Positions 1 to 64,000 of a DNA stretch of 64,000 nucleotides are shown here, one piece after another (the stretch's first letter is position 1; every line of letters begins with the position of its first letter). The notes under the pieces are model-generated. The model saw only the letters and a list, made by a program, of their open reading frames with translations, was not told where the DNA came from and did not search any database. The DNA is taken from contig CADCIH010000006.1 of the NCBI GenBank assembly GCA_902801465.1, forward strand, positions 69,917 to 133,916, in the 5' to 3' direction. The translations under genes were made by a program, and so were the position numbers. This DNA comes from an uncultured Bacteroidia bacterium (lineage in GTDB: Bacteria > Bacteroidota > Bacteroidia > Bacteroidales > F082).

Positions 1-861
1 TTCGGCTTCGCCTTCGGCGTTCAGAATCTGGATGTCTTTCTCGATCTCGGCTTGTTTCTTCAGCTCTTCTTTCTGTTTGGTGACCTCTGAGAGGGTAAGG
101 GCTTTCTGTTCTTCGAGTTTCTTCTGGTTGATAGCGGTCTCGTATTCGCTGTTGTAATACACCTCACGGATGTCGATCTGGTCGAGGATGAGGTGGTACG
201 ACTTGATGTCGTTTTTCATTCTCTCGAGCACTTGTGACTGGATGTCCTCGCGGCTGGTGCTATACACTTGGATGGGGGTGTATTTGCTGGTGGTGAGGGC
301 CAGGGCTGATTTCAGCTTGGGTTTGATCACGTTTTCCTCGAGCCAGTAGAAACGTCCGTTTTCCTTGCCGTCAGTCTCTGACACGTTATCGTAGATCCAC
401 CAGGCGTATTCTGGGTCGATACGCCATGAGGCGCTGATGTCGAAACCCATCTTGATACCGTCGATGGTGGGGGTCCACACGGTCTCCGACTGGGTGGCGT
501 CGGCTTTATATGACTTGTAGTTGGGGTCGTTGCGGTTCACGTCGGTACGTTTGGCGCAGGTATAAACTTGTTGTGTCTTGTCCATGGTCTGCACCTCGTA
601 CCAAGGCAGGATGATGTGCCAACCGGTGTAATAGGTCTGTTGTTTCACGCCGCTTGGGGTGATCACCACGCCGCATTCCTGTGCCGGGATGATGGTGAGG
701 AAACTGGAGATGACCAGATAAGCCAGGGGGACGAGCCATAAAAGCATGTTGTTAAAGAGTGTCTTCCCGCCCTTGTTGCTCTTCCGGACACTGTTGTTGT
801 AGATGGCAGCCACCACACTATATCCAATAAGTATAATGGCCACAGTAGTCAATGTCTTCAT
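1..861 (-). CDS. SPFH/prohibitin-family membrane protein (3' end off window)
   Basis: The 287 visible codons start at an ATG at 861 and stay open through base 1, so the C terminus is missing. Two hydrophobic stretches (about residues 4-20 and 38-60) precede an SPFH-like region beginning ECGVVITPSGVKQ, and the visible part ends in a charged coiled coil (EEQKALTLSEVTKQK). Helix, SPFH domain and then coiled coil is the arrangement of prohibitin/stomatin-like proteins, which form membrane-bound oligomers. Such proteins are usually scaffolds or protease regulators; the specific role here is unknown. It is the last visible gene of a minus-strand run and follows the acyl-CoA dehydrogenase across a 7-bp tandem repeat. 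I translated this ORF by hand. Confidence 0.82.
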   Translation of the reverse strand, partial: MKTLTTVAIILIGYSVVAAIYNNSVRKSNKGGKTLFNNMLLWLVPLAYLVISSFLTIIPAQECGVVITPSGVKQQTYYTGWHIILPWYEVQTMDKTQQVYTCAKRTDVNRNDPNYKSYKADATQSETVWTPTIDGIKMGFDISASWRIDPEYAWWIYDNVSETDGKENGRFYWLEENVIKPKLKSALALTTSKYTPIQVYSTSREDIQSQVLERMKNDIKSYHLILDQIDIREVYYNSEYETAINQKKLEEQKALTLSEVTKQKEELKKQAEIEKDIQILNAEGEAE

Positions 862-865
862 ATCT

Positions 866-907
866 CTTAATTCTTAATTCTTAATTCTTAATTCTTAATT
901 CCTAATT
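866..907. repeat. Heptanucleotide repeat (CTTAATT)n, six units
   Basis: Five perfect CTTAATT units and one CCTAATT unit lie in the spacer between the SPFH start and the acyl-CoA dehydrogenase stop (910-912). Read in tandem, the unit gives a stop codon in every three units. Related 7-bp arrays are at 2062, 8771, 20230, 23447 and 31460. Confidence 0.9.
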
Positions 908-909
908 CC

Positions 910-2052
910 TCAACATCCTATCGCTCTCGAAATCACCAGTCTCAAGATCTCCGACGTGCCTTCACCGATCTGAAGGATGCGTTGGTCGCGGTAGAAGCGT
1001 TCCATGTCGAATTCTTTCAGCAGTCCGTGGCCACCCATCACTTGAACGGCGTTGTCGCACACTTCGGCGGCGACTTCGGAGCAGTAGAGTTTGGCCATGG
1101 CGGCTTCCTTGCCGAAGGGACGGTGTTGGTCTTTGAGCCAGCAGGCGTGGTAGAGCAAGTTACGTGCGGCTTCGACCTTCACGGCCATGTCGGCGAGTTT
1201 GAAGGCCACGGCTTGGAACTTGCACACGGGTTTGCCGAACTGCACGCGTTTCTTGGAGTAGGCGAGGGCCATCTCGTAGGCACCTTGGGCGCAGCCGAGG
1301 CCCATGGCGGCGATGGAGAGGCGGCCTGAGTCGAGGGTGGCGAGCATCATGTGGGAGCCTTCGCCGGGTTCGCCGAGGATGCATTCCTTGGGAAGACGGA
1401 CGTTGTCGAACACGAGCTTGCCGGTGTTCGAGGCGCGCCACATCATCTTGTCGTCCATGGGGGTCTGGGTGAAGCCTTCCACGTCGTTTTCCACCAGCAG
1501 GGCGGTGAACTCGGGCTTGCCGTCTTTGACACCGGATACGGCTTGCACGCTGGTGCCCAAGGTGATGGGCGTGGCGCTGTTAGTGATGAAGATCTTGGAG
1601 CCGTTGAGCACCCAGGTGTCGCCTTCGAGTTTGGCGGTGGTCTTGGTGCCGCGCGAGTCGCTTCCGGCATCTTCCTCAGTCAAGCCGAAGCCCCAGAGCT
1701 TGTCCTTGCAGAGCTGAGGAAGGTACTTGCGTTTCTGTTCCTCGGTGCCGTAGTCCTTGATGGGACCGATGCCCAACGAGTTGTCGGCGGCGATGGTGGC
1801 GGCGGTGCTGCCGTCCACACGGGCCAGCTCCTCCACGGCGATGATGTAACTCAGGTTGTCGAGGCCTTGGCCGCCGTACTCTTTCGGGACGGTCATGCCC
1901 AATAGGCCGAGTTCACCCATCTTGAGGGTCAGTTCTGTATCGAAATGCTGGTGCTCGTCGTTGTAACGGGCCACAGGCTTTACTTCCGCTTCGGCAAAGT
2001 CCCTGACTTTTTGCCGTAACGCTTCTTGTTCTTTTGTGAGGTCGAAATTCAT
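910..2052 (-). CDS. Acyl-CoA dehydrogenase (short/branched-chain type)
   Basis: A 380-residue flavoenzyme that introduces the alpha-beta double bond into an acyl-CoA and passes electrons to ETF. The family motif FGLTEEDAGSDSRG is at residues 122-135 and the C-terminal signature IGEGTSEILRLVISRA starts at 362. Glu364 sits where short- and medium-chain dehydrogenases carry their catalytic base; isovaleryl-CoA dehydrogenases have Ala or Gly there and take the base from another helix. With a biotin carboxylase and an enoyl-CoA hydratase upstream, a branched-chain (leucine or isoleucine) or butyryl-type substrate is likely, but the Glu argues against a classical isovaleryl-CoA enzyme. Length is normal, and the gene starts 24 bp after the carboxylase gene ends. 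Confidence 0.93.
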   Translation of the reverse strand: MNFDLTKEQEALRQKVRDFAEAEVKPVARYNDEHQHFDTELTLKMGELGLLGMTVPKEYGGQGLDNLSYIIAVEELARVDGSTAATIAADNSLGIGPIKDYGTEEQKRKYLPQLCKDKLWGFGLTEEDAGSDSRGTKTTAKLEGDTWVLNGSKIFITNSATPITLGTSVQAVSGVKDGKPEFTALLVENDVEGFTQTPMDDKMMWRASNTGKLVFDNVRLPKECILGEPGEGSHMMLATLDSGRLSIAAMGLGCAQGAYEMALAYSKKRVQFGKPVCKFQAVAFKLADMAVKVEAARNLLYHACWLKDQHRPFGKEAAMAKLYCSEVAAEVCDNAVQVMGGHGLLKEFDMERFYRDQRILQIGEGTSEILRLVISRAIGC

Positions 2053-2061
2053 ATCTCTATA

Positions 2062-2077
2062 TTCTAAATTCTAAATT
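2062..2077. repeat. Heptanucleotide repeat TTCTAAA, two units
   Basis: Two TTCTAAA units plus TT lie between the acyl-CoA dehydrogenase start and the carboxylase end, and overlap the carboxylase stop codon (2076-2078). This is a short member of the 7-bp repeat set. Confidence 0.6.
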
Positions 2078-4118
2078 AATTTAACTCTATTAATTGCTTT
2101 TTATTGTCCACCATTTCGCCCTCGCTCACCAAAACGCGTTTCACCTTGGCTTTGGCGGTGGCGACGATGTTGTTTTCCATCTTCATGGCTTCCACCACGA
2201 TCATCACGGTGCCTTCCTCCACCTCGTCGCCTTCCTTTACGTTGATTTTCACCACTTTGCCTGGCATGGGCGAGACCAACCTTGAACGGTCGTTGGCCTG
2301 TTCCTTGCGTGAATAGTCGGTGTTGGGGTTAAGTTGGTCGAGTCTGTAGCAATGGAAGTTGAGTCCGTGGAAGTTGACGATGGTGTGCTGGTCCTCGTCC
2401 ACCGAGCAATAAACCACCTCGGTCTTTCCGTTGAGCATGAGCTTGAACTGATGCTCGTCGTGGCTGATGAACTCTGCAGCGAAGGGCTTTCCATCCACCG
2501 TGCCCTTGATCTTGTTGGCTTCGGCGTCGGCGATGGTGACGGGAATCCGTTTCCCTTCCACGTCAACGGTCAGTTGCATGTGGTAACGCCAGTAGCCTAT
2601 CTCTTCCCAAACATTCTCGGTTTGGTTCTCGAAGTGTTTCTTGCTGAAGTCATAAACCAAGAAAGAAATTGCTATGTCATTGGTGTTTAGGTTGTTGCGA
2701 CTTTCGTTCAAGGCGTTCAGGAGCTCTTCTTGGTGGGTGGCGCAGAAGGAGGTGTCGATTTTGTTTTCGACGAAGTCTTCGTTTTTGATCACCTCCCAGA
2801 GATAGGCCTTGTTGGTGGTCAGTCCTTGGATGATGAACTCTTTCAGTGCCTGTTGTGCGGTCTCGATGGCGGCCTGACGGGTCTTTCCGTGGCAGATGAG
2901 TTTGGCGATCATGGGGTCGTAGGCCTCGCTCACGGTGCAGGGACGGTCGATGCTGCTGTCCACCCTGGCGCCTCTGACTTGGGGTTCATGGTAGGCTGTC
3001 ACCTTGCCAGGTGTTGGCAGGAAGCCGTTCTCAGGGTCTTCGGCGTAGATGCGAAGCTCGATGGCATGGCCCTGGGGAACGGGGAACGGAGAACGGAAAA
3101 CGGAAAGTGGAGCGTTTTCCGTTTTTCGTTCTCCGTTTTCCGTTTCAATCCTGATCTGTTCCTCCACGATGTCGATGCCGGTACGCATCTCGGTCACGGG
3201 ATGTTCCACCTGGATGCGGGTGTTCACCTCCAGGAAATAGAAGTTTTGGTCCTTGTCGACGATGAACTCCACGGTGCCTGCGCTTTTGTAGCCTATGCCT
3301 TGGCAGAGTTTCACCGCTGTGGCCAACAATTGTTCTCTTTTTTCGTCGCTGAGTGTCGGTGAAGGCGACTCTTCGATGATTTTCTGGTAACGGCGTTGGA
3401 TGGTGCATTCGCGTTCGAAGAGATGCATCACGTTACCGTAATGGTCGGCGAGGATCTGCACTTCGATGTGGCGAGGGTTCTCGATATACTGTTCAACGAA
3501 TACGGTGCCGTCGCCGAAGTATTTCTCTGCCTCTCGTGAGGCGCGTTCCAGCTCGTCTTTCAGGTCTTCCTTACGTCTGACGATGTGCATCCCCTTGCCG
3601 CCGCCGCCTGCCGCTGCCTTGATGAGCACGGGGTAGGGCAGGGTGTCGGCATGTGCCAAAATTTGGCACAGGTCACCTGTCAGTCCGAAGGTGACGGGGA
3701 TGCCGTTGTCGATGGCCACCTGTCGGGCGGCGATCTTGTTGCCCATGAGCCTCATGGTCTCCGGGTCGGGACCAATGAAGATCAGGTTGTTTTGTCGGCA
3801 GGCATCGGCAAATTCAGGGTTCTCCGAGAGGAATCCATAGCCGGGGTGGATGGCGTCGGCTCCGCTGTCGAGGGCGGCGTCGATGATCTTCTGTATGTTC
3901 AGGTAGGTGTCTTTCAAACTGCCGCTACCCAGGGGACAGGCCTCATCGGCCATGCGGCGGTGCAAGGCGTCAGCGTCGTTGTCGGCAAATACCGCCACGC
4001 TCTCGATGTGGAGCCGCTTGAGAGTCTTGATGATCCTCACGGCAATCTCTCCACGGTTGGCAATCAATATCTTATGGATTTTCCTGACATTCATCTGACT
4101 TTTAATTTTATTTTGCAA
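2076..4118 (-). CDS. Acyl-CoA carboxylase biotin carboxylase/BCCP subunit (methylcrotonyl- or propionyl-CoA type)
   Basis: A 680-residue fusion of biotin carboxylase and biotin carboxyl carrier. The N-terminal carboxylase motif KILIANRGEIAVR is at about 16-28, the ATP-grasp glycine loop GGGGKG at 171-176, and the RIQVEHP catalytic segment near 305. The C-terminal biotinyl domain has VEAMKM with the biotin-accepting Lys646. The enzyme charges biotin with CO2 for transfer to an acyl-CoA. The carboxyltransferase partner is not in the window. Between an enoyl-CoA hydratase and an acyl-CoA dehydrogenase, a methylcrotonyl-CoA carboxylase role is the best guess. Unusually, about 25 residues encoded by a 7-bp repeat hairpin (3077-3145) interrupt the domain near residues 324-348, just before the conserved GHAIELRIYAEDP. 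The start could also be Met9. Confidence 0.92.
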   Translation of the reverse strand: MQNKIKSQMNVRKIHKILIANRGEIAVRIIKTLKRLHIESVAVFADNDADALHRRMADEACPLGSGSLKDTYLNIQKIIDAALDSGADAIHPGYGFLSENPEFADACRQNNLIFIGPDPETMRLMGNKIAARQVAIDNGIPVTFGLTGDLCQILAHADTLPYPVLIKAAAGGGGKGMHIVRRKEDLKDELERASREAEKYFGDGTVFVEQYIENPRHIEVQILADHYGNVMHLFERECTIQRRYQKIIEESPSPTLSDEKREQLLATAVKLCQGIGYKSAGTVEFIVDKDQNFYFLEVNTRIQVEHPVTEMRTGIDIVEEQIRIETENGERKTENAPLSVFRSPFPVPQGHAIELRIYAEDPENGFLPTPGKVTAYHEPQVRGARVDSSIDRPCTVSEAYDPMIAKLICHGKTRQAAIETAQQALKEFIIQGLTTNKAYLWEVIKNEDFVENKIDTSFCATHQEELLNALNESRNNLNTNDIAISFLVYDFSKKHFENQTENVWEEIGYWRYHMQLTVDVEGKRIPVTIADAEANKIKGTVDGKPFAAEFISHDEHQFKLMLNGKTEVVYCSVDEDQHTIVNFHGLNFHCYRLDQLNPNTDYSRKEQANDRSRLVSPMPGKVVKINVKEGDEVEEGTVMIVVEAMKMENNIVATAKAKVKRVLVSEGEMVDNKKQLIELN
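3077..3145. repeat. Intragenic heptanucleotide repeat, inverted pair
   Basis: Units of the GGAGAAC/GGAAAAC family run one way and then, after a short spacer, the other way (CGTTTTCC, TTCTCC), so the RNA could form a hairpin. It is in frame inside the biotin carboxylase gene: the sense half reads [10 protein letters not shown] and the antisense half reads SVFRSPFPV. No stop codon arises on either strand. Confidence 0.9.
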
Positions 4119-4139
4119 ATAAACGAAAAAAAATGAACC

Positions 4140-4928
4140 CTATTGTTCCCAGTTGGGTTTCCGTTTCTCGAAGAAAGCGGCCATGCCTTCTTGTCCGGCG
4201 TCGCTGACACGTTGGTGGGCGATGAGCTTTGACGTGGCCTCAAAAACGGGGTTGTAAGGGTTGTCGAAGCCGTCCACCATGCGGAGCAGGTTCTTGCACT
4301 CTGCCACGGCATCGGGCGAGGTGTGCATGAAATGCTCGATGTATTGGCGTTCCATCTCCACCAGCCGCTCCTCGTCGACCACGCAATTCACCAGGTGATA
4401 TTGCTGGGCCTCCTCGGGATAGAACATCCTGCCGGTGAGCATCAGCTCCTTGGCACCGGCCATGCCGGTCTTGCGCAACACAAATGGCGAGATGGTGGCT
4501 GGCGTGATGCCCAACCTCACTTCGGAGAAGGCGAACTTGGTCTTGCTCTCGGCAATGACGATGTCGGACGCAGCCACAATGCCGTTGGCGCCTCCGATAC
4601 AGGCGCCATGGACCACGGTGATCACCGCTTTGTTGCAGAACCAGATGGTCTGAAACAACTTCGAGAGCTTCTCGGCGTCAGCCAAGTTCTCTTCGTAGCT
4701 GAATCCCGCCATGGCCTTCATGTAAGCCAAATCGGCGCCGGCGCAAAACGACTTGCCGTTGCCTTTCAAAACGATGACGCGTATGTCGTCGCGACCGCCG
4801 AGCCATTCGAAAGCCTCCGTCAGCTCGTGAATCATCTCGGGGTTCAGGGCGTTGCGTACCTCGGGCCTGTCAAGATTGACCCAAGCCACACTCTCACCCA
4901 ACTGTATTTTGATGTTTGTGAATTCCAT
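4140..4928 (-). CDS. Enoyl-CoA hydratase/isomerase (possible methylglutaconyl-CoA hydratase)
   Basis: A 262-residue crotonase-fold protein that hydrates an enoyl-CoA. Oxyanion-hole segments GKSFCAGADLAYM and GACIGGANGIVAASD are clear, and SEVRLGITPA carries the expected catalytic glutamate. I take the ATG at 4928 (MEFTNIKIQLG), which gives the usual family length; an upstream TTG at 5024 would add 32 residues unlike the family and nearly reach the divergent gene at 5036. It is the first gene of the operon with the carboxylase (21-bp gap) and the dehydrogenase. In leucine breakdown the order is dehydrogenase, carboxylase, hydratase, which fits an AUH-type role, although substrate cannot be read from sequence. 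Confidence 0.88.
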   Translation of the reverse strand: MEFTNIKIQLGESVAWVNLDRPEVRNALNPEMIHELTEAFEWLGGRDDIRVIVLKGNGKSFCAGADLAYMKAMAGFSYEENLADAEKLSKLFQTIWFCNKAVITVVHGACIGGANGIVAASDIVIAESKTKFAFSEVRLGITPATISPFVLRKTGMAGAKELMLTGRMFYPEEAQQYHLVNCVVDEERLVEMERQYIEHFMHTSPDAVAECKNLLRMVDGFDNPYNPVFEATSKLIAHQRVSDAGQEGMAAFFEKRKPNWEQ

Positions 4929-5035
4929 ACCGCAAATTTCGGAAATTTTGTCAGAAATCACCTCTAATTCAAAAAAAATCTTTTCCTTTGCATGGTATTT
5001 GTCGCTATTTTGTTTTTTCGACAAACACTTTTGCT

Positions 5036-5434
5036 ATGGAAGACGAGAATTTCAGACAGGAATTGGAAGACCTTTTCAAATTGTTCAAACGTCTCATCGA
5101 GAAGGAAGCTTCCGAAGGACTTGAGGGCATGGATCCCCAACAAGTTGAACAGCTTAAGGCGTTCATGGCCCAGTTCGACGATGTGAAAGAAAAACTCAAG
5201 GTGGAGAATGTCCATGTGGACCCGTTTTCCAAGATGATGGTGTCATCCCTGGTGAAACAGCTCCGGGAGCAACTCGGCCCTGACGCCCTCGTGGACGACG
5301 AACCTGCCTTGGCCATCGACGAAGCCAACACCATCGAGGCTATCGACGAAATGCTGAAGAACCCCGATCTCACCGAACAGGAAATCGACGACCTGCTCGA
5401 CAAACGAATGCAAATCCAAAGTCATTTACCATGA
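5036..5434 (+). CDS. Hypothetical acidic helical protein
   Basis: 132 residues, strongly acidic and predicted helical (MEDENFRQELEDLFKLFKRL start; QEIDDLLDKRMQ near the end). No signal peptide, membrane segment or recognised domain is visible. The ATG at 5036 is preferred; an upstream in-frame start at 4988 would add 16 residues overlapping the divergent promoter region. It overlaps the next gene by 4 bp, so the two are probably translated together. I do not recognise the family. Confidence 0.75.
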   Translation: MEDENFRQELEDLFKLFKRLIEKEASEGLEGMDPQQVEQLKAFMAQFDDVKEKLKVENVHVDPFSKMMVSSLVKQLREQLGPDALVDDEPALAIDEANTIEAIDEMLKNPDLTEQEIDDLLDKRMQIQSHLP

Positions 5435-6114
5435 AGAAAATATTGCTTACCCTCATCGCCCTGGCTCTGACGACAGGCGCCTTTGCCCAGCTGATTGCCA
5501 ACAAGACCGACAAAAAGGTCACAGTGAACCTCGACATTTTCAACGACTTCCAGATTGGCGACAACGCCCAATGGGATGCCCGTCTCCTCAACCAAGGTTT
5601 CAGTTGCGCCATCAACTACCATTTCCCCCTCGGCGACAGTAAGAAACACACCATGAGCCTGGGCCTCGGCTATGCAGGCCACAACTATTTCTCCTACTCA
5701 CGCATCGTGGACCCCTATGCTCCCGACACGCTGCAATTCGTCCAATACCGGCCCGACGGCAACAAAGTGGACGGCTTCAAGCGCTATAAGGTGAACTGCA
5801 ATTACCTTGAAGTGCCCTTCGAGCTGCAGTTTCGTATCAAGGACGCCTGGAAGATCGGCGTGGGCATCAAGGTGGGTTATATGGTGATGGCCAAGACCAA
5901 ATTTGTAGGCAACAACGACAATGGCATTCGCATCCACGAGAAAGAGTGCTATATCGACAACGTGGAACGCTTTGCCTATACAGCCACCCTCCGCATCGGC
6001 TATCGCTCGGTGAACCTCTTCGGCGCCTATCAGCTCGTGCCCGTGTTCGAAGTGGGACACAACGCACCGGTGATCCGTCCCCTTACCGTGGGCATCACCT
6101 TCTCTCCGTTCTAA
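5431..6114 (+). CDS. Outer-membrane beta-barrel protein
   Basis: 227 residues with a signal peptide MKKILLTLIALALTTGAFAQ, followed by alternating aromatic/polar strands (INYHFPLGDSKKHTMSLGLG, NCNYLEVPFELQF, VGIKVGYMVM) typical of small barrels, and a C terminus ending in phenylalanine (TVGITFSPF). The start overlaps the preceding stop (ATGA). Function is unassigned beyond an outer-membrane location; porin-like or PorT-like small barrels are the nearest analogues. Confidence 0.8.
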   Translation: MKKILLTLIALALTTGAFAQLIANKTDKKVTVNLDIFNDFQIGDNAQWDARLLNQGFSCAINYHFPLGDSKKHTMSLGLGYAGHNYFSYSRIVDPYAPDTLQFVQYRPDGNKVDGFKRYKVNCNYLEVPFELQFRIKDAWKIGVGIKVGYMVMAKTKFVGNNDNGIRIHEKECYIDNVERFAYTATLRIGYRSVNLFGAYQLVPVFEVGHNAPVIRPLTVGITFSPF

Positions 6115-6121
6115 TTCCGGA

Positions 6122-6763
6122 TTAATGATGGTGGATGGTGTATATCACCCCAGCCTGTAAGGCGATATTATAATAATGGAACCATGAAAACACCGGCGCT
6201 TCGGGATGGAGGCGGCAGGGTGTGATGGAATTCATGCTTCGTATGTTGATCCCGAGATGCTCGTTAAGGTCGAACTGTATCCCTAGATTGCCTGTGAGCG
6301 AATAAAACAGCCACGACGAATTGTCGAAGTTATCCTCGTAGTCGGCCGACTGTAGGCCACGTGCCAGGAAGTCGTTGCTGAGGCCGATCTCCAATGTGAT
6401 GAAATCCAAAGGCCTTCCACTGATGTTGAAGGCGGAGAGGTCGTAGCGAAACATCAAGGGAATCTCCACATAATGCAAGCGGATGTTCATCGGGGTCAAC
6501 CCGAAATTCTCCTCATCGACACTGGAATGGGCGCCGAAGAGGGAATACTTCACTTCAAGCTGCCACGAAACAGGTCCTTCCGTGGGGATGCGGGCAAAGA
6601 CACCCGTGGTGAAACCGAGTTGGTGGAAGCCTGCGTAACCGTCGCCGTTGATCTGCGAGGTCACGGCACCGGCGATGAGACCCCCGTCGAACGACTGGGC
6701 GCGTAAGCCCATGCCGCTTAACATTAAAAAGGCAGTGATGGCCAAGAGGTGTAGTTTCTTCAT
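6122..6763 (-). CDS. Outer-membrane beta-barrel protein (PorT-like fold)
   Basis: 213 residues. The signal peptide (MKKLHLLAITAFLMLSGMG, cleavage after LRAQ) is followed by barrel-like strands with paired aromatics (YVEIPLMFRYDLSAF, FITLEIGLSNDF, LTGNLGIQFDLNEHLGIN). It shares a 4-bp overlap with the upstream transglycosylase gene and converges with the barrel gene on the plus strand 7 bp away. The exact role is unknown. Confidence 0.78.
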   Translation of the reverse strand: MKKLHLLAITAFLMLSGMGLRAQSFDGGLIAGAVTSQINGDGYAGFHQLGFTTGVFARIPTEGPVSWQLEVKYSLFGAHSSVDEENFGLTPMNIRLHYVEIPLMFRYDLSAFNISGRPLDFITLEIGLSNDFLARGLQSADYEDNFDNSSWLFYSLTGNLGIQFDLNEHLGINIRSMNSITPCRLHPEAPVFSWFHYYNIALQAGVIYTIHHH

Positions 6764-7416
6764 TTGATGGACTTTTTATAAAATGAATACCTTTTCATGA
6801 TTTCCCTTACGAAATAATAAGTTTGTTTCGGCGTGTATTTCTCTACGTTGCCCGTCCAGATGTCAGGGTCTTTGCCCTTTTGCTCCGCCCGTGTCCTCGC
6901 CTTAAGGATATGTCCCAACCCGGCGTTGTAGCAGGCCAGGACGAACTTGCGCCGTTCTATGCTGTCGTTGATGCTCTCGGGAAGCTCTCGGTCAAAAAAC
7001 ACCAGCAGCTTGCCAGCGACGTCAAGCTGTTCCTCTACAGAGGAGTCGTAGTCGATGCCGTACTTCTCCATGACGACCGGCATCAGCTGCATCAGGCCGA
7101 AGGCACCTTTTTCATTAATCAAATCGGGGTTGAAGCGGGACTCTTGGTAGATGATGGAGGCCAGCAAACGCCAGTCCCATCCGATCTCCTCAGCCTCCTT
7201 CCTGATGAGCGCATCGTACTCACAGATGTGGTCGAGAGGAGGGTATTCGTAGGTGACGCCTTTGATGTCGAGATAACGGAAGAAGTTTTCATTGTCGACG
7301 TCGCCCGTGTCGACCTCTTTCGGCTCTCCAACGTGTCCTTGAGGGGCGGAGGGACGGCAAGAAGCCATCAAAAAAACGAGGCAAAGACATCCGAAAAGGC
7401 TTAAAAGCAATCTCAT
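6760..7416 (-). CDS. Lytic transglycosylase lipoprotein (SLT domain, MltF-like)
   Basis: 218 residues with a lipoprotein signal ending in the lipobox LMASC, so it should be anchored to a membrane. The SLT domain starts at the catalytic segment (SIIYQESRFNPDLI, with the family Glu), continues through GAFGLMQLMP and ends with ACYNAGLGHI and TYYFVREI. It cleaves peptidoglycan glycan strands to anhydro-muropeptides. It lacks the N-terminal periplasmic-binding domain of full MltF. The next gene in the operon is an outer-membrane barrel. Confidence 0.9.
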   Translation of the reverse strand: MRLLLSLFGCLCLVFLMASCRPSAPQGHVGEPKEVDTGDVDNENFFRYLDIKGVTYEYPPLDHICEYDALIRKEAEEIGWDWRLLASIIYQESRFNPDLINEKGAFGLMQLMPVVMEKYGIDYDSSVEEQLDVAGKLLVFFDRELPESINDSIERRKFVLACYNAGLGHILKARTRAEQKGKDPDIWTGNVEKYTPKQTYYFVREIMKRYSFYKKSIK

Positions 7417-7480
7417 GCGACAAAAATTTGGGTCAAAATTACATCATTTTTTTGTAATATTGCAGTCTTATTTTTTAATC

Positions 7481-8770
7481 ATGGCGAAGAAGATACAAGA
7501 CAACAACGTATTATACACCATTTTGCGTCCCTTTGTGGACTTTTGTTGCCGCCATTCATACAGGCGTTTTGAGATTCATGGACAAAAACAACTCCCTAAG
7601 GATGGTGCCTTGATCTATGGCATCAACCACAGCAACACCTTGATGGATGCTTTGGTGGTTTTGGCCACCAGCCATCATAAAAAGGTGTTCATGGCTCGGG
7701 GAGACATCTTCGCCAACCCCACCGTTGCCAAGCTGTTGAGGTTTACCCGTATCCTCCCCTTGTACCGAATCCGGAATGGCATCGCCGCCGTCCGTAACAA
7801 TACGGAGTCGATGGAACAAGCCGTGGACGTGGTTCACGACAAAGTGGGTCTCTACCTGTTTCCCGAAGGGCGTCATCGTACCAAACACTCGTTGTTGCAG
7901 TTGAGCAAAGGCATCTTCCATATCGCGTTGGATTCCAACAAGGAGTTCGGGAAGGAAAAACCGGTTTATCTCGTGCCCGTGGGTATCGAATACGGCGACT
8001 ATTTCCGCTACCGTTCCACCTGTATGGTCAACTTCGGTGAGGCTATTAATGTTACTGACTTCATCAAGAATAGCACAGAGGAAAACGATGCGGTGTTGAT
8101 GAACCAGTTGCGCGAGATGCTCTCCGACCGACTTTCCCATCTGATCACCTATATCCCTGACGACGAGGACTACGACGCCATCTGGGAGATCGTGAAGATG
8201 AAGAATGAGAAGAGGGCGGGAGGCCTTTACAAGAAAATGCTTAGGAATCGCGCTACGGTGGAAAAGATACTGCAATACAGGGAACAACATCCAGAGGAGG
8301 CCAAGGAGCTGTTCAACAAAGTGTTGGAGTTCTCGAAACATCGCGTCGAACAAAAAATCTCCGTGACCTCGACCGCCAAGAGAAAACCTTTGGCCAACTC
8401 GGTTTGGAAGTTGTTGACAGCCCTTGTCGGACTGCCATATTTCCTCGCCTCATCGGTGGCCAATGCCATTGCCTGGATTCCCATGGTGATCCTCAAGTCA
8501 AAACTGAAGGACAAGGCTTGGGGCAATACGGTAAGCTTTGTAAGTAAGTTCCTGCTGTCGTCGCTGGTGTTCATCGGTGGCACGATAGCCCTGTTCTGCA
8601 CCTTGCCTTGGTATTGGGCCTTGGGAGGCACAGTGTTGCTCTTCTTCTCGTACGACTTCTGGTTCGACTATCAGGAGTTGGTCCGCCGTTTGGTCTCGGA
8701 TATCCGGTGGACATTCAAAACAAAGCTCCGGCAGGAATACCGGAGCCTTGGCCTTAATAAGTTATTCTAA
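7481..8770 (+). CDS. PlsC-like 1-acyl-glycerophosphate acyltransferase family protein
   Basis: 429 residues from the ATG at 7481 (MAKKIQDNN). An in-frame start at 7415 would put 22 atypical residues over the promoter-like TAATATTGC near 7455. The acyltransferase block has GINHSNTLMDAL, with His and Asp spaced five residues apart rather than the four of classical PlsC, and the second motif FPEGRHRTKHSLL. The C-terminal part has two hydrophobic helices (about residues 335-415), so it is probably an inner-membrane enzyme of phospholipid or lipid A-like acylation. The divergent neighbour is the transglycosylase gene. Confidence 0.82.
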   Translation: MAKKIQDNNVLYTILRPFVDFCCRHSYRRFEIHGQKQLPKDGALIYGINHSNTLMDALVVLATSHHKKVFMARGDIFANPTVAKLLRFTRILPLYRIRNGIAAVRNNTESMEQAVDVVHDKVGLYLFPEGRHRTKHSLLQLSKGIFHIALDSNKEFGKEKPVYLVPVGIEYGDYFRYRSTCMVNFGEAINVTDFIKNSTEENDAVLMNQLREMLSDRLSHLITYIPDDEDYDAIWEIVKMKNEKRAGGLYKKMLRNRATVEKILQYREQHPEEAKELFNKVLEFSKHRVEQKISVTSTAKRKPLANSVWKLLTALVGLPYFLASSVANAIAWIPMVILKSKLKDKAWGNTVSFVSKFLLSSLVFIGGTIALFCTLPWYWALGGTVLLFFSYDFWFDYQELVRRLVSDIRWTFKTKLRQEYRSLGLNKLF

Positions 8771-8798
8771 CTTCTTGCTTCTGACTTCTGACTTCTTA
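8771..8798. repeat. Heptanucleotide repeat CTTCTGA/CTTCTTG, four units
   Basis: Four 7-bp units (CTTCTTG, CTTCTGA twice, CTTCTTA) fill the convergent spacer between the acyltransferase stop and the stop of the minus-strand barrel gene; the last unit contains that stop codon (8796-8798). Confidence 0.85.
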
Positions 8799-10124
8799 AA
8801 AAATGTAATTGAACCCGATAAAGGTCTTCAGTTTCTGTCCGTCGCGGTTGTCGAGGGCTCGTCCCATCTCAGCCGACACGATAAGGTTGCGGTTCATGAT
8901 GAGTTTGAGGCCGCAGCCGGCAGCCATGTGGACGTTCTCTTTCTCGCCGCTGTAGCTGTCGAAGGCGTGATCGTGGAGGATGACACCGCCGTTGTCGGCG
9001 TTCATCATTTCAGTTTCACGGTACTTCTGTGTCACCATGCCTGCATCGAAGAAGGGATTCAAAGCCACTTGCCAGTTCTGGTTGATGAACTGGAAGCCCA
9101 CGATGCGCCAGCGCAGTTCCACGTTACCAAAGGCGAAGCCTTCGCCGAGCACGCCGTTGCGGTTCACGCCACGCATGGTCACGCTGCCGCCCAAGCCCTC
9201 AGTGTACATCTTTTGGAAGAACATGGTGTTCAGGTTGTTGATCATATACCACGGGGTCTTGCCCGCGAGGCGGTTTTGGGCGCCCAGACGGTAAGCCAGC
9301 GTCAGCTTGTCTTTATATAAAGGAATGTATTGGCGCCACAAGAAGGTGTATGACAGATTGCCGTAGCCCTTGCGGTCGATGAGGTCAGGGGCGCCGACCA
9401 AGGTGGCTTCTGCATAGATGCCCCTGGTAGGATCGCTGTTGTGATCGCGGCTGTCGTAGATCATGCCAAGACGGATCTGGGTGGTGTTGCCGCCATGGGC
9501 TTCGTCCTCCTTGATGATGCCGGTGCTCACGTAATTCTCGTACAGCGTCACCTGGTCTTCATAGCCTTCCAGGTTGATGCGGTCCACCTTGGTGTTGTAG
9601 AAAGCTAACCCAGCGGTCCAATAGAGGTTCGGCACGCCAAAGAACGGGCGCTGCATGCTGCCCACAAAACGGAACTGGTTGCGGTTGATGAAATGGTAGC
9701 CGCTCTTGACCTCGTCCGAGGACGGTGTGCCGAAGAGGAAGCTGCTATAGGGATCGAAGCCGCTGGCCTCGAAACCGTTGAAGCCGAAGAACTCGTATTT
9801 CTTGGCATAGAAATAGGTGATGTCGAAGAAGAGCTTGGTGTCCTTCACCACGTAAGGCATGTCGCTGTAGAAACGGAACACGCTGGAGCCTTTGGTATAG
9901 TGCGAGGCTTCCACGTTGAACTTATAGTCGTAGCGGGGATAGCGCGAGCCATCGCCATAGTTGAAGATGTCGCAGGTCACGCCATACTGGAAGCCCAGGT
10001 CGGCATCGAAGCCCACCACAGGAAGGGGACCGAAGTTCCAGCCTTTCTTGATGATTTCTTTTTTCTGTGAGAAGGCGCTGACCGACAGCAGCAGCGCTAA
10101 AACAATGAGGAAATGTTTTTTCAT
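8796..10124 (-). CDS. BamA/TamA-family outer-membrane barrel protein
   Basis: 442 residues with signal peptide MKKHFLIVLALLLSVSAFSQ. The mature protein has no visible POTRA repeats and is almost all barrel: GVTCDIFNYGDG, QIRLGMIYDSRDHNSDPTRG, LSYTFLWRQYIPLYKDKLTL, a GSVTMRGVNRNGVLGEGF loop reminiscent of the Omp85 conserved loop, and a C-terminal aromatic (GFNYIF). The RG-containing loop and the NSDPTRG strand turn are characteristic of Omp85 surface-antigen domains. A role in outer-membrane protein or lipid export is inferred from the family only. Confidence 0.82.
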   Translation of the reverse strand: MKKHFLIVLALLLSVSAFSQKKEIIKKGWNFGPLPVVGFDADLGFQYGVTCDIFNYGDGSRYPRYDYKFNVEASHYTKGSSVFRFYSDMPYVVKDTKLFFDITYFYAKKYEFFGFNGFEASGFDPYSSFLFGTPSSDEVKSGYHFINRNQFRFVGSMQRPFFGVPNLYWTAGLAFYNTKVDRINLEGYEDQVTLYENYVSTGIIKEDEAHGGNTTQIRLGMIYDSRDHNSDPTRGIYAEATLVGAPDLIDRKGYGNLSYTFLWRQYIPLYKDKLTLAYRLGAQNRLAGKTPWYMINNLNTMFFQKMYTEGLGGSVTMRGVNRNGVLGEGFAFGNVELRWRIVGFQFINQNWQVALNPFFDAGMVTQKYRETEMMNADNGGVILHDHAFDSYSGEKENVHMAAGCGLKLIMNRNLIVSAEMGRALDNRDGQKLKTFIGFNYIF

Positions 10125-10196
10125 GTTAAATATTTGAATTTTAAAATTTTAGATCTTTAAAGGGCGGTTTTCAGGAGCAAAAATAATAAAAAACTC

Positions 10197-10225
10197 TTGC
10201 GATATAAAAAAAATTCCTATTTTTG
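10197..10225 (+). promoter_or_regulatory. Promoter of tRNA-Pro
   Basis: TTG at 10197-10199 and TATTTTTG at 10218-10225, 18 bp apart, match the Bacteroidota -33/-7 pattern and lie 14 bp before the tRNA. Confidence 0.75.
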
Positions 10226-10239
10226 CAGTCTGAAAGTTT

Positions 10240-10313
10240 CGGGATGTAGCGCAGCCCGGTAGCGCGCTTCGTTCGGGACGAAGAGGCCGCAAGTTCGAAT
10301 CTTGTCATCCCGA
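10240..10313 (+). tRNA. tRNA-Pro (CGG anticodon)
   Basis: A 74-nt cloverleaf: acceptor CGGGATG/CATCCCG, D-arm GCGCAGCCCGGTAGCGC, anticodon stem CTTCG/CGAAG around loop TTCGGGA (anticodon CGG), and T-loop GTTCGAATC. No CCA is encoded; the sequence passes directly into a short T-run. Confidence 0.95.
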
Positions 10314-10347
10314 CTTTTTTTGAAAACGAGAGAGATTTTTTTATTTC

Positions 10348-10935
10348 ATGCCCAACCTGTTCATCATATCAGGCTGTAATGGCGCGGGCAAGACCACGGC
10401 ATCGATGACGGTATTACCAGAGACCCTGGGATGCCACGAATTCGTCAATTGCGACGAGATTGCCAAAGGCCTCAACCCGCTCAACCCCGACAGCGCGAAA
10501 GTTGCCGCAGCACGTCTTATGCTGGTGCGGATCAAGAAACTTATCTCGCTCGATTCCGACTTCGCCATCGAAACCACACTGGCTACCAAGTCATATCACG
10601 CTCTCGTTAAAAACGCCCAGGAAAAAGGTTACAACATCAAACTGCTCTACTTCTGGCTGCAAAGCCCCGAACTCGCCCTCAAGCGCGTCGCCGAAAGGGT
10701 CAAGAACGGAGGCCACAACGTCGAAGAACACATCATCCGCCGCCGCTATTCCTCCGGCATCCGTAACCTCTTCAAACTCTATCTTCCTGTGGTCGATTAT
10801 TTTATCCTTATCGACAACTCCGTCATGCCCCGCGAGGTGATCGCCGAAGGCAACATGCACGACGCTGTCAAAGTTTATAACGAAGAAAAATTTAAAACAC
10901 TCAGACAATATGACTACAGTAAAAGTGAATGCTAA
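10348..10935 (+). CDS. Zeta-toxin-like P-loop kinase
   Basis: 195 residues. The Walker A loop GCNGAGKTT is at residues 9-17, followed by a DEIAKGLNP segment (zeta-type Asp-Glu), an IETTLATK substrate-binding-like segment, and RRRYSSGIRNL resembling the arginine lid. Chromosomal relatives of zeta toxins phosphorylate UDP-sugars or other small substrates; not all are toxins. It lies 34 bp after tRNA-Pro with no obvious promoter of its own. The next small ORF overlaps its 3' end by 26 bp, so the two are translationally linked. No epsilon-type antitoxin precedes it. Confidence 0.8.
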   Translation: MPNLFIISGCNGAGKTTASMTVLPETLGCHEFVNCDEIAKGLNPLNPDSAKVAAARLMLVRIKKLISLDSDFAIETTLATKSYHALVKNAQEKGYNIKLLYFWLQSPELALKRVAERVKNGGHNVEEHIIRRRYSSGIRNLFKLYLPVVDYFILIDNSVMPREVIAEGNMHDAVKVYNEEKFKTLRQYDYSKSEC

Positions 10936-11107
10936 GAAAAACGAGGTCTCCGACCTGACCAAGATGCTGATGACCGGCCTCGATCTCTCATTTCGTCGTT
11001 TGGTGGTGCTCCGTAGCCGTCACAACGGAACCATGTGCTTCTGCGACGATAAAGGCAACATCTATACTGTGAAAGCAAAAGATGTGAAAACCATGATGGG
11101 CGCCTAA
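10910..11107 (+). CDS. Small protein overlapping the zeta-like kinase gene
   Basis: 65 residues (MTTVKVNAKKNEVSDLTKML start), basic, with a short beta-rich C-terminal half (RHNGTMCFCDDKGNIYTVKA). It starts inside the kinase gene, which suggests coupled translation. It may be the cognate partner or antitoxin, but no known fold is recognised and the order toxin-then-partner is unusual for epsilon/zeta. Confidence 0.6.
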   Translation: MTTVKVNAKKNEVSDLTKMLMTGLDLSFRRLVVLRSRHNGTMCFCDDKGNIYTVKAKDVKTMMGA

Positions 11108-11123
11108 AACCCACCTCGTCTTG

Positions 11124-12527
11124 ATGAATAAAAAATCTCTCCTCTCAACACTGTTGTGCATCCTCTGCATGACGGCGTTCGGCCAAACCGACCAACAGCC
11201 TGAAACCGACCCTGTTATCACCAACCGCATCAGCCAATGGCAAGACCTTAAGTTTGGCTTCATGATGCATTGGGGCATGTATTCCCAATGGGAGGTGGTG
11301 GAGTCGTGGTCGATATGCAACGAACCCTGGATCAATCGCGACGGAGCCGACTACTACGAATACAAACGCGATTACCAAAACCTCAACAAGACCTTCAACC
11401 CCAAGAACTTCGACCCCTCCAAATGGGCCGAGGCAGCTTTTGACGCCGGCATGAAATACGTGGTCTTCACCACCAAACACCATGACGGATTCTGCATGTT
11501 CGACACCAAAGAGACCTCGTACTCAACCACCGACCCCTCCTGCCCCTTCTCATCCAACCCCAAAGCCGACATCACCGGCGAAGTGGTCAAAGCCTTCCGC
11601 GAAAAAGACTTCTGGACCGGACTCTATTTCTCCAAACCCGACTGGCACTGCGACGACTACTGGGCACACGAATGGGCTACCCCCGACCGTAACGTGAACT
11701 ACGACCCTGCGACTTATCCCGAACGTTTTCAAAAATACAAGGACTTCACCTTCCGGCAGATTAAAGAAATTACCCATAATTATGGTAATATCGACATCCT
11801 TTGGCTTGATGGAGGCTGGGTGCGTCCCGAGTGGAGCGTGAACGAAGAGACGCGTCCCTGGCTGGGCTGCCAAGGCTATATCCAGGATGTGGACATGCCC
11901 AAGATCGCGGCCATGGCACGTGAGGACAACCCCGACCTCATCATCGTCGACCGTTCGGTGGGAGGCAAGTACGAGAACTATCAGACGCCCGAACAACAGG
12001 TGCCCGACAGCCTCCTGCCTTATCCCTGGGAGACCTGCATGTCGATGGGCAACTCTTGGTCGTATGTCTCTACTGACCAATACAAGAGCACCAACAAACT
12101 CATACACCTGCTTTGCGACATCGTGGCCAAAGGCGGCAACTTCCTTCTCAACGTGGGTCCCGATGCCGATGGCAACCTGCCCGACACAGCCCTGCTCCGC
12201 ATGAAGGAGATAGGCCAGTGGATGAAAGTCAACGGAGAGGCCATCTATGGCACACGCCCTGTCTATCCATACGCCTACGGCAAGTTCCGCTTCACCAGCA
12301 AAGACAATAAGGTGTATGCCATCTTCCTCCTCGACGAACAGGAAAACCCGGTCCCCGACACCTATTGGTTCGACGCTTTCGACCTGAACCTTAAGACAGG
12401 CAAGGTCAAAGTCCTGGGGACCAAAGCAAAGGCCACATTAAAAAAGGAAGCCGACCGCTATCGGATCGACTTCCCAAATCATTTCGAAATGCCACACGCG
12501 GTGGTCTTCGAATTGCGTAAGCTTTAA
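11124..12527 (+). CDS. Alpha-L-fucosidase, GH29
   Basis: 467 residues with a signal peptide (NKKSLLSTLLCILCMTAFGQ), so periplasmic or surface located. GH29 landmarks: FMMHWGMYS near the start, YVVFTTKHHDGFCMFD, the nucleophile segment IDILWLDGGW (Asp), and NFLLNVGPDADGNLP. It removes terminal alpha-L-fucose from glycans. A TTG at 11121 immediately precedes the ATG; the ATG at 11124 is preferred. The fucose-isomerase-like gene at 20.3-21.5 kb and a GH27 enzyme at 32 kb fit glycan scavenging. The 3' end overlaps the convergent T9SS gene by 4 bp. Confidence 0.95.
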   Translation: MNKKSLLSTLLCILCMTAFGQTDQQPETDPVITNRISQWQDLKFGFMMHWGMYSQWEVVESWSICNEPWINRDGADYYEYKRDYQNLNKTFNPKNFDPSKWAEAAFDAGMKYVVFTTKHHDGFCMFDTKETSYSTTDPSCPFSSNPKADITGEVVKAFREKDFWTGLYFSKPDWHCDDYWAHEWATPDRNVNYDPATYPERFQKYKDFTFRQIKEITHNYGNIDILWLDGGWVRPEWSVNEETRPWLGCQGYIQDVDMPKIAAMAREDNPDLIIVDRSVGGKYENYQTPEQQVPDSLLPYPWETCMSMGNSWSYVSTDQYKSTNKLIHLLCDIVAKGGNFLLNVGPDADGNLPDTALLRMKEIGQWMKVNGEAIYGTRPVYPYAYGKFRFTSKDNKVYAIFLLDEQENPVPDTYWFDAFDLNLKTGKVKVLGTKAKATLKKEADRYRIDFPNHFEMPHAVVFELRKL

Positions 12528-14398
12528 TCTACCTTGAACTTGCGGTTGACGAGCTTGCCGCTTGAGGTGAGGCCTTGCAGGATGTAAATACCGTGGCTCA
12601 GGTCTTCCAAGCGGGCGTTGCGGATGAGCTGTCCGTTCATGGTATAGATCTTCGTGACGGTCACAATCTCTTCGTCAACATCTTCGTCCACCGAAGTGAC
12701 TTCGACAAGCACGTAGGTCTCGCCTGCCACGGTAATGGCGGGTTCTGAAACGCACTCTTCATGGATGGCGGTAATCCAATACATGTAATCACCGATGCCT
12801 ACCTCGTCGAAATACTCTGTGGCGTTGGCGTCGACCTCAAATCTGTGCTCTTCCTGAGTGGCGAGATCCCGACGATACAAATGGTAGTACAACGGGAGCT
12901 CTTCAGCTGCGGTCCAAAGCAGGTTAACGCCCATGGTGCCAGGTTCCCAAACGTATTTGCCATCGAAGTTGCTTGGAGCGGAACATGGTTCGGGAGGTGT
13001 GGGAGGTGTGATGAGACCCATGGCGCCGTTGACACCGATGTTCTGTCCGTAAAGGCCACCAGTATTGGAGTTGACCCAAGCAACGATGTTTTGTCCTTGG
13101 TGGAATCCGGTGCTGTTCTGGTCACCGGTCTTGGAATAGGCGGAGGAGCACATTGTGGTAGTCCAAATGTTGTTGCCGCTCAGGTCGAATCCCTGTGCCT
13201 CCACGATCGACTGGTAGCCAGTGCTGCCCACGCCTTTGTGGTAAATCAGAGAGAACCCTGGCTCGTATTCGAAAGCGTCGATACGGAGTCCACCAGCGGG
13301 GATGGTGCCGTTGTCGAGTGCCAAGAAACCGTCATTCCAGGGCTTATCACCATTCTGGGTGATGCGGTTGACATAGAGCCTGCAAAGGGTTTGGGTATCT
13401 GAATCGGTCTCTTCGAAAGCGATCAGCAGGTCGTGGCTCGTTGGATCGACGGTGGCATAGGCGTCCAAGTATTCAAACCCTGAGTTGGGCGTGTGCACAG
13501 GAATGCCGTTGGTGTCGAGGATGGTGGGAGCGCCGTTTTGGTTGAAGTGGAACACGTAGGTGTTGAATGCATCACCGATGGCGGGATGCCAGATGTAGAC
13601 GTAGCCACCGCCCTGGCCATCGGGAACGGCACTGTGGATGTAGGTGGACTGGAAGGTCTGAGAAGACATCAGCAGTGTTTCGGGGCTGAACTGGGTTCCA
13701 TCGGGAGCGTATCCAGCTACATGGATCTGCTTCTCTTTGTAAAGACCGCTGCCAGAGCCGAGCTTTTCATAGGTGACGAACACCCGGTTGTCGTTGCTCA
13801 AGGTCATTTGGCCAAACATGCACGAGAACCCTGTGTTGTCGGAAATGGTAACCAGGGGGTTCAGTGTGCCGTCGGCATTGACATACTGTAAAAACAAAGA
13901 GCTGTAGTTGCACCCCAAGGCCCACACACCACCGTCATTGCCAGCGATGGTCTCGGTACGGGAGAAGCCTAGTCCGTCGAAGAGCAGGACTCCTTGTTCT
14001 CCCCAAGGGAAGGTGCCGTCGGCATTAATACGCACGGCATAGCTGTACCCGTCATAGGCGGCGAAACAGCTCACCACGCCTCCGTCGTTGGTGGCGGCCA
14101 TGGAAACGCCTTCGGAGGAGGAGGAGAACTCGTGCCCCGCGATATGGATTCCATCATCGCCCCATTGAGGGTTGCCTTGGTAATTCAGGCGTTGCAGTGA
14201 TGGCGACCAGCCGTTGGTTCCAAACTGGTTCCATTGCACATAGGTGTCGCCCGAGACTTCGTCGGTGGAGAGGTAGATCTCACCTGCGTCGGACGAAGTG
14301 TTGGCGATAAAGGTATTCGTGTTGGCGTTGTTGCCCCATTGGGCTTGTACAGCGCAACACACTACCAAAGCCAGTAATAGTAGAATTGTCTTTTTCAT
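12524..14398 (-). CDS. Secreted protein with T9SS type A sorting domain
   Basis: 624 residues. Signal peptide MKKTILLLLALVVCCAVQAQ, then a large region of repeated beta strands with DGTFPWGEQGVLLF-like turns, an Fn3-like segment near 480-560 (SNFDGKYVWEPGTMGVNLLW), and a C-terminal sorting domain (TKIYTMNGQLIRNARLE, then GIYILQGLTSSGKLVNRKFK). The sorting domain directs export by the type IX system and surface attachment. The function of the repeated region is not recognised; it resembles propeller-like surface proteins. Confidence 0.85.
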   Translation of the reverse strand: MKKTILLLLALVVCCAVQAQWGNNANTNTFIANTSSDAGEIYLSTDEVSGDTYVQWNQFGTNGWSPSLQRLNYQGNPQWGDDGIHIAGHEFSSSSEGVSMAATNDGGVVSCFAAYDGYSYAVRINADGTFPWGEQGVLLFDGLGFSRTETIAGNDGGVWALGCNYSSLFLQYVNADGTLNPLVTISDNTGFSCMFGQMTLSNDNRVFVTYEKLGSGSGLYKEKQIHVAGYAPDGTQFSPETLLMSSQTFQSTYIHSAVPDGQGGGYVYIWHPAIGDAFNTYVFHFNQNGAPTILDTNGIPVHTPNSGFEYLDAYATVDPTSHDLLIAFEETDSDTQTLCRLYVNRITQNGDKPWNDGFLALDNGTIPAGGLRIDAFEYEPGFSLIYHKGVGSTGYQSIVEAQGFDLSGNNIWTTTMCSSAYSKTGDQNSTGFHQGQNIVAWVNSNTGGLYGQNIGVNGAMGLITPPTPPEPCSAPSNFDGKYVWEPGTMGVNLLWTAAEELPLYYHLYRRDLATQEEHRFEVDANATEYFDEVGIGDYMYWITAIHEECVSEPAITVAGETYVLVEVTSVDEDVDEEIVTVTKIYTMNGQLIRNARLEDLSHGIYILQGLTSSGKLVNRKFKVD

Positions 14399-14436
14399 AA
14401 GTATTGTTTGTTATGGTTGGTGTTTGAGATAGTGTC

Positions 14437-17400
14437 TTATCCTACCACGATGTTCACGATCTTCTTCGGCACATAGATCACCTTACGTACCTGTTTGCCT
14501 TCGATCCACTTGGCGGCTTCAGGAGCGGCGAGCACGGCGGCTTGCACCTCGTCGGCGGTCAATCCAACGGGCAGTTCCATGGTGAAACGCATCTTGCCGT
14601 TGAAGCTGACGGGGTAGTTGAAGCTGTTCTCGATGGTCTTCGACTCGTCATAGACGGGGAAGGTAGCCTTGATCACGGAATCGTTATGGCCTAGCAGGTG
14701 CCACAGCTCTTCGGCGATGTGGGGGGCGTAAGGTGAAATCATCACGCAGAGAGGATCAAGAATCTCGCGTTTGTTGCACTTGAGGTCGGTGAGCTCGTTG
14801 ACGCAGATCATGAAGGCGGACACCACCGTGTTGAACGAGATGCTCTCGATGCCGTCTTCTTCCTTCTTGATGAGCGAATGCAGGCTCTTCAGCTCGGGTG
14901 CGGTGGCGGGCTCGTCGCTCACGCAGAACACATTGTCCTCGTTGTGGAAGAGCCTCCAGAACTTACGCAGGAAGCGGAAGGTGCCCTCGATGCCTTGGGT
15001 GTCCCAAGGTTTCGACTGCTCGAGGGGTCCGAGGAACATCTCATAGAGACGCAGCGTGTCGGCGCCGTATCTCTCCACGATGTCGTCGGGGTTCTGCACG
15101 TTGTACATCGACTTCGACATCTTCTCGACTTCTGAGCCGCAGACGAAGATGTCCTTGCCGTCCTTGTCCTTCTCGAAGATGAACAGGGCATCCTTCAGGT
15201 CGTCGCGCCAGGCACGGAAAGCCTCCACGTCGAGCACGTCGTTTTGGACGATGTTGATGTCCACATGGATGGGGTCGCTGAACAGCTCACGGTCCGGAAT
15301 GTTTTTGGAGACGAATACCGGTCCACCATGGTAGGCTTCTCCGTCTACAAAAGTAGGAACCTCCTTACCAGCGACAAGGTCTTTGATCTTCTGTCCCACC
15401 TTGTCGGTGCCGTTGAGGTAGTCGTTCACTACGTCGACGATGGGTACCAACAGGAGCTTGTAACCCTTGTTGGCAGCGTATTCTTCCCAAGGCTCGGCCA
15501 GTTTCTCAAGGGCACCCATGCGGTTGATCTCGATGAGGATGCCTTTCTCGGGGCAGAAGAAGTCGAAGCGACGGCGACCGTCCTTGAAGTCCTTGAGGAA
15601 CTCCACGCCCAACTTCTTGTCCTTGATGATGTTCCACACGTTGTACTCGCAGATCTTCTCCATGTTGACACGGTAGGCGAAGCTGGAGCGGCCTTGGATC
15701 ATGCCTTGGTTGATCATCCTTTGGAAAGGCTCGTCCTTGCAGGCCAGACCGATGTCGAAGAGGAACTTGCACCAGAAACGGCTGTAAATCAAGTGACCGG
15801 TGGCGTGTTCGGCGCCGCCGATATAGAGGTCGACGTTCTGCCAATAGTCGTTGGCCTCGCGGCTGAAGTAAGCCTCGTTGTTATGCGGGTCCTCGTAGCG
15901 GTAGTAGTAACCGCTGGAACCGGCGAAGCCTGGCATGGTGTTGGTCTCGATGGGGTAGCCTTCTTCGGTGACCCAGTTCTTGGCACGGGCCAAAGGAGGC
16001 TCGCCTGTCTCGGTGGGCTTGTATTCGTCAATGGTTGGCAGTTCCAGAGGCAGTTTCGACTCGTCCATGGCGTAGGGCATGCCGTCCTTGTAATAAATCG
16101 GGAAGGGCTCGCCCCAGTAGCGCTGGCGGCTGAAGATGGCGTCGCGCAGGCGGTAGTTGGTCTTGCCGGTACCCACGCCCAGCTTCTCCAATTCCTCAAT
16201 CATGCGTTCAATAGCCTTCTTAACGGTCAATCCATTCAGAAAACCCGAGTTGACGAGCACGCCGTCCTTAGCGTCGTAACTCTCTGTCCAAGTACTCGGA
16301 TCAGTCAGTTCTCCGTTCTCCGTTTTACGTTCTCCGTTTACCACTTGTATGATAGGCAGGTTGAAATGTCTTGCAAAGGCGAAGTCTCTGCTATCATGTG
16401 CTGGCACGGCCATGATGGCGCCGGTGCCGTAACCCATGAGCACGTAGTCGGCGATCCAGATGGGCAGCTTGGCACCCGTGATGGGGTTGATGCCGTAGGC
16501 ACCCGTGAAGGCGCCGCTCACCTTGCGGACCTCGGCCATACGCTCACGTTCGCTGCGGTTCTTGGTACGGGTGATGTATTCTTCCACCTCAGCACGTTGC
16601 TCGGGGGTGGTGATTTCTTGAACTAACTCGTGCTCTGGAGCCAGCACCATAAAGGTGGTACCGAACAGGGTATCGGCACGGGTGGTGAACACTTCCAAAT
16701 CAATGTCTTTACCTTCGACTTTGAAGATGACGGAGGCGCCCATGGATTTGCCGATCCAGTTGCGCTGCACTTCTTTCACCGACTCACTCCATTCCACGGT
16801 CTCCAGACCGGTGAGCAGCCTCTCGGCGTAGGCGGTGATGCGGAGCAGCCATTGTTTCATCGACTTGCGCACCACTGGGTAGCCACCACGGACGGAGAGG
16901 CCATCGACCACTTCATCGTTGGCCAACACAGTACCGAGTTTCGGACACCAGTTTACCAAGGCTTCAGCTTGGTAGGCGAGGCGGTAGTTCATCAGCACTT
17001 CCTGCTGTTCCTTCTCGCTCATGGCCTTCCACTCGTCGGCGGTGAAGCTCAGGGGCTTGCTCTCGGCCACGTTAAGGCCTTCGGTGCCTTTCTCTTCGAA
17101 GCGGTGGATCAGCTTGCTGATGGGTTGGGCTTTTTGGCAGCCGTTGCAGTAGAACGAGTTGAACAGCTGGAGGAAGGTCCACTGTGTCCACTTGTAGTAC
17201 TTCGGGTCGCTGGTGCGCACCTCGCGGTCCCAGTCGTAGCTGAACCCGATCTTGTCCATCTGTTCGCGGTAGCGGTTGATGTTCTTCTCGGTAGTCACGG
17301 CAGGGTGGGTGCCCGTCTGGATGGCATACTGCTCGGCGGGAAGGCCGTAGGCGTCGTAGCCCATCGGGTGCAGCACGTTGAAGCCTTTCAGGCGTTTGTA

Positions 17401-17589
17401 ACGGGCGTAGATGTCAGAGGCGATATAGCCCAAGGGGTGACCCACATGCAGTCCCGCACCGGAGGGGTAGGGGAACATGTCGAGTACATAGAACTTGGGT
17501 TTGCTGTGGTCGATGTCGACTTTATAGATTTGATGGTCGCGCCAGTATTGCTGCCATTTCTTCTCAATTTCGGTAAAGTTATAATCCAT
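14437..17589 (-). CDS. leuS: Leucyl-tRNA synthetase with internal DUF559-like domain
   Basis: 1050 residues; relatives in the phylum are usually about 920-950. The class I motif HVGH is at 48-51 ([10 protein letters not shown]) and KMSKS near 823 ([10 protein letters not shown]). Two additions explain the length. Around residues 417-430 a 7-bp repeat inserts [10 protein letters not shown]. Around residues 640-745, between [12 protein letters not shown] and [13 protein letters not shown], lies about 105 residues with a DUF559-like pattern: [30 protein letters not shown], then [12 protein letters not shown]. That resembles the PD-(D/E)XK/Vsr-type core, with the usual IELDG changed to IEIN. The enzyme charges tRNA-Leu. 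The ATG at 17589 gives the canonical N terminus. Confidence 0.95.
16306..16340. repeat. Intragenic heptanucleotide repeat in leuS
   Basis: In mRNA sense this reads as AACGGAGAACGTAAAACGGA and further GGAGAAC units, coding [10 protein letters not shown] in frame in the editing/CP1 region of the synthetase, with no stop codon. Confidence 0.9.
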
Positions 17590-17693
17590 AGAGATGCGTT
17601 TTTGTCAGAATAAACTGCAAAAATAAGTAAAAAAGAGAAAGTGGTAAAGGCTTTATGAAAAAAACGTGTTGGTCATCTTTTTCTCCTTTGATA

Positions 17694-17778
17694 CGTCAAG
17701 CTGTCGGGTCTGTTTTTTTGTTACCTCTCTCGGTCGCGAATTGTGCAATGTCAACCTTTGTTAAAAAAAGCGTGAGCC
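17694..17778. repeat. 85-bp direct repeat, copy 1 (left of ParE cassette)
   Basis: This begins CGTCAAGCTG and ends AAAAAAAGCGTGAGCC, and matches 18503-18588 in the same orientation with roughly ten differences. The two copies bracket the toxin-antitoxin pair. Confidence 0.88.
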
Positions 17779-17791
17779 CATGGGCTCACGC
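17770..17791. terminator. Perfect 22-bp palindrome after leuS/ParE cassette
   Basis: GCGTGAGCCCA followed by its exact complement TGGGCTCACGC, preceded by an A-run on the plus strand (a T-run on the minus strand). This fits a terminator for minus-strand transcripts from the toxin gene. Copy 2 of the surrounding repeat keeps only half of the palindrome. Confidence 0.65.
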
Positions 17792-17835
17792 CAGTGGTTG
17801 TCAAAATATTTCAATCTTAACTTTTTTCTAGAGTA

Positions 17836-18144
17836 TTAGCCTTTTAGCAATTTAGAAGGGATAATCCGATCTACCAAAACAAATCTCCGATCAATATGAA
17901 ACACCACGATCCATCGGCGATTCATGATGGATAAGGTCTTGGCTTCGGGATGAATCTCCTTCGCCATCTTGTAACGGGTAAAAGGTAATGCATCCGCACA
18001 ATAAGCCAAAGCATCCAATTGTCTTTGGATCCGATCCTTATACCGCAGTCCACTTTCTTTACGGTATATGCTGGCGATGTATTCGACTACTTTGTCAATG
18101 TCACCAACAGCGGCTTTGCTATAAATGACTTTATAGGTTTTCAT
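17836..18144 (-). CDS. ParE/RelE-family toxin
   Basis: 102 residues with the ParE-like pattern: a YSKAAVGDIDKVVEYIAS helix, a GLRYKDRIQRQLDAL helix, then strands LSIMNRRWIVVFHIDRRFVL and VDRIIPSKLL. ParE toxins inhibit gyrase and RelE relatives cut mRNA; which applies here is not readable. It overlaps the antitoxin gene by 14 bp, the usual antitoxin-first order. Confidence 0.85.
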   Translation of the reverse strand: MKTYKVIYSKAAVGDIDKVVEYIASIYRKESGLRYKDRIQRQLDALAYCADALPFTRYKMAKEIHPEAKTLSIMNRRWIVVFHIDRRFVLVDRIIPSKLLKG

Positions 18145-18295
18145 AAGCGGCCAGCAACTTCTGCTCGAAAATGTCAGCGAATTCCTCCGAAGTAATGTAA
18201 CCTTCGGGGATATCCGTAACCTTCTTGGTTTCTTTATGGCCTGCCGCTTTGGTTTTCATAGACATAACGTCCATTGTTTGAATCGAGTTCCTCAT
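18131..18295 (-). CDS. Antitoxin of ParE-type module
   Basis: 54 residues from the ATG at 18295 (MRNSIQTMDV), with a C-terminal acidic helix (SEEFADIFEQKLLAAYENL) of the type that wraps ParE toxins. A longer reading from TTG at 18319 is ruled out because that codon lies inside the -7 element at 18317-18324. No clear DNA-binding domain is seen. Confidence 0.78.
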   Translation of the reverse strand: MRNSIQTMDVMSMKTKAAGHKETKKVTDIPEGYITSEEFADIFEQKLLAAYENL

Positions 18296-18316
18296 GGTGC
18301 TAAAAGTTTGATTCTG

Positions 18317-18324
18317 CAAAGTTA
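18317..18324 (-). promoter_or_regulatory. -7 element of the ParE antitoxin-toxin operon
   Basis: TAACTTTG on the minus strand, an exact TAnnTTTG, 22 bp before the ATG at 18295. It fixes the antitoxin start. Confidence 0.7.
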
Positions 18325-18502
18325 CACAATTATTTCAAACTTTTAACAAAAAGATATTAATATTTTATATAGTATTGGGTTTCAGAACGATATTTCTCTT
18401 TCTCAAGTCGGACTTTTTCAAGGGTTCGACGACGCAAAAATACAAAATAATTCTTTCCCAAAAGGGGGAAAAGAATAACAAAACAACACTTTTTTTCTGA
18501 GC

Positions 18503-18588
18503 CGTCAAGCTGCCGGATCTGTTTTTTTTGTTACCTCACTTGGACGTGAATTGTGCAACGTCAACTTGTGTTAAAAAAAGCGTGAGCC
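18503..18588. repeat. 85-bp direct repeat, copy 2 (right of ParE cassette)
   Basis: Same orientation as 17694-17778. Shared blocks include CGTCAAGCTG, GTTACCTC, GTGAATTGTGCAA and AAAAAAAGCGTGAGCC. The remainder of this gene-free stretch (18296-18730) holds only the divergent promoters and AT-rich sequence. Confidence 0.88.
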
Positions 18589-18689
18589 GCTATATCTCTC
18601 CCGTCTTGTCCAAGGCAACAATCCTCCCGTCGATTTCGTGGTGGGAAATAAAGGTGGATTGTGTGAGCTGGAGAAAGAATGACAAATAG

Positions 18690-18722
18690 GTTGCGGTTTT
18701 TTTTAAGAAAGCCGTATCTTTG
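18690..18722 (+). promoter_or_regulatory. Promoter of the histidine kinase gene
   Basis: TTG near 18691 and TATCTTTG ending at 18722, about 21 bp apart, with the ATG 9 bp downstream, implying an almost leaderless mRNA. Confidence 0.7.
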
Positions 18723-18730
18723 CATTCGTT

Positions 18731-20236
18731 ATGAATCTCTACACCAATAAAAAACGCTGGAAATGGATCCTTGCCATCGTGGCACTCCTCATTGTGGGGG
18801 CCTCGCTGTGGTACACCAACAACCTGGTGAAGTCGATCGCCGTGCAGGAGACCAACCAGGTTCAGCTATGGGCCGCCGCCATGGAACAGCACGCCGGCAT
18901 GATGAAATCGACGGAGGAGTTCTTCAACAAAGTCAGCGAACAGGAACAGATGCGTGTCGACCTGCTGGCCTTGGCCTACCGCCAAGTGCTCGACTTCTCC
19001 AGCAATGAGAATACGGGCATCTATCTCGAAATCATCAAGAACAACATCAGCATTCCCTTGGTCATCACTGACGACAGGGGGAATATCATGTTCTCGAACA
19101 ACCTGCCAGAAAACCAAAAGGACAAGAAGGTGTTCGATGCCGAGATGCGCAGCGCCTATTCGAAGTTCGCTCCCATCAAGATCAACCCAGGATACGGGCA
19201 GATACAATGGCTTTATTATAACGAGTCGCTGATATACACGGAGTTGAAGGCGGTACTTGAGGATATGATCAACCATTTCATGGAGGAGATCACCCTGAAC
19301 GCCCTAGGGGTTCCTGTCATCATCACCGACGAGGCCGGCACCGAGATACTGAATTACGGCAATCTCGACTCCACCATGATGCAGAACGCCGATTACGTGG
19401 AGCGTCAGATGGCTTTGATGCGTTCCGAGAACGAGCCGCTTCAGATCGAATTCATGAACACGGGCAAGGCTTACATCTATTATCGTACCACCGACTTGGT
19501 GGAGCAGATGAAGTTTTTCCCCATCATCCAGTTCATCGTCATCGCCCTATATCTGTTGATCGCCTATCTCTTGTTCAGCTGGGCCCGTCGTTCCGAACAA
19601 AACCAGGTGTGGGCAGGCATGGCCAAGGAGACGGCTCATCAGCTGGGCACCCCCATCTCGTCACTCATGGGCTGGGTGGAGCTGTTGAAGATGCAGGAGG
19701 AACCTTTTGCGGGTACCGACGAGATGGAGAAGGACATCGAGCGGTTGCAGATTGTGACAGACCGCTTCTCGAAGATTGGCTCCATCCCTGTGTTGGAGCC
19801 CAACGACATCATCCCTTTGATTCAGGATACCATGGAATACCTGCAGCGTCGGTTCTCCAAGAAATTTGAGTTCGACATCCGCTTGCCAGAAGGTCCTCTC
19901 GTGATTCCGCTGGTGCCTTCGCTGTTCCGCTGGGTGCTCGAGAATCTGACCAAGAACGCTATCGATGCCATGGGCGACAAGGGCAAGATCACCTTGGAGC
20001 TGACCGACGGACAAGATGAGGTGACCATCGACCTGAGCGACACGGGTAAAGGCATCGCCAAGAAGCAGTTCAAACAGGTGTTCGCCCCGGGCTATACCAG
20101 CAAGAAACGCGGCTGGGGCCTGGGATTGTCGCTCTCAAAGCGCATCATCGAGGAATACCACAAAGGCAAGATCTTTGTGAAATCTTCGGTAGTGGGACAG
20201 GGAACGACGTTTAGGATCATACTGAAGAAGGAATGA
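18731..20236 (+). CDS. Membrane sensor histidine kinase
   Basis: 501 residues. A first membrane helix (about 11-28), an extracytoplasmic sensor region of about 230 residues, a second helix (FFPIIQFIVIALYLLIAYLL, about 258-278), then the kinase core. The H-box is ETAHQLGTPISSLMGW with the phosphorylated His near 302; the ATPase domain has NLTKNAIDAM (N box), DLSDTGKGI (G1) and GWGLGLSLSKRI (G2). No response regulator gene is adjacent, so it is an orphan. Its stop codon lies within the first unit of the 20230 heptanucleotide array. Confidence 0.92.
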   Translation: MNLYTNKKRWKWILAIVALLIVGASLWYTNNLVKSIAVQETNQVQLWAAAMEQHAGMMKSTEEFFNKVSEQEQMRVDLLALAYRQVLDFSSNENTGIYLEIIKNNISIPLVITDDRGNIMFSNNLPENQKDKKVFDAEMRSAYSKFAPIKINPGYGQIQWLYYNESLIYTELKAVLEDMINHFMEEITLNALGVPVIITDEAGTEILNYGNLDSTMMQNADYVERQMALMRSENEPLQIEFMNTGKAYIYYRTTDLVEQMKFFPIIQFIVIALYLLIAYLLFSWARRSEQNQVWAGMAKETAHQLGTPISSLMGWVELLKMQEEPFAGTDEMEKDIERLQIVTDRFSKIGSIPVLEPNDIIPLIQDTMEYLQRRFSKKFEFDIRLPEGPLVIPLVPSLFRWVLENLTKNAIDAMGDKGKITLELTDGQDEVTIDLSDTGKGIAKKQFKQVFAPGYTSKKRGWGLGLSLSKRIIEEYHKGKIFVKSSVVGQGTTFRIILKKE

Positions 20237-20384
20237 GGAATGCGGAATGCGGAATGAGGAATGCGGAATGCGGAATGCGGAATGCGGAATGCGGAATGAG
20301 GAATGAGGAATGCGGAATGAGGAATGCGGAATTAGCCTCCGGAGGTAATAATTCCGCATTCCGCATTCTTAATTCTTAATTTTC
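20230..20384. repeat. Heptanucleotide array GGAATGC/GGAATGA (15 units) with inverted tail
   Basis: Fifteen consecutive 7-bp units from 20230 to 20334, then a GC-rich palindrome (GCCTCCGGAGG) and an inverted shorter copy (TTCCGCATTCCGCATTC) passing into TTAATTC units. The first unit supplies the kinase stop codon and the last unit (GGAATTA) supplies the stop of the convergent gene. The long inverted repeat could act as a bidirectional terminator. Confidence 0.92.
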
Positions 20385-21543
20385 CCATCGCTCTCTCTAT
20401 CTCAGCTTGGTGTTTGCCCCTGATGATGACGTGGTGGTTTCCGATGGGATGCTGGAGTAGATAGGGTTTCAGGTTGGCGGCCAAGGTGATCTGCGTGCGG
20501 CAGAAATGGTTGCTGTAGGGTGTCTCCACGGCTTTGGCTTCCATCACGAAATAACGTTCCAGACGTGGGCCGCCCCATTTGAAGATGGTGTAGTCAGTCA
20601 TTGGCAGCACCCCTTGGATGGCCACTCCGATGCCCGACTCAAAATGAGAGCGGATGGTGATGTCGTCGCACATCTTCAGCGGGATGGTGCAATGGGCGAA
20701 CATGGCGGTTTTTTCGGTAAGTTGCGAGGGGTTGGCCATGAAGGCTTCCGCGCCGCAGAGGCGTTTCACCAACAACATGCTCATCAAGGTCTGCATGTCG
20801 CCTTCGCAACCGGCCACGATGCCTTCGTCGTTGAGCAGGGCCAAAGCCAAACAGCTGGTGGTACCGCAGGTCTTCACGATGTCGAAACAGCGGATGGTCA
20901 TGGCGTCGAGGCGTTCCTCTTGGCAGATCTTTTTGATGGCGAGATAAGCCTTGGCCGCTTCCAGCATGTCGGCCGACGAAGGCTCAACGGTGCCTTTGGA
21001 GCGTCTCACGATGTTCTCGGACACCTTCACCGCCTCGTCTTTGGGTACGGCCTTGATGCCGTCGATTAATTGTTGCAGGTCGATGTCGAGGGTCTCCACC
21101 CCGAAGTGTTCCAGCAGGTAGTCGCGGTCCACGCCGCTGGCGATGAGCCAGTCGGAGGGCTGGCCGAACAACCCGATACGTAATCCTTTCAGGGGCGGTG
21201 TGCACACCGCCCCTGAAAGGGATGCCATGATTTCATCATTCGTTCCGTGAACGATTTTACCTTCCACACCTTGACCTTCAAGCCAAGTGAGGATCTCCAA
21301 GGCTGCTGCCAACGAGTTGTTTCTTCCATCAGCGATTAATGTCACTGGACCGTTACCGCTGAACTGGGTCTTAAACAGATTTTCCACTCCGCCAGTGGCA
21401 ATCATCACCACATCCGGCATTTCCTTGCCGTTAATGGTAATCTCGGCTTGGCATTCATGCTTCAGCCTGTCCAACAGTTCATGGTATTCAGTCCAGACAA
21501 AATCGTCGTTCTGAAATGAGGAGCGAAGGATGTTAACTTTCAT
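20332..21543 (-). CDS. L-fucose/L-arabinose isomerase-family protein
   Basis: 403 residues with a FucI/AraA-like layout: an N-terminal Rossmann-like half (VVMIATGGVENLF, LRIGLFGQPSDWLIASGVD) and a C-terminal half with ALALLNDEGIVAGCEGDMQT and LMSMLLVKRL, the segments that bring Glu and Asp to the metal site. It would interconvert a ketose and an aldose; fucose is suggested by the GH29 gene 8 kb away, but neither substrate nor catalysis is proven. Shortened relatives of unknown substrate exist. The last residues (about NAECGIITSGG) are encoded by the 7-bp repeat. Confidence 0.75.
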   Translation of the reverse strand: MKVNILRSSFQNDDFVWTEYHELLDRLKHECQAEITINGKEMPDVVMIATGGVENLFKTQFSGNGPVTLIADGRNNSLAAALEILTWLEGQGVEGKIVHGTNDEIMASLSGAVCTPPLKGLRIGLFGQPSDWLIASGVDRDYLLEHFGVETLDIDLQQLIDGIKAVPKDEAVKVSENIVRRSKGTVEPSSADMLEAAKAYLAIKKICQEERLDAMTIRCFDIVKTCGTTSCLALALLNDEGIVAGCEGDMQTLMSMLLVKRLCGAEAFMANPSQLTEKTAMFAHCTIPLKMCDDITIRSHFESGIGVAIQGVLPMTDYTIFKWGGPRLERYFVMEAKAVETPYSNHFCRTQITLAANLKPYLLQHPIGNHHVIIRGKHQAEIERAMGKLRIKNAECGIITSGG

Positions 21544-21547
21544 GGGA

Positions 21548-23383
21548 TTAATGTTTAACTACAAAGCGTGTGGTGATGCCGTTGTTGGTTTTGATGAAGT
21601 AAACGCCGTTTTCATATTTGGCGGTGTTGATGGTCAGTACATTGCCTTCAGTAACAAAGTTTTCCACCTTTTGGCCAAGAGCATTGAACACGCTGACAGT
21701 GCCAATATTTATACCTGTGAGGGTCACGCTCTCATTAGCGGGGTTCGGGAAAAGGGTGATGGAAGCTGTGTTTTCCTCAACTGACTCAGGTGCGTTCACC
21801 ATGGCGACGAAACTGGCGTCGGGCAGGTTGCTCGATATGGTGATCACATCTGGTATTGTTTCCTTCGCAATTTCATCGAGATAGAGACCCAATTCAATGG
21901 ATTCCCCTTGTGGAATGGTGAACTCAAATGGCTCGTTGCTCCCATACATCGTTTGTCCATCTAAAGTAAACAGCAATCCGTATTCGTCTCGTACACTGGT
22001 GACATTGGCTTCTTCCGAAGTATTGTTGAAGACGGTGATCCATGCAACTTCAAGGGGATCCACGTTGATGGCATTCATGTTGAACGTGAGCGTTTCGTCA
22101 TAGCATGTATACTGCTCATATCCTTGGTCTTCCATGGCATCAATGATATATTGGAGGGTGGGTGGGTAGATGTCGCGCACGGCGAAAGTGTGGTCGGGAC
22201 GGATGAGCATGAGGGTGGGGTAGAGTCCCACGGGAATGGCTTGTGCGATGTCGTTGCCTCCGCCATCGCGGCTGATGGTGGGATACTGTACCTTGAACAG
22301 TTCAATCCAAGTTTGGCATTCATCATCATGGCCATTGGGCGAGATTTCCATGAAGAACACGTCGTGTTCGTTGCAGCCGTATTGATGGTAGGCCTCCACC
22401 ACGTCGTTCATGATGTCCTCGCTGAACGGGTCTCCATAAAGGAAGAAATTGATCAAAACAGCCTGACCGTTGTCGAGGATGCTGTAAAGGTTGATTTCGT
22501 TGCCATCGATGTCGGTGCCGGTGAAGTCGGGCATGATGTCGTCGCCGCCGCCATTGGTGGTGATGACGGACTCTTGGGCGACTTCGCCAAAGTTGCCGTC
22601 GGGGTCGACAGGAGCTGCGCAAACAAGGTGCTCTGTGTTGGGTTCCAGGCCCATGAATGTTTGTGTGATTTCGTCTTCGGCGGGCATGCCGTATTGTTGT
22701 GTCACCTGGGCAAGGTCAAGGCCGGTGGAGCTCAACCAACCTTCGACTTCGGCAGCCGTAGCCACCAGATAGTAGTAGGTGGCGCAATCTTCATTGGGAG
22801 TGAAGGTGGCGGTGATTTCAGTCTCCTGCACTTGGTCGATGGTGATGCTCACCTGGGCGTCGTAAGAGGCATTGCAGTCGTGGGGCTGAAGCCCTTGGTT
22901 GGTCAGGGCGGTGACGACAGACTGGGCGTTGTTGATGGGCCATAGGTCTTGGATGACGATGGAACGGTCAGGGGCGATGAGGATGACTGTGGGGAAAGCG
23001 TTAATGTGGTATTGGCTGCTGATGCTTGAGCCACCGGCAGGACCGCTGATGGTCGGGTATTCGACGCCATAGTTGTTGACCCAGTTCTGGCAAGCGGCAT
23101 CGGAGTCTCTGTCGGAGATCTCTATATAAAACACATCGTGCATGTTGCATCCCATGGTGTAGTAGGATTCAACGACCTTAGGAGTGGCCTGCTGGCAGGG
23201 GCCGCAGTTGACGAAGAAGAAGTCGAGGAGCACGTATTGTCCCCCATCGAGGATGTCGAACAGATGCACTTCGGTGCCGTGGACATCCGTGGCCGTGAAG
23301 TCAACAGCCGTAGTAAGAGGACATTGCGCCTTCAGCCCCCATCCCAAAGCCATCATAATGATAATGAGTAATAGTTTTTTCAT
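21548..23383 (-). CDS. Secreted double thioredoxin-like protein with T9SS sorting domain
   Basis: 611 residues. Signal peptide MKKLLLIIIMMALGWGLKAQ; thioredoxin-like domain 1 with FFVNCGPCQQATPK (CxxC); a Fn3-like linker region (about 175-285); thioredoxin-like domain 2 where the active site is replaced by LYGDPFSED, so it lacks both cysteines; a middle beta domain; and a C-terminal type A sorting domain (ITLFPNPANESVTL, GVYFIKTNNGITTRFVVK). It is likely exported to the cell surface. Domain 1 may be an oxidoreductase, while domain 2 is probably only structural or binding. Confidence 0.88.
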   Translation of the reverse strand: MKKLLLIIIMMALGWGLKAQCPLTTAVDFTATDVHGTEVHLFDILDGGQYVLLDFFFVNCGPCQQATPKVVESYYTMGCNMHDVFYIEISDRDSDAACQNWVNNYGVEYPTISGPAGGSSISSQYHINAFPTVILIAPDRSIVIQDLWPINNAQSVVTALTNQGLQPHDCNASYDAQVSITIDQVQETEITATFTPNEDCATYYYLVATAAEVEGWLSSTGLDLAQVTQQYGMPAEDEITQTFMGLEPNTEHLVCAAPVDPDGNFGEVAQESVITTNGGGDDIMPDFTGTDIDGNEINLYSILDNGQAVLINFFLYGDPFSEDIMNDVVEAYHQYGCNEHDVFFMEISPNGHDDECQTWIELFKVQYPTISRDGGGNDIAQAIPVGLYPTLMLIRPDHTFAVRDIYPPTLQYIIDAMEDQGYEQYTCYDETLTFNMNAINVDPLEVAWITVFNNTSEEANVTSVRDEYGLLFTLDGQTMYGSNEPFEFTIPQGESIELGLYLDEIAKETIPDVITISSNLPDASFVAMVNAPESVEENTASITLFPNPANESVTLTGINIGTVSVFNALGQKVENFVTEGNVLTINTAKYENGVYFIKTNNGITTRFVVKH

Positions 23384-23446
23384 AACAATAATATTGATTA
23401 AATTAATTAAATTGAATTGAATAATTATATATAATATCTCTAAATT

Positions 23447-23481
23447 TCTAATTCCTAATTCTTAATTCTTAATTCCTAATT
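23447..23481. repeat. Heptanucleotide repeat (CTTAATT/CCTAATT), five units
   Basis: Five 7-bp units occupy the end of the spacer before lptD and contain the lptD stop codon (23476-23478). The family is the same as at 866. Confidence 0.88.
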
Positions 23482-26109
23482 GTCCCTATAGTCTTTCTTC
23501 TTGGTCAATTTCAGATCTTGAAGCGCCTGCGCTTTCACGTTGATGGTGAAGTTCCAGCTCTTGTAGTTGCCGATGGGGATCCAGTTGAAGCGCATCTCCC
23601 AGCAGTGGAGGTCGCGGTACACGTTGATTGAGGTGTAGGAGAGTCCGTGGTTGGTGAAGTCCCATCCTGTGGAGAAGCCCACCTTCCATTTGGGAGAGAA
23701 GCTCACGTCGCCGTTCACTGTCAGGGTCTGCACCACTTGGTTGGTCTTGATTCCCATGAAGTTGGCGTATTTTATATTGGTGGTGTGGCGGAGGTTGTAG
23801 CTCAGCGTCATCGACCAAGGGGTCTCCCAGTCGATATACGCTTTTGGGTTGCCCAGGATGTCGTCAAGCTCGCCATCGGTGACGAACTCCGAGCCCGTGG
23901 CCCTTCTCTGTATCTCCGAATCGAAATCATTCTGTTCTCCGTTTTCCGTTTTACCTCCCGTTCGGTCGGTGAGCCCTTCGGGGTTCCACTTCTTGAGGTC
24001 ATTCTGGCTAAACGACCAGCTGAGACTGAAGTTCCAAGCGGAGTTGTTCTTGTGGAACAGCCTGTGGTTTTCGATCAACTCGAAATGGTTGGTGCTATTG
24101 CCGAGAGAGTCGACGGTGTAAGGGTTCCACACGCTGGAATAGGTCACCTTCAGCTTCTTGAACAGCGTGGTACGGGCGCTCACCGACATGTAAGAGAAGT
24201 TGAGCGAGTCCTTGGTAAGGTCGTAGTTGCCCGAAAAGCTCAACGACTCCAGCAGGGTCACATTCTTCGTACCGGTGATGGTGTCGGACTTCGATGGGAT
24301 CTTCATGTCCAAGGTGTTGTTGAAGTTGTAGGTGATCAGTCCCGAGTTGTTTTGTGAAGGGGTGCCGTACAAAGCGCCCTGAAACATGTTATAGGTCTGG
24401 ATTTCTCCGTTCCGGTCGACATAGCTATTGTAAACCTTCCATTTGGGGTCGCTGAAGTCGGGTCGGTAGGAGAAGCCGATGGTTGGGGTGAACACGTGCC
24501 TCACTGCCCTGATGGGCCCTTTGCTGAAGCGTACCATGCCATACAGTTTGGTGGTGATGTTGCTCGAGAGGTTGAAGTCGATGAGGTTGTAGAAGCCCCG
24601 CAGCGTGTCGGCATGCATCATGTTGTCGGCCTCCGACCAGTATTGCTCGGTCCGGCTGAAGTACATATAGTCGTTGAAGGTGGCCGAGTTGGTCCAGGTG
24701 AAATGCTTGAAAAGCTTGATGGGCAGGTTCACTGGGATGGTGTGTTTGATGCCGTTTTGGGTGTAACGCTGAAGGTTGTTGAACCAACCTCCCAGGTTCT
24801 CTTGCCAGCCAGTGGGGAACAGAAGTGTATCGATGCCAGAGACGTAGTTTTTGGCATTCATCGAGTAGCTCAGGTTGAGGTTGGAGATTTGCTTGTTGAG
24901 GGCTTTCCAGCCTGTGGTCTTGGTCTTCAGCTTTTGGAAAGGATAGAAGCGGTTGACGGTGACGGTCATCTCGGGGAGCGACACGGTGACTTGTTTGGTG
25001 ATGGTGTTTTGGCTATGGCTGGCATTGAGGGTGAGATACACCTTGCCACCGAAGTTGGTCTGGTAGGCGATACTGCTCTTGAAGGTGTTGCTCAGGTATT
25101 CGTTGGAGGTGGTGGCGTTGTACTTGTTGAAGTTGGAGCTGATGATGTTGACGTCGGCGGAGAAGTTGTGTCGTGGATGGGCCTTGGGGTCTTGCTTGTG
25201 GGTCCATTTGATTTTGAAGTCGGTGCTTTTGCTGTAGTCTGCCGCGCCCTCGTCGCCTATTTTGTTGACGGCGAAGCCGAGGGCCAGCGAGCCGTTGTGT
25301 TTGTACCGTTGGTTGTACCGGAAGGTGGGTTTGAGGGCCCAGCTACCACGTGTGTAGATGTCGCCCAGCAGCTGGAAGTCGTAGTGTTCGCTGAGGGCCC
25401 AGTAATAGCCGCCGTTCTCGAGGTAGAAGCCTCGGTTGGCCGACTCGCCGTAGGTGGGGATGATGATGCCCGACTTCTGGCCTTTGGTGTTGGGAAACAT
25501 CGCGAAGGGGAGGCCTAGGGGCAGGGGTATGTCTTGGATGGTCAGATACACGGGTCCCGTCACGATCATGTCATCAGGGATGACTTTGGCTTTGTTGAAC
25601 CTGAACTGGAAGTGGGGGTGTTCCTTGTTGTTGCAGGTGGTGAAGCCGCCCGACTGGATGTTGATGGTGTTGTCGCCCATCCGCTTGATCTTGTCGCCAT
25701 GGATATAGCCTCCGCTCTCTTCGGTCCACACCTTGCGGATGATGCCTTTCTTGGTTTGGAAGTTGTACGACATCTCCTGGGCGTCGAACTTGGTGTCGCC
25801 TTGGGTGAACTTGGGCGTGCCTTGCAGCTTGCCGAGGCTGTCGGGGAGTCCCTTGGCGGTGACCACGTTGGTGTTCAAGTCGAACTCCAGGTAGTTGGCC
25901 TCCAGGGTGATGTCTTCGTATTTCACGACGGCCTCGCCGTAATAGTAGATGATCTTCGACTTCATGTCCTGCACCACCGAGTCGACGGCGGTGCGGATCA
26001 CCTGGGCCTCGAAAGTGTTCTGTCCAACAGCGATTTTGTTGAAAATCAGGATCAACGACAAAAAAAATGCCGTTATCAAAGAATATTTATATGCCGATTT
26101 GCGTTCCAA
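23476..26109 (-). CDS. lptD: LptD-like LPS-assembly outer-membrane protein
   Basis: 877 residues. Signal-like N terminus (YSLITAFFLSLILIFNKIAVGQ), an OstA/LptA-like N-terminal domain (YYYGEAVVKYEDITLEANYLEFD, written here as two adjoining pieces: YYYGEAVVKYED and ITLEANYLEFD), then a large barrel with PLPLGLPFAMFPN, the LptD-type segment, and many strands up to the C terminus. It inserts LPS in the outer leaflet. The start is TTG at 26109; no ATG gives the signal peptide. A 7-bp repeat inserts GGKTENGEQ near residue 720. The gene is divergent from the SPOR amidase with overlapping promoter regions. Confidence 0.88.
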   Translation of the reverse strand: MERKSAYKYSLITAFFLSLILIFNKIAVGQNTFEAQVIRTAVDSVVQDMKSKIIYYYGEAVVKYEDITLEANYLEFDLNTNVVTAKGLPDSLGKLQGTPKFTQGDTKFDAQEMSYNFQTKKGIIRKVWTEESGGYIHGDKIKRMGDNTINIQSGGFTTCNNKEHPHFQFRFNKAKVIPDDMIVTGPVYLTIQDIPLPLGLPFAMFPNTKGQKSGIIIPTYGESANRGFYLENGGYYWALSEHYDFQLLGDIYTRGSWALKPTFRYNQRYKHNGSLALGFAVNKIGDEGAADYSKSTDFKIKWTHKQDPKAHPRHNFSADVNIISSNFNKYNATTSNEYLSNTFKSSIAYQTNFGGKVYLTLNASHSQNTITKQVTVSLPEMTVTVNRFYPFQKLKTKTTGWKALNKQISNLNLSYSMNAKNYVSGIDTLLFPTGWQENLGGWFNNLQRYTQNGIKHTIPVNLPIKLFKHFTWTNSATFNDYMYFSRTEQYWSEADNMMHADTLRGFYNLIDFNLSSNITTKLYGMVRFSKGPIRAVRHVFTPTIGFSYRPDFSDPKWKVYNSYVDRNGEIQTYNMFQGALYGTPSQNNSGLITYNFNNTLDMKIPSKSDTITGTKNVTLLESLSFSGNYDLTKDSLNFSYMSVSARTTLFKKLKVTYSSVWNPYTVDSLGNSTNHFELIENHRLFHKNNSAWNFSLSWSFSQNDLKKWNPEGLTDRTGGKTENGEQNDFDSEIQRRATGSEFVTDGELDDILGNPKAYIDWETPWSMTLSYNLRHTTNIKYANFMGIKTNQVVQTLTVNGDVSFSPKWKVGFSTGWDFTNHGLSYTSINVYRDLHCWEMRFNWIPIGNYKSWNFTINVKAQALQDLKLTKKKDYRDN
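23933..23954. repeat. Intragenic heptanucleotide repeat in lptD
   Basis: In mRNA sense, three units of the AAAACGGAAAACGGAGAAC type encode KTENGE in frame within the barrel region. Confidence 0.85.
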
Positions 26110-26124
26110 CTGTTAAAAAACGAT

Positions 26125-26132
26125 TATTTTTG
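26125..26132 (+). promoter_or_regulatory. -7 element of the amidase gene
   Basis: TATTTTTG, an exact TAnnTTTG. A GTG in-frame start at 26132 overlaps it and is therefore unlikely; the ATG at 26150 follows. Confidence 0.65.
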
Positions 26133-26149
26133 TGCCAAAATTAAGAAAA

Positions 26150-27355
26150 ATGGCTATGAATCAACGAAACAATTTAAAATTTGGTATTCTTTTGATGGCT
26201 TTTCTTTTCCCGATGATGCTTTTTGCCCAGCGTGGGGAGAAGATCAGCACGGTGGTCATCGACCCCGGCCATGGCGGTCGCGACAGCGGCACCTTGGGTG
26301 CCATCAGCAAGGAGAAGGACATCAACCTGACTGTGGCGTTGCTGGTGGGCGACTACATCAAGAAGAACTGCCCCGACGTTAACGTGGTCTTTACCCGTGA
26401 GCGCGACGTGTTCGTCGATCTGGACGAGCGTGCCAACATCGCCAACCGCAACAACGCCGACGTGTTTATCTCCATCCACTGCAACTCCACCGAGAGCAAG
26501 GCCGCCTCGGCGGTGGGTGCCGAGACCTACGTCTTGGGTGAGCATAAAAACGCCGCCAACCTCGCCGTGGCTAAGAAAGAGAACGCCTCCATCCTCTACG
26601 AGGAGGACGCCGATGAGAAATACGGCAACTTCGACCTGAACAGCCCCGAGGCCTATATCGCCCTCTCGCTGTTCCAGAAGGAATACCTCAACCAGAGCAT
26701 CCAGCTGGCAGCCAACATACAGGAACAGTTTACGAAACGTGTGGGTCGCAAGGACCGTGGCGTGCAGCAGGCAGGGTTCCTCGTGTTGTGGAAGACCGCC
26801 ATGCCGAGCGTCCTCATCGAGCTGGGCTTCATCAGCAATGCCGCCGAAGAGCGTTTCCTGGCCTCGGAAGACGGGCAGACCTATATGGCTTCGGCCATCT
26901 ATAGGGCGTTTCGTGACTTTAAGACAAGCTATGAAGGCGAAAACCAAACGGTTAAGGTGGAGACTCCTGTAGAAATCAAAGTTGAGAAACCCGCTGAGAC
27001 CAAGGTGGAAACGCCTGAAGTGACCAAGGTGGAAACTCCCGTTGAGACCCCCGTTGAGACCAAGGTGGTGACAGTGGAAACTACGCCCAAGGTCTCTTTC
27101 AAGGTCCAGTTCGCCACACGCGACACCCAGGTGCCTGTCAACCACAAAGACTTCGCCAAGGTCCCCGAGGTGGATGTGTATTTCTACAACGGGGCCTACC
27201 GTTATACCTCGGGCGACTTCCGTAACAAGCAAGGGGCAGTCGACCGTCAGGCCGAACTCCGCAAGCAGGGATTCGGCGACGCCTTCGTGGTGGCTTTCAT
27301 CAACGGTGAGAGAGCCACGATCAAGGAAGCCGAGAATGCCTTGAAAGGTTTATAA
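26150..27355 (+). CDS. N-acetylmuramoyl-L-alanine amidase with SPOR domain
   Basis: 401 residues from the ATG at 26150. Signal peptide ending LFAQ, then an Amidase_3 domain: VVIDPGHGGRDSGT (zinc His), DVFISIHCNS (second His), VLIELGFISNAAEE with the catalytic Glu. A low-complexity linker of VETPVE-type repeats (about residues 265-310) is followed by a C-terminal SPOR domain (FKVQFATRDTQVPVN through FGDAFVVAFINGERATI) that binds denuded glycan at division sites. It cleaves cross-links during cell separation. The alternative start Met3 is also possible. Confidence 0.93.
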   Translation: MAMNQRNNLKFGILLMAFLFPMMLFAQRGEKISTVVIDPGHGGRDSGTLGAISKEKDINLTVALLVGDYIKKNCPDVNVVFTRERDVFVDLDERANIANRNNADVFISIHCNSTESKAASAVGAETYVLGEHKNAANLAVAKKENASILYEEDADEKYGNFDLNSPEAYIALSLFQKEYLNQSIQLAANIQEQFTKRVGRKDRGVQQAGFLVLWKTAMPSVLIELGFISNAAEERFLASEDGQTYMASAIYRAFRDFKTSYEGENQTVKVETPVEIKVEKPAETKVETPEVTKVETPVETPVETKVVTVETTPKVSFKVQFATRDTQVPVNHKDFAKVPEVDVYFYNGAYRYTSGDFRNKQGAVDRQAELRKQGFGDAFVVAFINGERATIKEAENALKGL

Positions 27356-27724
27356 GGCGGCGATCATCTCAATTTCGACCAAAGCCTTCTTGGGCAGCTC
27401 CTTCACGGCGAAAGCGGCACGTGCGGGGCAGTCACCCTTGAAATACTTCCCGTAGACGGCGTTCATGTCGCCGAAATAGCTCATGTCGGCCAACAGGCAA
27501 GTCGACTTCACCACGTTGTCGAAGGTGCAGCCAGCCTCGTTGAGGATGGCCTCGAGGTTCTTCATGCACTGCTCGGCCTGAGCGGTGATGCCTTCAGGCA
27601 TGACACCCGTGGCAGGGTCGATGGGAAGTTGACCGGAGATGAACAGCATGCCGTTGGCGGCGATGGCTTGGCTGTAAGGGCCGATGGCGCCCGGAGCCTT
27701 GGTGGTAGCGATGGCTTTTTTCAT
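27350..27724 (-). CDS. ridA: RidA family enamine/imine deaminase
   Basis: 124 residues from ATG 27724 (MKKAIATT). The family hallmarks GAIGPYSQAI, LFISGQLP, and the catalytic Arg in CPARAAFAVKELPKKALVEIE are present. It hydrolyses reactive enamines such as 2-aminoacrylate. A start 12 residues earlier would run over the -7 element at 27758-27765. The 3' end overlaps the amidase by 6 bp. Confidence 0.93.
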   Translation of the reverse strand: MKKAIATTKAPGAIGPYSQAIAANGMLFISGQLPIDPATGVMPEGITAQAEQCMKNLEAILNEAGCTFDNVVKSTCLLADMSYFGDMNAVYGKYFKGDCPARAAFAVKELPKKALVEIEMIAAL

Positions 27725-27757
27725 GGTAAGCGTTTTTTGTTGATATCTTTCTGTGTG

Positions 27758-27765
27758 CAAAAATA
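27758..27765 (-). promoter_or_regulatory. -7 element of ridA
   Basis: TATTTTTG on the minus strand, exact TAnnTTTG, 33 bp before the ridA ATG. It is close to the divergent -7 at 27776, so the two promoters overlap. Confidence 0.65.
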
Positions 27766-27775
27766 CAAAAAAAAG

Positions 27776-27783
27776 TATCTTTG
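27776..27783 (+). promoter_or_regulatory. -7 element of the FtsB operon
   Basis: TATCTTTG, exact TAnnTTTG, 19 bp before the ATG at 27803. Confidence 0.7.
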
Positions 27784-27802
27784 CGACATAATCGAAATCG
27801 TT

Positions 27803-28099
27803 ATGGTGCTCAGGAAAATCTTCAGGATATTGACCAATCGCTATGTCTTGGCGACCTTGGTGTTTTTAGCGGTAATCATCTTCTTCGACCAGTTCAACCT
27901 CAGCCAGCAGATTGCCCTGCATCGTGAGAAGAAGGCTCAAGAGATTGAGATACAGCATCTTCAGACTGAGATCGCACTGTACAAGGACTCGCTGAAGATG
28001 GTCACCGAAGACCCTGAAGGCATGGAACGCATCGCCCGCGAGAAGTACTTCATGAAACGCGACAACGAAGTGGTCTATAAAATCGTGAACAAGGAATGA
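27803..28099 (+). CDS. FtsB/DivIC-like septum formation initiator
   Basis: 98 residues: a cytoplasmic N terminus, one membrane helix (YVLATLVFLAVIIFFDQF), a coiled coil (KKAQEIEIQHLQTEIALYKD) and the family's C-terminal GMERIAREKYFMKRDNEVVY. It would bridge FtsL and FtsQ in the divisome. The long upstream extension in the same frame has no promoter support; ATG 27803 follows the -7 element. It overlaps the DUF5686 gene by 4 bp. Confidence 0.9.
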   Translation: MVLRKIFRILTNRYVLATLVFLAVIIFFDQFNLSQQIALHREKKAQEIEIQHLQTEIALYKDSLKMVTEDPEGMERIAREKYFMKRDNEVVYKIVNKE

Positions 28100-30464
28100 A
28101 ATCCCTGCTGTCCTTCCTGCTCTGCCTTCTCTCGTTAAGCCTCTTCTCGCAACAGTATTCTGTCAGCGGCAAAGTCACCGACAGCGAAAACCGCCAGCCA
28201 CTGGCCTTCGTCAACATCGTCGTCAACGAGGGACAATACGGCGGGATGAGCGATATCAACGGTAAATTTGAGATTCATGCCAAAGAGCCGATTCAGGTTC
28301 TGAAGTTCTCCTGTCTGGGGTATGAGACCCTGGAGAAGCAGGTTGCATCGGGACGCTTGAATGTGTCACTGGTGCCCAAGGCCTTCCAGCTGGGCGAGGT
28401 GACCGTCGAGGCAGGGGAGAACCCCGCACATCGTATCATCGACAGCGTGATGGCCCACCGTAAGGAAAACAACCCCAATTCACTCGACTCATACCGCTAC
28501 AACGTGTACGACCACATGGTGTTTACCATCGACAGCAGTGAGATCACCCGAGCCGTGGGTGCGGCCAACCGTCCCCCGACGATGGCCTATTTCGACAGCC
28601 TGCTGAAGAAAAGCGACCTAATGGTCATGGAGTCGTTCTCCGAGGTGCTCTTCCAAGCCCCCGACCTGCTTCGGCAGAACGTGCTGGGCACCCAGATGGC
28701 AGGCTCCAAGAACCCGCAGTTCGTGTATCTCGCCAGCTCCTTGCAGAGCACCAGCTTCTACGACGAGACGGTGACCATCGCAGGGACGGATTATGTCAAC
28801 CCCATCAGCCGCAACAGCAAGAGCCATTATTTCTTCAACCTCGAGTCCACGATGTCGGCAGGAGGGGCCGACTCCCTCTATGTCATCTCCTTCCATCCCA
28901 TGAGGGGCAGCACCTTCGAGGGGCTCCGAGGTACCATGACGATTCATTCCGACGGGTGGGCGCTGCTCAACGTGAAGGCAGAACCTGAAAACCAGTCGGG
29001 ACTCTTCACCATCAGCATACAGCAACTCTATCAGAAGGTCATGGGGCATTGGTTTCCCATGCAGCTGAATACCAACCTAGTGGTGCCCCAAGCCCAGGTG
29101 GAGATGGATGGCTATGCCTTCCCCATGGTGGCTGTCGGCAAGAGCTATGTCACCGACGTGGTGCTGCATCCCGACCTTCAGAGGAGCCAGTTCTCCGAGG
29201 TCGAGGTGCTGGTCAGCCGCGACGCCGCCTACCGCGACGATGAGTTCTGGACCCAGCATCGCATCGACTCGCTGACGGAACGTATCCTGAACACCTATCA
29301 TCTGATGGACTCCATCACCGAAGGCAACGACATCTTCGACCGGATGCTCAACACCACCACCAAGCTGATGAACGAGTCGGCCTTGGGCCTGGGACCCATC
29401 GACCTGAACCTTGGCAGCATGTTGCGCCTCTCCGCATTCCGAGGCCTGTACTTCGGCATCCATCTCTCGACGAACGACCGCTTGTCGAGATATTTCCGTA
29501 TCAGCGGATACAATGGCTTCTGGACCCGACTGGGTGATTTCGACTATGGCATCGGCGGCAGCTGGCTCATCGACCGTCAGCACCAGATGGAGTTGGGCGC
29601 TCGTTATGCCCACAGGTCGACGCCCATAGGCGAGTTCGGCGGATTTGGCGAAGGCGCCAGCATCCTGTCGGAAAACGAGTACCGCTTCACTTTCTATGAG
29701 AACGTGATGACCCGAGGCAACTTCACCGAAGTGTATTACAACACCCGTTTCGGACGGCATTTCAAGGCTTTCCTGACGGGCGGTGTCTACGACAGGAACT
29801 ATTACCTTGAGCCTTACGACGGCCTGCCGACCCAACGTTTTGCCACCGCCGAGCTGAAGCTGCGCTTTGCCTACAAGGAGAAGTTCGTGAGCACCACCAG
29901 TGGTATACAGTCGCTAGGCACCGACTATCCCATCGTATGGCTCGCCTACCAACATTCCTTCAGGGACGTCTTGGGAGGCCAGTTTGAATACGACCGTGTC
30001 AAGTTCCAGATGGAGAAGGACTTCCAGACGAAGTACCTCGGCAAGTCATCGGTGCTGTTACAGGCGGGCTACGCCTCCAAGGGCTGTCCGGTGCAGGAGA
30101 CCTTCAACATGTTGGGGTCGTATGAGCCTTTCGGGCTGTATTCGCCCGGCAGCTTCGCCACCATGCGCGAGAGTGAGTTCTTCTGCGACCGTTTCGCGGC
30201 GCTGTTCGTGTGGCACGACTTCCAAGGCACCCTCTGGGACCCCGGTATGATATGGTTCAAGCCACAGCTCACCCTGTCGACTTCGCTCGGATGGGGGAGG
30301 CCCACCTTGACCCAGGGCTACTTCGAGAGCGGCATCGTGGTGAAGGGACTGCTCAACATGCCCCTCGTGAACATGGGTGCCGGCGTGTTTTATCGCTATG
30401 GCGCCTATGCCCATCCGAAAGTTTTTGATAACTTTGCGTTCAAATACTCAATAACGTTCGCCCT

Positions 30465-30468
<4 letters not shown>
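28096..30468 (+). CDS. DUF5686 outer-membrane protein with carboxypeptidase-regulatory-like domain
   Basis: 790 residues. Signal peptide MKSLLSFLLCLLSLSLFSQ, an N-terminal CarboxypepD_reg-like beta-sandwich (YSVSGKVTDSENRQPLAFVN, then GKFEIHAKEP), then the DUF5686 core and a C-terminal barrel-like region ending FKYSITFAL. Proteins of this design are outer-membrane and restricted largely to Bacteroidota; the function is unknown. 4-bp overlaps at both ends place it in an operon with the FtsB-like gene and ApbE. Confidence 0.85.
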
Positions 30469-31459
<991 letters not shown>

Positions 31460-31460
<1 letters not shown>

Positions 31461-31487
31461 ATTATAAATTATTAATTATAAATTTAA
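31460..31487. repeat. Heptanucleotide repeat AATTATA/AATTATT, four units
   Basis: Four 7-bp AT units between the apbE stop and the GTG start of the pseudouridine synthase gene. Confidence 0.75.
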
Positions 31488-31488
31488 T

Positions 31489-32037
31489 GTGATTCTTCTC
31501 TTCAACAAACCATTTGGCGTACTCAGCCAGTTCACTCCCGAGGCCGGTCACAGGGCTCTGAACGAGTTCGGTTTTCCGTCCGGGGTGTATGCTGCCGGGC
31601 GTTTGGATCATGACAGTGAGGGGGCTTTGCTTCTCACCGATGACGGGAAGCTGATCAAACGTCTGCTCGACCCGAAATATGAGCATCCACGCACCTATCT
31701 CGTGCAGGTCGACGGGCAGATCACTCCCGAAGCTCTCAAGCAGCTCTCTAAGGGGGTGACCATCAAGGGATATCGCACCAAGCCATGCAAGGCGGAGTTT
31801 GCCACGCCCCCTGACGATCTCTGGGAGCGTGTGCCGCCCATCCGTTACCGTGCCAATATCCCTACCAGCTGGGCGAGACTCACTTTGATTGAGGGCAAGA
31901 ACCGTCAGGTGCGTCACATGACGGCGGCGGTGGGCTTTCCCACCTTGCGGTTGATACGTGTTGCCATCGGCGACCTCACCCTTGACGGTCTTCAGCCTGG
32001 TGAGTGGAGGGAGGTGTCAAAACAAATTGCACTATGA
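31489..32037 (+). CDS. RluE-like 23S rRNA pseudouridine synthase
   Basis: 182 residues, the compact RsuA/RluE type without an S4 domain. The catalytic segment AAGRLDHDSEGALLLT includes the essential Asp, and the C-terminal EGKNRQVRHMTAAVGFPTLRL is typical. It isomerises uridine in rRNA, most likely the RluE site, though RluF-type relatives are similar. The start is GTG at 31489; an overlapping ATG at 31487 stops immediately. It overlaps the alpha-galactosidase gene by 4 bp. Confidence 0.88.
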   Translation: MILLFNKPFGVLSQFTPEAGHRALNEFGFPSGVYAAGRLDHDSEGALLLTDDGKLIKRLLDPKYEHPRTYLVQVDGQITPEALKQLSKGVTIKGYRTKPCKAEFATPPDDLWERVPPIRYRANIPTSWARLTLIEGKNRQVRHMTAAVGFPTLRLIRVAIGDLTLDGLQPGEWREVSKQIAL

Positions 32038-33245
32038 AAAGACTCTTAACACTTTTGGCCGTGACGCTGCTGGCTGTCACCGCCATGGCACAGAATGCCA
32101 AACCGCAACCTTTAACCCAAGAGGCGTTTGAAGCCTTATGTCCGACCCCTCCCATGGGGTGGAACAGCTGGAACCGTTTCGGTTGCGATGTCAATGAACA
32201 GCTGCTGATGGGTGCTGCCGACGCCCTGGTTGCCTCCGGCATGAAAGACGCTGGTTACGAATACATTGTCGTGGACGACTGCTGGCAGATCGACCGTGAT
32301 GCCGATGGCAATATCGTGTGCGATCCCGAGCGTTTTCCCCATGGAATGAAGTATGTGGCCGACTACATCCACTCCAAAGGCCTGAAATTCGGCATCTATT
32401 CCTGTGTGGGCACGCACACCTGTGCCGGACGACCCGGCAGTATGGGCCATGAGTACCAGGACGCGCTCTATTATGCCCGTACTGGTGTGGATTACCTGAA
32501 ATATGACTTTTGCAACAACCGCGGCACCAACTCCAAGACCGCCTACACCATCATGCGCGAGGCCTTGAAAGAGGCTGGGCGTCCCATTGTGTTCAGCATC
32601 TGCGAATGGGGGAGCACCAAGCCTTGGGAGTGGGCGCAGGGTATCGGTCATCTCTGGAGGGCTACCGGCGACATCATCAACCTCTGGGACGGCAAGGAAG
32701 ACTGGGGAGGTCACGGCATGGTCAATATCATCGACTTGGTGCAAGACCTATATCCTTACAACGGTCCGGGCCATTGGAACGACCCCGACATGCTTGAGGT
32801 CGGCAACGGAGGGATGACTGTCATCGAGGACCAGAGCCATTTCTCGATGTGGTGCATGTTGGCGGCGCCTTTGATGGCAGGTAACGATCTCAGCAACATG
32901 AGTGACGACACCAGGCGCATCCTTACCAACAAGGAAGTCATCGCCATCGACCAGGATCCGTTGGGCATCCAGGCCCATCTCTCCGTGGCGATGGGCGACC
33001 GTCAGATCTGGGTGAAACAACTCGTTGATGACGGGTATGCCGTGTGTTTCTTCAACCGTGGCGAGACCCCGTGGGACCTTAACTTCAATTGGAGCGACAT
33101 TCCCGAGCTGCGCGCCACAGGAAACAGCTATGGCGTTTACGATTTGTGGCAGCACAAGGCCATTGCCAAATCCACAGCCAAGAACGTCGTTTCCACCATC
33201 CCTTCGCACGGTGTGTTGATGGTTAGGCTGACGCCTGTAAGATAA
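32034..33245 (+). CDS. Alpha-galactosidase, GH27
   Basis: 403 residues from ATG 32034, which overlaps the upstream stop. Signal peptide (MKRLLTLLAVTLLAVTAMAQ), then PTPPMGWNSWNRFGC, the nucleophile segment DYLKYDFCNN (Asp), and the acid/base segment GHWNDPDMLEVGN. The C-terminal beta domain is complete. It removes terminal alpha-galactose (or GalNAc) from glycans. It sits in the run from FtsB to the phosphatase without a dedicated PUL. Confidence 0.94.
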   Translation: MKRLLTLLAVTLLAVTAMAQNAKPQPLTQEAFEALCPTPPMGWNSWNRFGCDVNEQLLMGAADALVASGMKDAGYEYIVVDDCWQIDRDADGNIVCDPERFPHGMKYVADYIHSKGLKFGIYSCVGTHTCAGRPGSMGHEYQDALYYARTGVDYLKYDFCNNRGTNSKTAYTIMREALKEAGRPIVFSICEWGSTKPWEWAQGIGHLWRATGDIINLWDGKEDWGGHGMVNIIDLVQDLYPYNGPGHWNDPDMLEVGNGGMTVIEDQSHFSMWCMLAAPLMAGNDLSNMSDDTRRILTNKEVIAIDQDPLGIQAHLSVAMGDRQIWVKQLVDDGYAVCFFNRGETPWDLNFNWSDIPELRATGNSYGVYDLWQHKAIAKSTAKNVVSTIPSHGVLMVRLTPVR

Positions 33246-33254
33246 TCCTCTGTT

Positions 33255-33707
33255 ATGAAATACAAGATTCTTTTTGTCTGTCACGGAAACATCTGTCGTA
33301 GTCCGATGGCGGAGTTTGTGATGAAGCATTTGGTGGAGGAGCGTGGGCTTCAGGAGCGTTTTGAGATTGCGTCGGCGGCTACTTCGACAGAGGAGATTGG
33401 CAATCCTGTGTATCCTCCTGCGCGGCGTAAGTTGGCCGAACACGGGATTGGGTGTCATGGCAAGACGGCGCGGCAGATGACCATGGAGGATTATTGTTAT
33501 TACGACCTGATCATTGTGATGGACCGGAGCAATGTCAGGAACTTGAGGAGGTTATTGGGCGAGGATACCGAGGGGAAGGTCCATCTCCTGATGGATTACA
33601 CGACCCGTCCCGGCGAGGTTGCCGACCCGTGGTACACAGGTAATTTCGATGCCACTTGGAGGGATGTCTTGGAAGGCTGTGAAGGGTTGTTGGAGAATTT
33701 AGGGTAA
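33255..33707 (+). CDS. Low-molecular-weight protein tyrosine phosphatase
   Basis: 150 residues. The P-loop CHGNICRS places the nucleophile at Cys9 and Arg15, and the general acid is Asp124 in ADPWYTG. Such enzymes dephosphorylate tyrosine kinases and often regulate polysaccharide export. It ends the plus-strand run; AT-rich accessory DNA begins about 40 bp later. Confidence 0.94.
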   Translation: MKYKILFVCHGNICRSPMAEFVMKHLVEERGLQERFEIASAATSTEEIGNPVYPPARRKLAEHGIGCHGKTARQMTMEDYCYYDLIIVMDRSNVRNLRRLLGEDTEGKVHLLMDYTTRPGEVADPWYTGNFDATWRDVLEGCEGLLENLG

Positions 33708-33745
33708 ACTGAATCATTTCTCCTGTTTTTTCACGCCCATGGAAT

Positions 33746-33786
33746 AAATTAGAGGAAATTTTCCCTAAATTTCCTCTAATTTCCCC
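33746..33786. repeat. 40-bp repeat, copy 1 (right of Fic stop)
   Basis: AAATTAGAGGAAATTTTCCC then TAAATTTCCTCTAATTTCCC; nearly identical to 35147-35187 in the same orientation and internally palindromic (TTAGAGGAAATTT with AAATTCCTCTAA). The copies bracket the Fic gene. Confidence 0.85.
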
Positions 33787-33789
33787 TAA

Positions 33790-35106
33790 TTATTGTTTGG
33801 AAGATGCTTGAAGCAATTCTTCAAACCTAGATGATTTAATGTATCCAATCGCTCTTTTGTTCAAATTCGTTGTGCTTAAATAGCCCATATTCACCAATTC
33901 CTGCAGGTCGGTTCTTGCTGTTCTTGTTGAAATGTTGAATTGTGTTGCCAACTCTTTTGGAGTGAATATGGTCCGCTTGCTATCGGAAATGGTTTTGAGG
34001 ACGTATCTTTGGCGTTCGTTGATGTTCAATACTCCGACGAATCTGAGGATGTTTTGCTGTTCATCGATTTTACGTTGGAGATATTTCTTCAATTCTTCGA
34101 AAGCCTTTTTCATTACATCCAAGTGATATTGGATGAAGTACGATAGGTCGTTGCCGTCACTTTCAGCGTATTGATAGGCCTTCTCGTATGCCTTTTTATT
34201 GACATAGATGATCCTGGATATGGAAAGGTATTCGGTTAACCAATAGCCTTTTTTGATCATATACCAATAAAAGAGGGATCTTGCGGTTCTTCCGTTGCCA
34301 TCTGCAAAGGGGTGGATATAAGCCAATATGAAATGGATGATAATGCCTTTAATGATGGGATGGATGAAGTTGTCGCTATCGTCGTTGTTGGCAAAATCGC
34401 ATAAATCATGAATCAGCCCATCTATTTCGGTATAGGTAGGAGGGGTGTGAGCGACGTGACCGGTGATGCCATCCACTACATAGATGTCATCGTTTTTGCG
34501 GAACACGCCCTCGTCTTCGGGGTCGTCTAGAGTTTTGCTAGTTATTGAGCGGTGAATATCGAGCAAGCTTTCTGTTGTAAAAACCTCATTTGAGTTTTTT
34601 GAGATTTTACTGATGGTCTCATAGTTGTTGACGATCATTTGCTGGCTCTTGTTTTTGGGCTTCAACTGTTTGCGAAGCATGTCTTTGGCAATCCGCCGCG
34701 TCGTTGAAGCTCCTTCCATTTGGCTGGATGCTATGGCCTCTTCCATGATGGAACTGATCAGGTAGTAGTTTTTGTCGGTGGAGGGGATGATGTTTTTGGT
34801 GCCAAGGCTTCCTCCCAAGTTCATGTCAAAATCATGAAGCAGTGCCAGCATGTATTTCGTGATGGTAAAATGAAAAGTGTGCTTGCCAAACCTAATGTTT
34901 TGGGCATTCAGTCCACGTTGAATTTTCACGGCCTGCCATAATACTTCCTTGTCGATGTCTTTAGGTCCCAGGTATTTCACTTTATCCCAATATAGATACT
35001 CGTTGCTGATTTTCTGGAACAGGGGCTGAATGTTGGGGTCATAAAGCATTAGCAAGGCATCTGCAAGCTTTTCAGGATTCAGTTTTGGAGTTGGCTCAAT
35101 CTTCAT
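33790..35106 (-). CDS. Fic/Fido AMP-transferase family protein with winged-helix C terminus
   Basis: 438 residues from ATG 35106. The Fic motif HPFADGNGRTARSLF is present, so the catalytic His and phosphate-binding loop are intact. The inhibitory motif [S/T]xxxE[G/N] is at SSQMEG in the N-terminal half (class II-like autoinhibition). The C-terminal DNA-binding-like winged helix reads FTPKELATQFNISTRTARTD. Fic proteins AMPylate targets such as gyrase or act as regulated toxins. The longer reading from 35148 is excluded by the -7 element at 35129-35136. Base composition is lower in GC than the genes to the left. Confidence 0.88.
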   Translation of the reverse strand: MKIEPTPKLNPEKLADALLMLYDPNIQPLFQKISNEYLYWDKVKYLGPKDIDKEVLWQAVKIQRGLNAQNIRFGKHTFHFTITKYMLALLHDFDMNLGGSLGTKNIIPSTDKNYYLISSIMEEAIASSQMEGASTTRRIAKDMLRKQLKPKNKSQQMIVNNYETISKISKNSNEVFTTESLLDIHRSITSKTLDDPEDEGVFRKNDDIYVVDGITGHVAHTPPTYTEIDGLIHDLCDFANNDDSDNFIHPIIKGIIIHFILAYIHPFADGNGRTARSLFYWYMIKKGYWLTEYLSISRIIYVNKKAYEKAYQYAESDGNDLSYFIQYHLDVMKKAFEELKKYLQRKIDEQQNILRFVGVLNINERQRYVLKTISDSKRTIFTPKELATQFNISTRTARTDLQELVNMGYLSTTNLNKRAIGYIKSSRFEELLQASSKQ

Positions 35107-35128
35107 TGCTTTATCTTTTTTTTCGTGG

Positions 35129-35136
35129 CAAAGATA
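35129..35136 (-). promoter_or_regulatory. -7 element of the Fic gene
   Basis: TATCTTTG on the minus strand, exact TAnnTTTG, 23 bp upstream of the ATG at 35106. Confidence 0.68.
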
Positions 35137-35146
35137 CAATATTTTC

Positions 35147-35187
35147 AAAATTAGAGGAAATTTTCCCTAAAATTCCTCTAATTTCCC
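35147..35187. repeat. 40-bp repeat, copy 2 (left of small-RNA array)
   Basis: Same orientation as copy 1 at 33746 with one or two differences; it includes the upstream edge of the Fic promoter region. Confidence 0.85.
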
Positions 35188-35238
35188 ATCTTTTTTTGTC
35201 GAGTATTGCTTTAAACTTGACTTCGTTTTTTAAAAATG

Positions 35239-35269
35239 TTGCGGAATCAAAAAAAATGTTATATCTTTG
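35239..35269 (+). promoter_or_regulatory. Promoter of small RNA A
   Basis: TTG 35239-35241 within ATGTTGCGG, spacer 20, TATCTTTG 35262-35269. The five array promoters share ATGTTGCGG, an A-rich spacer, and ATGTTGTA.CTTTGCA-like ends. Confidence 0.8.
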
Positions 35270-35275
35270 CATCAG

Positions 35276-35391
35276 TTGGTCGCGGAAACGGAAGGAAAAA
35301 CCAGTGGATTATCAAGACGTAAGGGGCGAGTTCAGGCACGTTCCCCCCGCGATAACACAGCTTAAAACCCCTCTATTCGGAGGGGTTTTTT
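35276..35391 (+). ncRNA. Small RNA A (family 1)
   Basis: About 115 nt from the predicted start near 35276 to a T-run ending at 35391. CGCGG (35281-35285) can pair with CCGCG (35347-35351), and TTATC with GATAA just inside. The terminator is CCCCTC(loop)GAGGGG followed by six T (35366-35391). No ORF with a start and ribosome site spans it. RNA B shares the blocks CAGTTGGTCGCGGA, GATTATCAAGACGTAA and GATAACA, so these are homologous RNAs. Transcription is inferred. Confidence 0.75.
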
Positions 35392-35400
35392 ATAAATATG

Positions 35401-35430
35401 TTGCGGAATCAAAAAAATGTTGTATCTTTG
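35401..35430 (+). promoter_or_regulatory. Promoter of small RNA B
   Basis: TTG 35401-35403 in ATGTTGCGG, spacer 19, TATCTTTG 35423-35430. It begins directly after terminator A. Confidence 0.8.
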
Positions 35431-35436
35431 CATCAG

Positions 35437-35550
35437 TTGGTCGCGGACACGGAAAGAAAAATGAATTGATTATCAAGACGTAAAGGGACGGCCATTTGGA
35501 TGTACCCCCCGTGATAACAAAGACTAACCCCTCGTTTGAGGGGTTTTTTT
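35437..35550 (+). ncRNA. Small RNA B (family 1)
   Basis: About 112 nt. Same blocks as A. CGCGG (35442-35446) pairs with CCGTG (35509-35513), keeping the A-type helix with one G-U pair: a change that preserves pairing. The apical part differs (GGCCATTTGGATG region). The terminator CCCCTC GTTT GAGGGG with seven T (35526-35550) is like that of A. Evidence is structural and by comparison with A. Confidence 0.75.
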
Positions 35551-35605
35551 GTTGATCGTTTTTATAAAGTTTGAAATATTAGGATAAAAGTTTTTTATAG
35601 AAATG

Positions 35606-35635
35606 TTGCGGAAACGAAAAAATGTTGTAATTTTG
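35606..35635 (+). promoter_or_regulatory. Promoter of small RNA C
   Basis: TTG 35606-35608 in ATGTTGCGG, spacer 19, TAATTTTG 35628-35635. Confidence 0.8.
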
Positions 35636-35638
35636 CAT

Positions 35639-35773
35639 TGTCTGAATTCGCCCAGGCCTCCGTATCTTGCCCAACGATTACGTGATGGCAGCTAACAGAC
35701 AGGCTGTGGCAAGCAGCCTAGCAGCAGGGGCGACTGCGAGAAAATAGAAAGGGGCTTGACGCCCCTTTTTTTT
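35639..35773 (+). ncRNA. Small RNA C (family 2)
   Basis: About 130 nt. TGTCTG (35639-35644) pairs with CAGACA (35696-35701); GGCTG (35702-35706) pairs with CAGCC (35714-35718), presenting the loop TGGCAAG. The terminator is GGGGC TTGAC GCCCC plus eight T (35751-35773). RNA E has the same arrangement with compensatory changes. The predicted 5' end may lie a few bases inside the first helix. Confidence 0.75.
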
Positions 35774-35813
35774 CTAGTATTGCTTTGAGTTTGACTCAGT
35801 TTTTATAAAAATG

Positions 35814-35843
35814 TTGCGGTGAATGATTTATGTTGTATTTTTG
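35814..35843 (+). promoter_or_regulatory. Promoter of small RNA D
   Basis: TTG 35814-35816 in ATGTTGCGG, spacer 19, TATTTTTG 35836-35843. Confidence 0.8.
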
Positions 35844-35849
35844 CAGCAA

Positions 35850-35978
35850 AAGGAAACTTCTATGGTCTAAGCACTAGTCTCGGGCAGACCGCCGAAATGG
35901 CCCGGGATGTTTAAGGAAGCGAACGGCGGTGATTCGCTGAAAACGTGTGCTGTTTTTCCCATAGAAGTTTTCTTTTTT
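35850..35978 (+). ncRNA. Small RNA D, predicted kissing-loop fold
   Basis: About 128 nt. AAACTTCTATGG (35854-35865) pairs perfectly with CCATAGAAGTTT (35959-35970), closing the whole RNA right before a T-run. Inside, AGCAC (35870-35874) pairs with GTGCT (35947-35951). Hairpin 1 is TCTCGGGC/GCCCGGGA (35878-35885/35900-35907); hairpin 2 is AGCGAA/TTCGCT (35918-35923/35933-35938). Their loops contain ACCGCCG (35888-35894) and CGGCGGT (35924-35930), exact complements. This implies a loop-loop interaction of seven pairs. No similar RNA is known to me. Confidence 0.78.
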
Positions 35979-36059
35979 CTATATCCTCTCTTCTTCTTGG
36001 TTCTGCTGTCTTTACTTCCCAGTAATCATAGCGCAGAATTAAAACTTTTAATAAAAATG

Positions 36060-36089
36060 TTGCGGAAACGGAAAAATGATGTATCTTTG
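36060..36089 (+). promoter_or_regulatory. Promoter of small RNA E
   Basis: TTG 36060-36062 in ATGTTGCGG, spacer 19, TATCTTTG 36082-36089. Confidence 0.8.
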
Positions 36090-36092
36090 CAA

Positions 36093-36197
36093 TGTCCATT
36101 TGCCAAAGCCCTCACATCTTGCTATATTGTGTGTTGGGTGGTTAACGGACAGGTCGGGCAAGCGGCTTTGGGGGCGTTGTTGGCAACCCCCTTTTTT
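36093..36197 (+). ncRNA. Small RNA E (family 2)
   Basis: About 102 nt. TGTCC (36093-36097) pairs with GGACA (36147-36151), where RNA C has TGTCT/AGACA: a C-G for U-A compensatory change. GTCG/CGGC (36153-36156/36163-36166) presents loop GGCAAG, identical to the loop core in C. The terminator (GGGGG.GTTG/CAAC.CCCC plus T-run, 36170-36197) abuts the stop codon of the convergent gene at 36196. Confidence 0.75.
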
Positions 36198-36624
36198 ATT
36201 TCTCCCAAACCAATTCCATTTTCATCAATTGTTTCAGTCTTGCCGAGTGAATCGATTTAATCAGCCAGAAGTTTTCGTTCTTGTCAAAATAAAGGTGAGC
36301 GGCAGCTATGTGACTTGTTTCGTCGGTCTTTACAGCTAAAACTAGAGATTTTGGTCTGTTTCCCAAACGTATTTGGTTGTAGTTTTTGGCAATATATTCA
36401 GCATAGCTTTCTTTTGTGATTCCTAGTGCATCGAGGGTATGTTTGATAGAGTTAAGATGGTTTTCGTTGTGCTTTAAAACGTTTGAAGGATTGGCTCGTA
36501 TTGTATTAGCATTGTCTGGTATTTCAAAATACTCACTTATTTTTATGATTGCCGATTTGGGGATAACACCAATTTTTCGGTATTGTTTTTCGAGCTTGAC
36601 TCTATTTTTGCTTTGCTTCGACAT
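36196..36624 (-). CDS. Unknown protein, possible nuclease-toxin-like domain
   Basis: 142 residues (MSKQSKNRVKLEKQYRKIGV start). The C-terminal half NRPKSLVLAVKTDETSHIAA with FDKNENFWLIKSIHSAR has the alternating pattern of small RNase-toxin-like domains (PBECR/barnase-EndoU-like), but this is a weak resemblance. No signal or membrane segment. It has its own promoter and converges on small RNA E, whose terminator it shares. Low GC. No antitoxin-like neighbour except, conceivably, the RNAs. Confidence 0.7.
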   Translation of the reverse strand: MSKQSKNRVKLEKQYRKIGVIPKSAIIKISEYFEIPDNANTIRANPSNVLKHNENHLNSIKHTLDALGITKESYAEYIAKNYNQIRLGNRPKSLVLAVKTDETSHIAAAHLYFDKNENFWLIKSIHSARLKQLMKMELVWEK

Positions 36625-36654
36625 GGTTGATTCCTTGTTTTAGAGTTTTGTTTG

Positions 36655-36662
36655 CAAAGATA
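36655..36662 (-). promoter_or_regulatory. -7 element of the 36196-36624 gene
   Basis: TATCTTTG on the minus strand, exact TAnnTTTG, about 31 bp before the ATG at 36624. Confidence 0.65.
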
Positions 36663-36745
36663 ATGTTATTTATTCAAAAACGTGATAATTGTTTAATATT
36701 ACTAATTAATTTAATTTACACCCTGAGAAAGATTGTGAAAAAGTG

Positions 36746-36776
36746 TTGATTATTAGGGTAAATATCTGTAACTTTG
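36746..36776 (+). promoter_or_regulatory. Promoter of structured RNA F
   Basis: TTG 36746-36748, spacer 20, TAACTTTG 36769-36776. The spacer differs from the ATGTTGCGG family. Confidence 0.72.
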
Positions 36777-36779
36777 CCA

Positions 36780-37048
36780 TCTGCTTTGAACCATCTTCGG
36801 TGGTTTTAAGCAGAACTTATTGACAAAAGGCGTTTTCTGGACGCTTTGGTTTTGACGGCTTGAGAATCTCGCAAGTTCAAACTGTTCGTTAAAAACAAGG
36901 CAACGGGAACGCCCCATGTAATGATTATACATCCCTGTATATATCATTTGGCGTGGGGTTTTCAGCGTTGCTCGTTTCTACGAACAGGGCAATGCGAGAG
37001 CCTTCAAGCCGTGGAACGGGTGACAGAACTGGCTCCACGTCTTTTTTT
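36780..37048 (+). ncRNA. Large structured RNA F upstream of the Dnd-like operon
   Basis: About 270 nt. Helices: TCTGCTT/AAGCAGA around ACCA..TTCG..TGGT (36780-36814); GCGT/ACGC near 36830-36844; then a long nested rod: CGGCTTGA/TCAAGCCG (36856/37004), CTCGCA/TGCGAG (36868/36993), CTGTTCGT/ACGAACAG (36882/36980), GCAACG/CGTTGC (36900/36966), ACGCC/GGCGT (36909/36950) and AATGAT/ATCATT (36920/36943). A terminator CGTGGA/TCCACG (37010/37034) precedes T7. A second small hairpin with T6 lies at 37059-37086, then the operon starts at 37103. It may be a free RNA or a cis-acting leader. Confidence 0.78.
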
Positions 37049-37102
37049 CTTGTTTTTTATGGTTGATGGAGTCGGACCATTTTTTGGGTTGAGATACAAA
37101 TA

Positions 37103-37969
37103 ATGGGCGATGCTGAAAATAGGAAATATACCTTCTCTGGCCACGAAACCTTCCACTGCAAAGGCTTGTGGCTGAAAAAAGGATATGATTTTGTCAAGGA
37201 AGGCCATTCGTTCAACGATGAAGATGCTGTAGTCGTTTTGGGTGTTGGTAAGAACATGGTCAGTTCCATCAGGTATTGGCTTCGTGCTTTTGGCTTGATT
37301 AACCAAAACAATGAAATATCGCCGTTGGCGGATTTCATTTTTGATACAGAAACAGGTTGCGACCCATTTGTCGAAGACACCCAAACACTTTGGCTGCTGC
37401 ATTGGAATCTGATATATACCAACTACGCATCCATTTATAGGCAAGTGTTTCTCCACTTCCATAAAGAGCGAAAGGATTTCTCCAAAGCAAATATCTTTGC
37501 TTTTTTGAAGCGCAAGTATCTTGACAAGACATTTAGTGGTTTGGTTTGGAACGACAACACTATCAACAAGGATATTGCCATGTTGATTAAGATGTATGTT
37601 TCACCTGACACAAACATCTACGAGGATTATTCCTCTATCCTTTTGGATTTGAACCTTATTAAACGAATCGAGAAGGAAGTGTATGAGTTTAACTATCCAA
37701 CAAAAGCGAAAATCAATCCGTTGATTTTCTTCTACGCTATTCATAAAGTCTCAAATGGCAGTCAGGTGGTTGAATTTGACAAGCTGCTTGAACTGAGCCT
37801 GGTATTTTGCTTGTCGCAAAACGAACTGTACGACATTTTCAACCAACTGACAGCCATAAATTCCAACATAACATTCGACAATTCGGCTGGTGAACAATTG
37901 TTTGCTGTCAAGCAAGATTTCAACGAATTTGAAATCTTAAACATGTACTATAATCCGAAAGAAAGATGA
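37103..37969 (+). CDS. DUF4007-family protein of Dnd-like defence operon
   Basis: 288 residues. The N-terminal signature SGHETFHCKGLWLKKGYDF followed by VVLGVGKNMVSSIRYWLRAF is characteristic of DUF4007. No membrane segment. The family occurs beside PAPS-reductase-like and helicase genes of sulfur-based DNA modification or BREX-like islands; its biochemical role is not established to my knowledge. It is first in a seven-gene run with 4-bp overlaps. No TAnnTTTG promoter is obvious in the 54 bp before it, so transcription may come through RNA F. Confidence 0.85.
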   Translation: MGDAENRKYTFSGHETFHCKGLWLKKGYDFVKEGHSFNDEDAVVVLGVGKNMVSSIRYWLRAFGLINQNNEISPLADFIFDTETGCDPFVEDTQTLWLLHWNLIYTNYASIYRQVFLHFHKERKDFSKANIFAFLKRKYLDKTFSGLVWNDNTINKDIAMLIKMYVSPDTNIYEDYSSILLDLNLIKRIEKEVYEFNYPTKAKINPLIFFYAIHKVSNGSQVVEFDKLLELSLVFCLSQNELYDIFNQLTAINSNITFDNSAGEQLFAVKQDFNEFEILNMYYNPKER

Positions 37970-40900
37970 AGTATTCAACATCAGTAAATATAGAGCGTGA
38001 CAGCGACAAGGCATTCAACTATATTGTAACCGCCAACGCCAAACAAGCCATCGGCAAAATAGTTGACTTTTACACAGCCGGGATACATTCTTTCTGTCTG
38101 ATCGGCTCTTACGGCACAGGCAAATCAAGTTTCTTGTTGGCATTGGAGCAATGTTTAAGCGCAAAACAGCCAACCGTAAATCAGTTAATCAAGAACAAAG
38201 GACAATTCCACGGATTCACTAAGTTCCGTTTTGTGAATATCGTTGGCGATTACCAGCCGCTGATTGAATTACTCCAAGCCCATATTGAAACGACAACGAG
38301 CAAGAAAAACAATGTCTTCGCTGCAATAGATAAGTTGTATAACGATTGTCAAAAAGACAATTCCTTTTTGGTTTTTGTGATTGACGAGTTTGGTAAAGTG
38401 CTCGAACACGCCGCCAAAAACAACCCTGAAAAGGAAATGTATTTCTTGCAGAAATTCTGCGAATATGTAAATGACACTAGTAAGAACATCCTTTTGCTAA
38501 CCACTCTGCATCAAGGTTTCAACGCCTACGCAAAAGACTTGAAACTTGAACAAAAACAGGAGTGGACTAAGGTAAAGGGCAGAATACAAGACATTGTTTT
38601 CAAAGAGCCGATTGAGCAGTTGCTTAATCTTGCTGCCACCAAAATTGCTGCGAAACGAGAAGCGACAAATAACACTGCGATACACCAGCTCTACGATTTA
38701 GCCCTCAAATCAAAGTTTGCCAACGACAATCTAAAACCCGATGTCGTCTCTGCGTTATATCCAATGGATATCTTTGCCGCCTATACTCTAACGCAAGCCA
38801 ACCAACGTTACGGACAAAACGAGAGAACCCTATTCTCTTTTTTAGAAGCCACTGGCGAAGATTCCATTGCCCAATTCTCCGCATCAGAGAATACACTTTA
38901 CAACCTGGTTAATGTGTACGACTATGTCCAATACAATTTCCATTCGTCACTGTCCGAAGTAAACTCCGATTCAACAAATTGGTCGGCAATCAAAATTGCC
39001 ATTGAACGTGTTGAAGGACTACCGTTGGAAGGGACTGAAATAGAAAAGGCAATCGGTCTTGTCAAGGTAATCGGTTTGCTCAACATATTTGCTTCTTCAT
39101 CAGCAAGAATCGATTCAGATTTTCTTGCCCAATATGCCCGCTTATCTATGGGCATCAATGATATCGAGCCTTTGATGGGCAAACTGGAGAAATCTCAAAT
39201 AATCCGTTTCGCTAAATACAAGTCAAAGTATATTCTTTTTGAGGGTACTGATGTAGACATTGAGATGGGGCTTTACAATGCTTCGTTGGAGTGCAAACGC
39301 ACCGACGATTACATTGACAAGTTGAAGCGTTTGTTCACGTTCCGCATTTCCATTGCTAATGCCCATTACTATCGCACAGGAACACCGCGTTATTTTGAAT
39401 ATCAGATAACCGACACACCCATCACAAAAATGCATCAGGGCGAAATCGATGGAATAATTGATTTGATTTTCGCCAAAGTCAATGACTATTCAGTTATAAC
39501 AAACGATTGTTTGTCGCAAAAAGGCATTGCCGTTACCTATTGCATCTTCAAAAACGCACAAGAGATTATCGACCATATTTTTGAAATCGACAAATTGGAA
39601 TGGGTGCGTAAATACTACATCGAAGATGAGAATGACAAGGTGGCCAATAATGAAATTGAGAACCTTATTGAATACGAAAAATCGCTTCTGAACAGATGCG
39701 TTACAGACAGCCTCTTCTCTGATGATGTCCAGTGGGTTTTCAACGGTGAGTGTGTTGACAGCATACACTCTCAAAAAGATTTGATGAAATTCTTGTCCAT
39801 CATTTCAGATACGATCTACAGTGCTACACCTGTATTCAAAAACGAGTTAATCAACAAGCACCGCCCAAGTGGTACCATGTCGGTTGCCCGACAAAACTAT
39901 TTGAACGCCTTGCTCGAAAACCGAGACAAAGAAGATATTGGATTTAGCAAAGAAAAGTACCCGCCAGAGAAATCCATCTATCTCACTATGTTGAAAAGCA
40001 CTGGCATCCACTCATCCGAAAACGACTCTTTCGGTTTCAGCGAGCCAACCGAGCCGTCTTTTTTGCCGTTGTGGGAATGCTGTATGGACTTTTTGAAATC
40101 CGCACAACAAAAGCGGCGCAAAATTGGCGAACTTGCCAGCATCTTGTCTGAACCACCTTATGGAATCAAACAAGGTTTTATTGAATGTTGGTTGCCGTCA
40201 TTCTTAATCATCAAAAAAGATGATTTCGCTCTTTATAGCGGCGATGCCTATATTCCGTCAATCAACAAAGAAGTATTGGATTTGCTGTATCGCAATCCCA
40301 ATAGTTTATCAGTTAAGTCATTCTGCGTTGAGGGCATCAAACAAGAGTTTTTTGACAAATACCGCGAGGCTGTCAATCTTAAAAAGACCGACCTCAACGG
40401 CAACTCATTTATTGAAACCATACGCCCATTCCTGACATTCTACAAGCGTTTGAACACTTATGCCCAAACCACCAAAGATATTTCTTCCGAAGCGAAGAAA
40501 TTCCGTGATGTCATTGCACGAGCCACCGACCCAGAAGCAACTTTCTTTGAGCAATTGCCCGAGGCTTTAGGCTTCAGAGAAGTTGTCTTGACTCAAAATC
40601 CAGAGGCCATCGAGAGTTTTGTAACCGTTCTGCATAATGCCATAAGGAATCTGAGAAGTTGCTATGAAGAGTATGTCAAATCCATTGAGCAGCACATTCT
40701 CAAGGATTTGAAAATCAAAGAAACGGATTATCTTTCTTACAAGCCGATTATCGACAAGCGGTATGAATCCGTCAAAACAGCTTTGATGCCCAACGATGTC
40801 AAGAATTTCCATTCTCGTCTGACTGGAAACTACGACAATCGTACTACGTGGATAGAATCTGTCTGCTACGCCGTGTTGAACAAACCGCTTGAAAAGATAA

Positions 40901-41175
40901 AAGACGCTGAAAAAGCGTTCTTGCTGACATCGTTGCAAGACAAACTATTCCAACTTGACGATTATGTTGAGATGCACAAGACAGACAGTGAATCGATTGT
41001 CAGGCTGCATATCACACAAAACAAAGAGGGAGCAATAACCAAACAGGTTGTTGTACCACAAGAGAGCTTGCAAGAAGTCAGTCTGCTGGAAAAGAAATTG
41101 GAAGATTTACTTTCCAAGGATAATACCGTCAATGTGGCGGCACTCATAAACCTGATTAAAAAGAAACTACAATGA
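37966..41175 (+). CDS. Large P-loop ATPase of Dnd-like operon
   Basis: 1069 residues. Walker A GSYGTGKSSFLLALE near residue 45, Walker B-like VFVIDEFGKVLEHAA near residue 145, and a long, mostly helical remainder. It resembles the large ATPases of DptF/PglY/BrxC type that accompany DNA modification systems, but homology to a named one cannot be asserted by eye. It is likely the motor or regulator of the restriction part. Overlaps both neighbours by 4 bp. Confidence 0.82.
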   Translation: MKYSTSVNIERDSDKAFNYIVTANAKQAIGKIVDFYTAGIHSFCLIGSYGTGKSSFLLALEQCLSAKQPTVNQLIKNKGQFHGFTKFRFVNIVGDYQPLIELLQAHIETTTSKKNNVFAAIDKLYNDCQKDNSFLVFVIDEFGKVLEHAAKNNPEKEMYFLQKFCEYVNDTSKNILLLTTLHQGFNAYAKDLKLEQKQEWTKVKGRIQDIVFKEPIEQLLNLAATKIAAKREATNNTAIHQLYDLALKSKFANDNLKPDVVSALYPMDIFAAYTLTQANQRYGQNERTLFSFLEATGEDSIAQFSASENTLYNLVNVYDYVQYNFHSSLSEVNSDSTNWSAIKIAIERVEGLPLEGTEIEKAIGLVKVIGLLNIFASSSARIDSDFLAQYARLSMGINDIEPLMGKLEKSQIIRFAKYKSKYILFEGTDVDIEMGLYNASLECKRTDDYIDKLKRLFTFRISIANAHYYRTGTPRYFEYQITDTPITKMHQGEIDGIIDLIFAKVNDYSVITNDCLSQKGIAVTYCIFKNAQEIIDHIFEIDKLEWVRKYYIEDENDKVANNEIENLIEYEKSLLNRCVTDSLFSDDVQWVFNGECVDSIHSQKDLMKFLSIISDTIYSATPVFKNELINKHRPSGTMSVARQNYLNALLENRDKEDIGFSKEKYPPEKSIYLTMLKSTGIHSSENDSFGFSEPTEPSFLPLWECCMDFLKSAQQKRRKIGELASILSEPPYGIKQGFIECWLPSFLIIKKDDFALYSGDAYIPSINKEVLDLLYRNPNSLSVKSFCVEGIKQEFFDKYREAVNLKKTDLNGNSFIETIRPFLTFYKRLNTYAQTTKDISSEAKKFRDVIARATDPEATFFEQLPEALGFREVVLTQNPEAIESFVTVLHNAIRNLRSCYEEYVKSIEQHILKDLKIKETDYLSYKPIIDKRYESVKTALMPNDVKNFHSRLTGNYDNRTTWIESVCYAVLNKPLEKIKDAEKAFLLTSLQDKLFQLDDYVEMHKTDSESIVRLHITQNKEGAITKQVVVPQESLQEVSLLEKKLEDLLSKDNTVNVAALINLIKKKLQ

Positions 41176-42278
41176 ATCAAGTCAGACATGTATTAGGCAT
41201 ATCAGGAGGTAAGGATAGTGCGGCATTGGCTATTTATTTAAAAGACAAATATCCAACGCTCGACATCGATTTCTACACTTGCGACACCAAGTGCGAATTG
41301 GCTGAAACAGAGCAACTCGTTGAGCGTTTGCGTTCTTATTTGGGTAAGATAACCACACTTCAAGCTGCCAAAGACAGCCCTGAACCCACGCCATTTGACC
41401 ATTTTTTGAAAATCAGCGGGGGCTTCCTCCCTTCTGTTCAACAACGCTGGTGTACTCAAAAAATGAAATTGGCTGAATTTGAGAAATACGTTGGCGACGA
41501 CATGGCAGTTTCATACGTCGGTATTCGTGGCGATGAAGACCGCGACGGTTACGTTTCAACCAAGCCGAACATCCAAGCCATATATCCGTTCAGGAAGAAC
41601 ATTTGGAGTTTGGACGTGATAAACAAAGTGCTAAACAACGCGAGCATCGAAAAATTCAACGACTGTTATTCTTCCGTTGCCACCGAAGACATCTATGACC
41701 AGGCAAAGCAATTCATCAACACTCCATTGACGAAGGATTTCTACTACTCCAAAAAACTAAATGCTATGCTTGATGTCGACATTAAGACATTCAACCATGC
41801 CGTTTTTGCTTTCCTCAAAGCATACACGGATTATCCTGTTGGCAAGTTGGATTCTTTTCCTTTACTGGACAACGAAGATGTACTTTGCAAAGAGGATATT
41901 TTCAGGATATTGGAAGAAAGTGGCGTTGGCGTTCCGGCATACTACAACCTCATTGATTTCGAGGTCGACGGAAAGATTGGGCAATACTGCCGCAGCCGCT
42001 CGGGATGTTACTTCTGTTTCTTCCAACAGAAGATCGAATGGATTTGGCTTTACGAACAACACCCTGACCTTTTCAAAAAAGCGATGGAATACGAGAAAGA
42101 CGGCTACACGTGGATTCAAGGCGAACCGCTTGAAAAGCTGATTCGTCCTGAACGAGTACGCCAAATCAAACTCGACCACATAAAGAAGACAGAGGACTTG
42201 AAAGCAAAGAGCAAAAACAAGCTGCTGATAGACCTTTTCGAAGATGATGATATTAACTGCGCTAATTGTTTTATATAG
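41172..42278 (+). CDS. DndC-like PAPS-reductase-family ATP pyrophosphatase
   Basis: 368 residues. PP-loop SGGKDSAALAIY near residue 10, adenylating nucleotide-binding fold. Cysteines RWCTQK, RSGCYFCFF and the C-terminal CANC could hold an iron-sulfur cluster as in DndC, which transfers sulfur to the DNA backbone with DndD and DndE. The typical IscS-like desulfurase (DndA) and DndB are not in the window; a chromosomal desulfurase could serve. Placement beside a DndD-like gene supports a sulfur-modification role. Confidence 0.86.
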   Translation: MNQVRHVLGISGGKDSAALAIYLKDKYPTLDIDFYTCDTKCELAETEQLVERLRSYLGKITTLQAAKDSPEPTPFDHFLKISGGFLPSVQQRWCTQKMKLAEFEKYVGDDMAVSYVGIRGDEDRDGYVSTKPNIQAIYPFRKNIWSLDVINKVLNNASIEKFNDCYSSVATEDIYDQAKQFINTPLTKDFYYSKKLNAMLDVDIKTFNHAVFAFLKAYTDYPVGKLDSFPLLDNEDVLCKEDIFRILEESGVGVPAYYNLIDFEVDGKIGQYCRSRSGCYFCFFQQKIEWIWLYEQHPDLFKKAMEYEKDGYTWIQGEPLEKLIRPERVRQIKLDHIKKTEDLKAKSKNKLLIDLFEDDDINCANCFI

Positions 42279-44591
42279 ATGCTAAAAGAAGTAACATTTC
42301 CAGCACATCGCCGATTCAAATCGCGCACCGAGTGGGAGCCTGTAGGCTTCTTCTCTGAGTGCTTGTGTAATTCAATGCAGTTTGATTTGATGTTGGGGTT
42401 CTTCTCCTCGTCAGCAATCAATGTACTGGCAGACGGCTTTGCTTCGTTTCTCTATAACGGTGGACGGATGAGATTAGTAATAAATGACATCTTAACCGAA
42501 CAAGATAAAGCCGCTTTTGCCAATGGCACACAGGATAATTTACCTTTCTTCGACCTGTCCGACCTCGAAAAATTGAAGTCCACTCTCTCAGAACGAGACA
42601 CGCATTTCTTTGAATGCCTCTCATGGCTTATCAAAAATGATAGACTTGAAGTAAAGATTGTAGCACCAAAAGAAGGCATTGGCATTTCTCACACAAAAAC
42701 AGGTGTTTTTGGTGACGGAGTAGATTATGTTGCTTTTGATGGCTCATGCAATTTCTCTCGTTCAGCCTTGATTGACAATATTGAAAGCCTTACGGTATCG
42801 TGTGAATGGGACGGCAATATAGAGGCTGAAAAAGCCAAAGACATAAAGGAAGACTTTGAGACGGTCTTCAATGGAAAAGACGAAACGATTGTCTATAAGA
42901 CAACCGAACAAGTTAGAACGAAACTTGTAGAAGGTTTCAAAGACAAGTCCTTAACGTCATTGCTGGAGGATGAATACAAGCTTATTGACCAGCACGCCAA
43001 AAAGAAAGAGTTACCCTCTACCGTAAAGCGCGCATTGGAAAAAGCAAAACAAAGAGTCTCTGAGGCAATCAGTAAAACAAAGGAGAAAAAAACGGCTGAG
43101 AACCTGTCGATAGATACTATTTATGAATCTGAACCGAGTTTCCCCTACGCATCAGGCCCAAGAGATTATCAACAACAAGCCTTTGAAAATTGGAAAAGCA
43201 ACAACCAAAGAGGTCTTTTTGCCATGGCAACAGGCACAGGCAAAACCATTACATCATTGAATTGTCTGCTGGAAATTTACAAGCGGAATGGTTATTATAA
43301 GGCTATTATCTTGGTACCCACAATTACACTGGTTAATCAATGGGAAAAAGAATGCGAGAAGTTCCATTTTTCTAACATCATCAAGGTCTATTCAAAAAAC
43401 GCAGAATGGCGTTCAAGGATTGAACACCTTCAAATGGCCGAGGAGTATAAAAAAGCAAAAGAGCCAACGCAAAACTTCATCATCATTTCTACTTATGCTT
43501 CATTCACAAGAAACAATGTCTTTGACATTCTCAACGGATTTGAGAAATCCAAGGTGTTGTTAATTGCAGACGAGGCTCACAATATGGGGTCGCCGACGAT
43601 TATGAAACGCATAGGTGACATCAAGTATTTGCGCCGTATTGGACTGTCAGCAACTCCAGAACGGCAATTTGACGATGAGACCAACAAGAAACTATTCAAG
43701 TTTTTCGGGGCTGAGAAACAATATACATACGAGTATTCGATGGAAGAAGCTATCGAAAATGGTGTGCTTTGTCGTTACTTCTACTATCCTCACCTTGTTA
43801 GATTGACAGATGATGAATTTGATAAATATGTAGAATTGTCACTGAAAATCTCCAAGTATTTTAATTACAACACCAACTCATTTGACAAGAAAGATGATAT
43901 ACTGATGAGTATGTTGTTGGCTCGTAAGCGTATCATCCATAAAGCCGCCAACAAATTGAACATATTTAACAGGATTATCACTGAGCGATACAATAAGAAC
44001 GGCAACTTGAAGTATTCACTTGTTTATGTTCCTGAAGGAACTAAACCAGATTACATTGCTGATTCTGATGTTTTCGACAGCTCCGACCAAGTATCTGACG
44101 ATGACGTTGCTGACCGTTTGATTGATGATTATACTGAGGCGGTAACAAAATTGGATAAGTTTATCACGGTCAAGAAATTTGTCTCAGGTCAGAAAGACAG
44201 GGACAAAGTACTGAATGATTTTGCTTCAGGTAAACTGCAAGTGCTGACTTCCATGAAATGTCTTGATGAAGGTGTAGATGTTCCAAGAAGCGAATTGGCC
44301 ATCTTTTGTGCAAGCACAGGCAACCCGCGACAATTCATCCAACGTAGAGGTCGTATCTTGCGAAAACACCCAGACAAATTCATGGCCGAAATTCACGACC
44401 TCGTTGTCGCTCCCGAAGTAAATCCAGGTTCTGATAGTTTCAGAATGGAACGAGCCTTATTAAAAGGAGAGCTTGTTCGCGTAAAAAACTTCTCGTTGCT
44501 TTCGGAGAATCCTTCGTTCTCTCAAATGGAACTGAAATCCGTCATGCAGCATTATGGTTTGAATTTATATAATAACGATCATATAGTATGA
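42279..44591 (+). CDS. Helicase with N-terminal phospholipase D-like nuclease domain
   Basis: 770 residues. N-terminal PLD-like half: ISHTKTGVFGDGVDYVAFDG followed by SCNFSRSAL (one HxK motif seen). Then an SF2 helicase: GTGKTITSLNC (I), LIADEAHNMGS (II, DEAH), LSATPERQFDD (III), and QRRGRILRKHPDK (VI). The order nuclease plus helicase resembles restriction components that act on DNA lacking the modification. It begins one base after the previous stop codon. Confidence 0.86.
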   Translation: MLKEVTFPAHRRFKSRTEWEPVGFFSECLCNSMQFDLMLGFFSSSAINVLADGFASFLYNGGRMRLVINDILTEQDKAAFANGTQDNLPFFDLSDLEKLKSTLSERDTHFFECLSWLIKNDRLEVKIVAPKEGIGISHTKTGVFGDGVDYVAFDGSCNFSRSALIDNIESLTVSCEWDGNIEAEKAKDIKEDFETVFNGKDETIVYKTTEQVRTKLVEGFKDKSLTSLLEDEYKLIDQHAKKKELPSTVKRALEKAKQRVSEAISKTKEKKTAENLSIDTIYESEPSFPYASGPRDYQQQAFENWKSNNQRGLFAMATGTGKTITSLNCLLEIYKRNGYYKAIILVPTITLVNQWEKECEKFHFSNIIKVYSKNAEWRSRIEHLQMAEEYKKAKEPTQNFIIISTYASFTRNNVFDILNGFEKSKVLLIADEAHNMGSPTIMKRIGDIKYLRRIGLSATPERQFDDETNKKLFKFFGAEKQYTYEYSMEEAIENGVLCRYFYYPHLVRLTDDEFDKYVELSLKISKYFNYNTNSFDKKDDILMSMLLARKRIIHKAANKLNIFNRIITERYNKNGNLKYSLVYVPEGTKPDYIADSDVFDSSDQVSDDDVADRLIDDYTEAVTKLDKFITVKKFVSGQKDRDKVLNDFASGKLQVLTSMKCLDEGVDVPRSELAIFCASTGNPRQFIQRRGRILRKHPDKFMAEIHDLVVAPEVNPGSDSFRMERALLKGELVRVKNFSLLSENPSFSQMELKSVMQHYGLNLYNNDHIV

Positions 44592-44827
44592 CACAGAAAG
44601 ACAAAATGTTACAAATGGTCTTAGATGACCCCAAACTACAGGACTTCTACGAATACACCCGTAAAGACTATGACGAGGGTGTTTATGAAGCGATTAACTC
44701 TAGCAACGCAATCGTTGCATCCGTTGCTAAAATCATCGTTGAGCTCAACGGCTCTGATGACCCCAGCGAGCAAAAGCGTGTGTATCAAACTATTTTTAAG
44801 TATTTAAATGACAGGTTGTTAGCATGA
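44588..44827 (+). CDS. Small helical protein of the Dnd-like operon
   Basis: 79 residues, helical and mildly acidic (KDKMLQMVLDDPKLQDFYEY start; SEQKRVYQTIFKYLNDRLLA end). Overlaps both neighbours by 4 bp, so it is translated with them. No recognised domain; perhaps an adaptor for the SMC-type ATPase that follows. Confidence 0.75.
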   Translation: MTQKDKMLQMVLDDPKLQDFYEYTRKDYDEGVYEAINSSNAIVASVAKIIVELNGSDDPSEQKRVYQTIFKYLNDRLLA

Positions 44828-46983
44828 TTATCAAGAATATAACTATAGAGAATTTCAGGAGTTATTATAAAGAAAACTCCATTGATGTCGGCAATGGTTT
44901 GACACTAATAATAGGTTCAAACGGTGACGGAAAAACAACCATGTTCGAAGCTGTCGAATGGCTATTTGATACGGTTGGGACTTTACCCAAAGCCGACAAT
45001 AAATACATCTCCAAAAAGAGAATCTCTGAATTGATGGATTCCGAATCCGATCATGTCAGAGTTTCCATGACTTATGTCAATGAAGGTGGCGAAAGACTAA
45101 TCCAAAAATCTTTCAAATTCACGAAAAGCCTGAGCGGTGAAATCTCCACTTCCAATTTCTCATACGACTTGTATATACAGCAAGGAGTAGAAAAAGATGT
45201 AAAAAGTGGTGAGGCCGCTACTAGACAATTTGACAGGGATTTCGCGCCATCCATTAGAAAGTATTGCTTATTCAAGGGCGAACAGAACTTGAACATCTTC
45301 AACAATGACGATGCTATGAGTTATCTCGTTGAGACTTTTAGTCAGATTCGGGATTTTGACCCTTATTTGTCTTTCATGGAAAACGCAAAAATGTGGGCAG
45401 AAAAAGCAACTGACAATGCCATAAGAGCTGACAGAAAAAACTCAAGTGAAGCCCAACGCTTGCGTGGTTTAATCACTTATGAAGAAAGGCAAATTGGCGA
45501 ATTGGAGACTGAGCTTCAAAACAAAAGAAACGAAGCCATCAATTTTCAAACCTTATTGGAGGAAATCGAAAAGAACAAAGAAACATCAAGTCTTTTAGTT
45601 GATACCAACTCAAGACTTGAAAGCCTTATAGCACAAAAACTACAAGCGCAAAAAGAGCTTAATGAGAATTACACCTTCCGCTTGTTAGATGATATGTGGA
45701 TTCTCATGGGCTATGAACCAATCGCGGAAGAATACAGAGATTTCGTCGGTAAGCTTGACAAGGAACAAAGAAAACAACAAAGCAAATACGACCAAGAGAT
45801 AGGTGCTAAAAAGATTGTAGCACAAATCAATAGAGATTTAAGCCATGGTCACGTACCTCTTGCAATAAACATTCCCGACGAAAACACTATGCGGGAAATG
45901 ATAGATGAGGAATTTTGTAAAGTTTGTGGCCGCCCAGCACCTAAAGGTTCAGAACCATATCTCTTTATGAAAAAGCGTCTTGAAGATTACTTGGCTTCAT
46001 TGGAAACCGAAGTAGAAAAAGAAGAGAAAGTCGAACCGCTTTTCAAATACTCTTATATCAAGGAGCTTTGTGATAGATATTCCGTCCTTCACAACAACAT
46101 GAAGTTCCTTAATAGATTAAACGGCTTTATTGATAATGCCATTAGGGAGAATTTGAAAAAACACGAAACCATCGACAGGCTGTCTTCGAACATAGAACAA
46201 GAAGAGGAGAAGAAAAAACAAATTCTTGCCCAAACAGATGGACTTTCAGAAGACGAACTCGTTTCTGCGTATAACAACATTTCGGAATGGTGGAAGGCAA
46301 GATCTGATGCAGAACGTCGTTCTGATTTCTTGGAGGCACAAATCAAGAAGCACAAAGACACTTTGGAAGACTATCGTTCACAGTTTTCGAAGATTTCGGA
46401 AGATTCTTCTGCTGCAATGTATAGTAGAACAAGCCAAGCAATCAGGAGAATCCTTGATTCATTTGTATCAGCGAAGAAAAAGAACAAAAGAGATTTCTTG
46501 GATCAACTTGAAGAAGTCACCAATGAATATCTTGAATTATTGAACAAGGGTGATTTCAGAGGTTATGCGCAAATCGTTGAAAAACCCAATTCAAGTGCTG
46601 AGATTATTTTGATAGACACTGACGGCTCACGCATATACAATGCTAATACTGCCTTGAAGACTACGATGTACATGTCATTACTGTTTGCGGTAGCAAAACT
46701 GACAACTGTCAAGCATGAAAACGATTATCCTTTAATCTTCGATGCTCCTACATCATCGTTTACAGCAGCAAAGGAAAGTGACTTTTTCGGTGTGATTGCC
46801 GGAATTAACAAACAGACAATAATTGTCACGAAGAGTTTCCTCATCGAAGACTCCGAGGGCAATTCAACTTTAGATAGTGTGCGTTTAGAGGAGATTGACG
46901 CAAAGAAATACCGTATTGATAAGGCACGTCCTTTTGATGAAAAAGACTTGTCGACCATCCAAACTTATGTTGAACCCATTTAA
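44824..46983 (+). CDS. DndD-like SMC/Rad50-type ATPase
   Basis: 719 residues. N-terminal Walker A GSNGDGKTTMFEAVEWLF (residue ~30), long coiled coils, a zinc-hook-like CKVCGRP near the middle, and a C-terminal Walker B region DYPLIFDAPTSSF. This is the organisation of DndD, which is required for DNA phosphorothioation with DndC. The zinc-hook cysteines would allow dimerisation. It overlaps the small gene by 4 bp; the next gene follows after 11 bp. Confidence 0.87.
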   Translation: MIIKNITIENFRSYYKENSIDVGNGLTLIIGSNGDGKTTMFEAVEWLFDTVGTLPKADNKYISKKRISELMDSESDHVRVSMTYVNEGGERLIQKSFKFTKSLSGEISTSNFSYDLYIQQGVEKDVKSGEAATRQFDRDFAPSIRKYCLFKGEQNLNIFNNDDAMSYLVETFSQIRDFDPYLSFMENAKMWAEKATDNAIRADRKNSSEAQRLRGLITYEERQIGELETELQNKRNEAINFQTLLEEIEKNKETSSLLVDTNSRLESLIAQKLQAQKELNENYTFRLLDDMWILMGYEPIAEEYRDFVGKLDKEQRKQQSKYDQEIGAKKIVAQINRDLSHGHVPLAINIPDENTMREMIDEEFCKVCGRPAPKGSEPYLFMKKRLEDYLASLETEVEKEEKVEPLFKYSYIKELCDRYSVLHNNMKFLNRLNGFIDNAIRENLKKHETIDRLSSNIEQEEEKKKQILAQTDGLSEDELVSAYNNISEWWKARSDAERRSDFLEAQIKKHKDTLEDYRSQFSKISEDSSAAMYSRTSQAIRRILDSFVSAKKKNKRDFLDQLEEVTNEYLELLNKGDFRGYAQIVEKPNSSAEIILIDTDGSRIYNANTALKTTMYMSLLFAVAKLTTVKHENDYPLIFDAPTSSFTAAKESDFFGVIAGINKQTIIVTKSFLIEDSEGNSTLDSVRLEEIDAKKYRIDKARPFDEKDLSTIQTYVEPI

Positions 46984-46994
46984 ATTCAAAAGAC

Positions 46995-47597
46995 ATGCCT
47001 ATTACCAGCAACAAAGAATATCGTGAAGACATTTTCGATTTGTGGGGAAAAAAAACTCCATCCTACGAAAAGCATTATGAAGACGAAGTGATAAAGCCAC
47101 TTGCCGATTTTGGTCATGGAACTAATGCTGCTTCAGATGCAAAGGGCAAAATACTTGGTACCGCATATGAAGTACTTATTATGGCATATTTCATCGGCTT
47201 GTATTCAAAAAAGCAAAAGCCGTTTGGAGATTATGCTGACATTAAAGATTGTGGCCAGCCAATCCAATACTGGGGCAACTTAGACTCAAAGAAGGGCAGA
47301 AAAGCTTATCCGAAACTGAGGGAATACATGTTCATTTCCCTTGTTGCTCGCACTCCAGATATTGATTGGATTGCTCTTGACAAGGGTCAACGTACTGTAA
47401 ACGAAACAGTGAACATGCTGATGCTTACGATGGAAGAATACATCAACTACGGCTTATCGGTTTTGGCTGAGAAGATGAAACAAGACGAGGGCTATTTCTA
47501 TAACAAGAACTCGTTTCTTGACATCTTTAAGGGCTTAACTCGTCCTAATCAAGAAAAGGACGATGAATCCGGAGATATGCCCGAGGCTCTTGATTGA
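46995..47597 (+). CDS. Last gene of the Dnd-like operon, unknown (DndE position)
   Basis: 200 residues (MPITSNKEYREDIFDLWGKK start), soluble, with a C-terminal acidic tail. No known motif. In classical dnd clusters dndE follows dndD; this protein is longer than the usual ~110-130 residues of DndE, so equivalence is only positional. It ends the operon; the next 500 bp contain degraded sequence. Confidence 0.78.
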   Translation: MPITSNKEYREDIFDLWGKKTPSYEKHYEDEVIKPLADFGHGTNAASDAKGKILGTAYEVLIMAYFIGLYSKKQKPFGDYADIKDCGQPIQYWGNLDSKKGRKAYPKLREYMFISLVARTPDIDWIALDKGQRTVNETVNMLMLTMEEYINYGLSVLAEKMKQDEGYFYNKNSFLDIFKGLTRPNQEKDDESGDMPEALD

Positions 47598-48062
47598 ATA
47601 GTTTCTCCACACAGAACCTTCAAGCTATTCCGTCCCTTAAGGCTGTTGTCTCTTATCAAGCGGTGTTTCCAAAGCTAGAATTCCTCAGCTGAGCACATTC
47701 CAAACATGTAAGCATGCGGTGAAATACACGTGTAGCCTTCCCTAAAAATGTAAACTTCTCCTTTTTGTAGAAGGGTATAACGCCACATGGTATGTCGCAC
47801 TGGCATCTTCAACTCAGAACAGAAGCAGGAAGAGGGGAAACCCCTTCAAAAGCCTGGCTCAGGGATAATGTTGTGTGTGCTCGTTTCGACGATGAATTGT
47901 GTATGCTACTTCAAAACATAGAATGGCGTGAACGCCTACGTGACTTCATCGTGAGCCATAGGCTTCAGGATAATAATCCAAAGAAGGTTTCGTATCTTGA
48001 TGTGTGTTTTTTGCACTTCAAGGTTGATGGTTTGCCAAAGTAGTTGAAATTAATCTTATTAA
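47598..48062. other. Gene-poor stretch with relic sequence
   Basis: No gene with credible support. A short open frame (47792-48043, MSHWHLQLRTEAGRGETPSK start) matches nothing I recognise. A 42-bp segment at 47963-48004 recurs at 48883-48924 with about five differences, suggesting duplication or leftover of a mobile or gene-end element. Confidence 0.5.
47963..48004. repeat. 42-bp dispersed repeat, copy 1
   Basis: Begins CTTCAGGATAATAATCC and ends GTTTCGTATCTTGATGTG; the second copy is 48883-48924, same strand, about five mismatches. Confidence 0.75.
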
Positions 48063-48066
48063 TTAA

Positions 48067-48098
48067 TTGCTATATATAAAATATTATTGATATCTTTG
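48067..48098 (+). promoter_or_regulatory. Promoter of the relic antitoxin-toxin pair
   Basis: TTG 48067-48069, spacer 21, TATCTTTG 48091-48098. An apparent start at 48087 lies upstream of it and is rejected; the ATG at 48129 follows. Confidence 0.7.
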
Positions 48099-48128
48099 CG
48101 GGCGAATTCGGAAAAAACATTGCCCATT

Positions 48129-48398
48129 ATGAATAATTTGACTACTTTTGCAAAAAATGATCAACTGAGTGGATCGGAAAACCAGTGCTTCATGATCGAT
48201 GATTTGAATAATCAAACGGATGAATTAGAGGAATTGCTTGACCAGATCGAGGCTCAAAGCACAACACCTCCACCATGCCAATACACGGTTGAGGAAGCCA
48301 TTCAACGTGTACTTCAGGCTACTTCAGATGTTGATGCAGGTAAAGATTTGATGTCTCTTGAGGAATTCGAACGCATTGCTGCCTCATGGTCGAAGTAA
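48129..48398 (+). CDS. Antitoxin-like small acidic protein
   Basis: 89 residues from ATG 48129 (MNNLTTFAKN). Acidic, with a C-terminal helix (YTVEEAIQRVLQATSDVDAG) of addiction-module type. It overlaps by 13 bp the next ORF, a shortened RelE-like toxin. Probably the antitoxin of a decayed module. No DNA-binding domain is seen. Confidence 0.65.
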   Translation: MNNLTTFAKNDQLSGSENQCFMIDDLNNQTDELEELLDQIEAQSTTPPPCQYTVEEAIQRVLQATSDVDAGKDLMSLEEFERIAASWSK

Positions 48399-48571
48399 TC
48401 CTAACGTCATTTGCTAGAGATGATGCGGAAAATGAAAGAAACTATCGTTATGTCTTGGTTCAACATTGCTATAAACTGATTTATTTATATGAAAGTGAAG
48501 TGTGTTCCATCCTTATGATTTGGGACTGCAAAAAGAATCCAAAGCTATTATTATCTAGTGATAGATTTTAA
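48386..48571 (+). pseudogene. Truncated RelE-like toxin
   Basis: 61 residues. The start MVEVILTSFARDDAE resembles the N-terminal strand and helix of RelE/ParE toxins, and then jumps directly to a C-terminal-like core (YRYVLVQHCYKLIYLYESEV, followed by CKKNPKLLL). About 35-40 middle residues expected in this family appear deleted without a frame shift, so the toxin is probably inactive. Confidence 0.65.
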
Positions 48572-48866
48572 GAAAACCTTCCAGGAACTGACCACGGACG
48601 AACTGTACGAGCTGTTGCGAGTGCGCAGCGATGTGTTCGTGGTAGAACAAAACTGTGTCTATCAGGACATGGATGGCGATGACCAGCAATCCATCCACCT
48701 ATGGCTGACCGTAGGGGAGAAGGTGGTGGCCTTGGCAAGGGTGTGCCCGGCCGGCACGCATTTGGAAGCGGTCTCTATCGGAAGGGTCATCACCACAGAA
48801 AGGGGAAAAGGCTATGGCAAACAGATCATGCTTCATGCCATCGATGCCGCTTTCACAGACCAATGA
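48558..48866 (+). pseudogene. C-terminally truncated ElaA-like GNAT acetyltransferase
   Basis: 102 residues. The N-terminal ElaA-type sequence (LYELLRVRSDVFVVEQNCVY) and the acetyl-CoA loop RVITTERGKGYGKQIM are intact, but the reading frame stops right after HAIDAAFTDQ, so the last ~45 residues are missing. It starts with GTG inside the relic toxin gene. The 42-bp repeat copy begins 16 bp after the stop, marking a likely rearrangement point. Confidence 0.72.
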
Positions 48867-48882
48867 AAGGTGCTTCCAAAAA

Positions 48883-48924
48883 CTTCAGGGCAATAATCCT
48901 TAGAAGGTTTCGTATCTTGACGTG
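48883..48924. repeat. 42-bp dispersed repeat, copy 2
   Basis: Second copy of the 47963 repeat, at the truncation point of the acetyltransferase gene. Confidence 0.75.
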
Positions 48925-48952
48925 CAAAAAACTAACTTTTTTCGAAAAACCC

Positions 48953-48982
48953 TTGCAAGTAGAAAAAAAGTTTGTATTTTTG
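48953..48982 (+). promoter_or_regulatory. Promoter of small RNA G
   Basis: TTG 48953-48955, spacer 19, TATTTTTG 48975-48982. The flanking CGAAAAACCCTTGC is shared almost exactly with promoter H. Confidence 0.8.
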
Positions 48983-48987
48983 CAATG

Positions 48988-49084
48988 TCAGAAATGACTA
49001 ATCCGGTATTTTCCGAGTGGGGGTAAGCCCTTATCGACCCTGCCCCATATTATAAAAGAGCCATCGTTAAGGTGGCTTTTTTAT
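48988..49084 (+). ncRNA. Small RNA G
   Basis: About 97 nt. GTCA-GAAA-TGAC near the start, CGG/CCG around 49002-49016, TGGGG/CCCCA spanning 49019-49047, and a terminator AGCCA/TGGCT with T8 (49059-49084). It converges on the minus-strand gene at 49081, as E converges on the 36196 gene. No ORF. The sequence is not evidently related to A-E, only the promoter type differs. Confidence 0.68.
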
Positions 49085-49629
49085 TTCATGTATTTCTGCC
49101 TGAACATAAACAGGTAGAGGGCATTCTCGGTGAAACGACGTGAAACGGAGATCGTTTTCTTTCCCTTGTAAATTAATACTTCGACAGCTGATGGGTTGGC
49201 ATCAAAATATTTTTTTATTTGGATGGACATTAGTCTGGGGTTATAATCAGTACTAACATTTATAAGCACACGGTTAGTCTGATTGGTTGATTCCATGAGT
49301 CTGTTGTCAAGTGATGCTTTCCCTGAAATCGTTTTTAAATCATACATCTTATAGACACCTTTGTTCTCAAAAATAAAGTCAGCGGTTTTTGTTCCCTTAG
49401 GATTTGGAAGGATGAAAACTTTATTGCCGTGTGTGACAGCTTTCCGAGCGGCATCAAGAAGGGATGGCCAATCATCACGATGGCTGGCTTCTGCGGCAAA
49501 CATGTTTTTCTCCCCATCAACAGGTTTGAATATATTTAGATGGGTCAGCAATTTCAACTGACGGACAAATTCAGCGCCTCTAATGACGTGTAGTTTTGCC
49601 AATTCTTGTGAGATGTCGTATTCTGGCAT
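49081..49629 (-). CDS. Unknown protein with PD-(D/E)XK-like C terminus (toxin-like?)
   Basis: 182 residues (MPEYDISQELAKLHVIRGAE start). The segment KTADFIFENKGVYKMYDLKT has the D...E/D-x-K spacing of PD-(D/E)XK nucleases and of CdiA-type tRNase toxin domains, followed by VLINVSTDYNPRLM and VEVLIYKGKKT. This is a pattern-level similarity only. No signal peptide. Its own promoter is at 49722-49729. No immunity gene is evident next to it, which makes an orphan toxin remnant or another role possible. Confidence 0.68.
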   Translation of the reverse strand: MPEYDISQELAKLHVIRGAEFVRQLKLLTHLNIFKPVDGEKNMFAAEASHRDDWPSLLDAARKAVTHGNKVFILPNPKGTKTADFIFENKGVYKMYDLKTISGKASLDNRLMESTNQTNRVLINVSTDYNPRLMSIQIKKYFDANPSAVEVLIYKGKKTISVSRRFTENALYLFMFRQKYMK

Positions 49630-49721
49630 TGTTTTTTCATTGATAGCATAATATGCTGTTTTAACTATTTCGTATTAATTAAATATTCAATATAGTTTAT
49701 AATTAAAATCGTAATAGTTTG

Positions 49722-49729
49722 CAAATATA
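49722..49729 (-). promoter_or_regulatory. -7 element of the 49081-49629 gene
   Basis: TATATTTG on the minus strand, exact TAnnTTTG, about 93 bp before the ATG at 49629; a leader of about 85 nt is implied. Confidence 0.6.
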
Positions 49730-49812
49730 CTATAATAACATAAAAAGTCAAACCTTTTATTTAAGATTCTAGGGATTGTTTCCGAATTAGTTTAATCTTC
49801 AACGGTTTTTCC

Positions 49813-49820
49813 TATCTTTG
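49813..49820 (+). promoter_or_regulatory. -7 element of the 49882 gene
   Basis: TATCTTTG, exact TAnnTTTG; -33 region poorly matched. Leader of about 55 nt. Confidence 0.6.
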
Positions 49821-49881
49821 CTGACTAAACCCACATTCGCTATACGACAAAGCACTTTAATGAGCAATTAACGAAATAATC

Positions 49882-50220
49882 ATGACCCTCAACATCTACA
49901 GCCAATACTTTTCCGCCGACCTCCTTTTCAACAACGTCCAGTGCCATGCGGCAATGGTGATGCTCGTCTGCACCTCCGAGGCGGGCAACGTGCAATATGA
50001 AGCCGCAGTGACCTTCTTCCCGCATAAAAACGAGGAGGACTATGCCGTCTCCTACGACGCCTACTTCAGCAAGGTGCTCTATGAAGGCAAAGGCCGTCGC
50101 TCCAAAAAACGGGAACAACAACTGCTTGCCGAGTTCCGTGACCATATCGACGAACTGGCCAAACAAGCCGAGGGAGAAGTCCATTGGGAACAACCGCTTC
50201 GCGAAGCAATGTGGGGATGA
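49882..50220 (+). CDS. Hypothetical protein
   Basis: 112 residues (MTLNIYSQYFSADLLFNNVQ start; REQQLLAEFRDHIDELAKQA near the end), soluble. No domain recognised. Codon use returns to the GC-richer style of the core genome. It is coupled to the DUF1294 gene by an ATGA overlap. Confidence 0.7.
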   Translation: MTLNIYSQYFSADLLFNNVQCHAAMVMLVCTSEAGNVQYEAAVTFFPHKNEEDYAVSYDAYFSKVLYEGKGRRSKKREQQLLAEFRDHIDELAKQAEGEVHWEQPLREAMWG

Positions 50221-50558
50221 CAAAACTTTCCTTGCAAGATAATATCCAAATGATGCCTCAACCACTCGTTATTTACCTTATCGCCATCAACGTCATGGGA
50301 ATGGCTCTGTATGGACTGGATAAGGCCTTCTCGAAACAGAAAGGCCACCGTCGTATCCCGGAAAGGGTGTTGCTGTGGCTCGCCCGACTGGGCGGAGGAG
50401 TGGGCTGCTGGATAGGAATGCTTCTCTTCCGACACAAGACCAAACATATCCGATTCAAAGTGCTGGTCCCGCTGTGGACCGTGATCTGGATCGCTTTGAT
50501 TTTTATGTCGCAAAACGAACAATTATTCACTTTTTTTCGAAAAACCCTTGCGAGTTGA
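50217..50558 (+). CDS. DUF1294 membrane protein
   Basis: 113 residues from ATG 50217, overlapping the previous stop. The family pattern: LVIYLIAINVMGMALYGLDK helix, KGHRRIPERVLLWLARLGGG, CWIGMLLFRHKTKH, then VPLWTVIWIALIFM. Four-helix small inner-membrane protein of unknown function. Its 3' end overlaps the promoter of small RNA H. Confidence 0.85.
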   Translation: MTKLSLQDNIQMMPQPLVIYLIAINVMGMALYGLDKAFSKQKGHRRIPERVLLWLARLGGGVGCWIGMLLFRHKTKHIRFKVLVPLWTVIWIALIFMSQNEQLFTFFRKTLAS

Positions 50559-50577
50559 AAAAAAGTTTGTATTTTTG
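50548..50577 (+). promoter_or_regulatory. Promoter of small RNA H
   Basis: TTG 50548-50550, spacer 19, TATTTTTG 50570-50577. The surrounding 48 bp match promoter G with about three differences. Confidence 0.8.
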
Positions 50578-50582
50578 CAGCA

Positions 50583-50636
50583 ACCAATCTCACCACGCGA
50601 GCTGAAAAGCAGCGTACCAGGGTGAGACTTTTTTTA
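50583..50636 (+). ncRNA. Small RNA H (short hairpin RNA)
   Basis: About 53 nt. TCTCACC (50588-50594) pairs with GGTGAGA (50621-50627), with an inner CGC..GCG/GCT..AGC stem-loop, then T8. The RNA is little more than its terminator, so it may be a decoy, a leader remnant or a bidirectional terminator for the convergent phosphatase gene. It is supported by a strong promoter. Confidence 0.6.
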
Positions 50637-51380
50637 TTCTTCCAAAAACCTCGCAATGATGATGCTCACATTGTCCTCGCCGCCATTGCGACATGCCATC
50701 GCGTAAAGGTCGTCGGCAGGGTCCTCCGCCTCGGAAAGGACCTTCTCGATGTCTTCGTCAGGGACCATGTCAGTCAAACCATCGGAACAGACAAGCAACA
50801 GGTCACCCTCACTCAAACGCTCCGTGATGTCCTCGACATGGAGACGGCCCTCACAACCTCCACCAATGCAGTTCACCAAGCCCTTGCTGTCGTTGGGATT
50901 CCCAGTGATGGCCCTCAAAGTCTCATCACTGCTGAGCTGCCTCAAGATGCCGTTGCGAAAACGGTAAGTGCGACTGTCACCGGCATTGAGCAGATAAGCC
51001 TTGCCCTGCGACCAGACCACACCAGTCAGAGTGCAACCCATGGGCAGCTGCTGCCCCTCCGCGGAAGCCTGAAGGTTGAGACGCTCACTGAAAGCCCTCA
51101 CCTGAAAACGTAAGTCGTCCTCGAAACTCTCGGCCCTGAACAGCCCCTGCTTGAAACACTCGCACAGATGCTCCAACAACCCCTCACTGGCGCGCTCGCC
51201 ATACTCGTGGCCCCCCATGCCATCGGCGACCAACAGATGAAACTGACTCTCGTCGTCCAACTGGATGGGAAACGACAAAGCATCGTCGCGAAGCAAAACG
51301 CCTCCCAACGAAATCATGTCCTCGTTGTTGGTGCGGACCATGCCGACCTTCGAAAGCCCTTGTATCTCCAACTTCATCAT
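50634..51380 (-). CDS. PP2C-family Ser/Thr phosphatase
   Basis: 248 residues. Metal-binding and catalytic motifs: VRTNNEDM, VADGMGGHEYGERAS, LNAGDSRTYRF, CSDGLTDMV and GGEDNVSIIIA. It should reverse phosphorylation by the Ser/Thr kinase encoded upstream in the same operon. The start is at one of two adjacent ATGs and overlaps the FHA gene by 4 bp. It is the final gene of the signalling operon. Confidence 0.94.
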   Translation of the reverse strand: MMKLEIQGLSKVGMVRTNNEDMISLGGVLLRDDALSFPIQLDDESQFHLLVADGMGGHEYGERASEGLLEHLCECFKQGLFRAESFEDDLRFQVRAFSERLNLQASAEGQQLPMGCTLTGVVWSQGKAYLLNAGDSRTYRFRNGILRQLSSDETLRAITGNPNDSKGLVNCIGGGCEGRLHVEDITERLSEGDLLLVCSDGLTDMVPDEDIEKVLSEAEDPADDLYAMACRNGGEDNVSIIIARFLEE

Positions 51381-51856
51381 CTCACGGTAAGTTTAGTGGT
51401 TGCTATCTTCACCTGGTCGCCGACATGCAGGTCGGTCCATACATTAGGCGCGAGCTTCACGCCGTTCACAAAGGTGCCGTTGCGGCTGCCTAAGTCACGG
51501 ATCTGCCACTGGCCTTTGTCGCACCGTAACTCACCGTGGGTGCCCGAGACGTAGATCTGGCTTCCCAGCTCGGGATAGACGCCGGTGGTGCGACCGAAGA
51601 GGCCTTCCTTCAAAGGCAGGTTCAAGCCCTCGCCTTCGAGACGTGTGGGCTTCGCCGTCTCTTGGACGGGGACGGGCTCCTTGGCCTTCTCCCTCGACTG
51701 AAGGTCCTTGGCGCTCACCAGGTCGGCACCGCAGGCGGGACACGACGTACCACGCTTGGGCAGATGGCACTCGGGACAGATCTTGATCTCCTTGCCACAC
51801 TGGTCGCAAAACCAGCTGTCGTCATCGATGATCTCTTTGCAATAGGGGCACTTCAT
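51377..51856 (-). CDS. Zinc-ribbon FHA-domain protein
   Basis: 159 residues from ATG 51856 (MKCPYCKE). Two N-terminal zinc ribbons (CPYCKEII..CDQCG and CPECHLPK..CPACG), a short linker, then an FHA domain: GLFGRTTGVYPEL, GTHGELRCDKGQWQIRDLGS and NGTFVNGVKL. FHA domains bind phosphothreonine, so it probably reads the output of the operon's kinase and recruits partners. It overlaps both neighbours by 4 bp. Confidence 0.92.
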   Translation of the reverse strand: MKCPYCKEIIDDDSWFCDQCGKEIKICPECHLPKRGTSCPACGADLVSAKDLQSREKAKEPVPVQETAKPTRLEGEGLNLPLKEGLFGRTTGVYPELGSQIYVSGTHGELRCDKGQWQIRDLGSRNGTFVNGVKLAPNVWTDLHVGDQVKIATTKLTVR

Positions 51857-54330
51857 AGAATATCCTCCAGTTTTATGCAATTAATGTCTTCCGCCTTGAT
51901 GGTCATCAGCTCCTCCTCGCCGAGGGTCTCGTCGAAGGCGACACGGCTCGAGAGGTTCTTGACGGCCCGGTCGAGGGTCTTGCGCACCGTTCGGGCGTTG
52001 CCGAAGCTCTCGTCGCGACGGGCGTAGGCTTGTCCCAGCAGGTTCTTCACCGCCACAAGGGCCTCGTCGTCGAGGAGGAACTCCTTCTTGGTGGCCATGC
52101 TCACGAAGATGCGGTACAACTCGTCGGGGGTGTAGTCGTCGAAATAGATCTTCTCGTCGAAACGCGACGCCAGACCCTTGTTCTGTGCGAGGAACTCCAT
52201 CATGTCGCGGGTGTAGCCGGCGGCGATGCACACAAACTTGTTCTTGTAGTCCTCGAGGATCGGGGTGAGGGTGTTGATGACCTCCCGTCCATAGTCGTTC
52301 ATCCCTCCGCTGTTGAGCGAATAGGCCTCGTCGATGAACAGCACGGCGCCCATGGCCTTCATCACCACGGCGCGGGTCTTGGGTGCGGTCTCGCCGACAT
52401 ACTGTCCCGCCAAGTCCTCGCGTTTCACCTCGTACACGTCGGGGCTGGCGATGACGCCCAGCGAGTGTAGTATCTTGCCCATGAGCCTCGCCACGGTGGT
52501 CTTGCCGGTGCCGGGGTTGCCGAGGAAGAGGTAATGGCTGATGTTGATGTTGGGGGTGCGGTTCTTGCTCTGCGCCAGCTTCTGCTCACGCCGTATGGTG
52601 GCGGCCAGGTCGCGCAGGCTCTGCTTCACGTTGTCGAGGCCCACCAGCTCGTCGAGTTCCTTCATCACCTCCTGGATGTCCACCACCTTGTTGACACCCT
52701 CGCCAGCGATGTCGCTGTATGTCAGCAGCTTGCCTTCACGGGTGATCTCTTCTTCGCTCATCGTGCGATGACGCATCCGGCGGCGTTCGATGGCACGGTC
52801 GAGCAGGTTGCGCACCTCACGGGCGTTGCCGAAGGTGTCGCCACGGCGGTTGTACATGTTCTCGAACTCGATATGGAGCTTGTCGGTGGCCTCCTCGTCG
52901 AGACGGAAGCCTTTCTTCTTGGCCATGCTGAGGAAGATGAGCTCGAGCTCCTTGGCGTTGTAGTCGGGGAACTCGATCTGCTTGTTGAAGCGGGAGGGGA
53001 GTCCGGTGTTCATCTTCAGGAACTCCTTCATGTCGTCGCGGTAGCCTGCGGCGATGCACACGAACTCGCCTTTCTTGTTCTCGAGGATGGGCACCAGCTT
53101 GTCGATGCCGGCCTTGCCGAAGTGCTGGTCGTTGAAGCCGTAAGCCTCGTCGATGAACAGCACGCCACCCATGGCACGGTCGACGTAGTCCTGCACGTTG
53201 CGCTCGGTGCCGCCGATGTATTCGGAGATCATGTCCTTGGCGGCAACCTCCACATACTGGCCTTTGGGCAACACGCCCGTGGCACCGAGGATGTCGGCAA
53301 AGATACGGGCGATGGTGGTCTTGCCGGTGCCGGGGTTGCCGGTGAAGATGTAATGGTCGTAGAGTCTGGGACGGGCGCCGGGACCGCCTTCACGTTGGGT
53401 CTCCTTGACGTTGTCGATGATCTTGTGAATCTCTTCCTTCACACTCTCCAAGCCCACAAAACCATCGAGCTCAGCCCAGATCTCGGCCTCGGTGCGGGGT
53501 ACGAAGACCTCGCCCTTCACGTCTTGCTCCTCCACACGCTTGCCGCTGCGGAGCAGGGCGTTCACCACCAGCTCCTGGGCCTTCAGCTCGCAAAGCAACC
53601 CGTTGTTGTCGGTGCCACCACCCTTGCGCATCATCCACTCATAATGGCCTTCGAGTCGCTTCAAGGCCTCGGGGGTGATGTCGAACTTGAAGTTTTTCTT
53701 CAAGAGGTATTGCGTCACCTCACAGAGATGCTTCTCGGAGAATGGCTTCAGGTCGAAACGGAACTCGAACATCGCCGCCACCTCGGGCTTGTCGGCCAGA
53801 TAGTCCTCGAACTCACGTCGGAGCCCGGTGACGATGACGGTGGGCATGGAGGTGGGACGGTCGTGCATGCGCGAGAACAACAGGTCGAGCTCGGGCGACT
53901 CGCCGTTGTAGAGGAGCTTCTGGACGTTGTGGATGACGAGCAACCCGTCCTTGATGGCGTTGAGGTTCTCGTCGATCTTGTTGACCCACGGCTGGAAGTC
54001 GGTGGCATCGACCACCTTGATGTCGCTCTGGTAGACGATCTCGCTGCGCACCAGCCAGTCGGCGATCATGTTGGCCATGAAATGCTTCCCGGTTCCCGCG
54101 TTGCCAAGGATGACACAGTCCATCTGGATGTGCACCTTGCTGCCGCGTTCCTTCATCTGGCGGTCCACGTCGACGCGCTTCTTGAACTCACGGAGGGTGT
54201 CGAACAACCCGTCCTTGGCAAAGAGATCCTCGAACTCCTGTTCCTTGGGGATGGAGAGGGGCTTGCCGCAATGCTTGCAAAAACGGGCCTCGTCACGGTT
54301 CTGGGTCTGACACTGGGGACACTTCGTCAT
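51853..54330 (-). CDS. Zinc-ribbon protein with tandem CbbX/SpoVK-like AAA+ domains
   Basis: 825 residues from ATG 54330 (MTKCPQCQ). An N-terminal zinc ribbon (CPQCQTQN..CKHCG) is followed by an ATPase-like domain with an altered P-loop (ILGNAGTGKHFMANMIADWL), then two AAA+ modules: FTGNPGTGKTTIARIFADIL with VLFIDEAYGFND, and FLGNPGTGKTTVARLMGKIL with VLFIDEAYSLNSG. The latter two are of the CbbX/SpoVK type that remodels protein assemblies. A longer start in the kinase gene is less likely. It overlaps the kinase gene by 38 bp. Confidence 0.92.
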   Translation of the reverse strand: MTKCPQCQTQNRDEARFCKHCGKPLSIPKEQEFEDLFAKDGLFDTLREFKKRVDVDRQMKERGSKVHIQMDCVILGNAGTGKHFMANMIADWLVRSEIVYQSDIKVVDATDFQPWVNKIDENLNAIKDGLLVIHNVQKLLYNGESPELDLLFSRMHDRPTSMPTVIVTGLRREFEDYLADKPEVAAMFEFRFDLKPFSEKHLCEVTQYLLKKNFKFDITPEALKRLEGHYEWMMRKGGGTDNNGLLCELKAQELVVNALLRSGKRVEEQDVKGEVFVPRTEAEIWAELDGFVGLESVKEEIHKIIDNVKETQREGGPGARPRLYDHYIFTGNPGTGKTTIARIFADILGATGVLPKGQYVEVAAKDMISEYIGGTERNVQDYVDRAMGGVLFIDEAYGFNDQHFGKAGIDKLVPILENKKGEFVCIAAGYRDDMKEFLKMNTGLPSRFNKQIEFPDYNAKELELIFLSMAKKKGFRLDEEATDKLHIEFENMYNRRGDTFGNAREVRNLLDRAIERRRMRHRTMSEEEITREGKLLTYSDIAGEGVNKVVDIQEVMKELDELVGLDNVKQSLRDLAATIRREQKLAQSKNRTPNINISHYLFLGNPGTGKTTVARLMGKILHSLGVIASPDVYEVKREDLAGQYVGETAPKTRAVVMKAMGAVLFIDEAYSLNSGGMNDYGREVINTLTPILEDYKNKFVCIAAGYTRDMMEFLAQNKGLASRFDEKIYFDDYTPDELYRIFVSMATKKEFLLDDEALVAVKNLLGQAYARRDESFGNARTVRKTLDRAVKNLSSRVAFDETLGEEELMTIKAEDINCIKLEDIL

Positions 54331-56821
54331 AGTCTTGTGTGATTTCTGTGTTAAAGGGGTGGAATAGGTAATGGTCGAAACGGTCCATGCGCTCCGACTT
54401 GGGTAAGGCAAAACGGAGCAGGCACAACAACAGGACAACTCCCAAGAATAACAAGAGCATTTTCCAGCGTTTTTTCATGGCTTCACTCAACGAGGAGGAA
54501 CTCTGGATGTCGATGGCGCCGTTGAGCGACGAGTCGAACTTGGTCTCGGCACTGAAGGCAAAATACAAAGGCTCCAACGTCAACTCCTCGAAACCTGGAT
54601 TGGCGATCTGCTTGATCTTGTATTTCTTGTTCCTGGTCCCAAATAGGATGGGCAGGCTGAAATAAATCATTGCTGTGATGACAGCTATTGCATATAAATA
54701 TAATATTAAAAACCCTATTACATTGATGAGCAAATAGGAGACAAAAGATGCGACGACGCCAATGATGATGGGGACGAGGCATCCGTCGTTGCTGTCGACG
54801 GCGAAGAAGCAGATGGCGGCGACGAGTATCCCTATGCCAAACACGACATGGTCGGTCCATTTGCCAAGTTTGATGCCAGGGTTGTCGGTGATGTTGAGGA
54901 TGATCTCGGTGAGCAGGATGGCCAAGGGGATGAGGCCGAATAGGATGGCGAGTGCCTTCTGCCATCGGATGGACGACTTCGCGTCGGTGACGGTGTTCTT
55001 GGCTTTTTTGACCAGGCCTTTGGCCTCGCTTTGGGCTTGTTGGAAACGTGTAAAGACCTTGTCTTTAGGGTCGATGGACCCGATGGCGTTGACGTACCGT
55101 TCGAGGAGCTTCTCGTAGCTGTATTTCGTCTTGAGGTCGGCATGGGGGTCTTCGTGACAGAGCACGGCGAGCCATCCGCGGAGGCCTTTGTCGTGCTGCA
55201 AGTCGTATCGCAGCTCATCGAGTGAGACCTTCTGGAGGTCGTCGAGGCTACGCAGCACCTCGCCGGTGCGTGACAGGCGGTACTCAGGCTGTGCTCCGAA
55301 CCCGGCGATGGTCTTCATCATGGCCATCTGGTGCAGGTAGTTGGTGTCCTTTGGGCCGGCCTTCTTGGCGTTTTTGGCATCGCCATGGACGCAGTAGTTG
55401 AACCACTTGCGCTGCTGGTCGAAACGGTTGCCCTTGTGGTTGAAGAACCAAGGCATGTAGTCGCTGGTGCTGCCTCCGGCAAAGCTCTCGGCGACGAGGG
55501 TGGCGATGGGGCTGTCGTCGCCCTTGGTGAAGTAATGATGGTAAGCCTCGTTGAGCAGCCGCCCGATGGCCTCGCCAGTCATGGCGTAGGCTGGACTGTG
55601 GATGTCGCAGCACAGGTTGAGGTCGTAGAACGGGTTGAGGGTGTGGATGGCGGCCAACACGCCCATCATCTGGTTGCGGGGGAACTCCTTCTCGACGATG
55701 TTCTCAATCTCGATCTGCAGTTCGGGCATGTGTTCGAGCCATTTCGAGAGCTTGCCGCTGTAGAGGTATTTGATGGCCAGGTCGAGGTCCTCGACCATGA
55801 AGGCGGCCAGCTCTTCGACGGAATGGGCCACCTGGTGCTTGCTGCTGTTGAAGACGATGTTGAGGCCTTCCTCGCGGCGTTCGTCATACACATCGACGCT
55901 CTTGCCGCTGAGGTAGGCGTTGACTTCCTTCCATCCCCAGCGGTGTGCCGGGTCTTTCACCAGAAGCCCCCTGGTGAGGGTGTAGAGCGGTTCTGGGATG
56001 TCGGTGGGGACTACGATGCCGTCGTGGACCTTCTGGATGGCCATGGTGCCTTCCTTGCTGAGGAAGGCTGACTCGCCATACCAAAGGCAGAGGATGGTCA
56101 TGCCCAACGAGTAGAAGTCGGCGGCGGGTGTCAGCTCGCACAGCACCTTGTTGTCGATCTGCACGATGCGCTCGTAGACCTCGGGGGCGGCGTAGATGGG
56201 GGTGCGCGACTGTTGGGTGGTGACCTTGCCTTGTTCGAGCACGTCGGCGATGCCGAAGTCGCACAGCACACAGTCCCACGTCTTCTTGTCGCGGATGAGG
56301 ATGTTGGCGGGCTTCACGTCCTTGTGGATGAAGCCGGCACGGTGACAGGCGTCCAAGGCCTCGGCCACCTTCCTGACGATGGCCACGATGGCGTCTTTCC
56401 TGCCTTTCAGGTTGAGTGCGCTGACGGCTCCCTCGGGGCAGTATTCCATGAGCTCGAACTGACGCCGTTCACCTTGGTAGTCCATGGTGCCGTAGTCGAA
56501 GAGGTCGACCACGAAGCCTCTGCCTCTCAGCTTCTTCACCAGAGGGAGCACGGTGGCGTTGTAGCTGCAGCCGGACTTGTACACCTTCAGCACCTTGTCT
56601 TTTTGGATCACTATCTCGGCTTGGGAGCCGGTGTAGGCGGAGCCTCCTCCGCTGGGCGCCGTGGCAGTGCCTTGAGGCGTTGTCGCAGTACCTTGAGGTG
56701 CTGTGGCGGTGCCTTGTGGAGCGGTAGCCGTCCCTTGCGGGGCTGTGGCCGTGCCTTGAGGATAGCTCCCTTTAGGCTTGAGGTCGTTCTTGGAGTTGTT
56801 CTTGTCCGACAGGTTGTCCAT
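54293..56821 (-). CDS. Membrane Ser/Thr protein kinase
   Basis: 842 residues. N-terminal proline/threonine repeat region with five PQGTATA units (about residues 22-56), then a eukaryote-type kinase domain: HKDVKPANILI (catalytic loop), LCDFGIADVL (DFG), YAAPEVYERIVQ (APE). The C-terminal part has a long helical region and several membrane helices (ALAILFGLIPLAILLTEIIL; FGIGILVAAICFF; IIIGVVASFVSYLLINVIGF; MLLLFLGVVLLLCLLRF). The classical glycine-rich loop is not obvious near SAYTGSQAEIVIQK. It phosphorylates Ser/Thr and probably feeds the FHA and PP2C partners. Confidence 0.9.
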   Translation of the reverse strand: MDNLSDKNNSKNDLKPKGSYPQGTATAPQGTATAPQGTATAPQGTATTPQGTATAPSGGGSAYTGSQAEIVIQKDKVLKVYKSGCSYNATVLPLVKKLRGRGFVVDLFDYGTMDYQGERRQFELMEYCPEGAVSALNLKGRKDAIVAIVRKVAEALDACHRAGFIHKDVKPANILIRDKKTWDCVLCDFGIADVLEQGKVTTQQSRTPIYAAPEVYERIVQIDNKVLCELTPAADFYSLGMTILCLWYGESAFLSKEGTMAIQKVHDGIVVPTDIPEPLYTLTRGLLVKDPAHRWGWKEVNAYLSGKSVDVYDERREEGLNIVFNSSKHQVAHSVEELAAFMVEDLDLAIKYLYSGKLSKWLEHMPELQIEIENIVEKEFPRNQMMGVLAAIHTLNPFYDLNLCCDIHSPAYAMTGEAIGRLLNEAYHHYFTKGDDSPIATLVAESFAGGSTSDYMPWFFNHKGNRFDQQRKWFNYCVHGDAKNAKKAGPKDTNYLHQMAMMKTIAGFGAQPEYRLSRTGEVLRSLDDLQKVSLDELRYDLQHDKGLRGWLAVLCHEDPHADLKTKYSYEKLLERYVNAIGSIDPKDKVFTRFQQAQSEAKGLVKKAKNTVTDAKSSIRWQKALAILFGLIPLAILLTEIILNITDNPGIKLGKWTDHVVFGIGILVAAICFFAVDSNDGCLVPIIIGVVASFVSYLLINVIGFLILYLYAIAVITAMIYFSLPILFGTRNKKYKIKQIANPGFEELTLEPLYFAFSAETKFDSSLNGAIDIQSSSSLSEAMKKRWKMLLLFLGVVLLLCLLRFALPKSERMDRFDHYLFHPFNTEITQDYDEVSPVSDPEP

Positions 56822-56824
56822 GGC

Positions 56825-57478
56825 TTATTCCTCGTATTTGTATTCTTTGGTGCGTACGGTCTCCGTGATGGTCTTGTAGATCCACGTGCCGCCATGCCAG
56901 GGCTCGGCGCACTCGCTGGGCTGGCGGTGGAGGCATCCGCAGTAGTTGCACACCCAGCCGGTCTGGGTCTCTTTCTTGATGACACGCACGGTCTCCACAG
57001 CCACCTTGCGGGCGGAGTAGTAGTTGTATTGTTCCTCAGGGGTGGACCCTGCCGGAGGCAGCATCTCCTCGAAGAGCTGGTTGATGTCCTTCACCACCCG
57101 CTGGTACTGTTCCCGGGCTTGTTCTTTCTCGGGACCTTCTTCGGCGGAGGCCAACGCTTCCTCGAGTTCATCGGCTTGGTCCATGAGCTTGGCCGCCTGG
57201 ATCACCTTGGGGTCTTCCACGGCCTTCTCGACGGCTCTTAGGGCCGCCCGGGTCAAAGGGGTGTTGCACTTGCTACAGAAAGGCCTGTAGTTACGGGTGC
57301 CGCATTTTGGACACAACACCCCGTCGACGGGCATGCCGCACTCCTCGCAGACGGTCTCCCCGGCCTCCATGGGAGCGCCGCAGAAGGTGCATCTTCCAGT
57401 GAAAGGCGGCCGCTCCAGGGCTTGTCTCTTGGGCTCGGCCTTCTCCTGGGCCTTCTCGCGTGTCTTGGTTCCGTCCAT
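56825..57478 (-). CDS. Multi-zinc-ribbon protein of the signalling operon
   Basis: 217 residues from ATG 57478. Four or more cysteine pairs: CTFCGAPMEAGETVCEECG, CPKCGTRN..CSKCN, and near the C terminus CNYCGCLH. A charged helical middle (EKAVEDPKVIQAAKLMDQAD) separates them. No catalytic motif. Likely a scaffold in a complex with the operon's other zinc-ribbon proteins. It follows the M48-type gene by 11 bp and precedes the kinase by 3 bp. Confidence 0.85.
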   Translation of the reverse strand: MDGTKTREKAQEKAEPKRQALERPPFTGRCTFCGAPMEAGETVCEECGMPVDGVLCPKCGTRNYRPFCSKCNTPLTRAALRAVEKAVEDPKVIQAAKLMDQADELEEALASAEEGPEKEQAREQYQRVVKDINQLFEEMLPPAGSTPEEQYNYYSARKVAVETVRVIKKETQTGWVCNYCGCLHRQPSECAEPWHGGTWIYKTITETVRTKEYKYEE

Positions 57479-57489
57479 CGTCAAATGTG

Positions 57490-58788
57490 TTAGCTGATGC
57501 TACCGATGTTCGGGATGAAGAAGCGCTGGATGCCGCCGGCAAGGCATTTGAGCATGGTCTCCTGGTCGAGACCCATGGCGCTTTGTCCTATGTTGAACAG
57601 CAACTCGATCTCCTTTTTGTCGAATTGCTGGTCGCTCACAAGGATGTTCACCAGGTAGCCGAACAGCTCGGGTGCGAGATCGGGCTTCTCTTTCAGGATG
57701 TTGGCGATACTCTGGTTGAGGAGGTCGGTGCAGTTCTCCGGGGTGACCTTCTTGAGGATGTCGAGGGGGAACATGTAATAGCACGACATGTTGTTGAGAA
57801 TCTGCTCGTACTCTTTCTCGGTCACCTTGCCGTCGGCGCTGGCCATGATCATGCCTGCCGAGGCCATGAAGATGAGCATGTTGTCTTCGATGGGGTTCAT
57901 GTTGAGTCGCGCGATGGCGTTCACCAACTTGTTCATCCCTTCGTTGAGTTCCTGCTCGGTCTTGGCGTTGGCGAAGAGGTTGAGCGCCTCGATGCGGATG
58001 GGGCTGACGGGGTGGGTGAAGCCGTGGTTGAGACTCAAGGCGTTGCCGGAGACGTAATGCTCCAACACGTCGCGGTTCTCCTCGATGAAGGCGTTGAGGT
58101 CGGCTTCCATCTTGTCCAACTTCAGGCCGCATTTCAGCTTCATCTCCGACCAGATGCAGGCCTGGATGTCGTTGGTGGCCAGGTAGCCGTAACGGTCGGC
58201 GAAGAGCTCGCTCAGCTGTTTCCAGAAGAAATACTTGTATCTCAGCGGGATGGGCAGCTGTGGCATTCCATACTCGTCGGGGATGGGGAAGATGAAACGG
58301 ATCAAGTCGCCCAACATGAGGTTCTTGTCGAGGAGGTGTCCCAGCTCATGGCCCACCACCGACCGGAGTTCGGACTCGGTCATGGTCTCGATCATGGCGG
58401 AGTTGATCTCCACGATATAGGGACTATCCGGGTTCTTGGATCGGTAGACATAGGCGCCGGCGTTGAGGTAGACGTCGCTAACCACAAAGAAGTCGACAGG
58501 ATGTTCGAAATGGAGGGTCTCCTTCACCTCGTGAAGCAGTTCGTAGAGATGGGGCATCACCTTCTGGGTCACCTTCAGGCTACGGCCTTCCATGCGGGCG
58601 CGAAGCTCATTGTCATCGATCTTGTCGACTCCCAAGGCTTGCATGATGGACCATACCGTGTCGCCTTGAAGGGCATCCCACAGCTGCTTGGTGAGCTGGT
58701 CGTACATGGGGATGTCGGGAAGATGGTAGTTGACCTTCCTTTTCGGGGTGTTTTCCGCCAACCTGGCTTTATAATCGGATGCTTTCAT
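57490..58788 (-). CDS. M48-type metallopeptidase with TerB-like C-terminal domain
   Basis: 432 residues. The HELGH zinc motif is in VVGHELGHLLDKNLMLGDLI with a downstream ELFADRYGYLA segment providing the third ligand, typical of M48 peptidases. Unlike HtpX it shows no clear membrane helices. The last third has two TerB-like repeats (ASADGKVTEKEYEQIL and VSDQQFDKKEIELLFNIG), the same pattern as in the next protein upstream. Substrate unknown; function in a stress-response complex is inferred. Confidence 0.86.
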   Translation of the reverse strand: MKASDYKARLAENTPKRKVNYHLPDIPMYDQLTKQLWDALQGDTVWSIMQALGVDKIDDNELRARMEGRSLKVTQKVMPHLYELLHEVKETLHFEHPVDFFVVSDVYLNAGAYVYRSKNPDSPYIVEINSAMIETMTESELRSVVGHELGHLLDKNLMLGDLIRFIFPIPDEYGMPQLPIPLRYKYFFWKQLSELFADRYGYLATNDIQACIWSEMKLKCGLKLDKMEADLNAFIEENRDVLEHYVSGNALSLNHGFTHPVSPIRIEALNLFANAKTEQELNEGMNKLVNAIARLNMNPIEDNMLIFMASAGMIMASADGKVTEKEYEQILNNMSCYYMFPLDILKKVTPENCTDLLNQSIANILKEKPDLAPELFGYLVNILVSDQQFDKKEIELLFNIGQSAMGLDQETMLKCLAGGIQRFFIPNIGSIS

Positions 58789-58809
58789 ATTTTGTTAAAA
58801 ATTTTAATA

Positions 58810-60858
58810 TTATACTTGGGAATCGTAACGGCTGTCGTCGTCGGGGAACTCGTCGTAGAAGACGCCTCCCACGGTGGCGCCCAGAGAGGTGACGATGGCT
58901 TTCAGTTCGGCGAGGTCGTCGAAGCTCATGGGTTGGCCTTGTTCGTCCTCGAGGGTGAGGATCATGTTGCCTTGGATCTTGCGGTTTCCGTCGACCCAGG
59001 CAGTGAGACGTCCGTCGAGGTCCATCTCCTTGCCGAGGTTGGTGAGTTGCTCGGTGCGGAGGGCGTTGAGGCTGTCGGCGTCGATGAACTTGGGCAGCTC
59101 TTCAAAGTCTTCCGTCTCCAGGTCGAACTCTACGAGGTCGGCGGTGCCGTCGGCTTTGATTATTGCGATGAATCTCGTGCCGAAGAAGTCGGTCTTCACT
59201 TCGTCGGAAAGGGCTTCGTAACGGGGGAGATAGTATTTTTTGATCTCGTCCTGGAACTGACGCATCGTGCCTTTGTAGTAGTTGTAGATCAGGACAGGCA
59301 GCAGCTCGTCATCGCCGAGACGTACGGACATCAGGCGGCTGAAGTTCAGGAATTCGGATGACGGACGTTCGCAAGGCATGACGTCTTCCTCGATCATCTC
59401 GTCGATCATGGTCCAGGCTTTGGCCATGTTCATCTCGGTGGCTTTGACGAAGCAGTTCCAAGCGGTTTCATTGTTTTCCTCAAACCCATAGTCGCCGAGG
59501 TAGCTGTGGAAGCCGTATTCGACCAGCGCGCCGCCTTCGCCCATCTCGGCTGCGGTTTTGAGGTCTTGGGCAATCTTGGCAGAGAGCGTCTCCTGCTCTT
59601 TCTCGTCAGTGATTTCATCAAAGCGTTTCTCATAGAGGTCGGCCCTCAGCACATAGCAATAGGGGTCACCCATCTCGATGCCGTTCTCCAGGGCTTTGAG
59701 CAGCTGGTTCTCGTCGATGGGCTCGAAGTTGTCGTCATAACAGGTGGCGATGACATAGTCGGAGTAAAGGTCGGTGCGACCCATGCGCACGCACTTCGAA
59801 TAGTATTCGGTGGCTTTGTCGATCTCGTTGAGCGCGGAGTAGGCCAGGGCGAGTATCTCGTAATACACGGGGCTGATCTCCGAGATGTCCTCGCTCTCTT
59901 TGTCGCCAAGCCATTCCTTGATGTTGTCGACGACACCCTGTGGGTCGGCGTTGAAGCCGTCTTTGCCCACGACGGCGGCCTTGTACAGGTGGTAGCCGGC
60001 GAGATGGCTGCCTTTGTCGAAGGCCGCTTTCAACTCCTCGTAATAGGCCTCTTGGTCGATCTCGCCCAGCAAGCCTCTGATCATCATGAGGGCGCGTGCT
60101 GCCATGGCGTCGGGCAAGCCGGCCTTGGCGGCGTTGTTGAACAGCGTTAGGGCAGTGTCGACAGAGTCTTTCTCGGGCCGTCTGACCTGATGGTAGCGTC
60201 CCAAGGCATATTGGGCCACGACATAGCCTTTTTCGGCCAGGGCCTTCATCTTTTCCACTTGTTGTAAGGTGAGCTGGTACAGGCGTTTCTCGACGGAGAG
60301 AAGCTCGAGGAGGAGGATGAATCCTTCCTTGTCGGCCAAGGCGGCTTCCATCAGATGGTCGAAAGCCGTGGCGACGTCGTTCCTCAGCAAGGCGGCCTTG
60401 CCTTGTTGGATGCGCTCTGCTATTGACGTTTTCTCCCCGGGTTCCTGGATCTCCTCAGGTTTTTGGATCTCCTCGTTGATGGATTTTATCAGGTAGTCGA
60501 CGACTTCCTTGGCCTTGAAGCCGAACCTTTCGGCGATGGCTTCGATCAACTGCCTCTCCTCGTCGCTGATGTTGCCGTCGATCATCATCGTGGCGACCAA
60601 ATTCCTGATGAATCCGACTTTGGCGTCGTCCGACTCGGGCACTTCGATCGGGAATTGGTTGCTCTGGAGACACTCATTGCATTTCTGGCCGCATTGTGCG
60701 AATTCCTCTTCCGATAGACCGTACGACTGGGCGATCTGGTTGATGAGGCTCTGCTCTTCCTCGCTGACCTTGCCATCGACACAGGCGATGATCATGAGGT
60801 TGATAATGTTGTTCATCAAGCTCTTTTTGCTTGGTGGAATGTTGCTGTAGTTGTTCAT
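58810..60858 (-). CDS. TerB-like and Sel1/TPR-repeat protein
   Basis: 682 residues from ATG 60858 (MNNYSNIPPS); upstream extension to 60984 lacks family character. Two TerB-like EF-hand-style segments (IACVDGKVSEEEQSLI and MMIDGNISDEERQLI) are followed by Sel1-like helical repeats (YVVAQYALGRYHQVRRPEKD; GLPDAMAARALMMI; DPYCYVLRADLYEKRFDEI) and a C-terminal alpha-beta domain. TerB domains occur in tellurite/stress systems that combine kinases and phosphatases. It is the first gene of the minus-strand signalling operon. Confidence 0.85.
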   Translation of the reverse strand: MNNYSNIPPSKKSLMNNIINLMIIACVDGKVSEEEQSLINQIAQSYGLSEEEFAQCGQKCNECLQSNQFPIEVPESDDAKVGFIRNLVATMMIDGNISDEERQLIEAIAERFGFKAKEVVDYLIKSINEEIQKPEEIQEPGEKTSIAERIQQGKAALLRNDVATAFDHLMEAALADKEGFILLLELLSVEKRLYQLTLQQVEKMKALAEKGYVVAQYALGRYHQVRRPEKDSVDTALTLFNNAAKAGLPDAMAARALMMIRGLLGEIDQEAYYEELKAAFDKGSHLAGYHLYKAAVVGKDGFNADPQGVVDNIKEWLGDKESEDISEISPVYYEILALAYSALNEIDKATEYYSKCVRMGRTDLYSDYVIATCYDDNFEPIDENQLLKALENGIEMGDPYCYVLRADLYEKRFDEITDEKEQETLSAKIAQDLKTAAEMGEGGALVEYGFHSYLGDYGFEENNETAWNCFVKATEMNMAKAWTMIDEMIEEDVMPCERPSSEFLNFSRLMSVRLGDDELLPVLIYNYYKGTMRQFQDEIKKYYLPRYEALSDEVKTDFFGTRFIAIIKADGTADLVEFDLETEDFEELPKFIDADSLNALRTEQLTNLGKEMDLDGRLTAWVDGNRKIQGNMILTLEDEQGQPMSFDDLAELKAIVTSLGATVGGVFYDEFPDDDSRYDSQV

Positions 60859-60919
60859 ATAATAATTTTTGTATTGCTCGGAGCAAGCAAAAGTTAAGAA
60901 ATGCAAATTTAAAAATATT

Positions 60920-61615
60920 TTATAAATCTGCAAGGGGAAAACACCAGTTTCCCACCATCGAAGGCTCCACCACCAATTCCTCAAGCTCCACCAGGAAATC
61001 GTGCCTCGGAATAGCGTATGCTCCCAGGCTTTTGAGATGTGGCGTCTCCTGCTGACAGTCGATGAGTTTGAAGTCGTGGCTTTTAAGGAACTGATGCAGA
61101 TGATAGAAAGCCACCTTGGAGGCGTCGCTCACCGTGTGGAACATCGACTCGCCGAAGAAGGCCTTGCCGATGGATACCCCATAAAGCCCACCCACCAGTT
61201 TGCCGTCGAGGTAGGTCTCAAAAGAATGCGCGAAACCCAGTTCATGGAGCCTGCAGTAGGCCTCCACCATCTCATCGAGGATCCAGGTGCCGTCCTGTCC
61301 CTCGCGTGGCGTCTCGGCGCAATGAAGCATCACCTCACGGAAGTTGGTGTCGATGCGGGCCTCGAACTTTCCTGAATTCAGCGTATGTCTCAGCGACTTG
61401 CTCACCTTCATCTCGCCAGGACGAATGACGAGCCTGGGGTCAAGCGACCACCAGAGTATCGGCTCGCCTTCGCTGAACCACGGGAAGATGCCGTTGGCGT
61501 ATGCGTTGAGCAACCGCATCGGGGAGAGGTCACCCCCGATGGCCAACAACCCATCGTTCTCGGCCAGTTCCGCCGAGGGGAAGGCATAGTCGTTATCGTC
61601 GAGACGGAATAGCAT
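60920..61615 (-). CDS. aat: Leucyl/phenylalanyl-tRNA-protein transferase
   Basis: 231 residues, full length. Family blocks ENDGLLAIGGDLSPMRLLNA, YANGIFPWFSEGEPILWW, GKAFFGESMF and HFLKSHDFKLIDCQ-like LIDCQQETPHL are present. It attaches Leu or Phe to the N terminus of proteins with basic N termini (N-end rule). A terminator hairpin lies just upstream, at 61631-61660, between it and a TAnnTTTG at 61705-61712. Confidence 0.96.
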   Translation of the reverse strand: MLFRLDDNDYAFPSAELAENDGLLAIGGDLSPMRLLNAYANGIFPWFSEGEPILWWSLDPRLVIRPGEMKVSKSLRHTLNSGKFEARIDTNFREVMLHCAETPREGQDGTWILDEMVEAYCRLHELGFAHSFETYLDGKLVGGLYGVSIGKAFFGESMFHTVSDASKVAFYHLHQFLKSHDFKLIDCQQETPHLKSLGAYAIPRHDFLVELEELVVEPSMVGNWCFPLADL

Positions 61616-61630
61616 GGGTTAAATGACAAA

Positions 61631-61660
61631 AAAAGCCGCTTTTGTTCGAGCGGCTTTTTG
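61631..61660. terminator. Hairpin terminator (GCCGCT/AGCGGC)
   Basis: AAAGCCGCT and AGCGGCTTT pair around TTTGTTCG, with A- and T-runs on either side, so it could work in both directions. It lies 16 bp upstream of the aat start, so for minus-strand transcripts it ends whatever lies to the right. Confidence 0.8.
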
Positions 61661-61662
61661 GT

Positions 61663-61680
61663 TGTACTCCCGCAGGGAAT
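61663..61680 (-). other. Possible tRNA 3'-end remnant / attachment site
   Basis: On the minus strand ATTCCCTGCGGGAGTACA has the form of a tRNA T-stem 3' strand plus acceptor 3' strand; the rest of a tRNA is absent. Combined with the recombinase gene 240 bp away, it could be the att half-site left when an element entered a tRNA gene (Arg-type by memory). Other readings, such as a small RNA tail before the terminator, are possible. Confidence 0.45.
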
Positions 61681-61917
61681 AAGCCCAAGGCCGCTTCAAC
61701 GCTGCAAATTTATGAAACTATATGAATATTAGATTATTATAAATACGATATTTTGACATGATAGGCAACGATATGAACTGAAATGAACCCAAAAACCAAA
61801 AAAGTTTCAGCTATGTTACAGTAAAATAATGATCCTGGTGCTGACGTATAGCCAGTAGCCAATATTTCAACTGCAAAGATACTTTTTCCCCGTACAACAA
61901 CAAGTCATATCAGCTGA

Positions 61918-62820
61918 TTTTTTGATGCTGGCGGAATAAGGAATTGGAAAAAATACGTAGGCTTTTGCAAGAAACTCGAAGTATATCTCACTGACAGTAA
62001 AGGCAACGTGAGAAACCTGCCTTTTTCTGAACTGACCACGCCATTCATTGCAAAGTTCGAGGCATATCTACACACCCTGCATAACGAGCGCGATCCTGAA
62101 AAGATGCTTCATCCTAATAGCATTCAAGTAATTATGAAAGCCTTCAGAGCGTTAATCAACCGTGCCATCGAGGTTGACAAAATCATCCCTGTGGACAAGA
62201 ATCCCTTCCTCAATTACAAACTGAAGGGGGTGGAGACCACGAAAGACAAGCTCGATCAAAGTGAGATTGAAAGAATAAAGGCACTCAACTTGACGGAAGG
62301 TAGTCTGTTATGGCATTGTCGAAACTACTTCCTTTTTAGTTTCTATTGTGCTGGTATTCGAGTGGGCGATCTTATCCAGTTACGTTGGGGTAACATCACC
62401 TCCGACGGAAGAATCCAGTATAAAATGGGTAAAAATCACAAATTACGAGACTTTGCTATGGTTGAACCAGCGAAGGAAATACTCACCCACTATCACAAAA
62501 GAGGTGTCAAGGCTGCTGATTACATATTCCCGGTTTTAGACCCGACGGAAACCTGGTGCCATGCAATCACTCAAGAAGAGAAGGATGTACTACCCGCTGA
62601 AGAAAAAGAAAAAATGTGTGCTCGCATTGGCGCAAAAACCGCTCTCATCAACAAAGAGCTCAAAAAGATTGCGGATCTGGCTGGCATTGAGAAAAAGATA
62701 TCGTTCCATGTGAGCCGTCACAGTTTCGCCAAAGCCGCCAAAAAGAAGGGTATTGATAATCTAAAAGTGCAGGAACTTTTCGCCCACAGTAGCCTCCAAG
62801 TCACCGAGGGATATTTTTAA
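61918..62820 (+). pseudogene. 5'-truncated tyrosine recombinase/integrase
   Basis: The frame is open from 61918, but the first usable start is GTG at 62008 (270 residues). Codons before it still read core-binding sequence (NWKKYVGFCKKLEVYLTDSK), so the arm-binding N terminus is lost. Catalytic residues visible: Arg in YCAGIRVGDLIQLRW, HVSRHSFAKAAKKKG, ELFAHSSLQVTEGYF with the nucleophilic Tyr next to the stop. The C-terminal tail is missing. It resembles phage/conjugative element integrases of Bacteroidota. Probably a relic, though a complete N-terminal exon elsewhere cannot be excluded. Confidence 0.78.
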
Positions 62821-62821
62821 A

Positions 62822-64000
62822 AACGAAACACTTAAAACGCCTGAAAAAATCCAAGAAGAATCAGGTCAATCCGTGGAAGAATGGGAAAAAGATTTTGAGG
62901 AGTTGTATAAATCAGCCATGATGCCCTATACATGCGTATTACCTCTCCTAATTATTATTTCTCATTTTGTTACCAAAACAAGCGCACTTTTCCCAACGGA
63001 AAGTTTTGATTTGCCCAAAAATCCCTCTGTGCGAGATATTTACAGAGGTTTAAGTAAAATACCCGAAAACGCTGCTTTGTTTATTCTTGACAGTGTTGGC
63101 ATTGGATTCTTGATAGATGTGTTTAGGGATGGCGAAGATGGTTTTGTTAGCGCATTTGCCTCCTTGGATGACAAAACCAAAATCATGGACGAGCTTATTT
63201 TTTGCGTCAGAACTTTTGAATTGGGGGCTTTTACGGGGTGCGTGTCGGAAATAAATGACGAGAACACCTTAGATGCCGTTAAATTTTACATGCAAGGGTA
63301 TAAAAACTCCGTCAGAGCGCATCCCGATTACGAATACTTGAATTCATTCTACGATGCTAATCTAGATAATTTTATACAAATAGATAATAATTCTTCAAGT
63401 ATTAGTGTAGATGAAATAGGAATTACGAATTTGCTTAGGAAATTGCTATTAAAATACATCAAATTATCGCCAGATTTTGATACTTATACACAGGCATGTG
63501 CTGATAAAATACTAAACAACCCAGACTACCTTGAACTTATCAACAAGTTACTTTTGGAATGCGAGGAAGAATTGAAAAGCGAATCAATCCTTAATACACC
63601 CGAAAACAATGAATTAACTCCCTTGGCATTCCCCTACAACCATATAAAAATTAAAAAGAACCAAGCAAGGCCTTTCCTTGAAACACTATACAGGACAATC
63701 AGCGGAGGAAGACAATACATAGAAAAAGGCTGCGAGGAACAGTTTGTGTTTTTGTTGGGTGGATCCGATGAGTGCCCCGCCTCGTGCGCCCCTTTGCTAT
63801 GGCTCAAACAAAAGAACGAACTCCAAGCGTTGTTGATAGCCCTCTATGGGGAAAATGCAGGCAATAATCCCGGATGGGAGGTTCTAAAGAAATACTTTTG
63901 GTTGAAGCAGCTTGCCAAGGTACGCCCACCGTATTCTTGGAAGGTGCTCGCACGGCAGCCACCGTCACGCTTGGCGTCAACGGCTATGTTTGTCCTCCGG
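62822..64000 (+). CDS. Long ORF of unknown function, runs off the window
   Basis: I translated this frame by hand: it is open for about 393 codons from just after the recombinase stop to the last base. It is one base out of frame with the recombinase. The true start is unclear: the first ATG is near 62918 (MMPYTCVLPLLIIISHF), and an upstream GTG near 62872 is possible. Internal sequence includes FVSAFASLDDKTKIMDELIF, VKFYMQGYKNSVRAHPDYEY, and GWEVLKKYFWLKQLAKVRPP near the edge. No domain recognised. AT-rich with many Asn/Lys codons, consistent with an acquired element. Confidence 0.6.

What the first reader, a model, noticed from the sequence alone, without database searches (positions are those of the whole stretch)
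35231..36197. Tandem array of five small-RNA units with a shared promoter type
Between the Fic gene and the 36196 ORF there are five consecutive units, each with TTG and TAnnTTTG promoter elements 19-20 bp apart, a 100-130 nt structured transcript, and an intrinsic terminator. The promoters share ATGTTGCGG, an A-rich spacer and ATGTTGTA.CTTTGCA-like ends, more than the usual promoter core. Two transcripts (A, B) are homologous, two others (C, E) are homologous, and D is unique. A private array of co-regulated RNAs next to a DNA-modification operon looks like a system of its own, possibly defence-linked or phage-sensing. I know no described array like it.
Basis: partly seen in the sequence, partly recalled or inferred. 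Interest (0 to 1): 0.88.

Follow-up and report, generated by a model that had tools for sequence, protein, structure and literature searches.

The report
RNA antitoxin array for nuclease toxins
Five small folded RNAs stand in a row in a gut bacterium; in related genomes each kind nearly always faces its own small RNase-like gene, so they are probably RNA antidotes to toxins, most of which have lost the toxin gene next to them here.

Summary
In detail: five promoter-RNA-terminator units stand in a row (35231-36205, +), A/B and C/E homologous. The link to the DNA-modification operon does not hold. In 99 same-genus genomes the three RNA families (AB 65 copies, CE 23, D 13) are patchy and scattered, and each sits tail-to-tail with its own small protein family: 45 of 46 strong AB-partner genes (PBECR3, a predicted BECR-fold RNase), 13 of 13 CE-partner and 9 of 14 D-partner genes have the cognate RNA, all convergent; four of the other five D-partners have another convergent RNA. 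RNA without gene is common (24/101), gene without RNA rare (1/68). Covariation supports the folds, with a pseudoknot in CE and a kissing loop in D. The window's CE-partner is 36196-36624(-); beside unit D lie 43 codons of a lost D-partner. A CdiA_C gene here also faces an RNA, and in two Mu-like phages that toxin domain and RNA moved together. Best reading: RNA antitoxins of RNase toxins, type III-like in action but with another toxin family and layout; the array is a row of mostly toxin-less antitoxins. Neutralisation is inferred.

The parts
35231..35395 (+). Unit A (RNA family AB): promoter 35239-35269, RNA from about 35271, terminator about 35365-35390; no gene of its partner family beside it
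   Evidence: c0 queries find nothing in 35001-36700
35391..35555 (+). Unit B (RNA family AB): promoter 35401-35430, RNA from about 35432, terminator about 35524-35552; no partner gene beside it
35594..35775 (+). Unit C (RNA family CE): promoter 35606-35635, RNA from about 35637, terminator about 35746-35773; its own gene is absent
35803..35985 (+). Unit D (RNA family D): promoter 35814-35843, RNA from about 35845; long outer helix ending in a T-run; kissing loop
35914..36042 (-). Remnant (last 43 codons) of a D-type partner gene, overlapping the 3' part of unit D
   Evidence: tblastn with the D-type gene of L075: 39 of 43 identical, E 3e-26;
36049..36205 (+). Unit E (RNA family CE): promoter 36060-36089, RNA from about 36091, terminator about 36168-36198
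36196..36624 (-). CE-type partner gene, 142 aa, convergent with unit E; probable BECR-type RNase toxin
   Evidence: convergent partner of CE RNA in 13 of 13 strong genes; hhalign to D-type 96.8%; AF2 model pLDDT 84.8; weak Foldseek list
36655..36662 (-). TAnnTTTG box upstream of the partner gene, suggesting a promoter of its own (no matching TTG at the usual distance)
   Evidence: read from the sequence
48953..49090 (+). Promoter (48953-48983), structured RNA and terminator of a further unit (family K) convergent with the next gene
   Evidence: z -3.98; core shared with RNAs of two Mu-like phages
49081..49629 (-). CdiA_C-type nuclease gene, 182 aa
   Evidence: PF18451 E 7.2e-6, 26.5 bits against a cut-off of 26.6; relatives as C-terminal domain of MuF-like head proteins

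Best explanation
Each unit is an RNA antitoxin: a short structured RNA made from its own promoter that binds and blocks one particular small RNase-type toxin, encoded tail-to-tail with it. Shown: RNA families with conserved and (CE, D, F) covarying structure; family-specific convergent pairing with a nuclease-like gene; genes almost never without their RNA, RNAs often without the gene; purifying selection on the genes. Inferred: that the proteins are toxic RNases, that the RNA acts on the protein and not on its mRNA, and that loss of the RNA frees the toxin. The window array is a row of such antitoxins: only E has its partner (36196-36624), D keeps a 43-codon remnant, A, B and C have none. The same genome carries an open c0 gene with an AB RNA on contig C2 and an open D-type gene with a D RNA on contig C8, so the array could add antitoxin in trans, or guard against incoming toxins of the same kinds.
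For: 45/46, 13/13 and 9/14 strong genes have the cognate RNA, every one convergent, RNA-to-gene gap mostly 13-30 bp (D overlaps), and no c0 gene has a CE or D RNA within 300 bp. Four of the five remaining D-type genes have another convergent RNA family. 24/101 RNAs without gene against 1/68 genes without RNA, Fisher p 3e-5. Covariation incl. pseudoknot and kissing loop. c0 is PBECR3 above the Pfam cut-off in 3 of 3 scanned. No conserved protein partner beside c0 or c1 genes. RNA and c0 protein distances correlate, Mantel r 0.77, 25 pairs. Toxin domain and RNA exchanged together between two Mu-like phages.
Against: No experiment. CE-type has no Pfam hit and Foldseek gives nothing at E<=0.001, its first hit being unrelated; c0 does not align with CE- or D-type by hhalign. 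AB covariation is thin: 2 pairs, reached by 307 of 500 shuffles; the pair-type measure is not above shuffles in CE, D, F or AB. Linkage alone could give the Mantel correlation. Family K rests on three sequences.
Confidence: 0.72

Rival explanations
1. The RNA is a cofactor, guide, decoy or activating substrate of the nuclease: the pair is one RNA-protein defence effector rather than toxin and antidote.
For: One RNA family per protein family would also fit a cofactor; strong sequence conservation inside the RNAs; defence genes near the array.
Against: RNAs are often kept without the gene (24/101) and stand as an array of mostly gene-less units; a cofactor without its enzyme has no use.
Confidence: 0.11
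2. Type I-like control: the RNA is antisense to the 3' end of the partner mRNA and acts by base pairing.
For: Convergent layout; D RNAs overlap the gene end by 32-53 bp.
Against: In AB and CE the modelled RNA ends 13-48 bp (one 81) short of the matched gene stretch, and the conserved, covarying helices lie outside any overlap.
Confidence: 0.07
3. The RNAs are ordinary regulatory sRNAs or mobile cassette ends (attC-like DNA), and the partner genes are passengers.
For: Modules are patchy and scattered through the genus.
Against: TAnnTTTG box just before the start in 85 of 89 copies and a full promoter in 57 of 89, background 0.6%; a different RNA for each protein family; purifying selection on the genes (with saturated synonymous sites).
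Confidence: 0.06
4. The array is an accessory of the neighbouring Ssp/Pbe DNA-modification system.
For: It lies 0.9 kb before sspB.
Against: Ssp/Pbe genes hit no other fetched locus although the RNAs occur in 41, 18 and 11 of 99 genomes.
Confidence: 0.03

Closest known systems
Type III toxin-antitoxin systems (ToxIN, CptIN, TenpIN)
   Same: A structured, pseudoknotted small RNA paired with a small RNase-type toxin; separate families of RNA go with separate families of toxin (PMC5086642: abstract, sections 5 and 7 and passages seen).
   Different: Toxin of PBECR3/BECR type, not the ToxN (MazF/Kid-like) fold; RNA and gene convergent instead of one operon with a terminator between; single RNA units instead of tandem repeats for AB, CE and D; arrays of gene-less RNAs.
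PBECR and LPD3 domains of phage polyvalent proteins (PMC5512222, passages seen)
   Same: c0 proteins match Pfam PBECR3; c2 proteins resemble LPD3 below the cut-off.
   Different: Here they are small solo genes in chromosomes, each facing an RNA; the passages seen mention solo forms in phages and no RNA partner.
MuF polymorphic toxins of temperate phages (PMC5576092, start of abstract and one passage; PMC12226406, start of abstract in a listing)
   Same: L144 and L145 carry MuF-like head proteins (PF04233) with a C-terminal toxin domain related to the window's CdiA_C gene.
   Different: Described immunity partners are proteins; here a convergent RNA stands behind the toxin domain and was exchanged with it.
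Candidate ToxI-like RNAs in human microbiomes (PMC8040213, passages seen)
   Same: Structured RNAs beside an RNase toxin found by comparative genomics.
   Different: They lie upstream of ToxN in Clostridiales and Leptotrichia; its tables were not seen, so overlap with these families is not excluded.

Membership tests
Type III toxin-antitoxin | Structured, pseudoknotted small RNA beside a toxin gene | tested here: met
   CE pseudoknot helix 99% paired with a compensatory change; D kissing helix 96.9% with one; no pseudoknot established for AB
Type III toxin-antitoxin | Toxin of the ToxN/CptN/TenpN families | tested here: not met
   c0 is PBECR3; no ToxN, AbiQ or CptN among the 50 Foldseek rows shown for the CE-type model
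Type III toxin-antitoxin | One operon: RNA upstream of toxin on the same strand, terminator between | tested here: not met
   all 67 strong gene-RNA pairs are convergent
Type III toxin-antitoxin | Antitoxin of tandem nucleotide repeats | tested here: not met
   single units in AB, CE, D; only c2 locus L071 shows two similar units in a row
Type III toxin-antitoxin | RNA neutralises an endoRNase by direct binding | not testable with these tools
   needs experiment
Type I toxin-antitoxin | RNA antisense to the toxin mRNA | tested here: not met
   AB and CE model matches do not overlap the strong partner-gene matches, apart from one AB case overlapping by 10 bp; D overlaps the gene end
Type II toxin-antitoxin | Conserved protein antitoxin gene beside the toxin | tested here: not met
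   commonest neighbour cluster within 1.5 kb: 6 of 28 c0 loci (one shared chromosomal place), 3 of 15 c1 loci
Pfam PBECR3 (PF18812) | Score above the curated cut-off | tested here: met
   for c0 (3 of 3 scanned) and one F-partner (L095); not met for D-type (3 scanned), CE-type (2 scanned) and a G-partner
BECR fold (window protein 36196-36624) | Significant structural match to a BECR RNase | tested here: inconclusive
   no E<=0.001; weak list holds HigB, RelE, YoeB, PfiT and a CDI toxin among unrelated folds
Ssp defence accessory | Array found with Ssp genes elsewhere | tested here: not met
Rfam families | Match at gathering score | tested here: not met

The most novel reading that the evidence does not exclude
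A general class of RNA-neutralised nuclease toxins: at least six unrelated RNA families (AB, F, CE, D, G, K, and the c2-type units), each wedded tail-to-tail to its own toxin group (two PBECR3 groups, CE-, D- and G-type proteins, CdiA_C, LPD3-like c2), used by chromosomes of this genus and by Mu-like phages as RNA immunity for capsid-borne MuF toxins; the window array is a multi-specific bank of antitoxin RNAs that protects its host against incoming toxins of these kinds.
Probability: 0.4. Interest if true: 0.93.

Novelty: new variant of a known kind. Interest (0 to 1): 0.8.

Why it matters
The RNA antitoxins known to act on a protein toxin belong to three related toxin families with one operon plan (PMC5086642). 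Here the RNA solution seems to have arisen several times for other nuclease families, in a convergent plan that annotation misses, because neither the RNAs nor most of the proteins have names. It gives solo PBECR proteins, predicted as RNases in 2017, a likely partner; it suggests that RNA can take the place of immunity proteins for phage MuF toxins; and a row of toxin-less antitoxins would be a simple heritable protection. A handful of cloned pairs would test all of this.

Tried and rejected
Rfam: nothing at gathering score in the array, best sub-threshold E 0.51; for 18 loci of other families only an unrelated SAM-II hit in L105; for six c2 loci only two tRNAs; nothing for the L089 units. 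DNA of the array: no match in phage or plasmid records. Protein: window gene not in plasmids, one c0 not in phages. IMG/VR: no relative of CE- or D-type; nine PBECR3 relatives at 31-41% identity. A motif shared behind six of those nine genes, which I first noted as RNA, reads in the gene's frame as a conserved peptide (hand translation), so it was dropped.

Class-wide (295 genomes, own included): PF18812 in 2, model R1 in 1, the own, model R2 in 2, of which the other (E 2e-4) lies inside a 505-aa ORF and is dismissed. So AB and CE look confined to this genus, with the reservation that the tool used stricter filters on sets this large. D, F, G and K were not searched class-wide.

Longer frames with a D-type domain (7 of the 37 rows; 6 fetched): L153 (a 4043-aa frame) shows no TAnnTTTG box in the 60 antisense bases examined (its frame ran to the end of the stretch), L151 is a frame through CRISPR-like repeats; L148, L149, L150 and L152 have a full promoter pointing into the gene end, but no T-run was looked for systematically and the sequence beyond is coding, so whether an RNA is made there is open.

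Rejected: a private promoter regulon; the Ssp link. An own-genome pattern search with a wrong spacer gave nothing.

Full report
WHAT IS THERE. Window 35231-36205 (+) holds five units of promoter, RNA of roughly 105-140 nt and end signal. nhmmer and alignment give three families: AB (units A, B), CE (units C, E) and D. None is in Rfam. The same genome holds a third AB copy on contig C2 and a second D copy on contig C8. The shared TTGC promoter is of a general type: it also stands before the tRNA at 10240.

THE PARTNER GENES. Flanks of 69 RNA copies in the window and 60 loci of same-genus genomes showed a small ORF behind the RNA on the other strand: cluster c0 (28 members) behind AB RNAs, cluster c1 (15 members) behind CE and D RNAs. 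The window's ORF 36196-36624(-) is a c1 member. c0 is PBECR3 (PF18812), a predicted BECR-fold RNase domain (PMC5512222, passages), above the cut-off in 3 of 3 scanned; three D-type proteins are below it (E 0.005-0.016); two CE-type proteins have no such hit. CE-type and D-type are homologous (hhalign 96.8%, E 2.3e-10); neither aligns with c0. The AlphaFold2 model of the window protein is good (pLDDT 84.8, pTM 0.80); Foldseek finds nothing at E<=0.001 and its first hit is unrelated, but the 50 rows shown hold HigB, RelE, YoeB, PfiT and a CDI toxin. I call the CE-type a probable, not a proven, BECR RNase. The genes are under purifying selection (median pN/pS 0.31 for 17 c0, 0.33 for 8 CE-type, 0.16 for 6 D-type genes; synonymous sites are near saturation).

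THE PAIRING. Models R1-R3 found AB 65 times in 41, CE 23 times in 18 and D 13 times in 11 of 99 same-genus genomes, the own included. Protein profiles over the same 99 gave 46 c0, 13 CE-type and 14 D-type matches of 85 bits or more (8 of the 46 c0 matches contain a stop, and one is a 70-codon fragment). With the cognate RNA within 1.5 kb and convergent: 45 of 46, 13 of 13, 9 of 14. The exception among c0 is that fragment. No c0 gene has a CE or D RNA within 300 bp and no CE- or D-type gene has an AB RNA; one CE-type gene has a D RNA within 300 bp, which by its place is the window's own. Of the five D-type genes without D RNA, four have another convergent RNA family (G, L105-L108, nearly identical copies) and the fifth (L090) has a possible one. 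Of 16 weaker c0-like hits without a convergent AB RNA I fetched 10; all 10 have a convergent RNA of family F. 24 of 101 RNAs have no gene hit, weak ones included, within 1.5 kb, against 1 of 68 strong genes without RNA (the five D-type genes left out), Fisher p 3e-5. Two of the AB cases lie at contig ends, and the AB RNA of L058 is followed by a c2-type unit and a c2 gene, so the number of true orphans is somewhat lower.

STRUCTURE. CE (20 distinct sequences): 97% of cells paired, 10 pairs with changes on both sides, reached by 0 of 500 shuffles; the pseudoknot CTTGC/GCAAG is CTCGC/GCGAG in L133 and L134. D (11): 98% paired, 9 pairs with double changes (0 of 500), one of them in the kissing helix CCGCCG/CGGCGG. 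F (8 distinct; L098 and L099 left out as copies of L097): outer helix 100% paired, 3 pairs with double changes (37 of 500 shuffles) and covariation score reached by 0 of 500. AB (39 distinct; 42 of 44 copies used): 98% paired, but only 2 pairs with double changes (307 of 500 shuffles), so the AB fold rests mainly on a largely invariant 10-pair helix. The measure of further pair types is not above shuffles in any of the four. Of 89 RNA copies of five families, 85 have TAnnTTTG just before the start, 57 the full promoter (0.6% of random 75-nt stretches), and 84 a T-run behind.

THE ARRAY. Beside unit D lie the last 43 codons of a D-type gene, 39 of 43 identical to one in another genome. Two c0 queries find no piece of c0 in 35001-36700. 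Only unit E has its gene. Gene-less AB RNAs are not decayed as a group: 11 of 15 score 89 bits or more (median 91.0 against 98.9 for 50 with a gene hit). Of the 60 flank loci, three hold more than one copy (two, two and three); none holds five. The simplest history is loss of toxin genes from neighbouring modules, leaving the RNAs in a row; that they are kept suggests a use, but this is inference.

BEYOND THE ARRAY. c2 proteins (LPD3-like in 3 of 7 scanned, below the cut-off) have a TAnnTTTG box and hairpin units behind them in the opposite direction, in L089 three different ones in a row, in L071 two similar ones; their covariation was not tested. In this window a CdiA_C-type gene (49081-49629, -) faces a promoter-RNA-terminator unit at 48953-49090. 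Two IMG/VR contigs (L144, L145) carry its relative (85/175 and 84/175 identical) as the C-terminal domain of a MuF-like head protein next to a Mu-like portal, each with a convergent RNA sharing the core GTGGGGGT..TTATCG..GCCCCAT; no third viral contig holds that pattern. Between the two stretches fetched, blastn finds only toxin domain through RNA alike (647 bp, 79%) and one 32-bp match, while the head-protein part before it is 73/267 identical: toxin domain and RNA moved as one. This rests on two phages.

READING. The simplest account is toxin and RNA antidote. [quoted passage not shown] abstract, sections 5 and 7 and passages seen), so I do not file it there. The neutralisation itself is untested. 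In print: in the held open library one paper joins PBECR and toxin-antitoxin, one holds PBECR3 (listing only), none joins RNA antitoxin, polymorphic toxin and immunity protein; the listings, partly capped, showed no title or abstract start describing such pairs, and passages of PMC8040213 speak of ToxI-like candidates only. Subscription papers and preprints are not held, so priority is not settled. Hosts: of 12 named relatives of the CE-type gene 11 are uncultured Bacteroidales or Bacteroidia, some named after yak reticulum, red deer or RUG (rumen, recalled), and one short contig is labelled Bacillales.

Noticed in passing
window 37103-46983: Ssp-type operon: SspB, SspC, SspD and PbeA by PADLOC, then an SMC-like ATPase with weak LmuB/PbeC matches and a 200-aa ORF without family.
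   Followed up: partly
window 33790-35148: Fic/DOC protein with HTH, PADLOC SoFic; a 48% identical Fic lies near an orphan D RNA in L040.
   Followed up: no
window 50548-50640: A short promoter-hairpin-T-run unit of about 63 nt (z -3.2), with copies in L104; purpose unknown.
   Followed up: no
window 35192-35236 and 35766-35810: A 45-nt repeat (80%) upstream of units A and D, perhaps a trace of how the array was assembled.
   Followed up: no
L089:7240-7520: Three different hairpin units in a row behind one promoter, facing a c2 gene.
   Followed up: partly
L054:7284 and L058:5123: AB RNAs followed by the start of, or a whole, c2-type unit before any terminator.
   Followed up: partly
L090 about 28150-28390 of G021:C4: A possible longer RNA convergent with a 136-aa D-like gene; its fold and relatives were not tested.
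   Followed up: no
L148, L149, L150, L152: A full promoter points into the end of a gene with a D-type domain; whether an RNA is made there is open.
   Followed up: partly
L151:1-700: CRISPR-like repeats of about 48 nt that contain a TATCTTTG box.
   Followed up: no
L130: A 3.8-kb contig labelled Bacillales holds part of a CE-type gene 97% identical to the window's (74 residues), probably a binning error.
   Followed up: no
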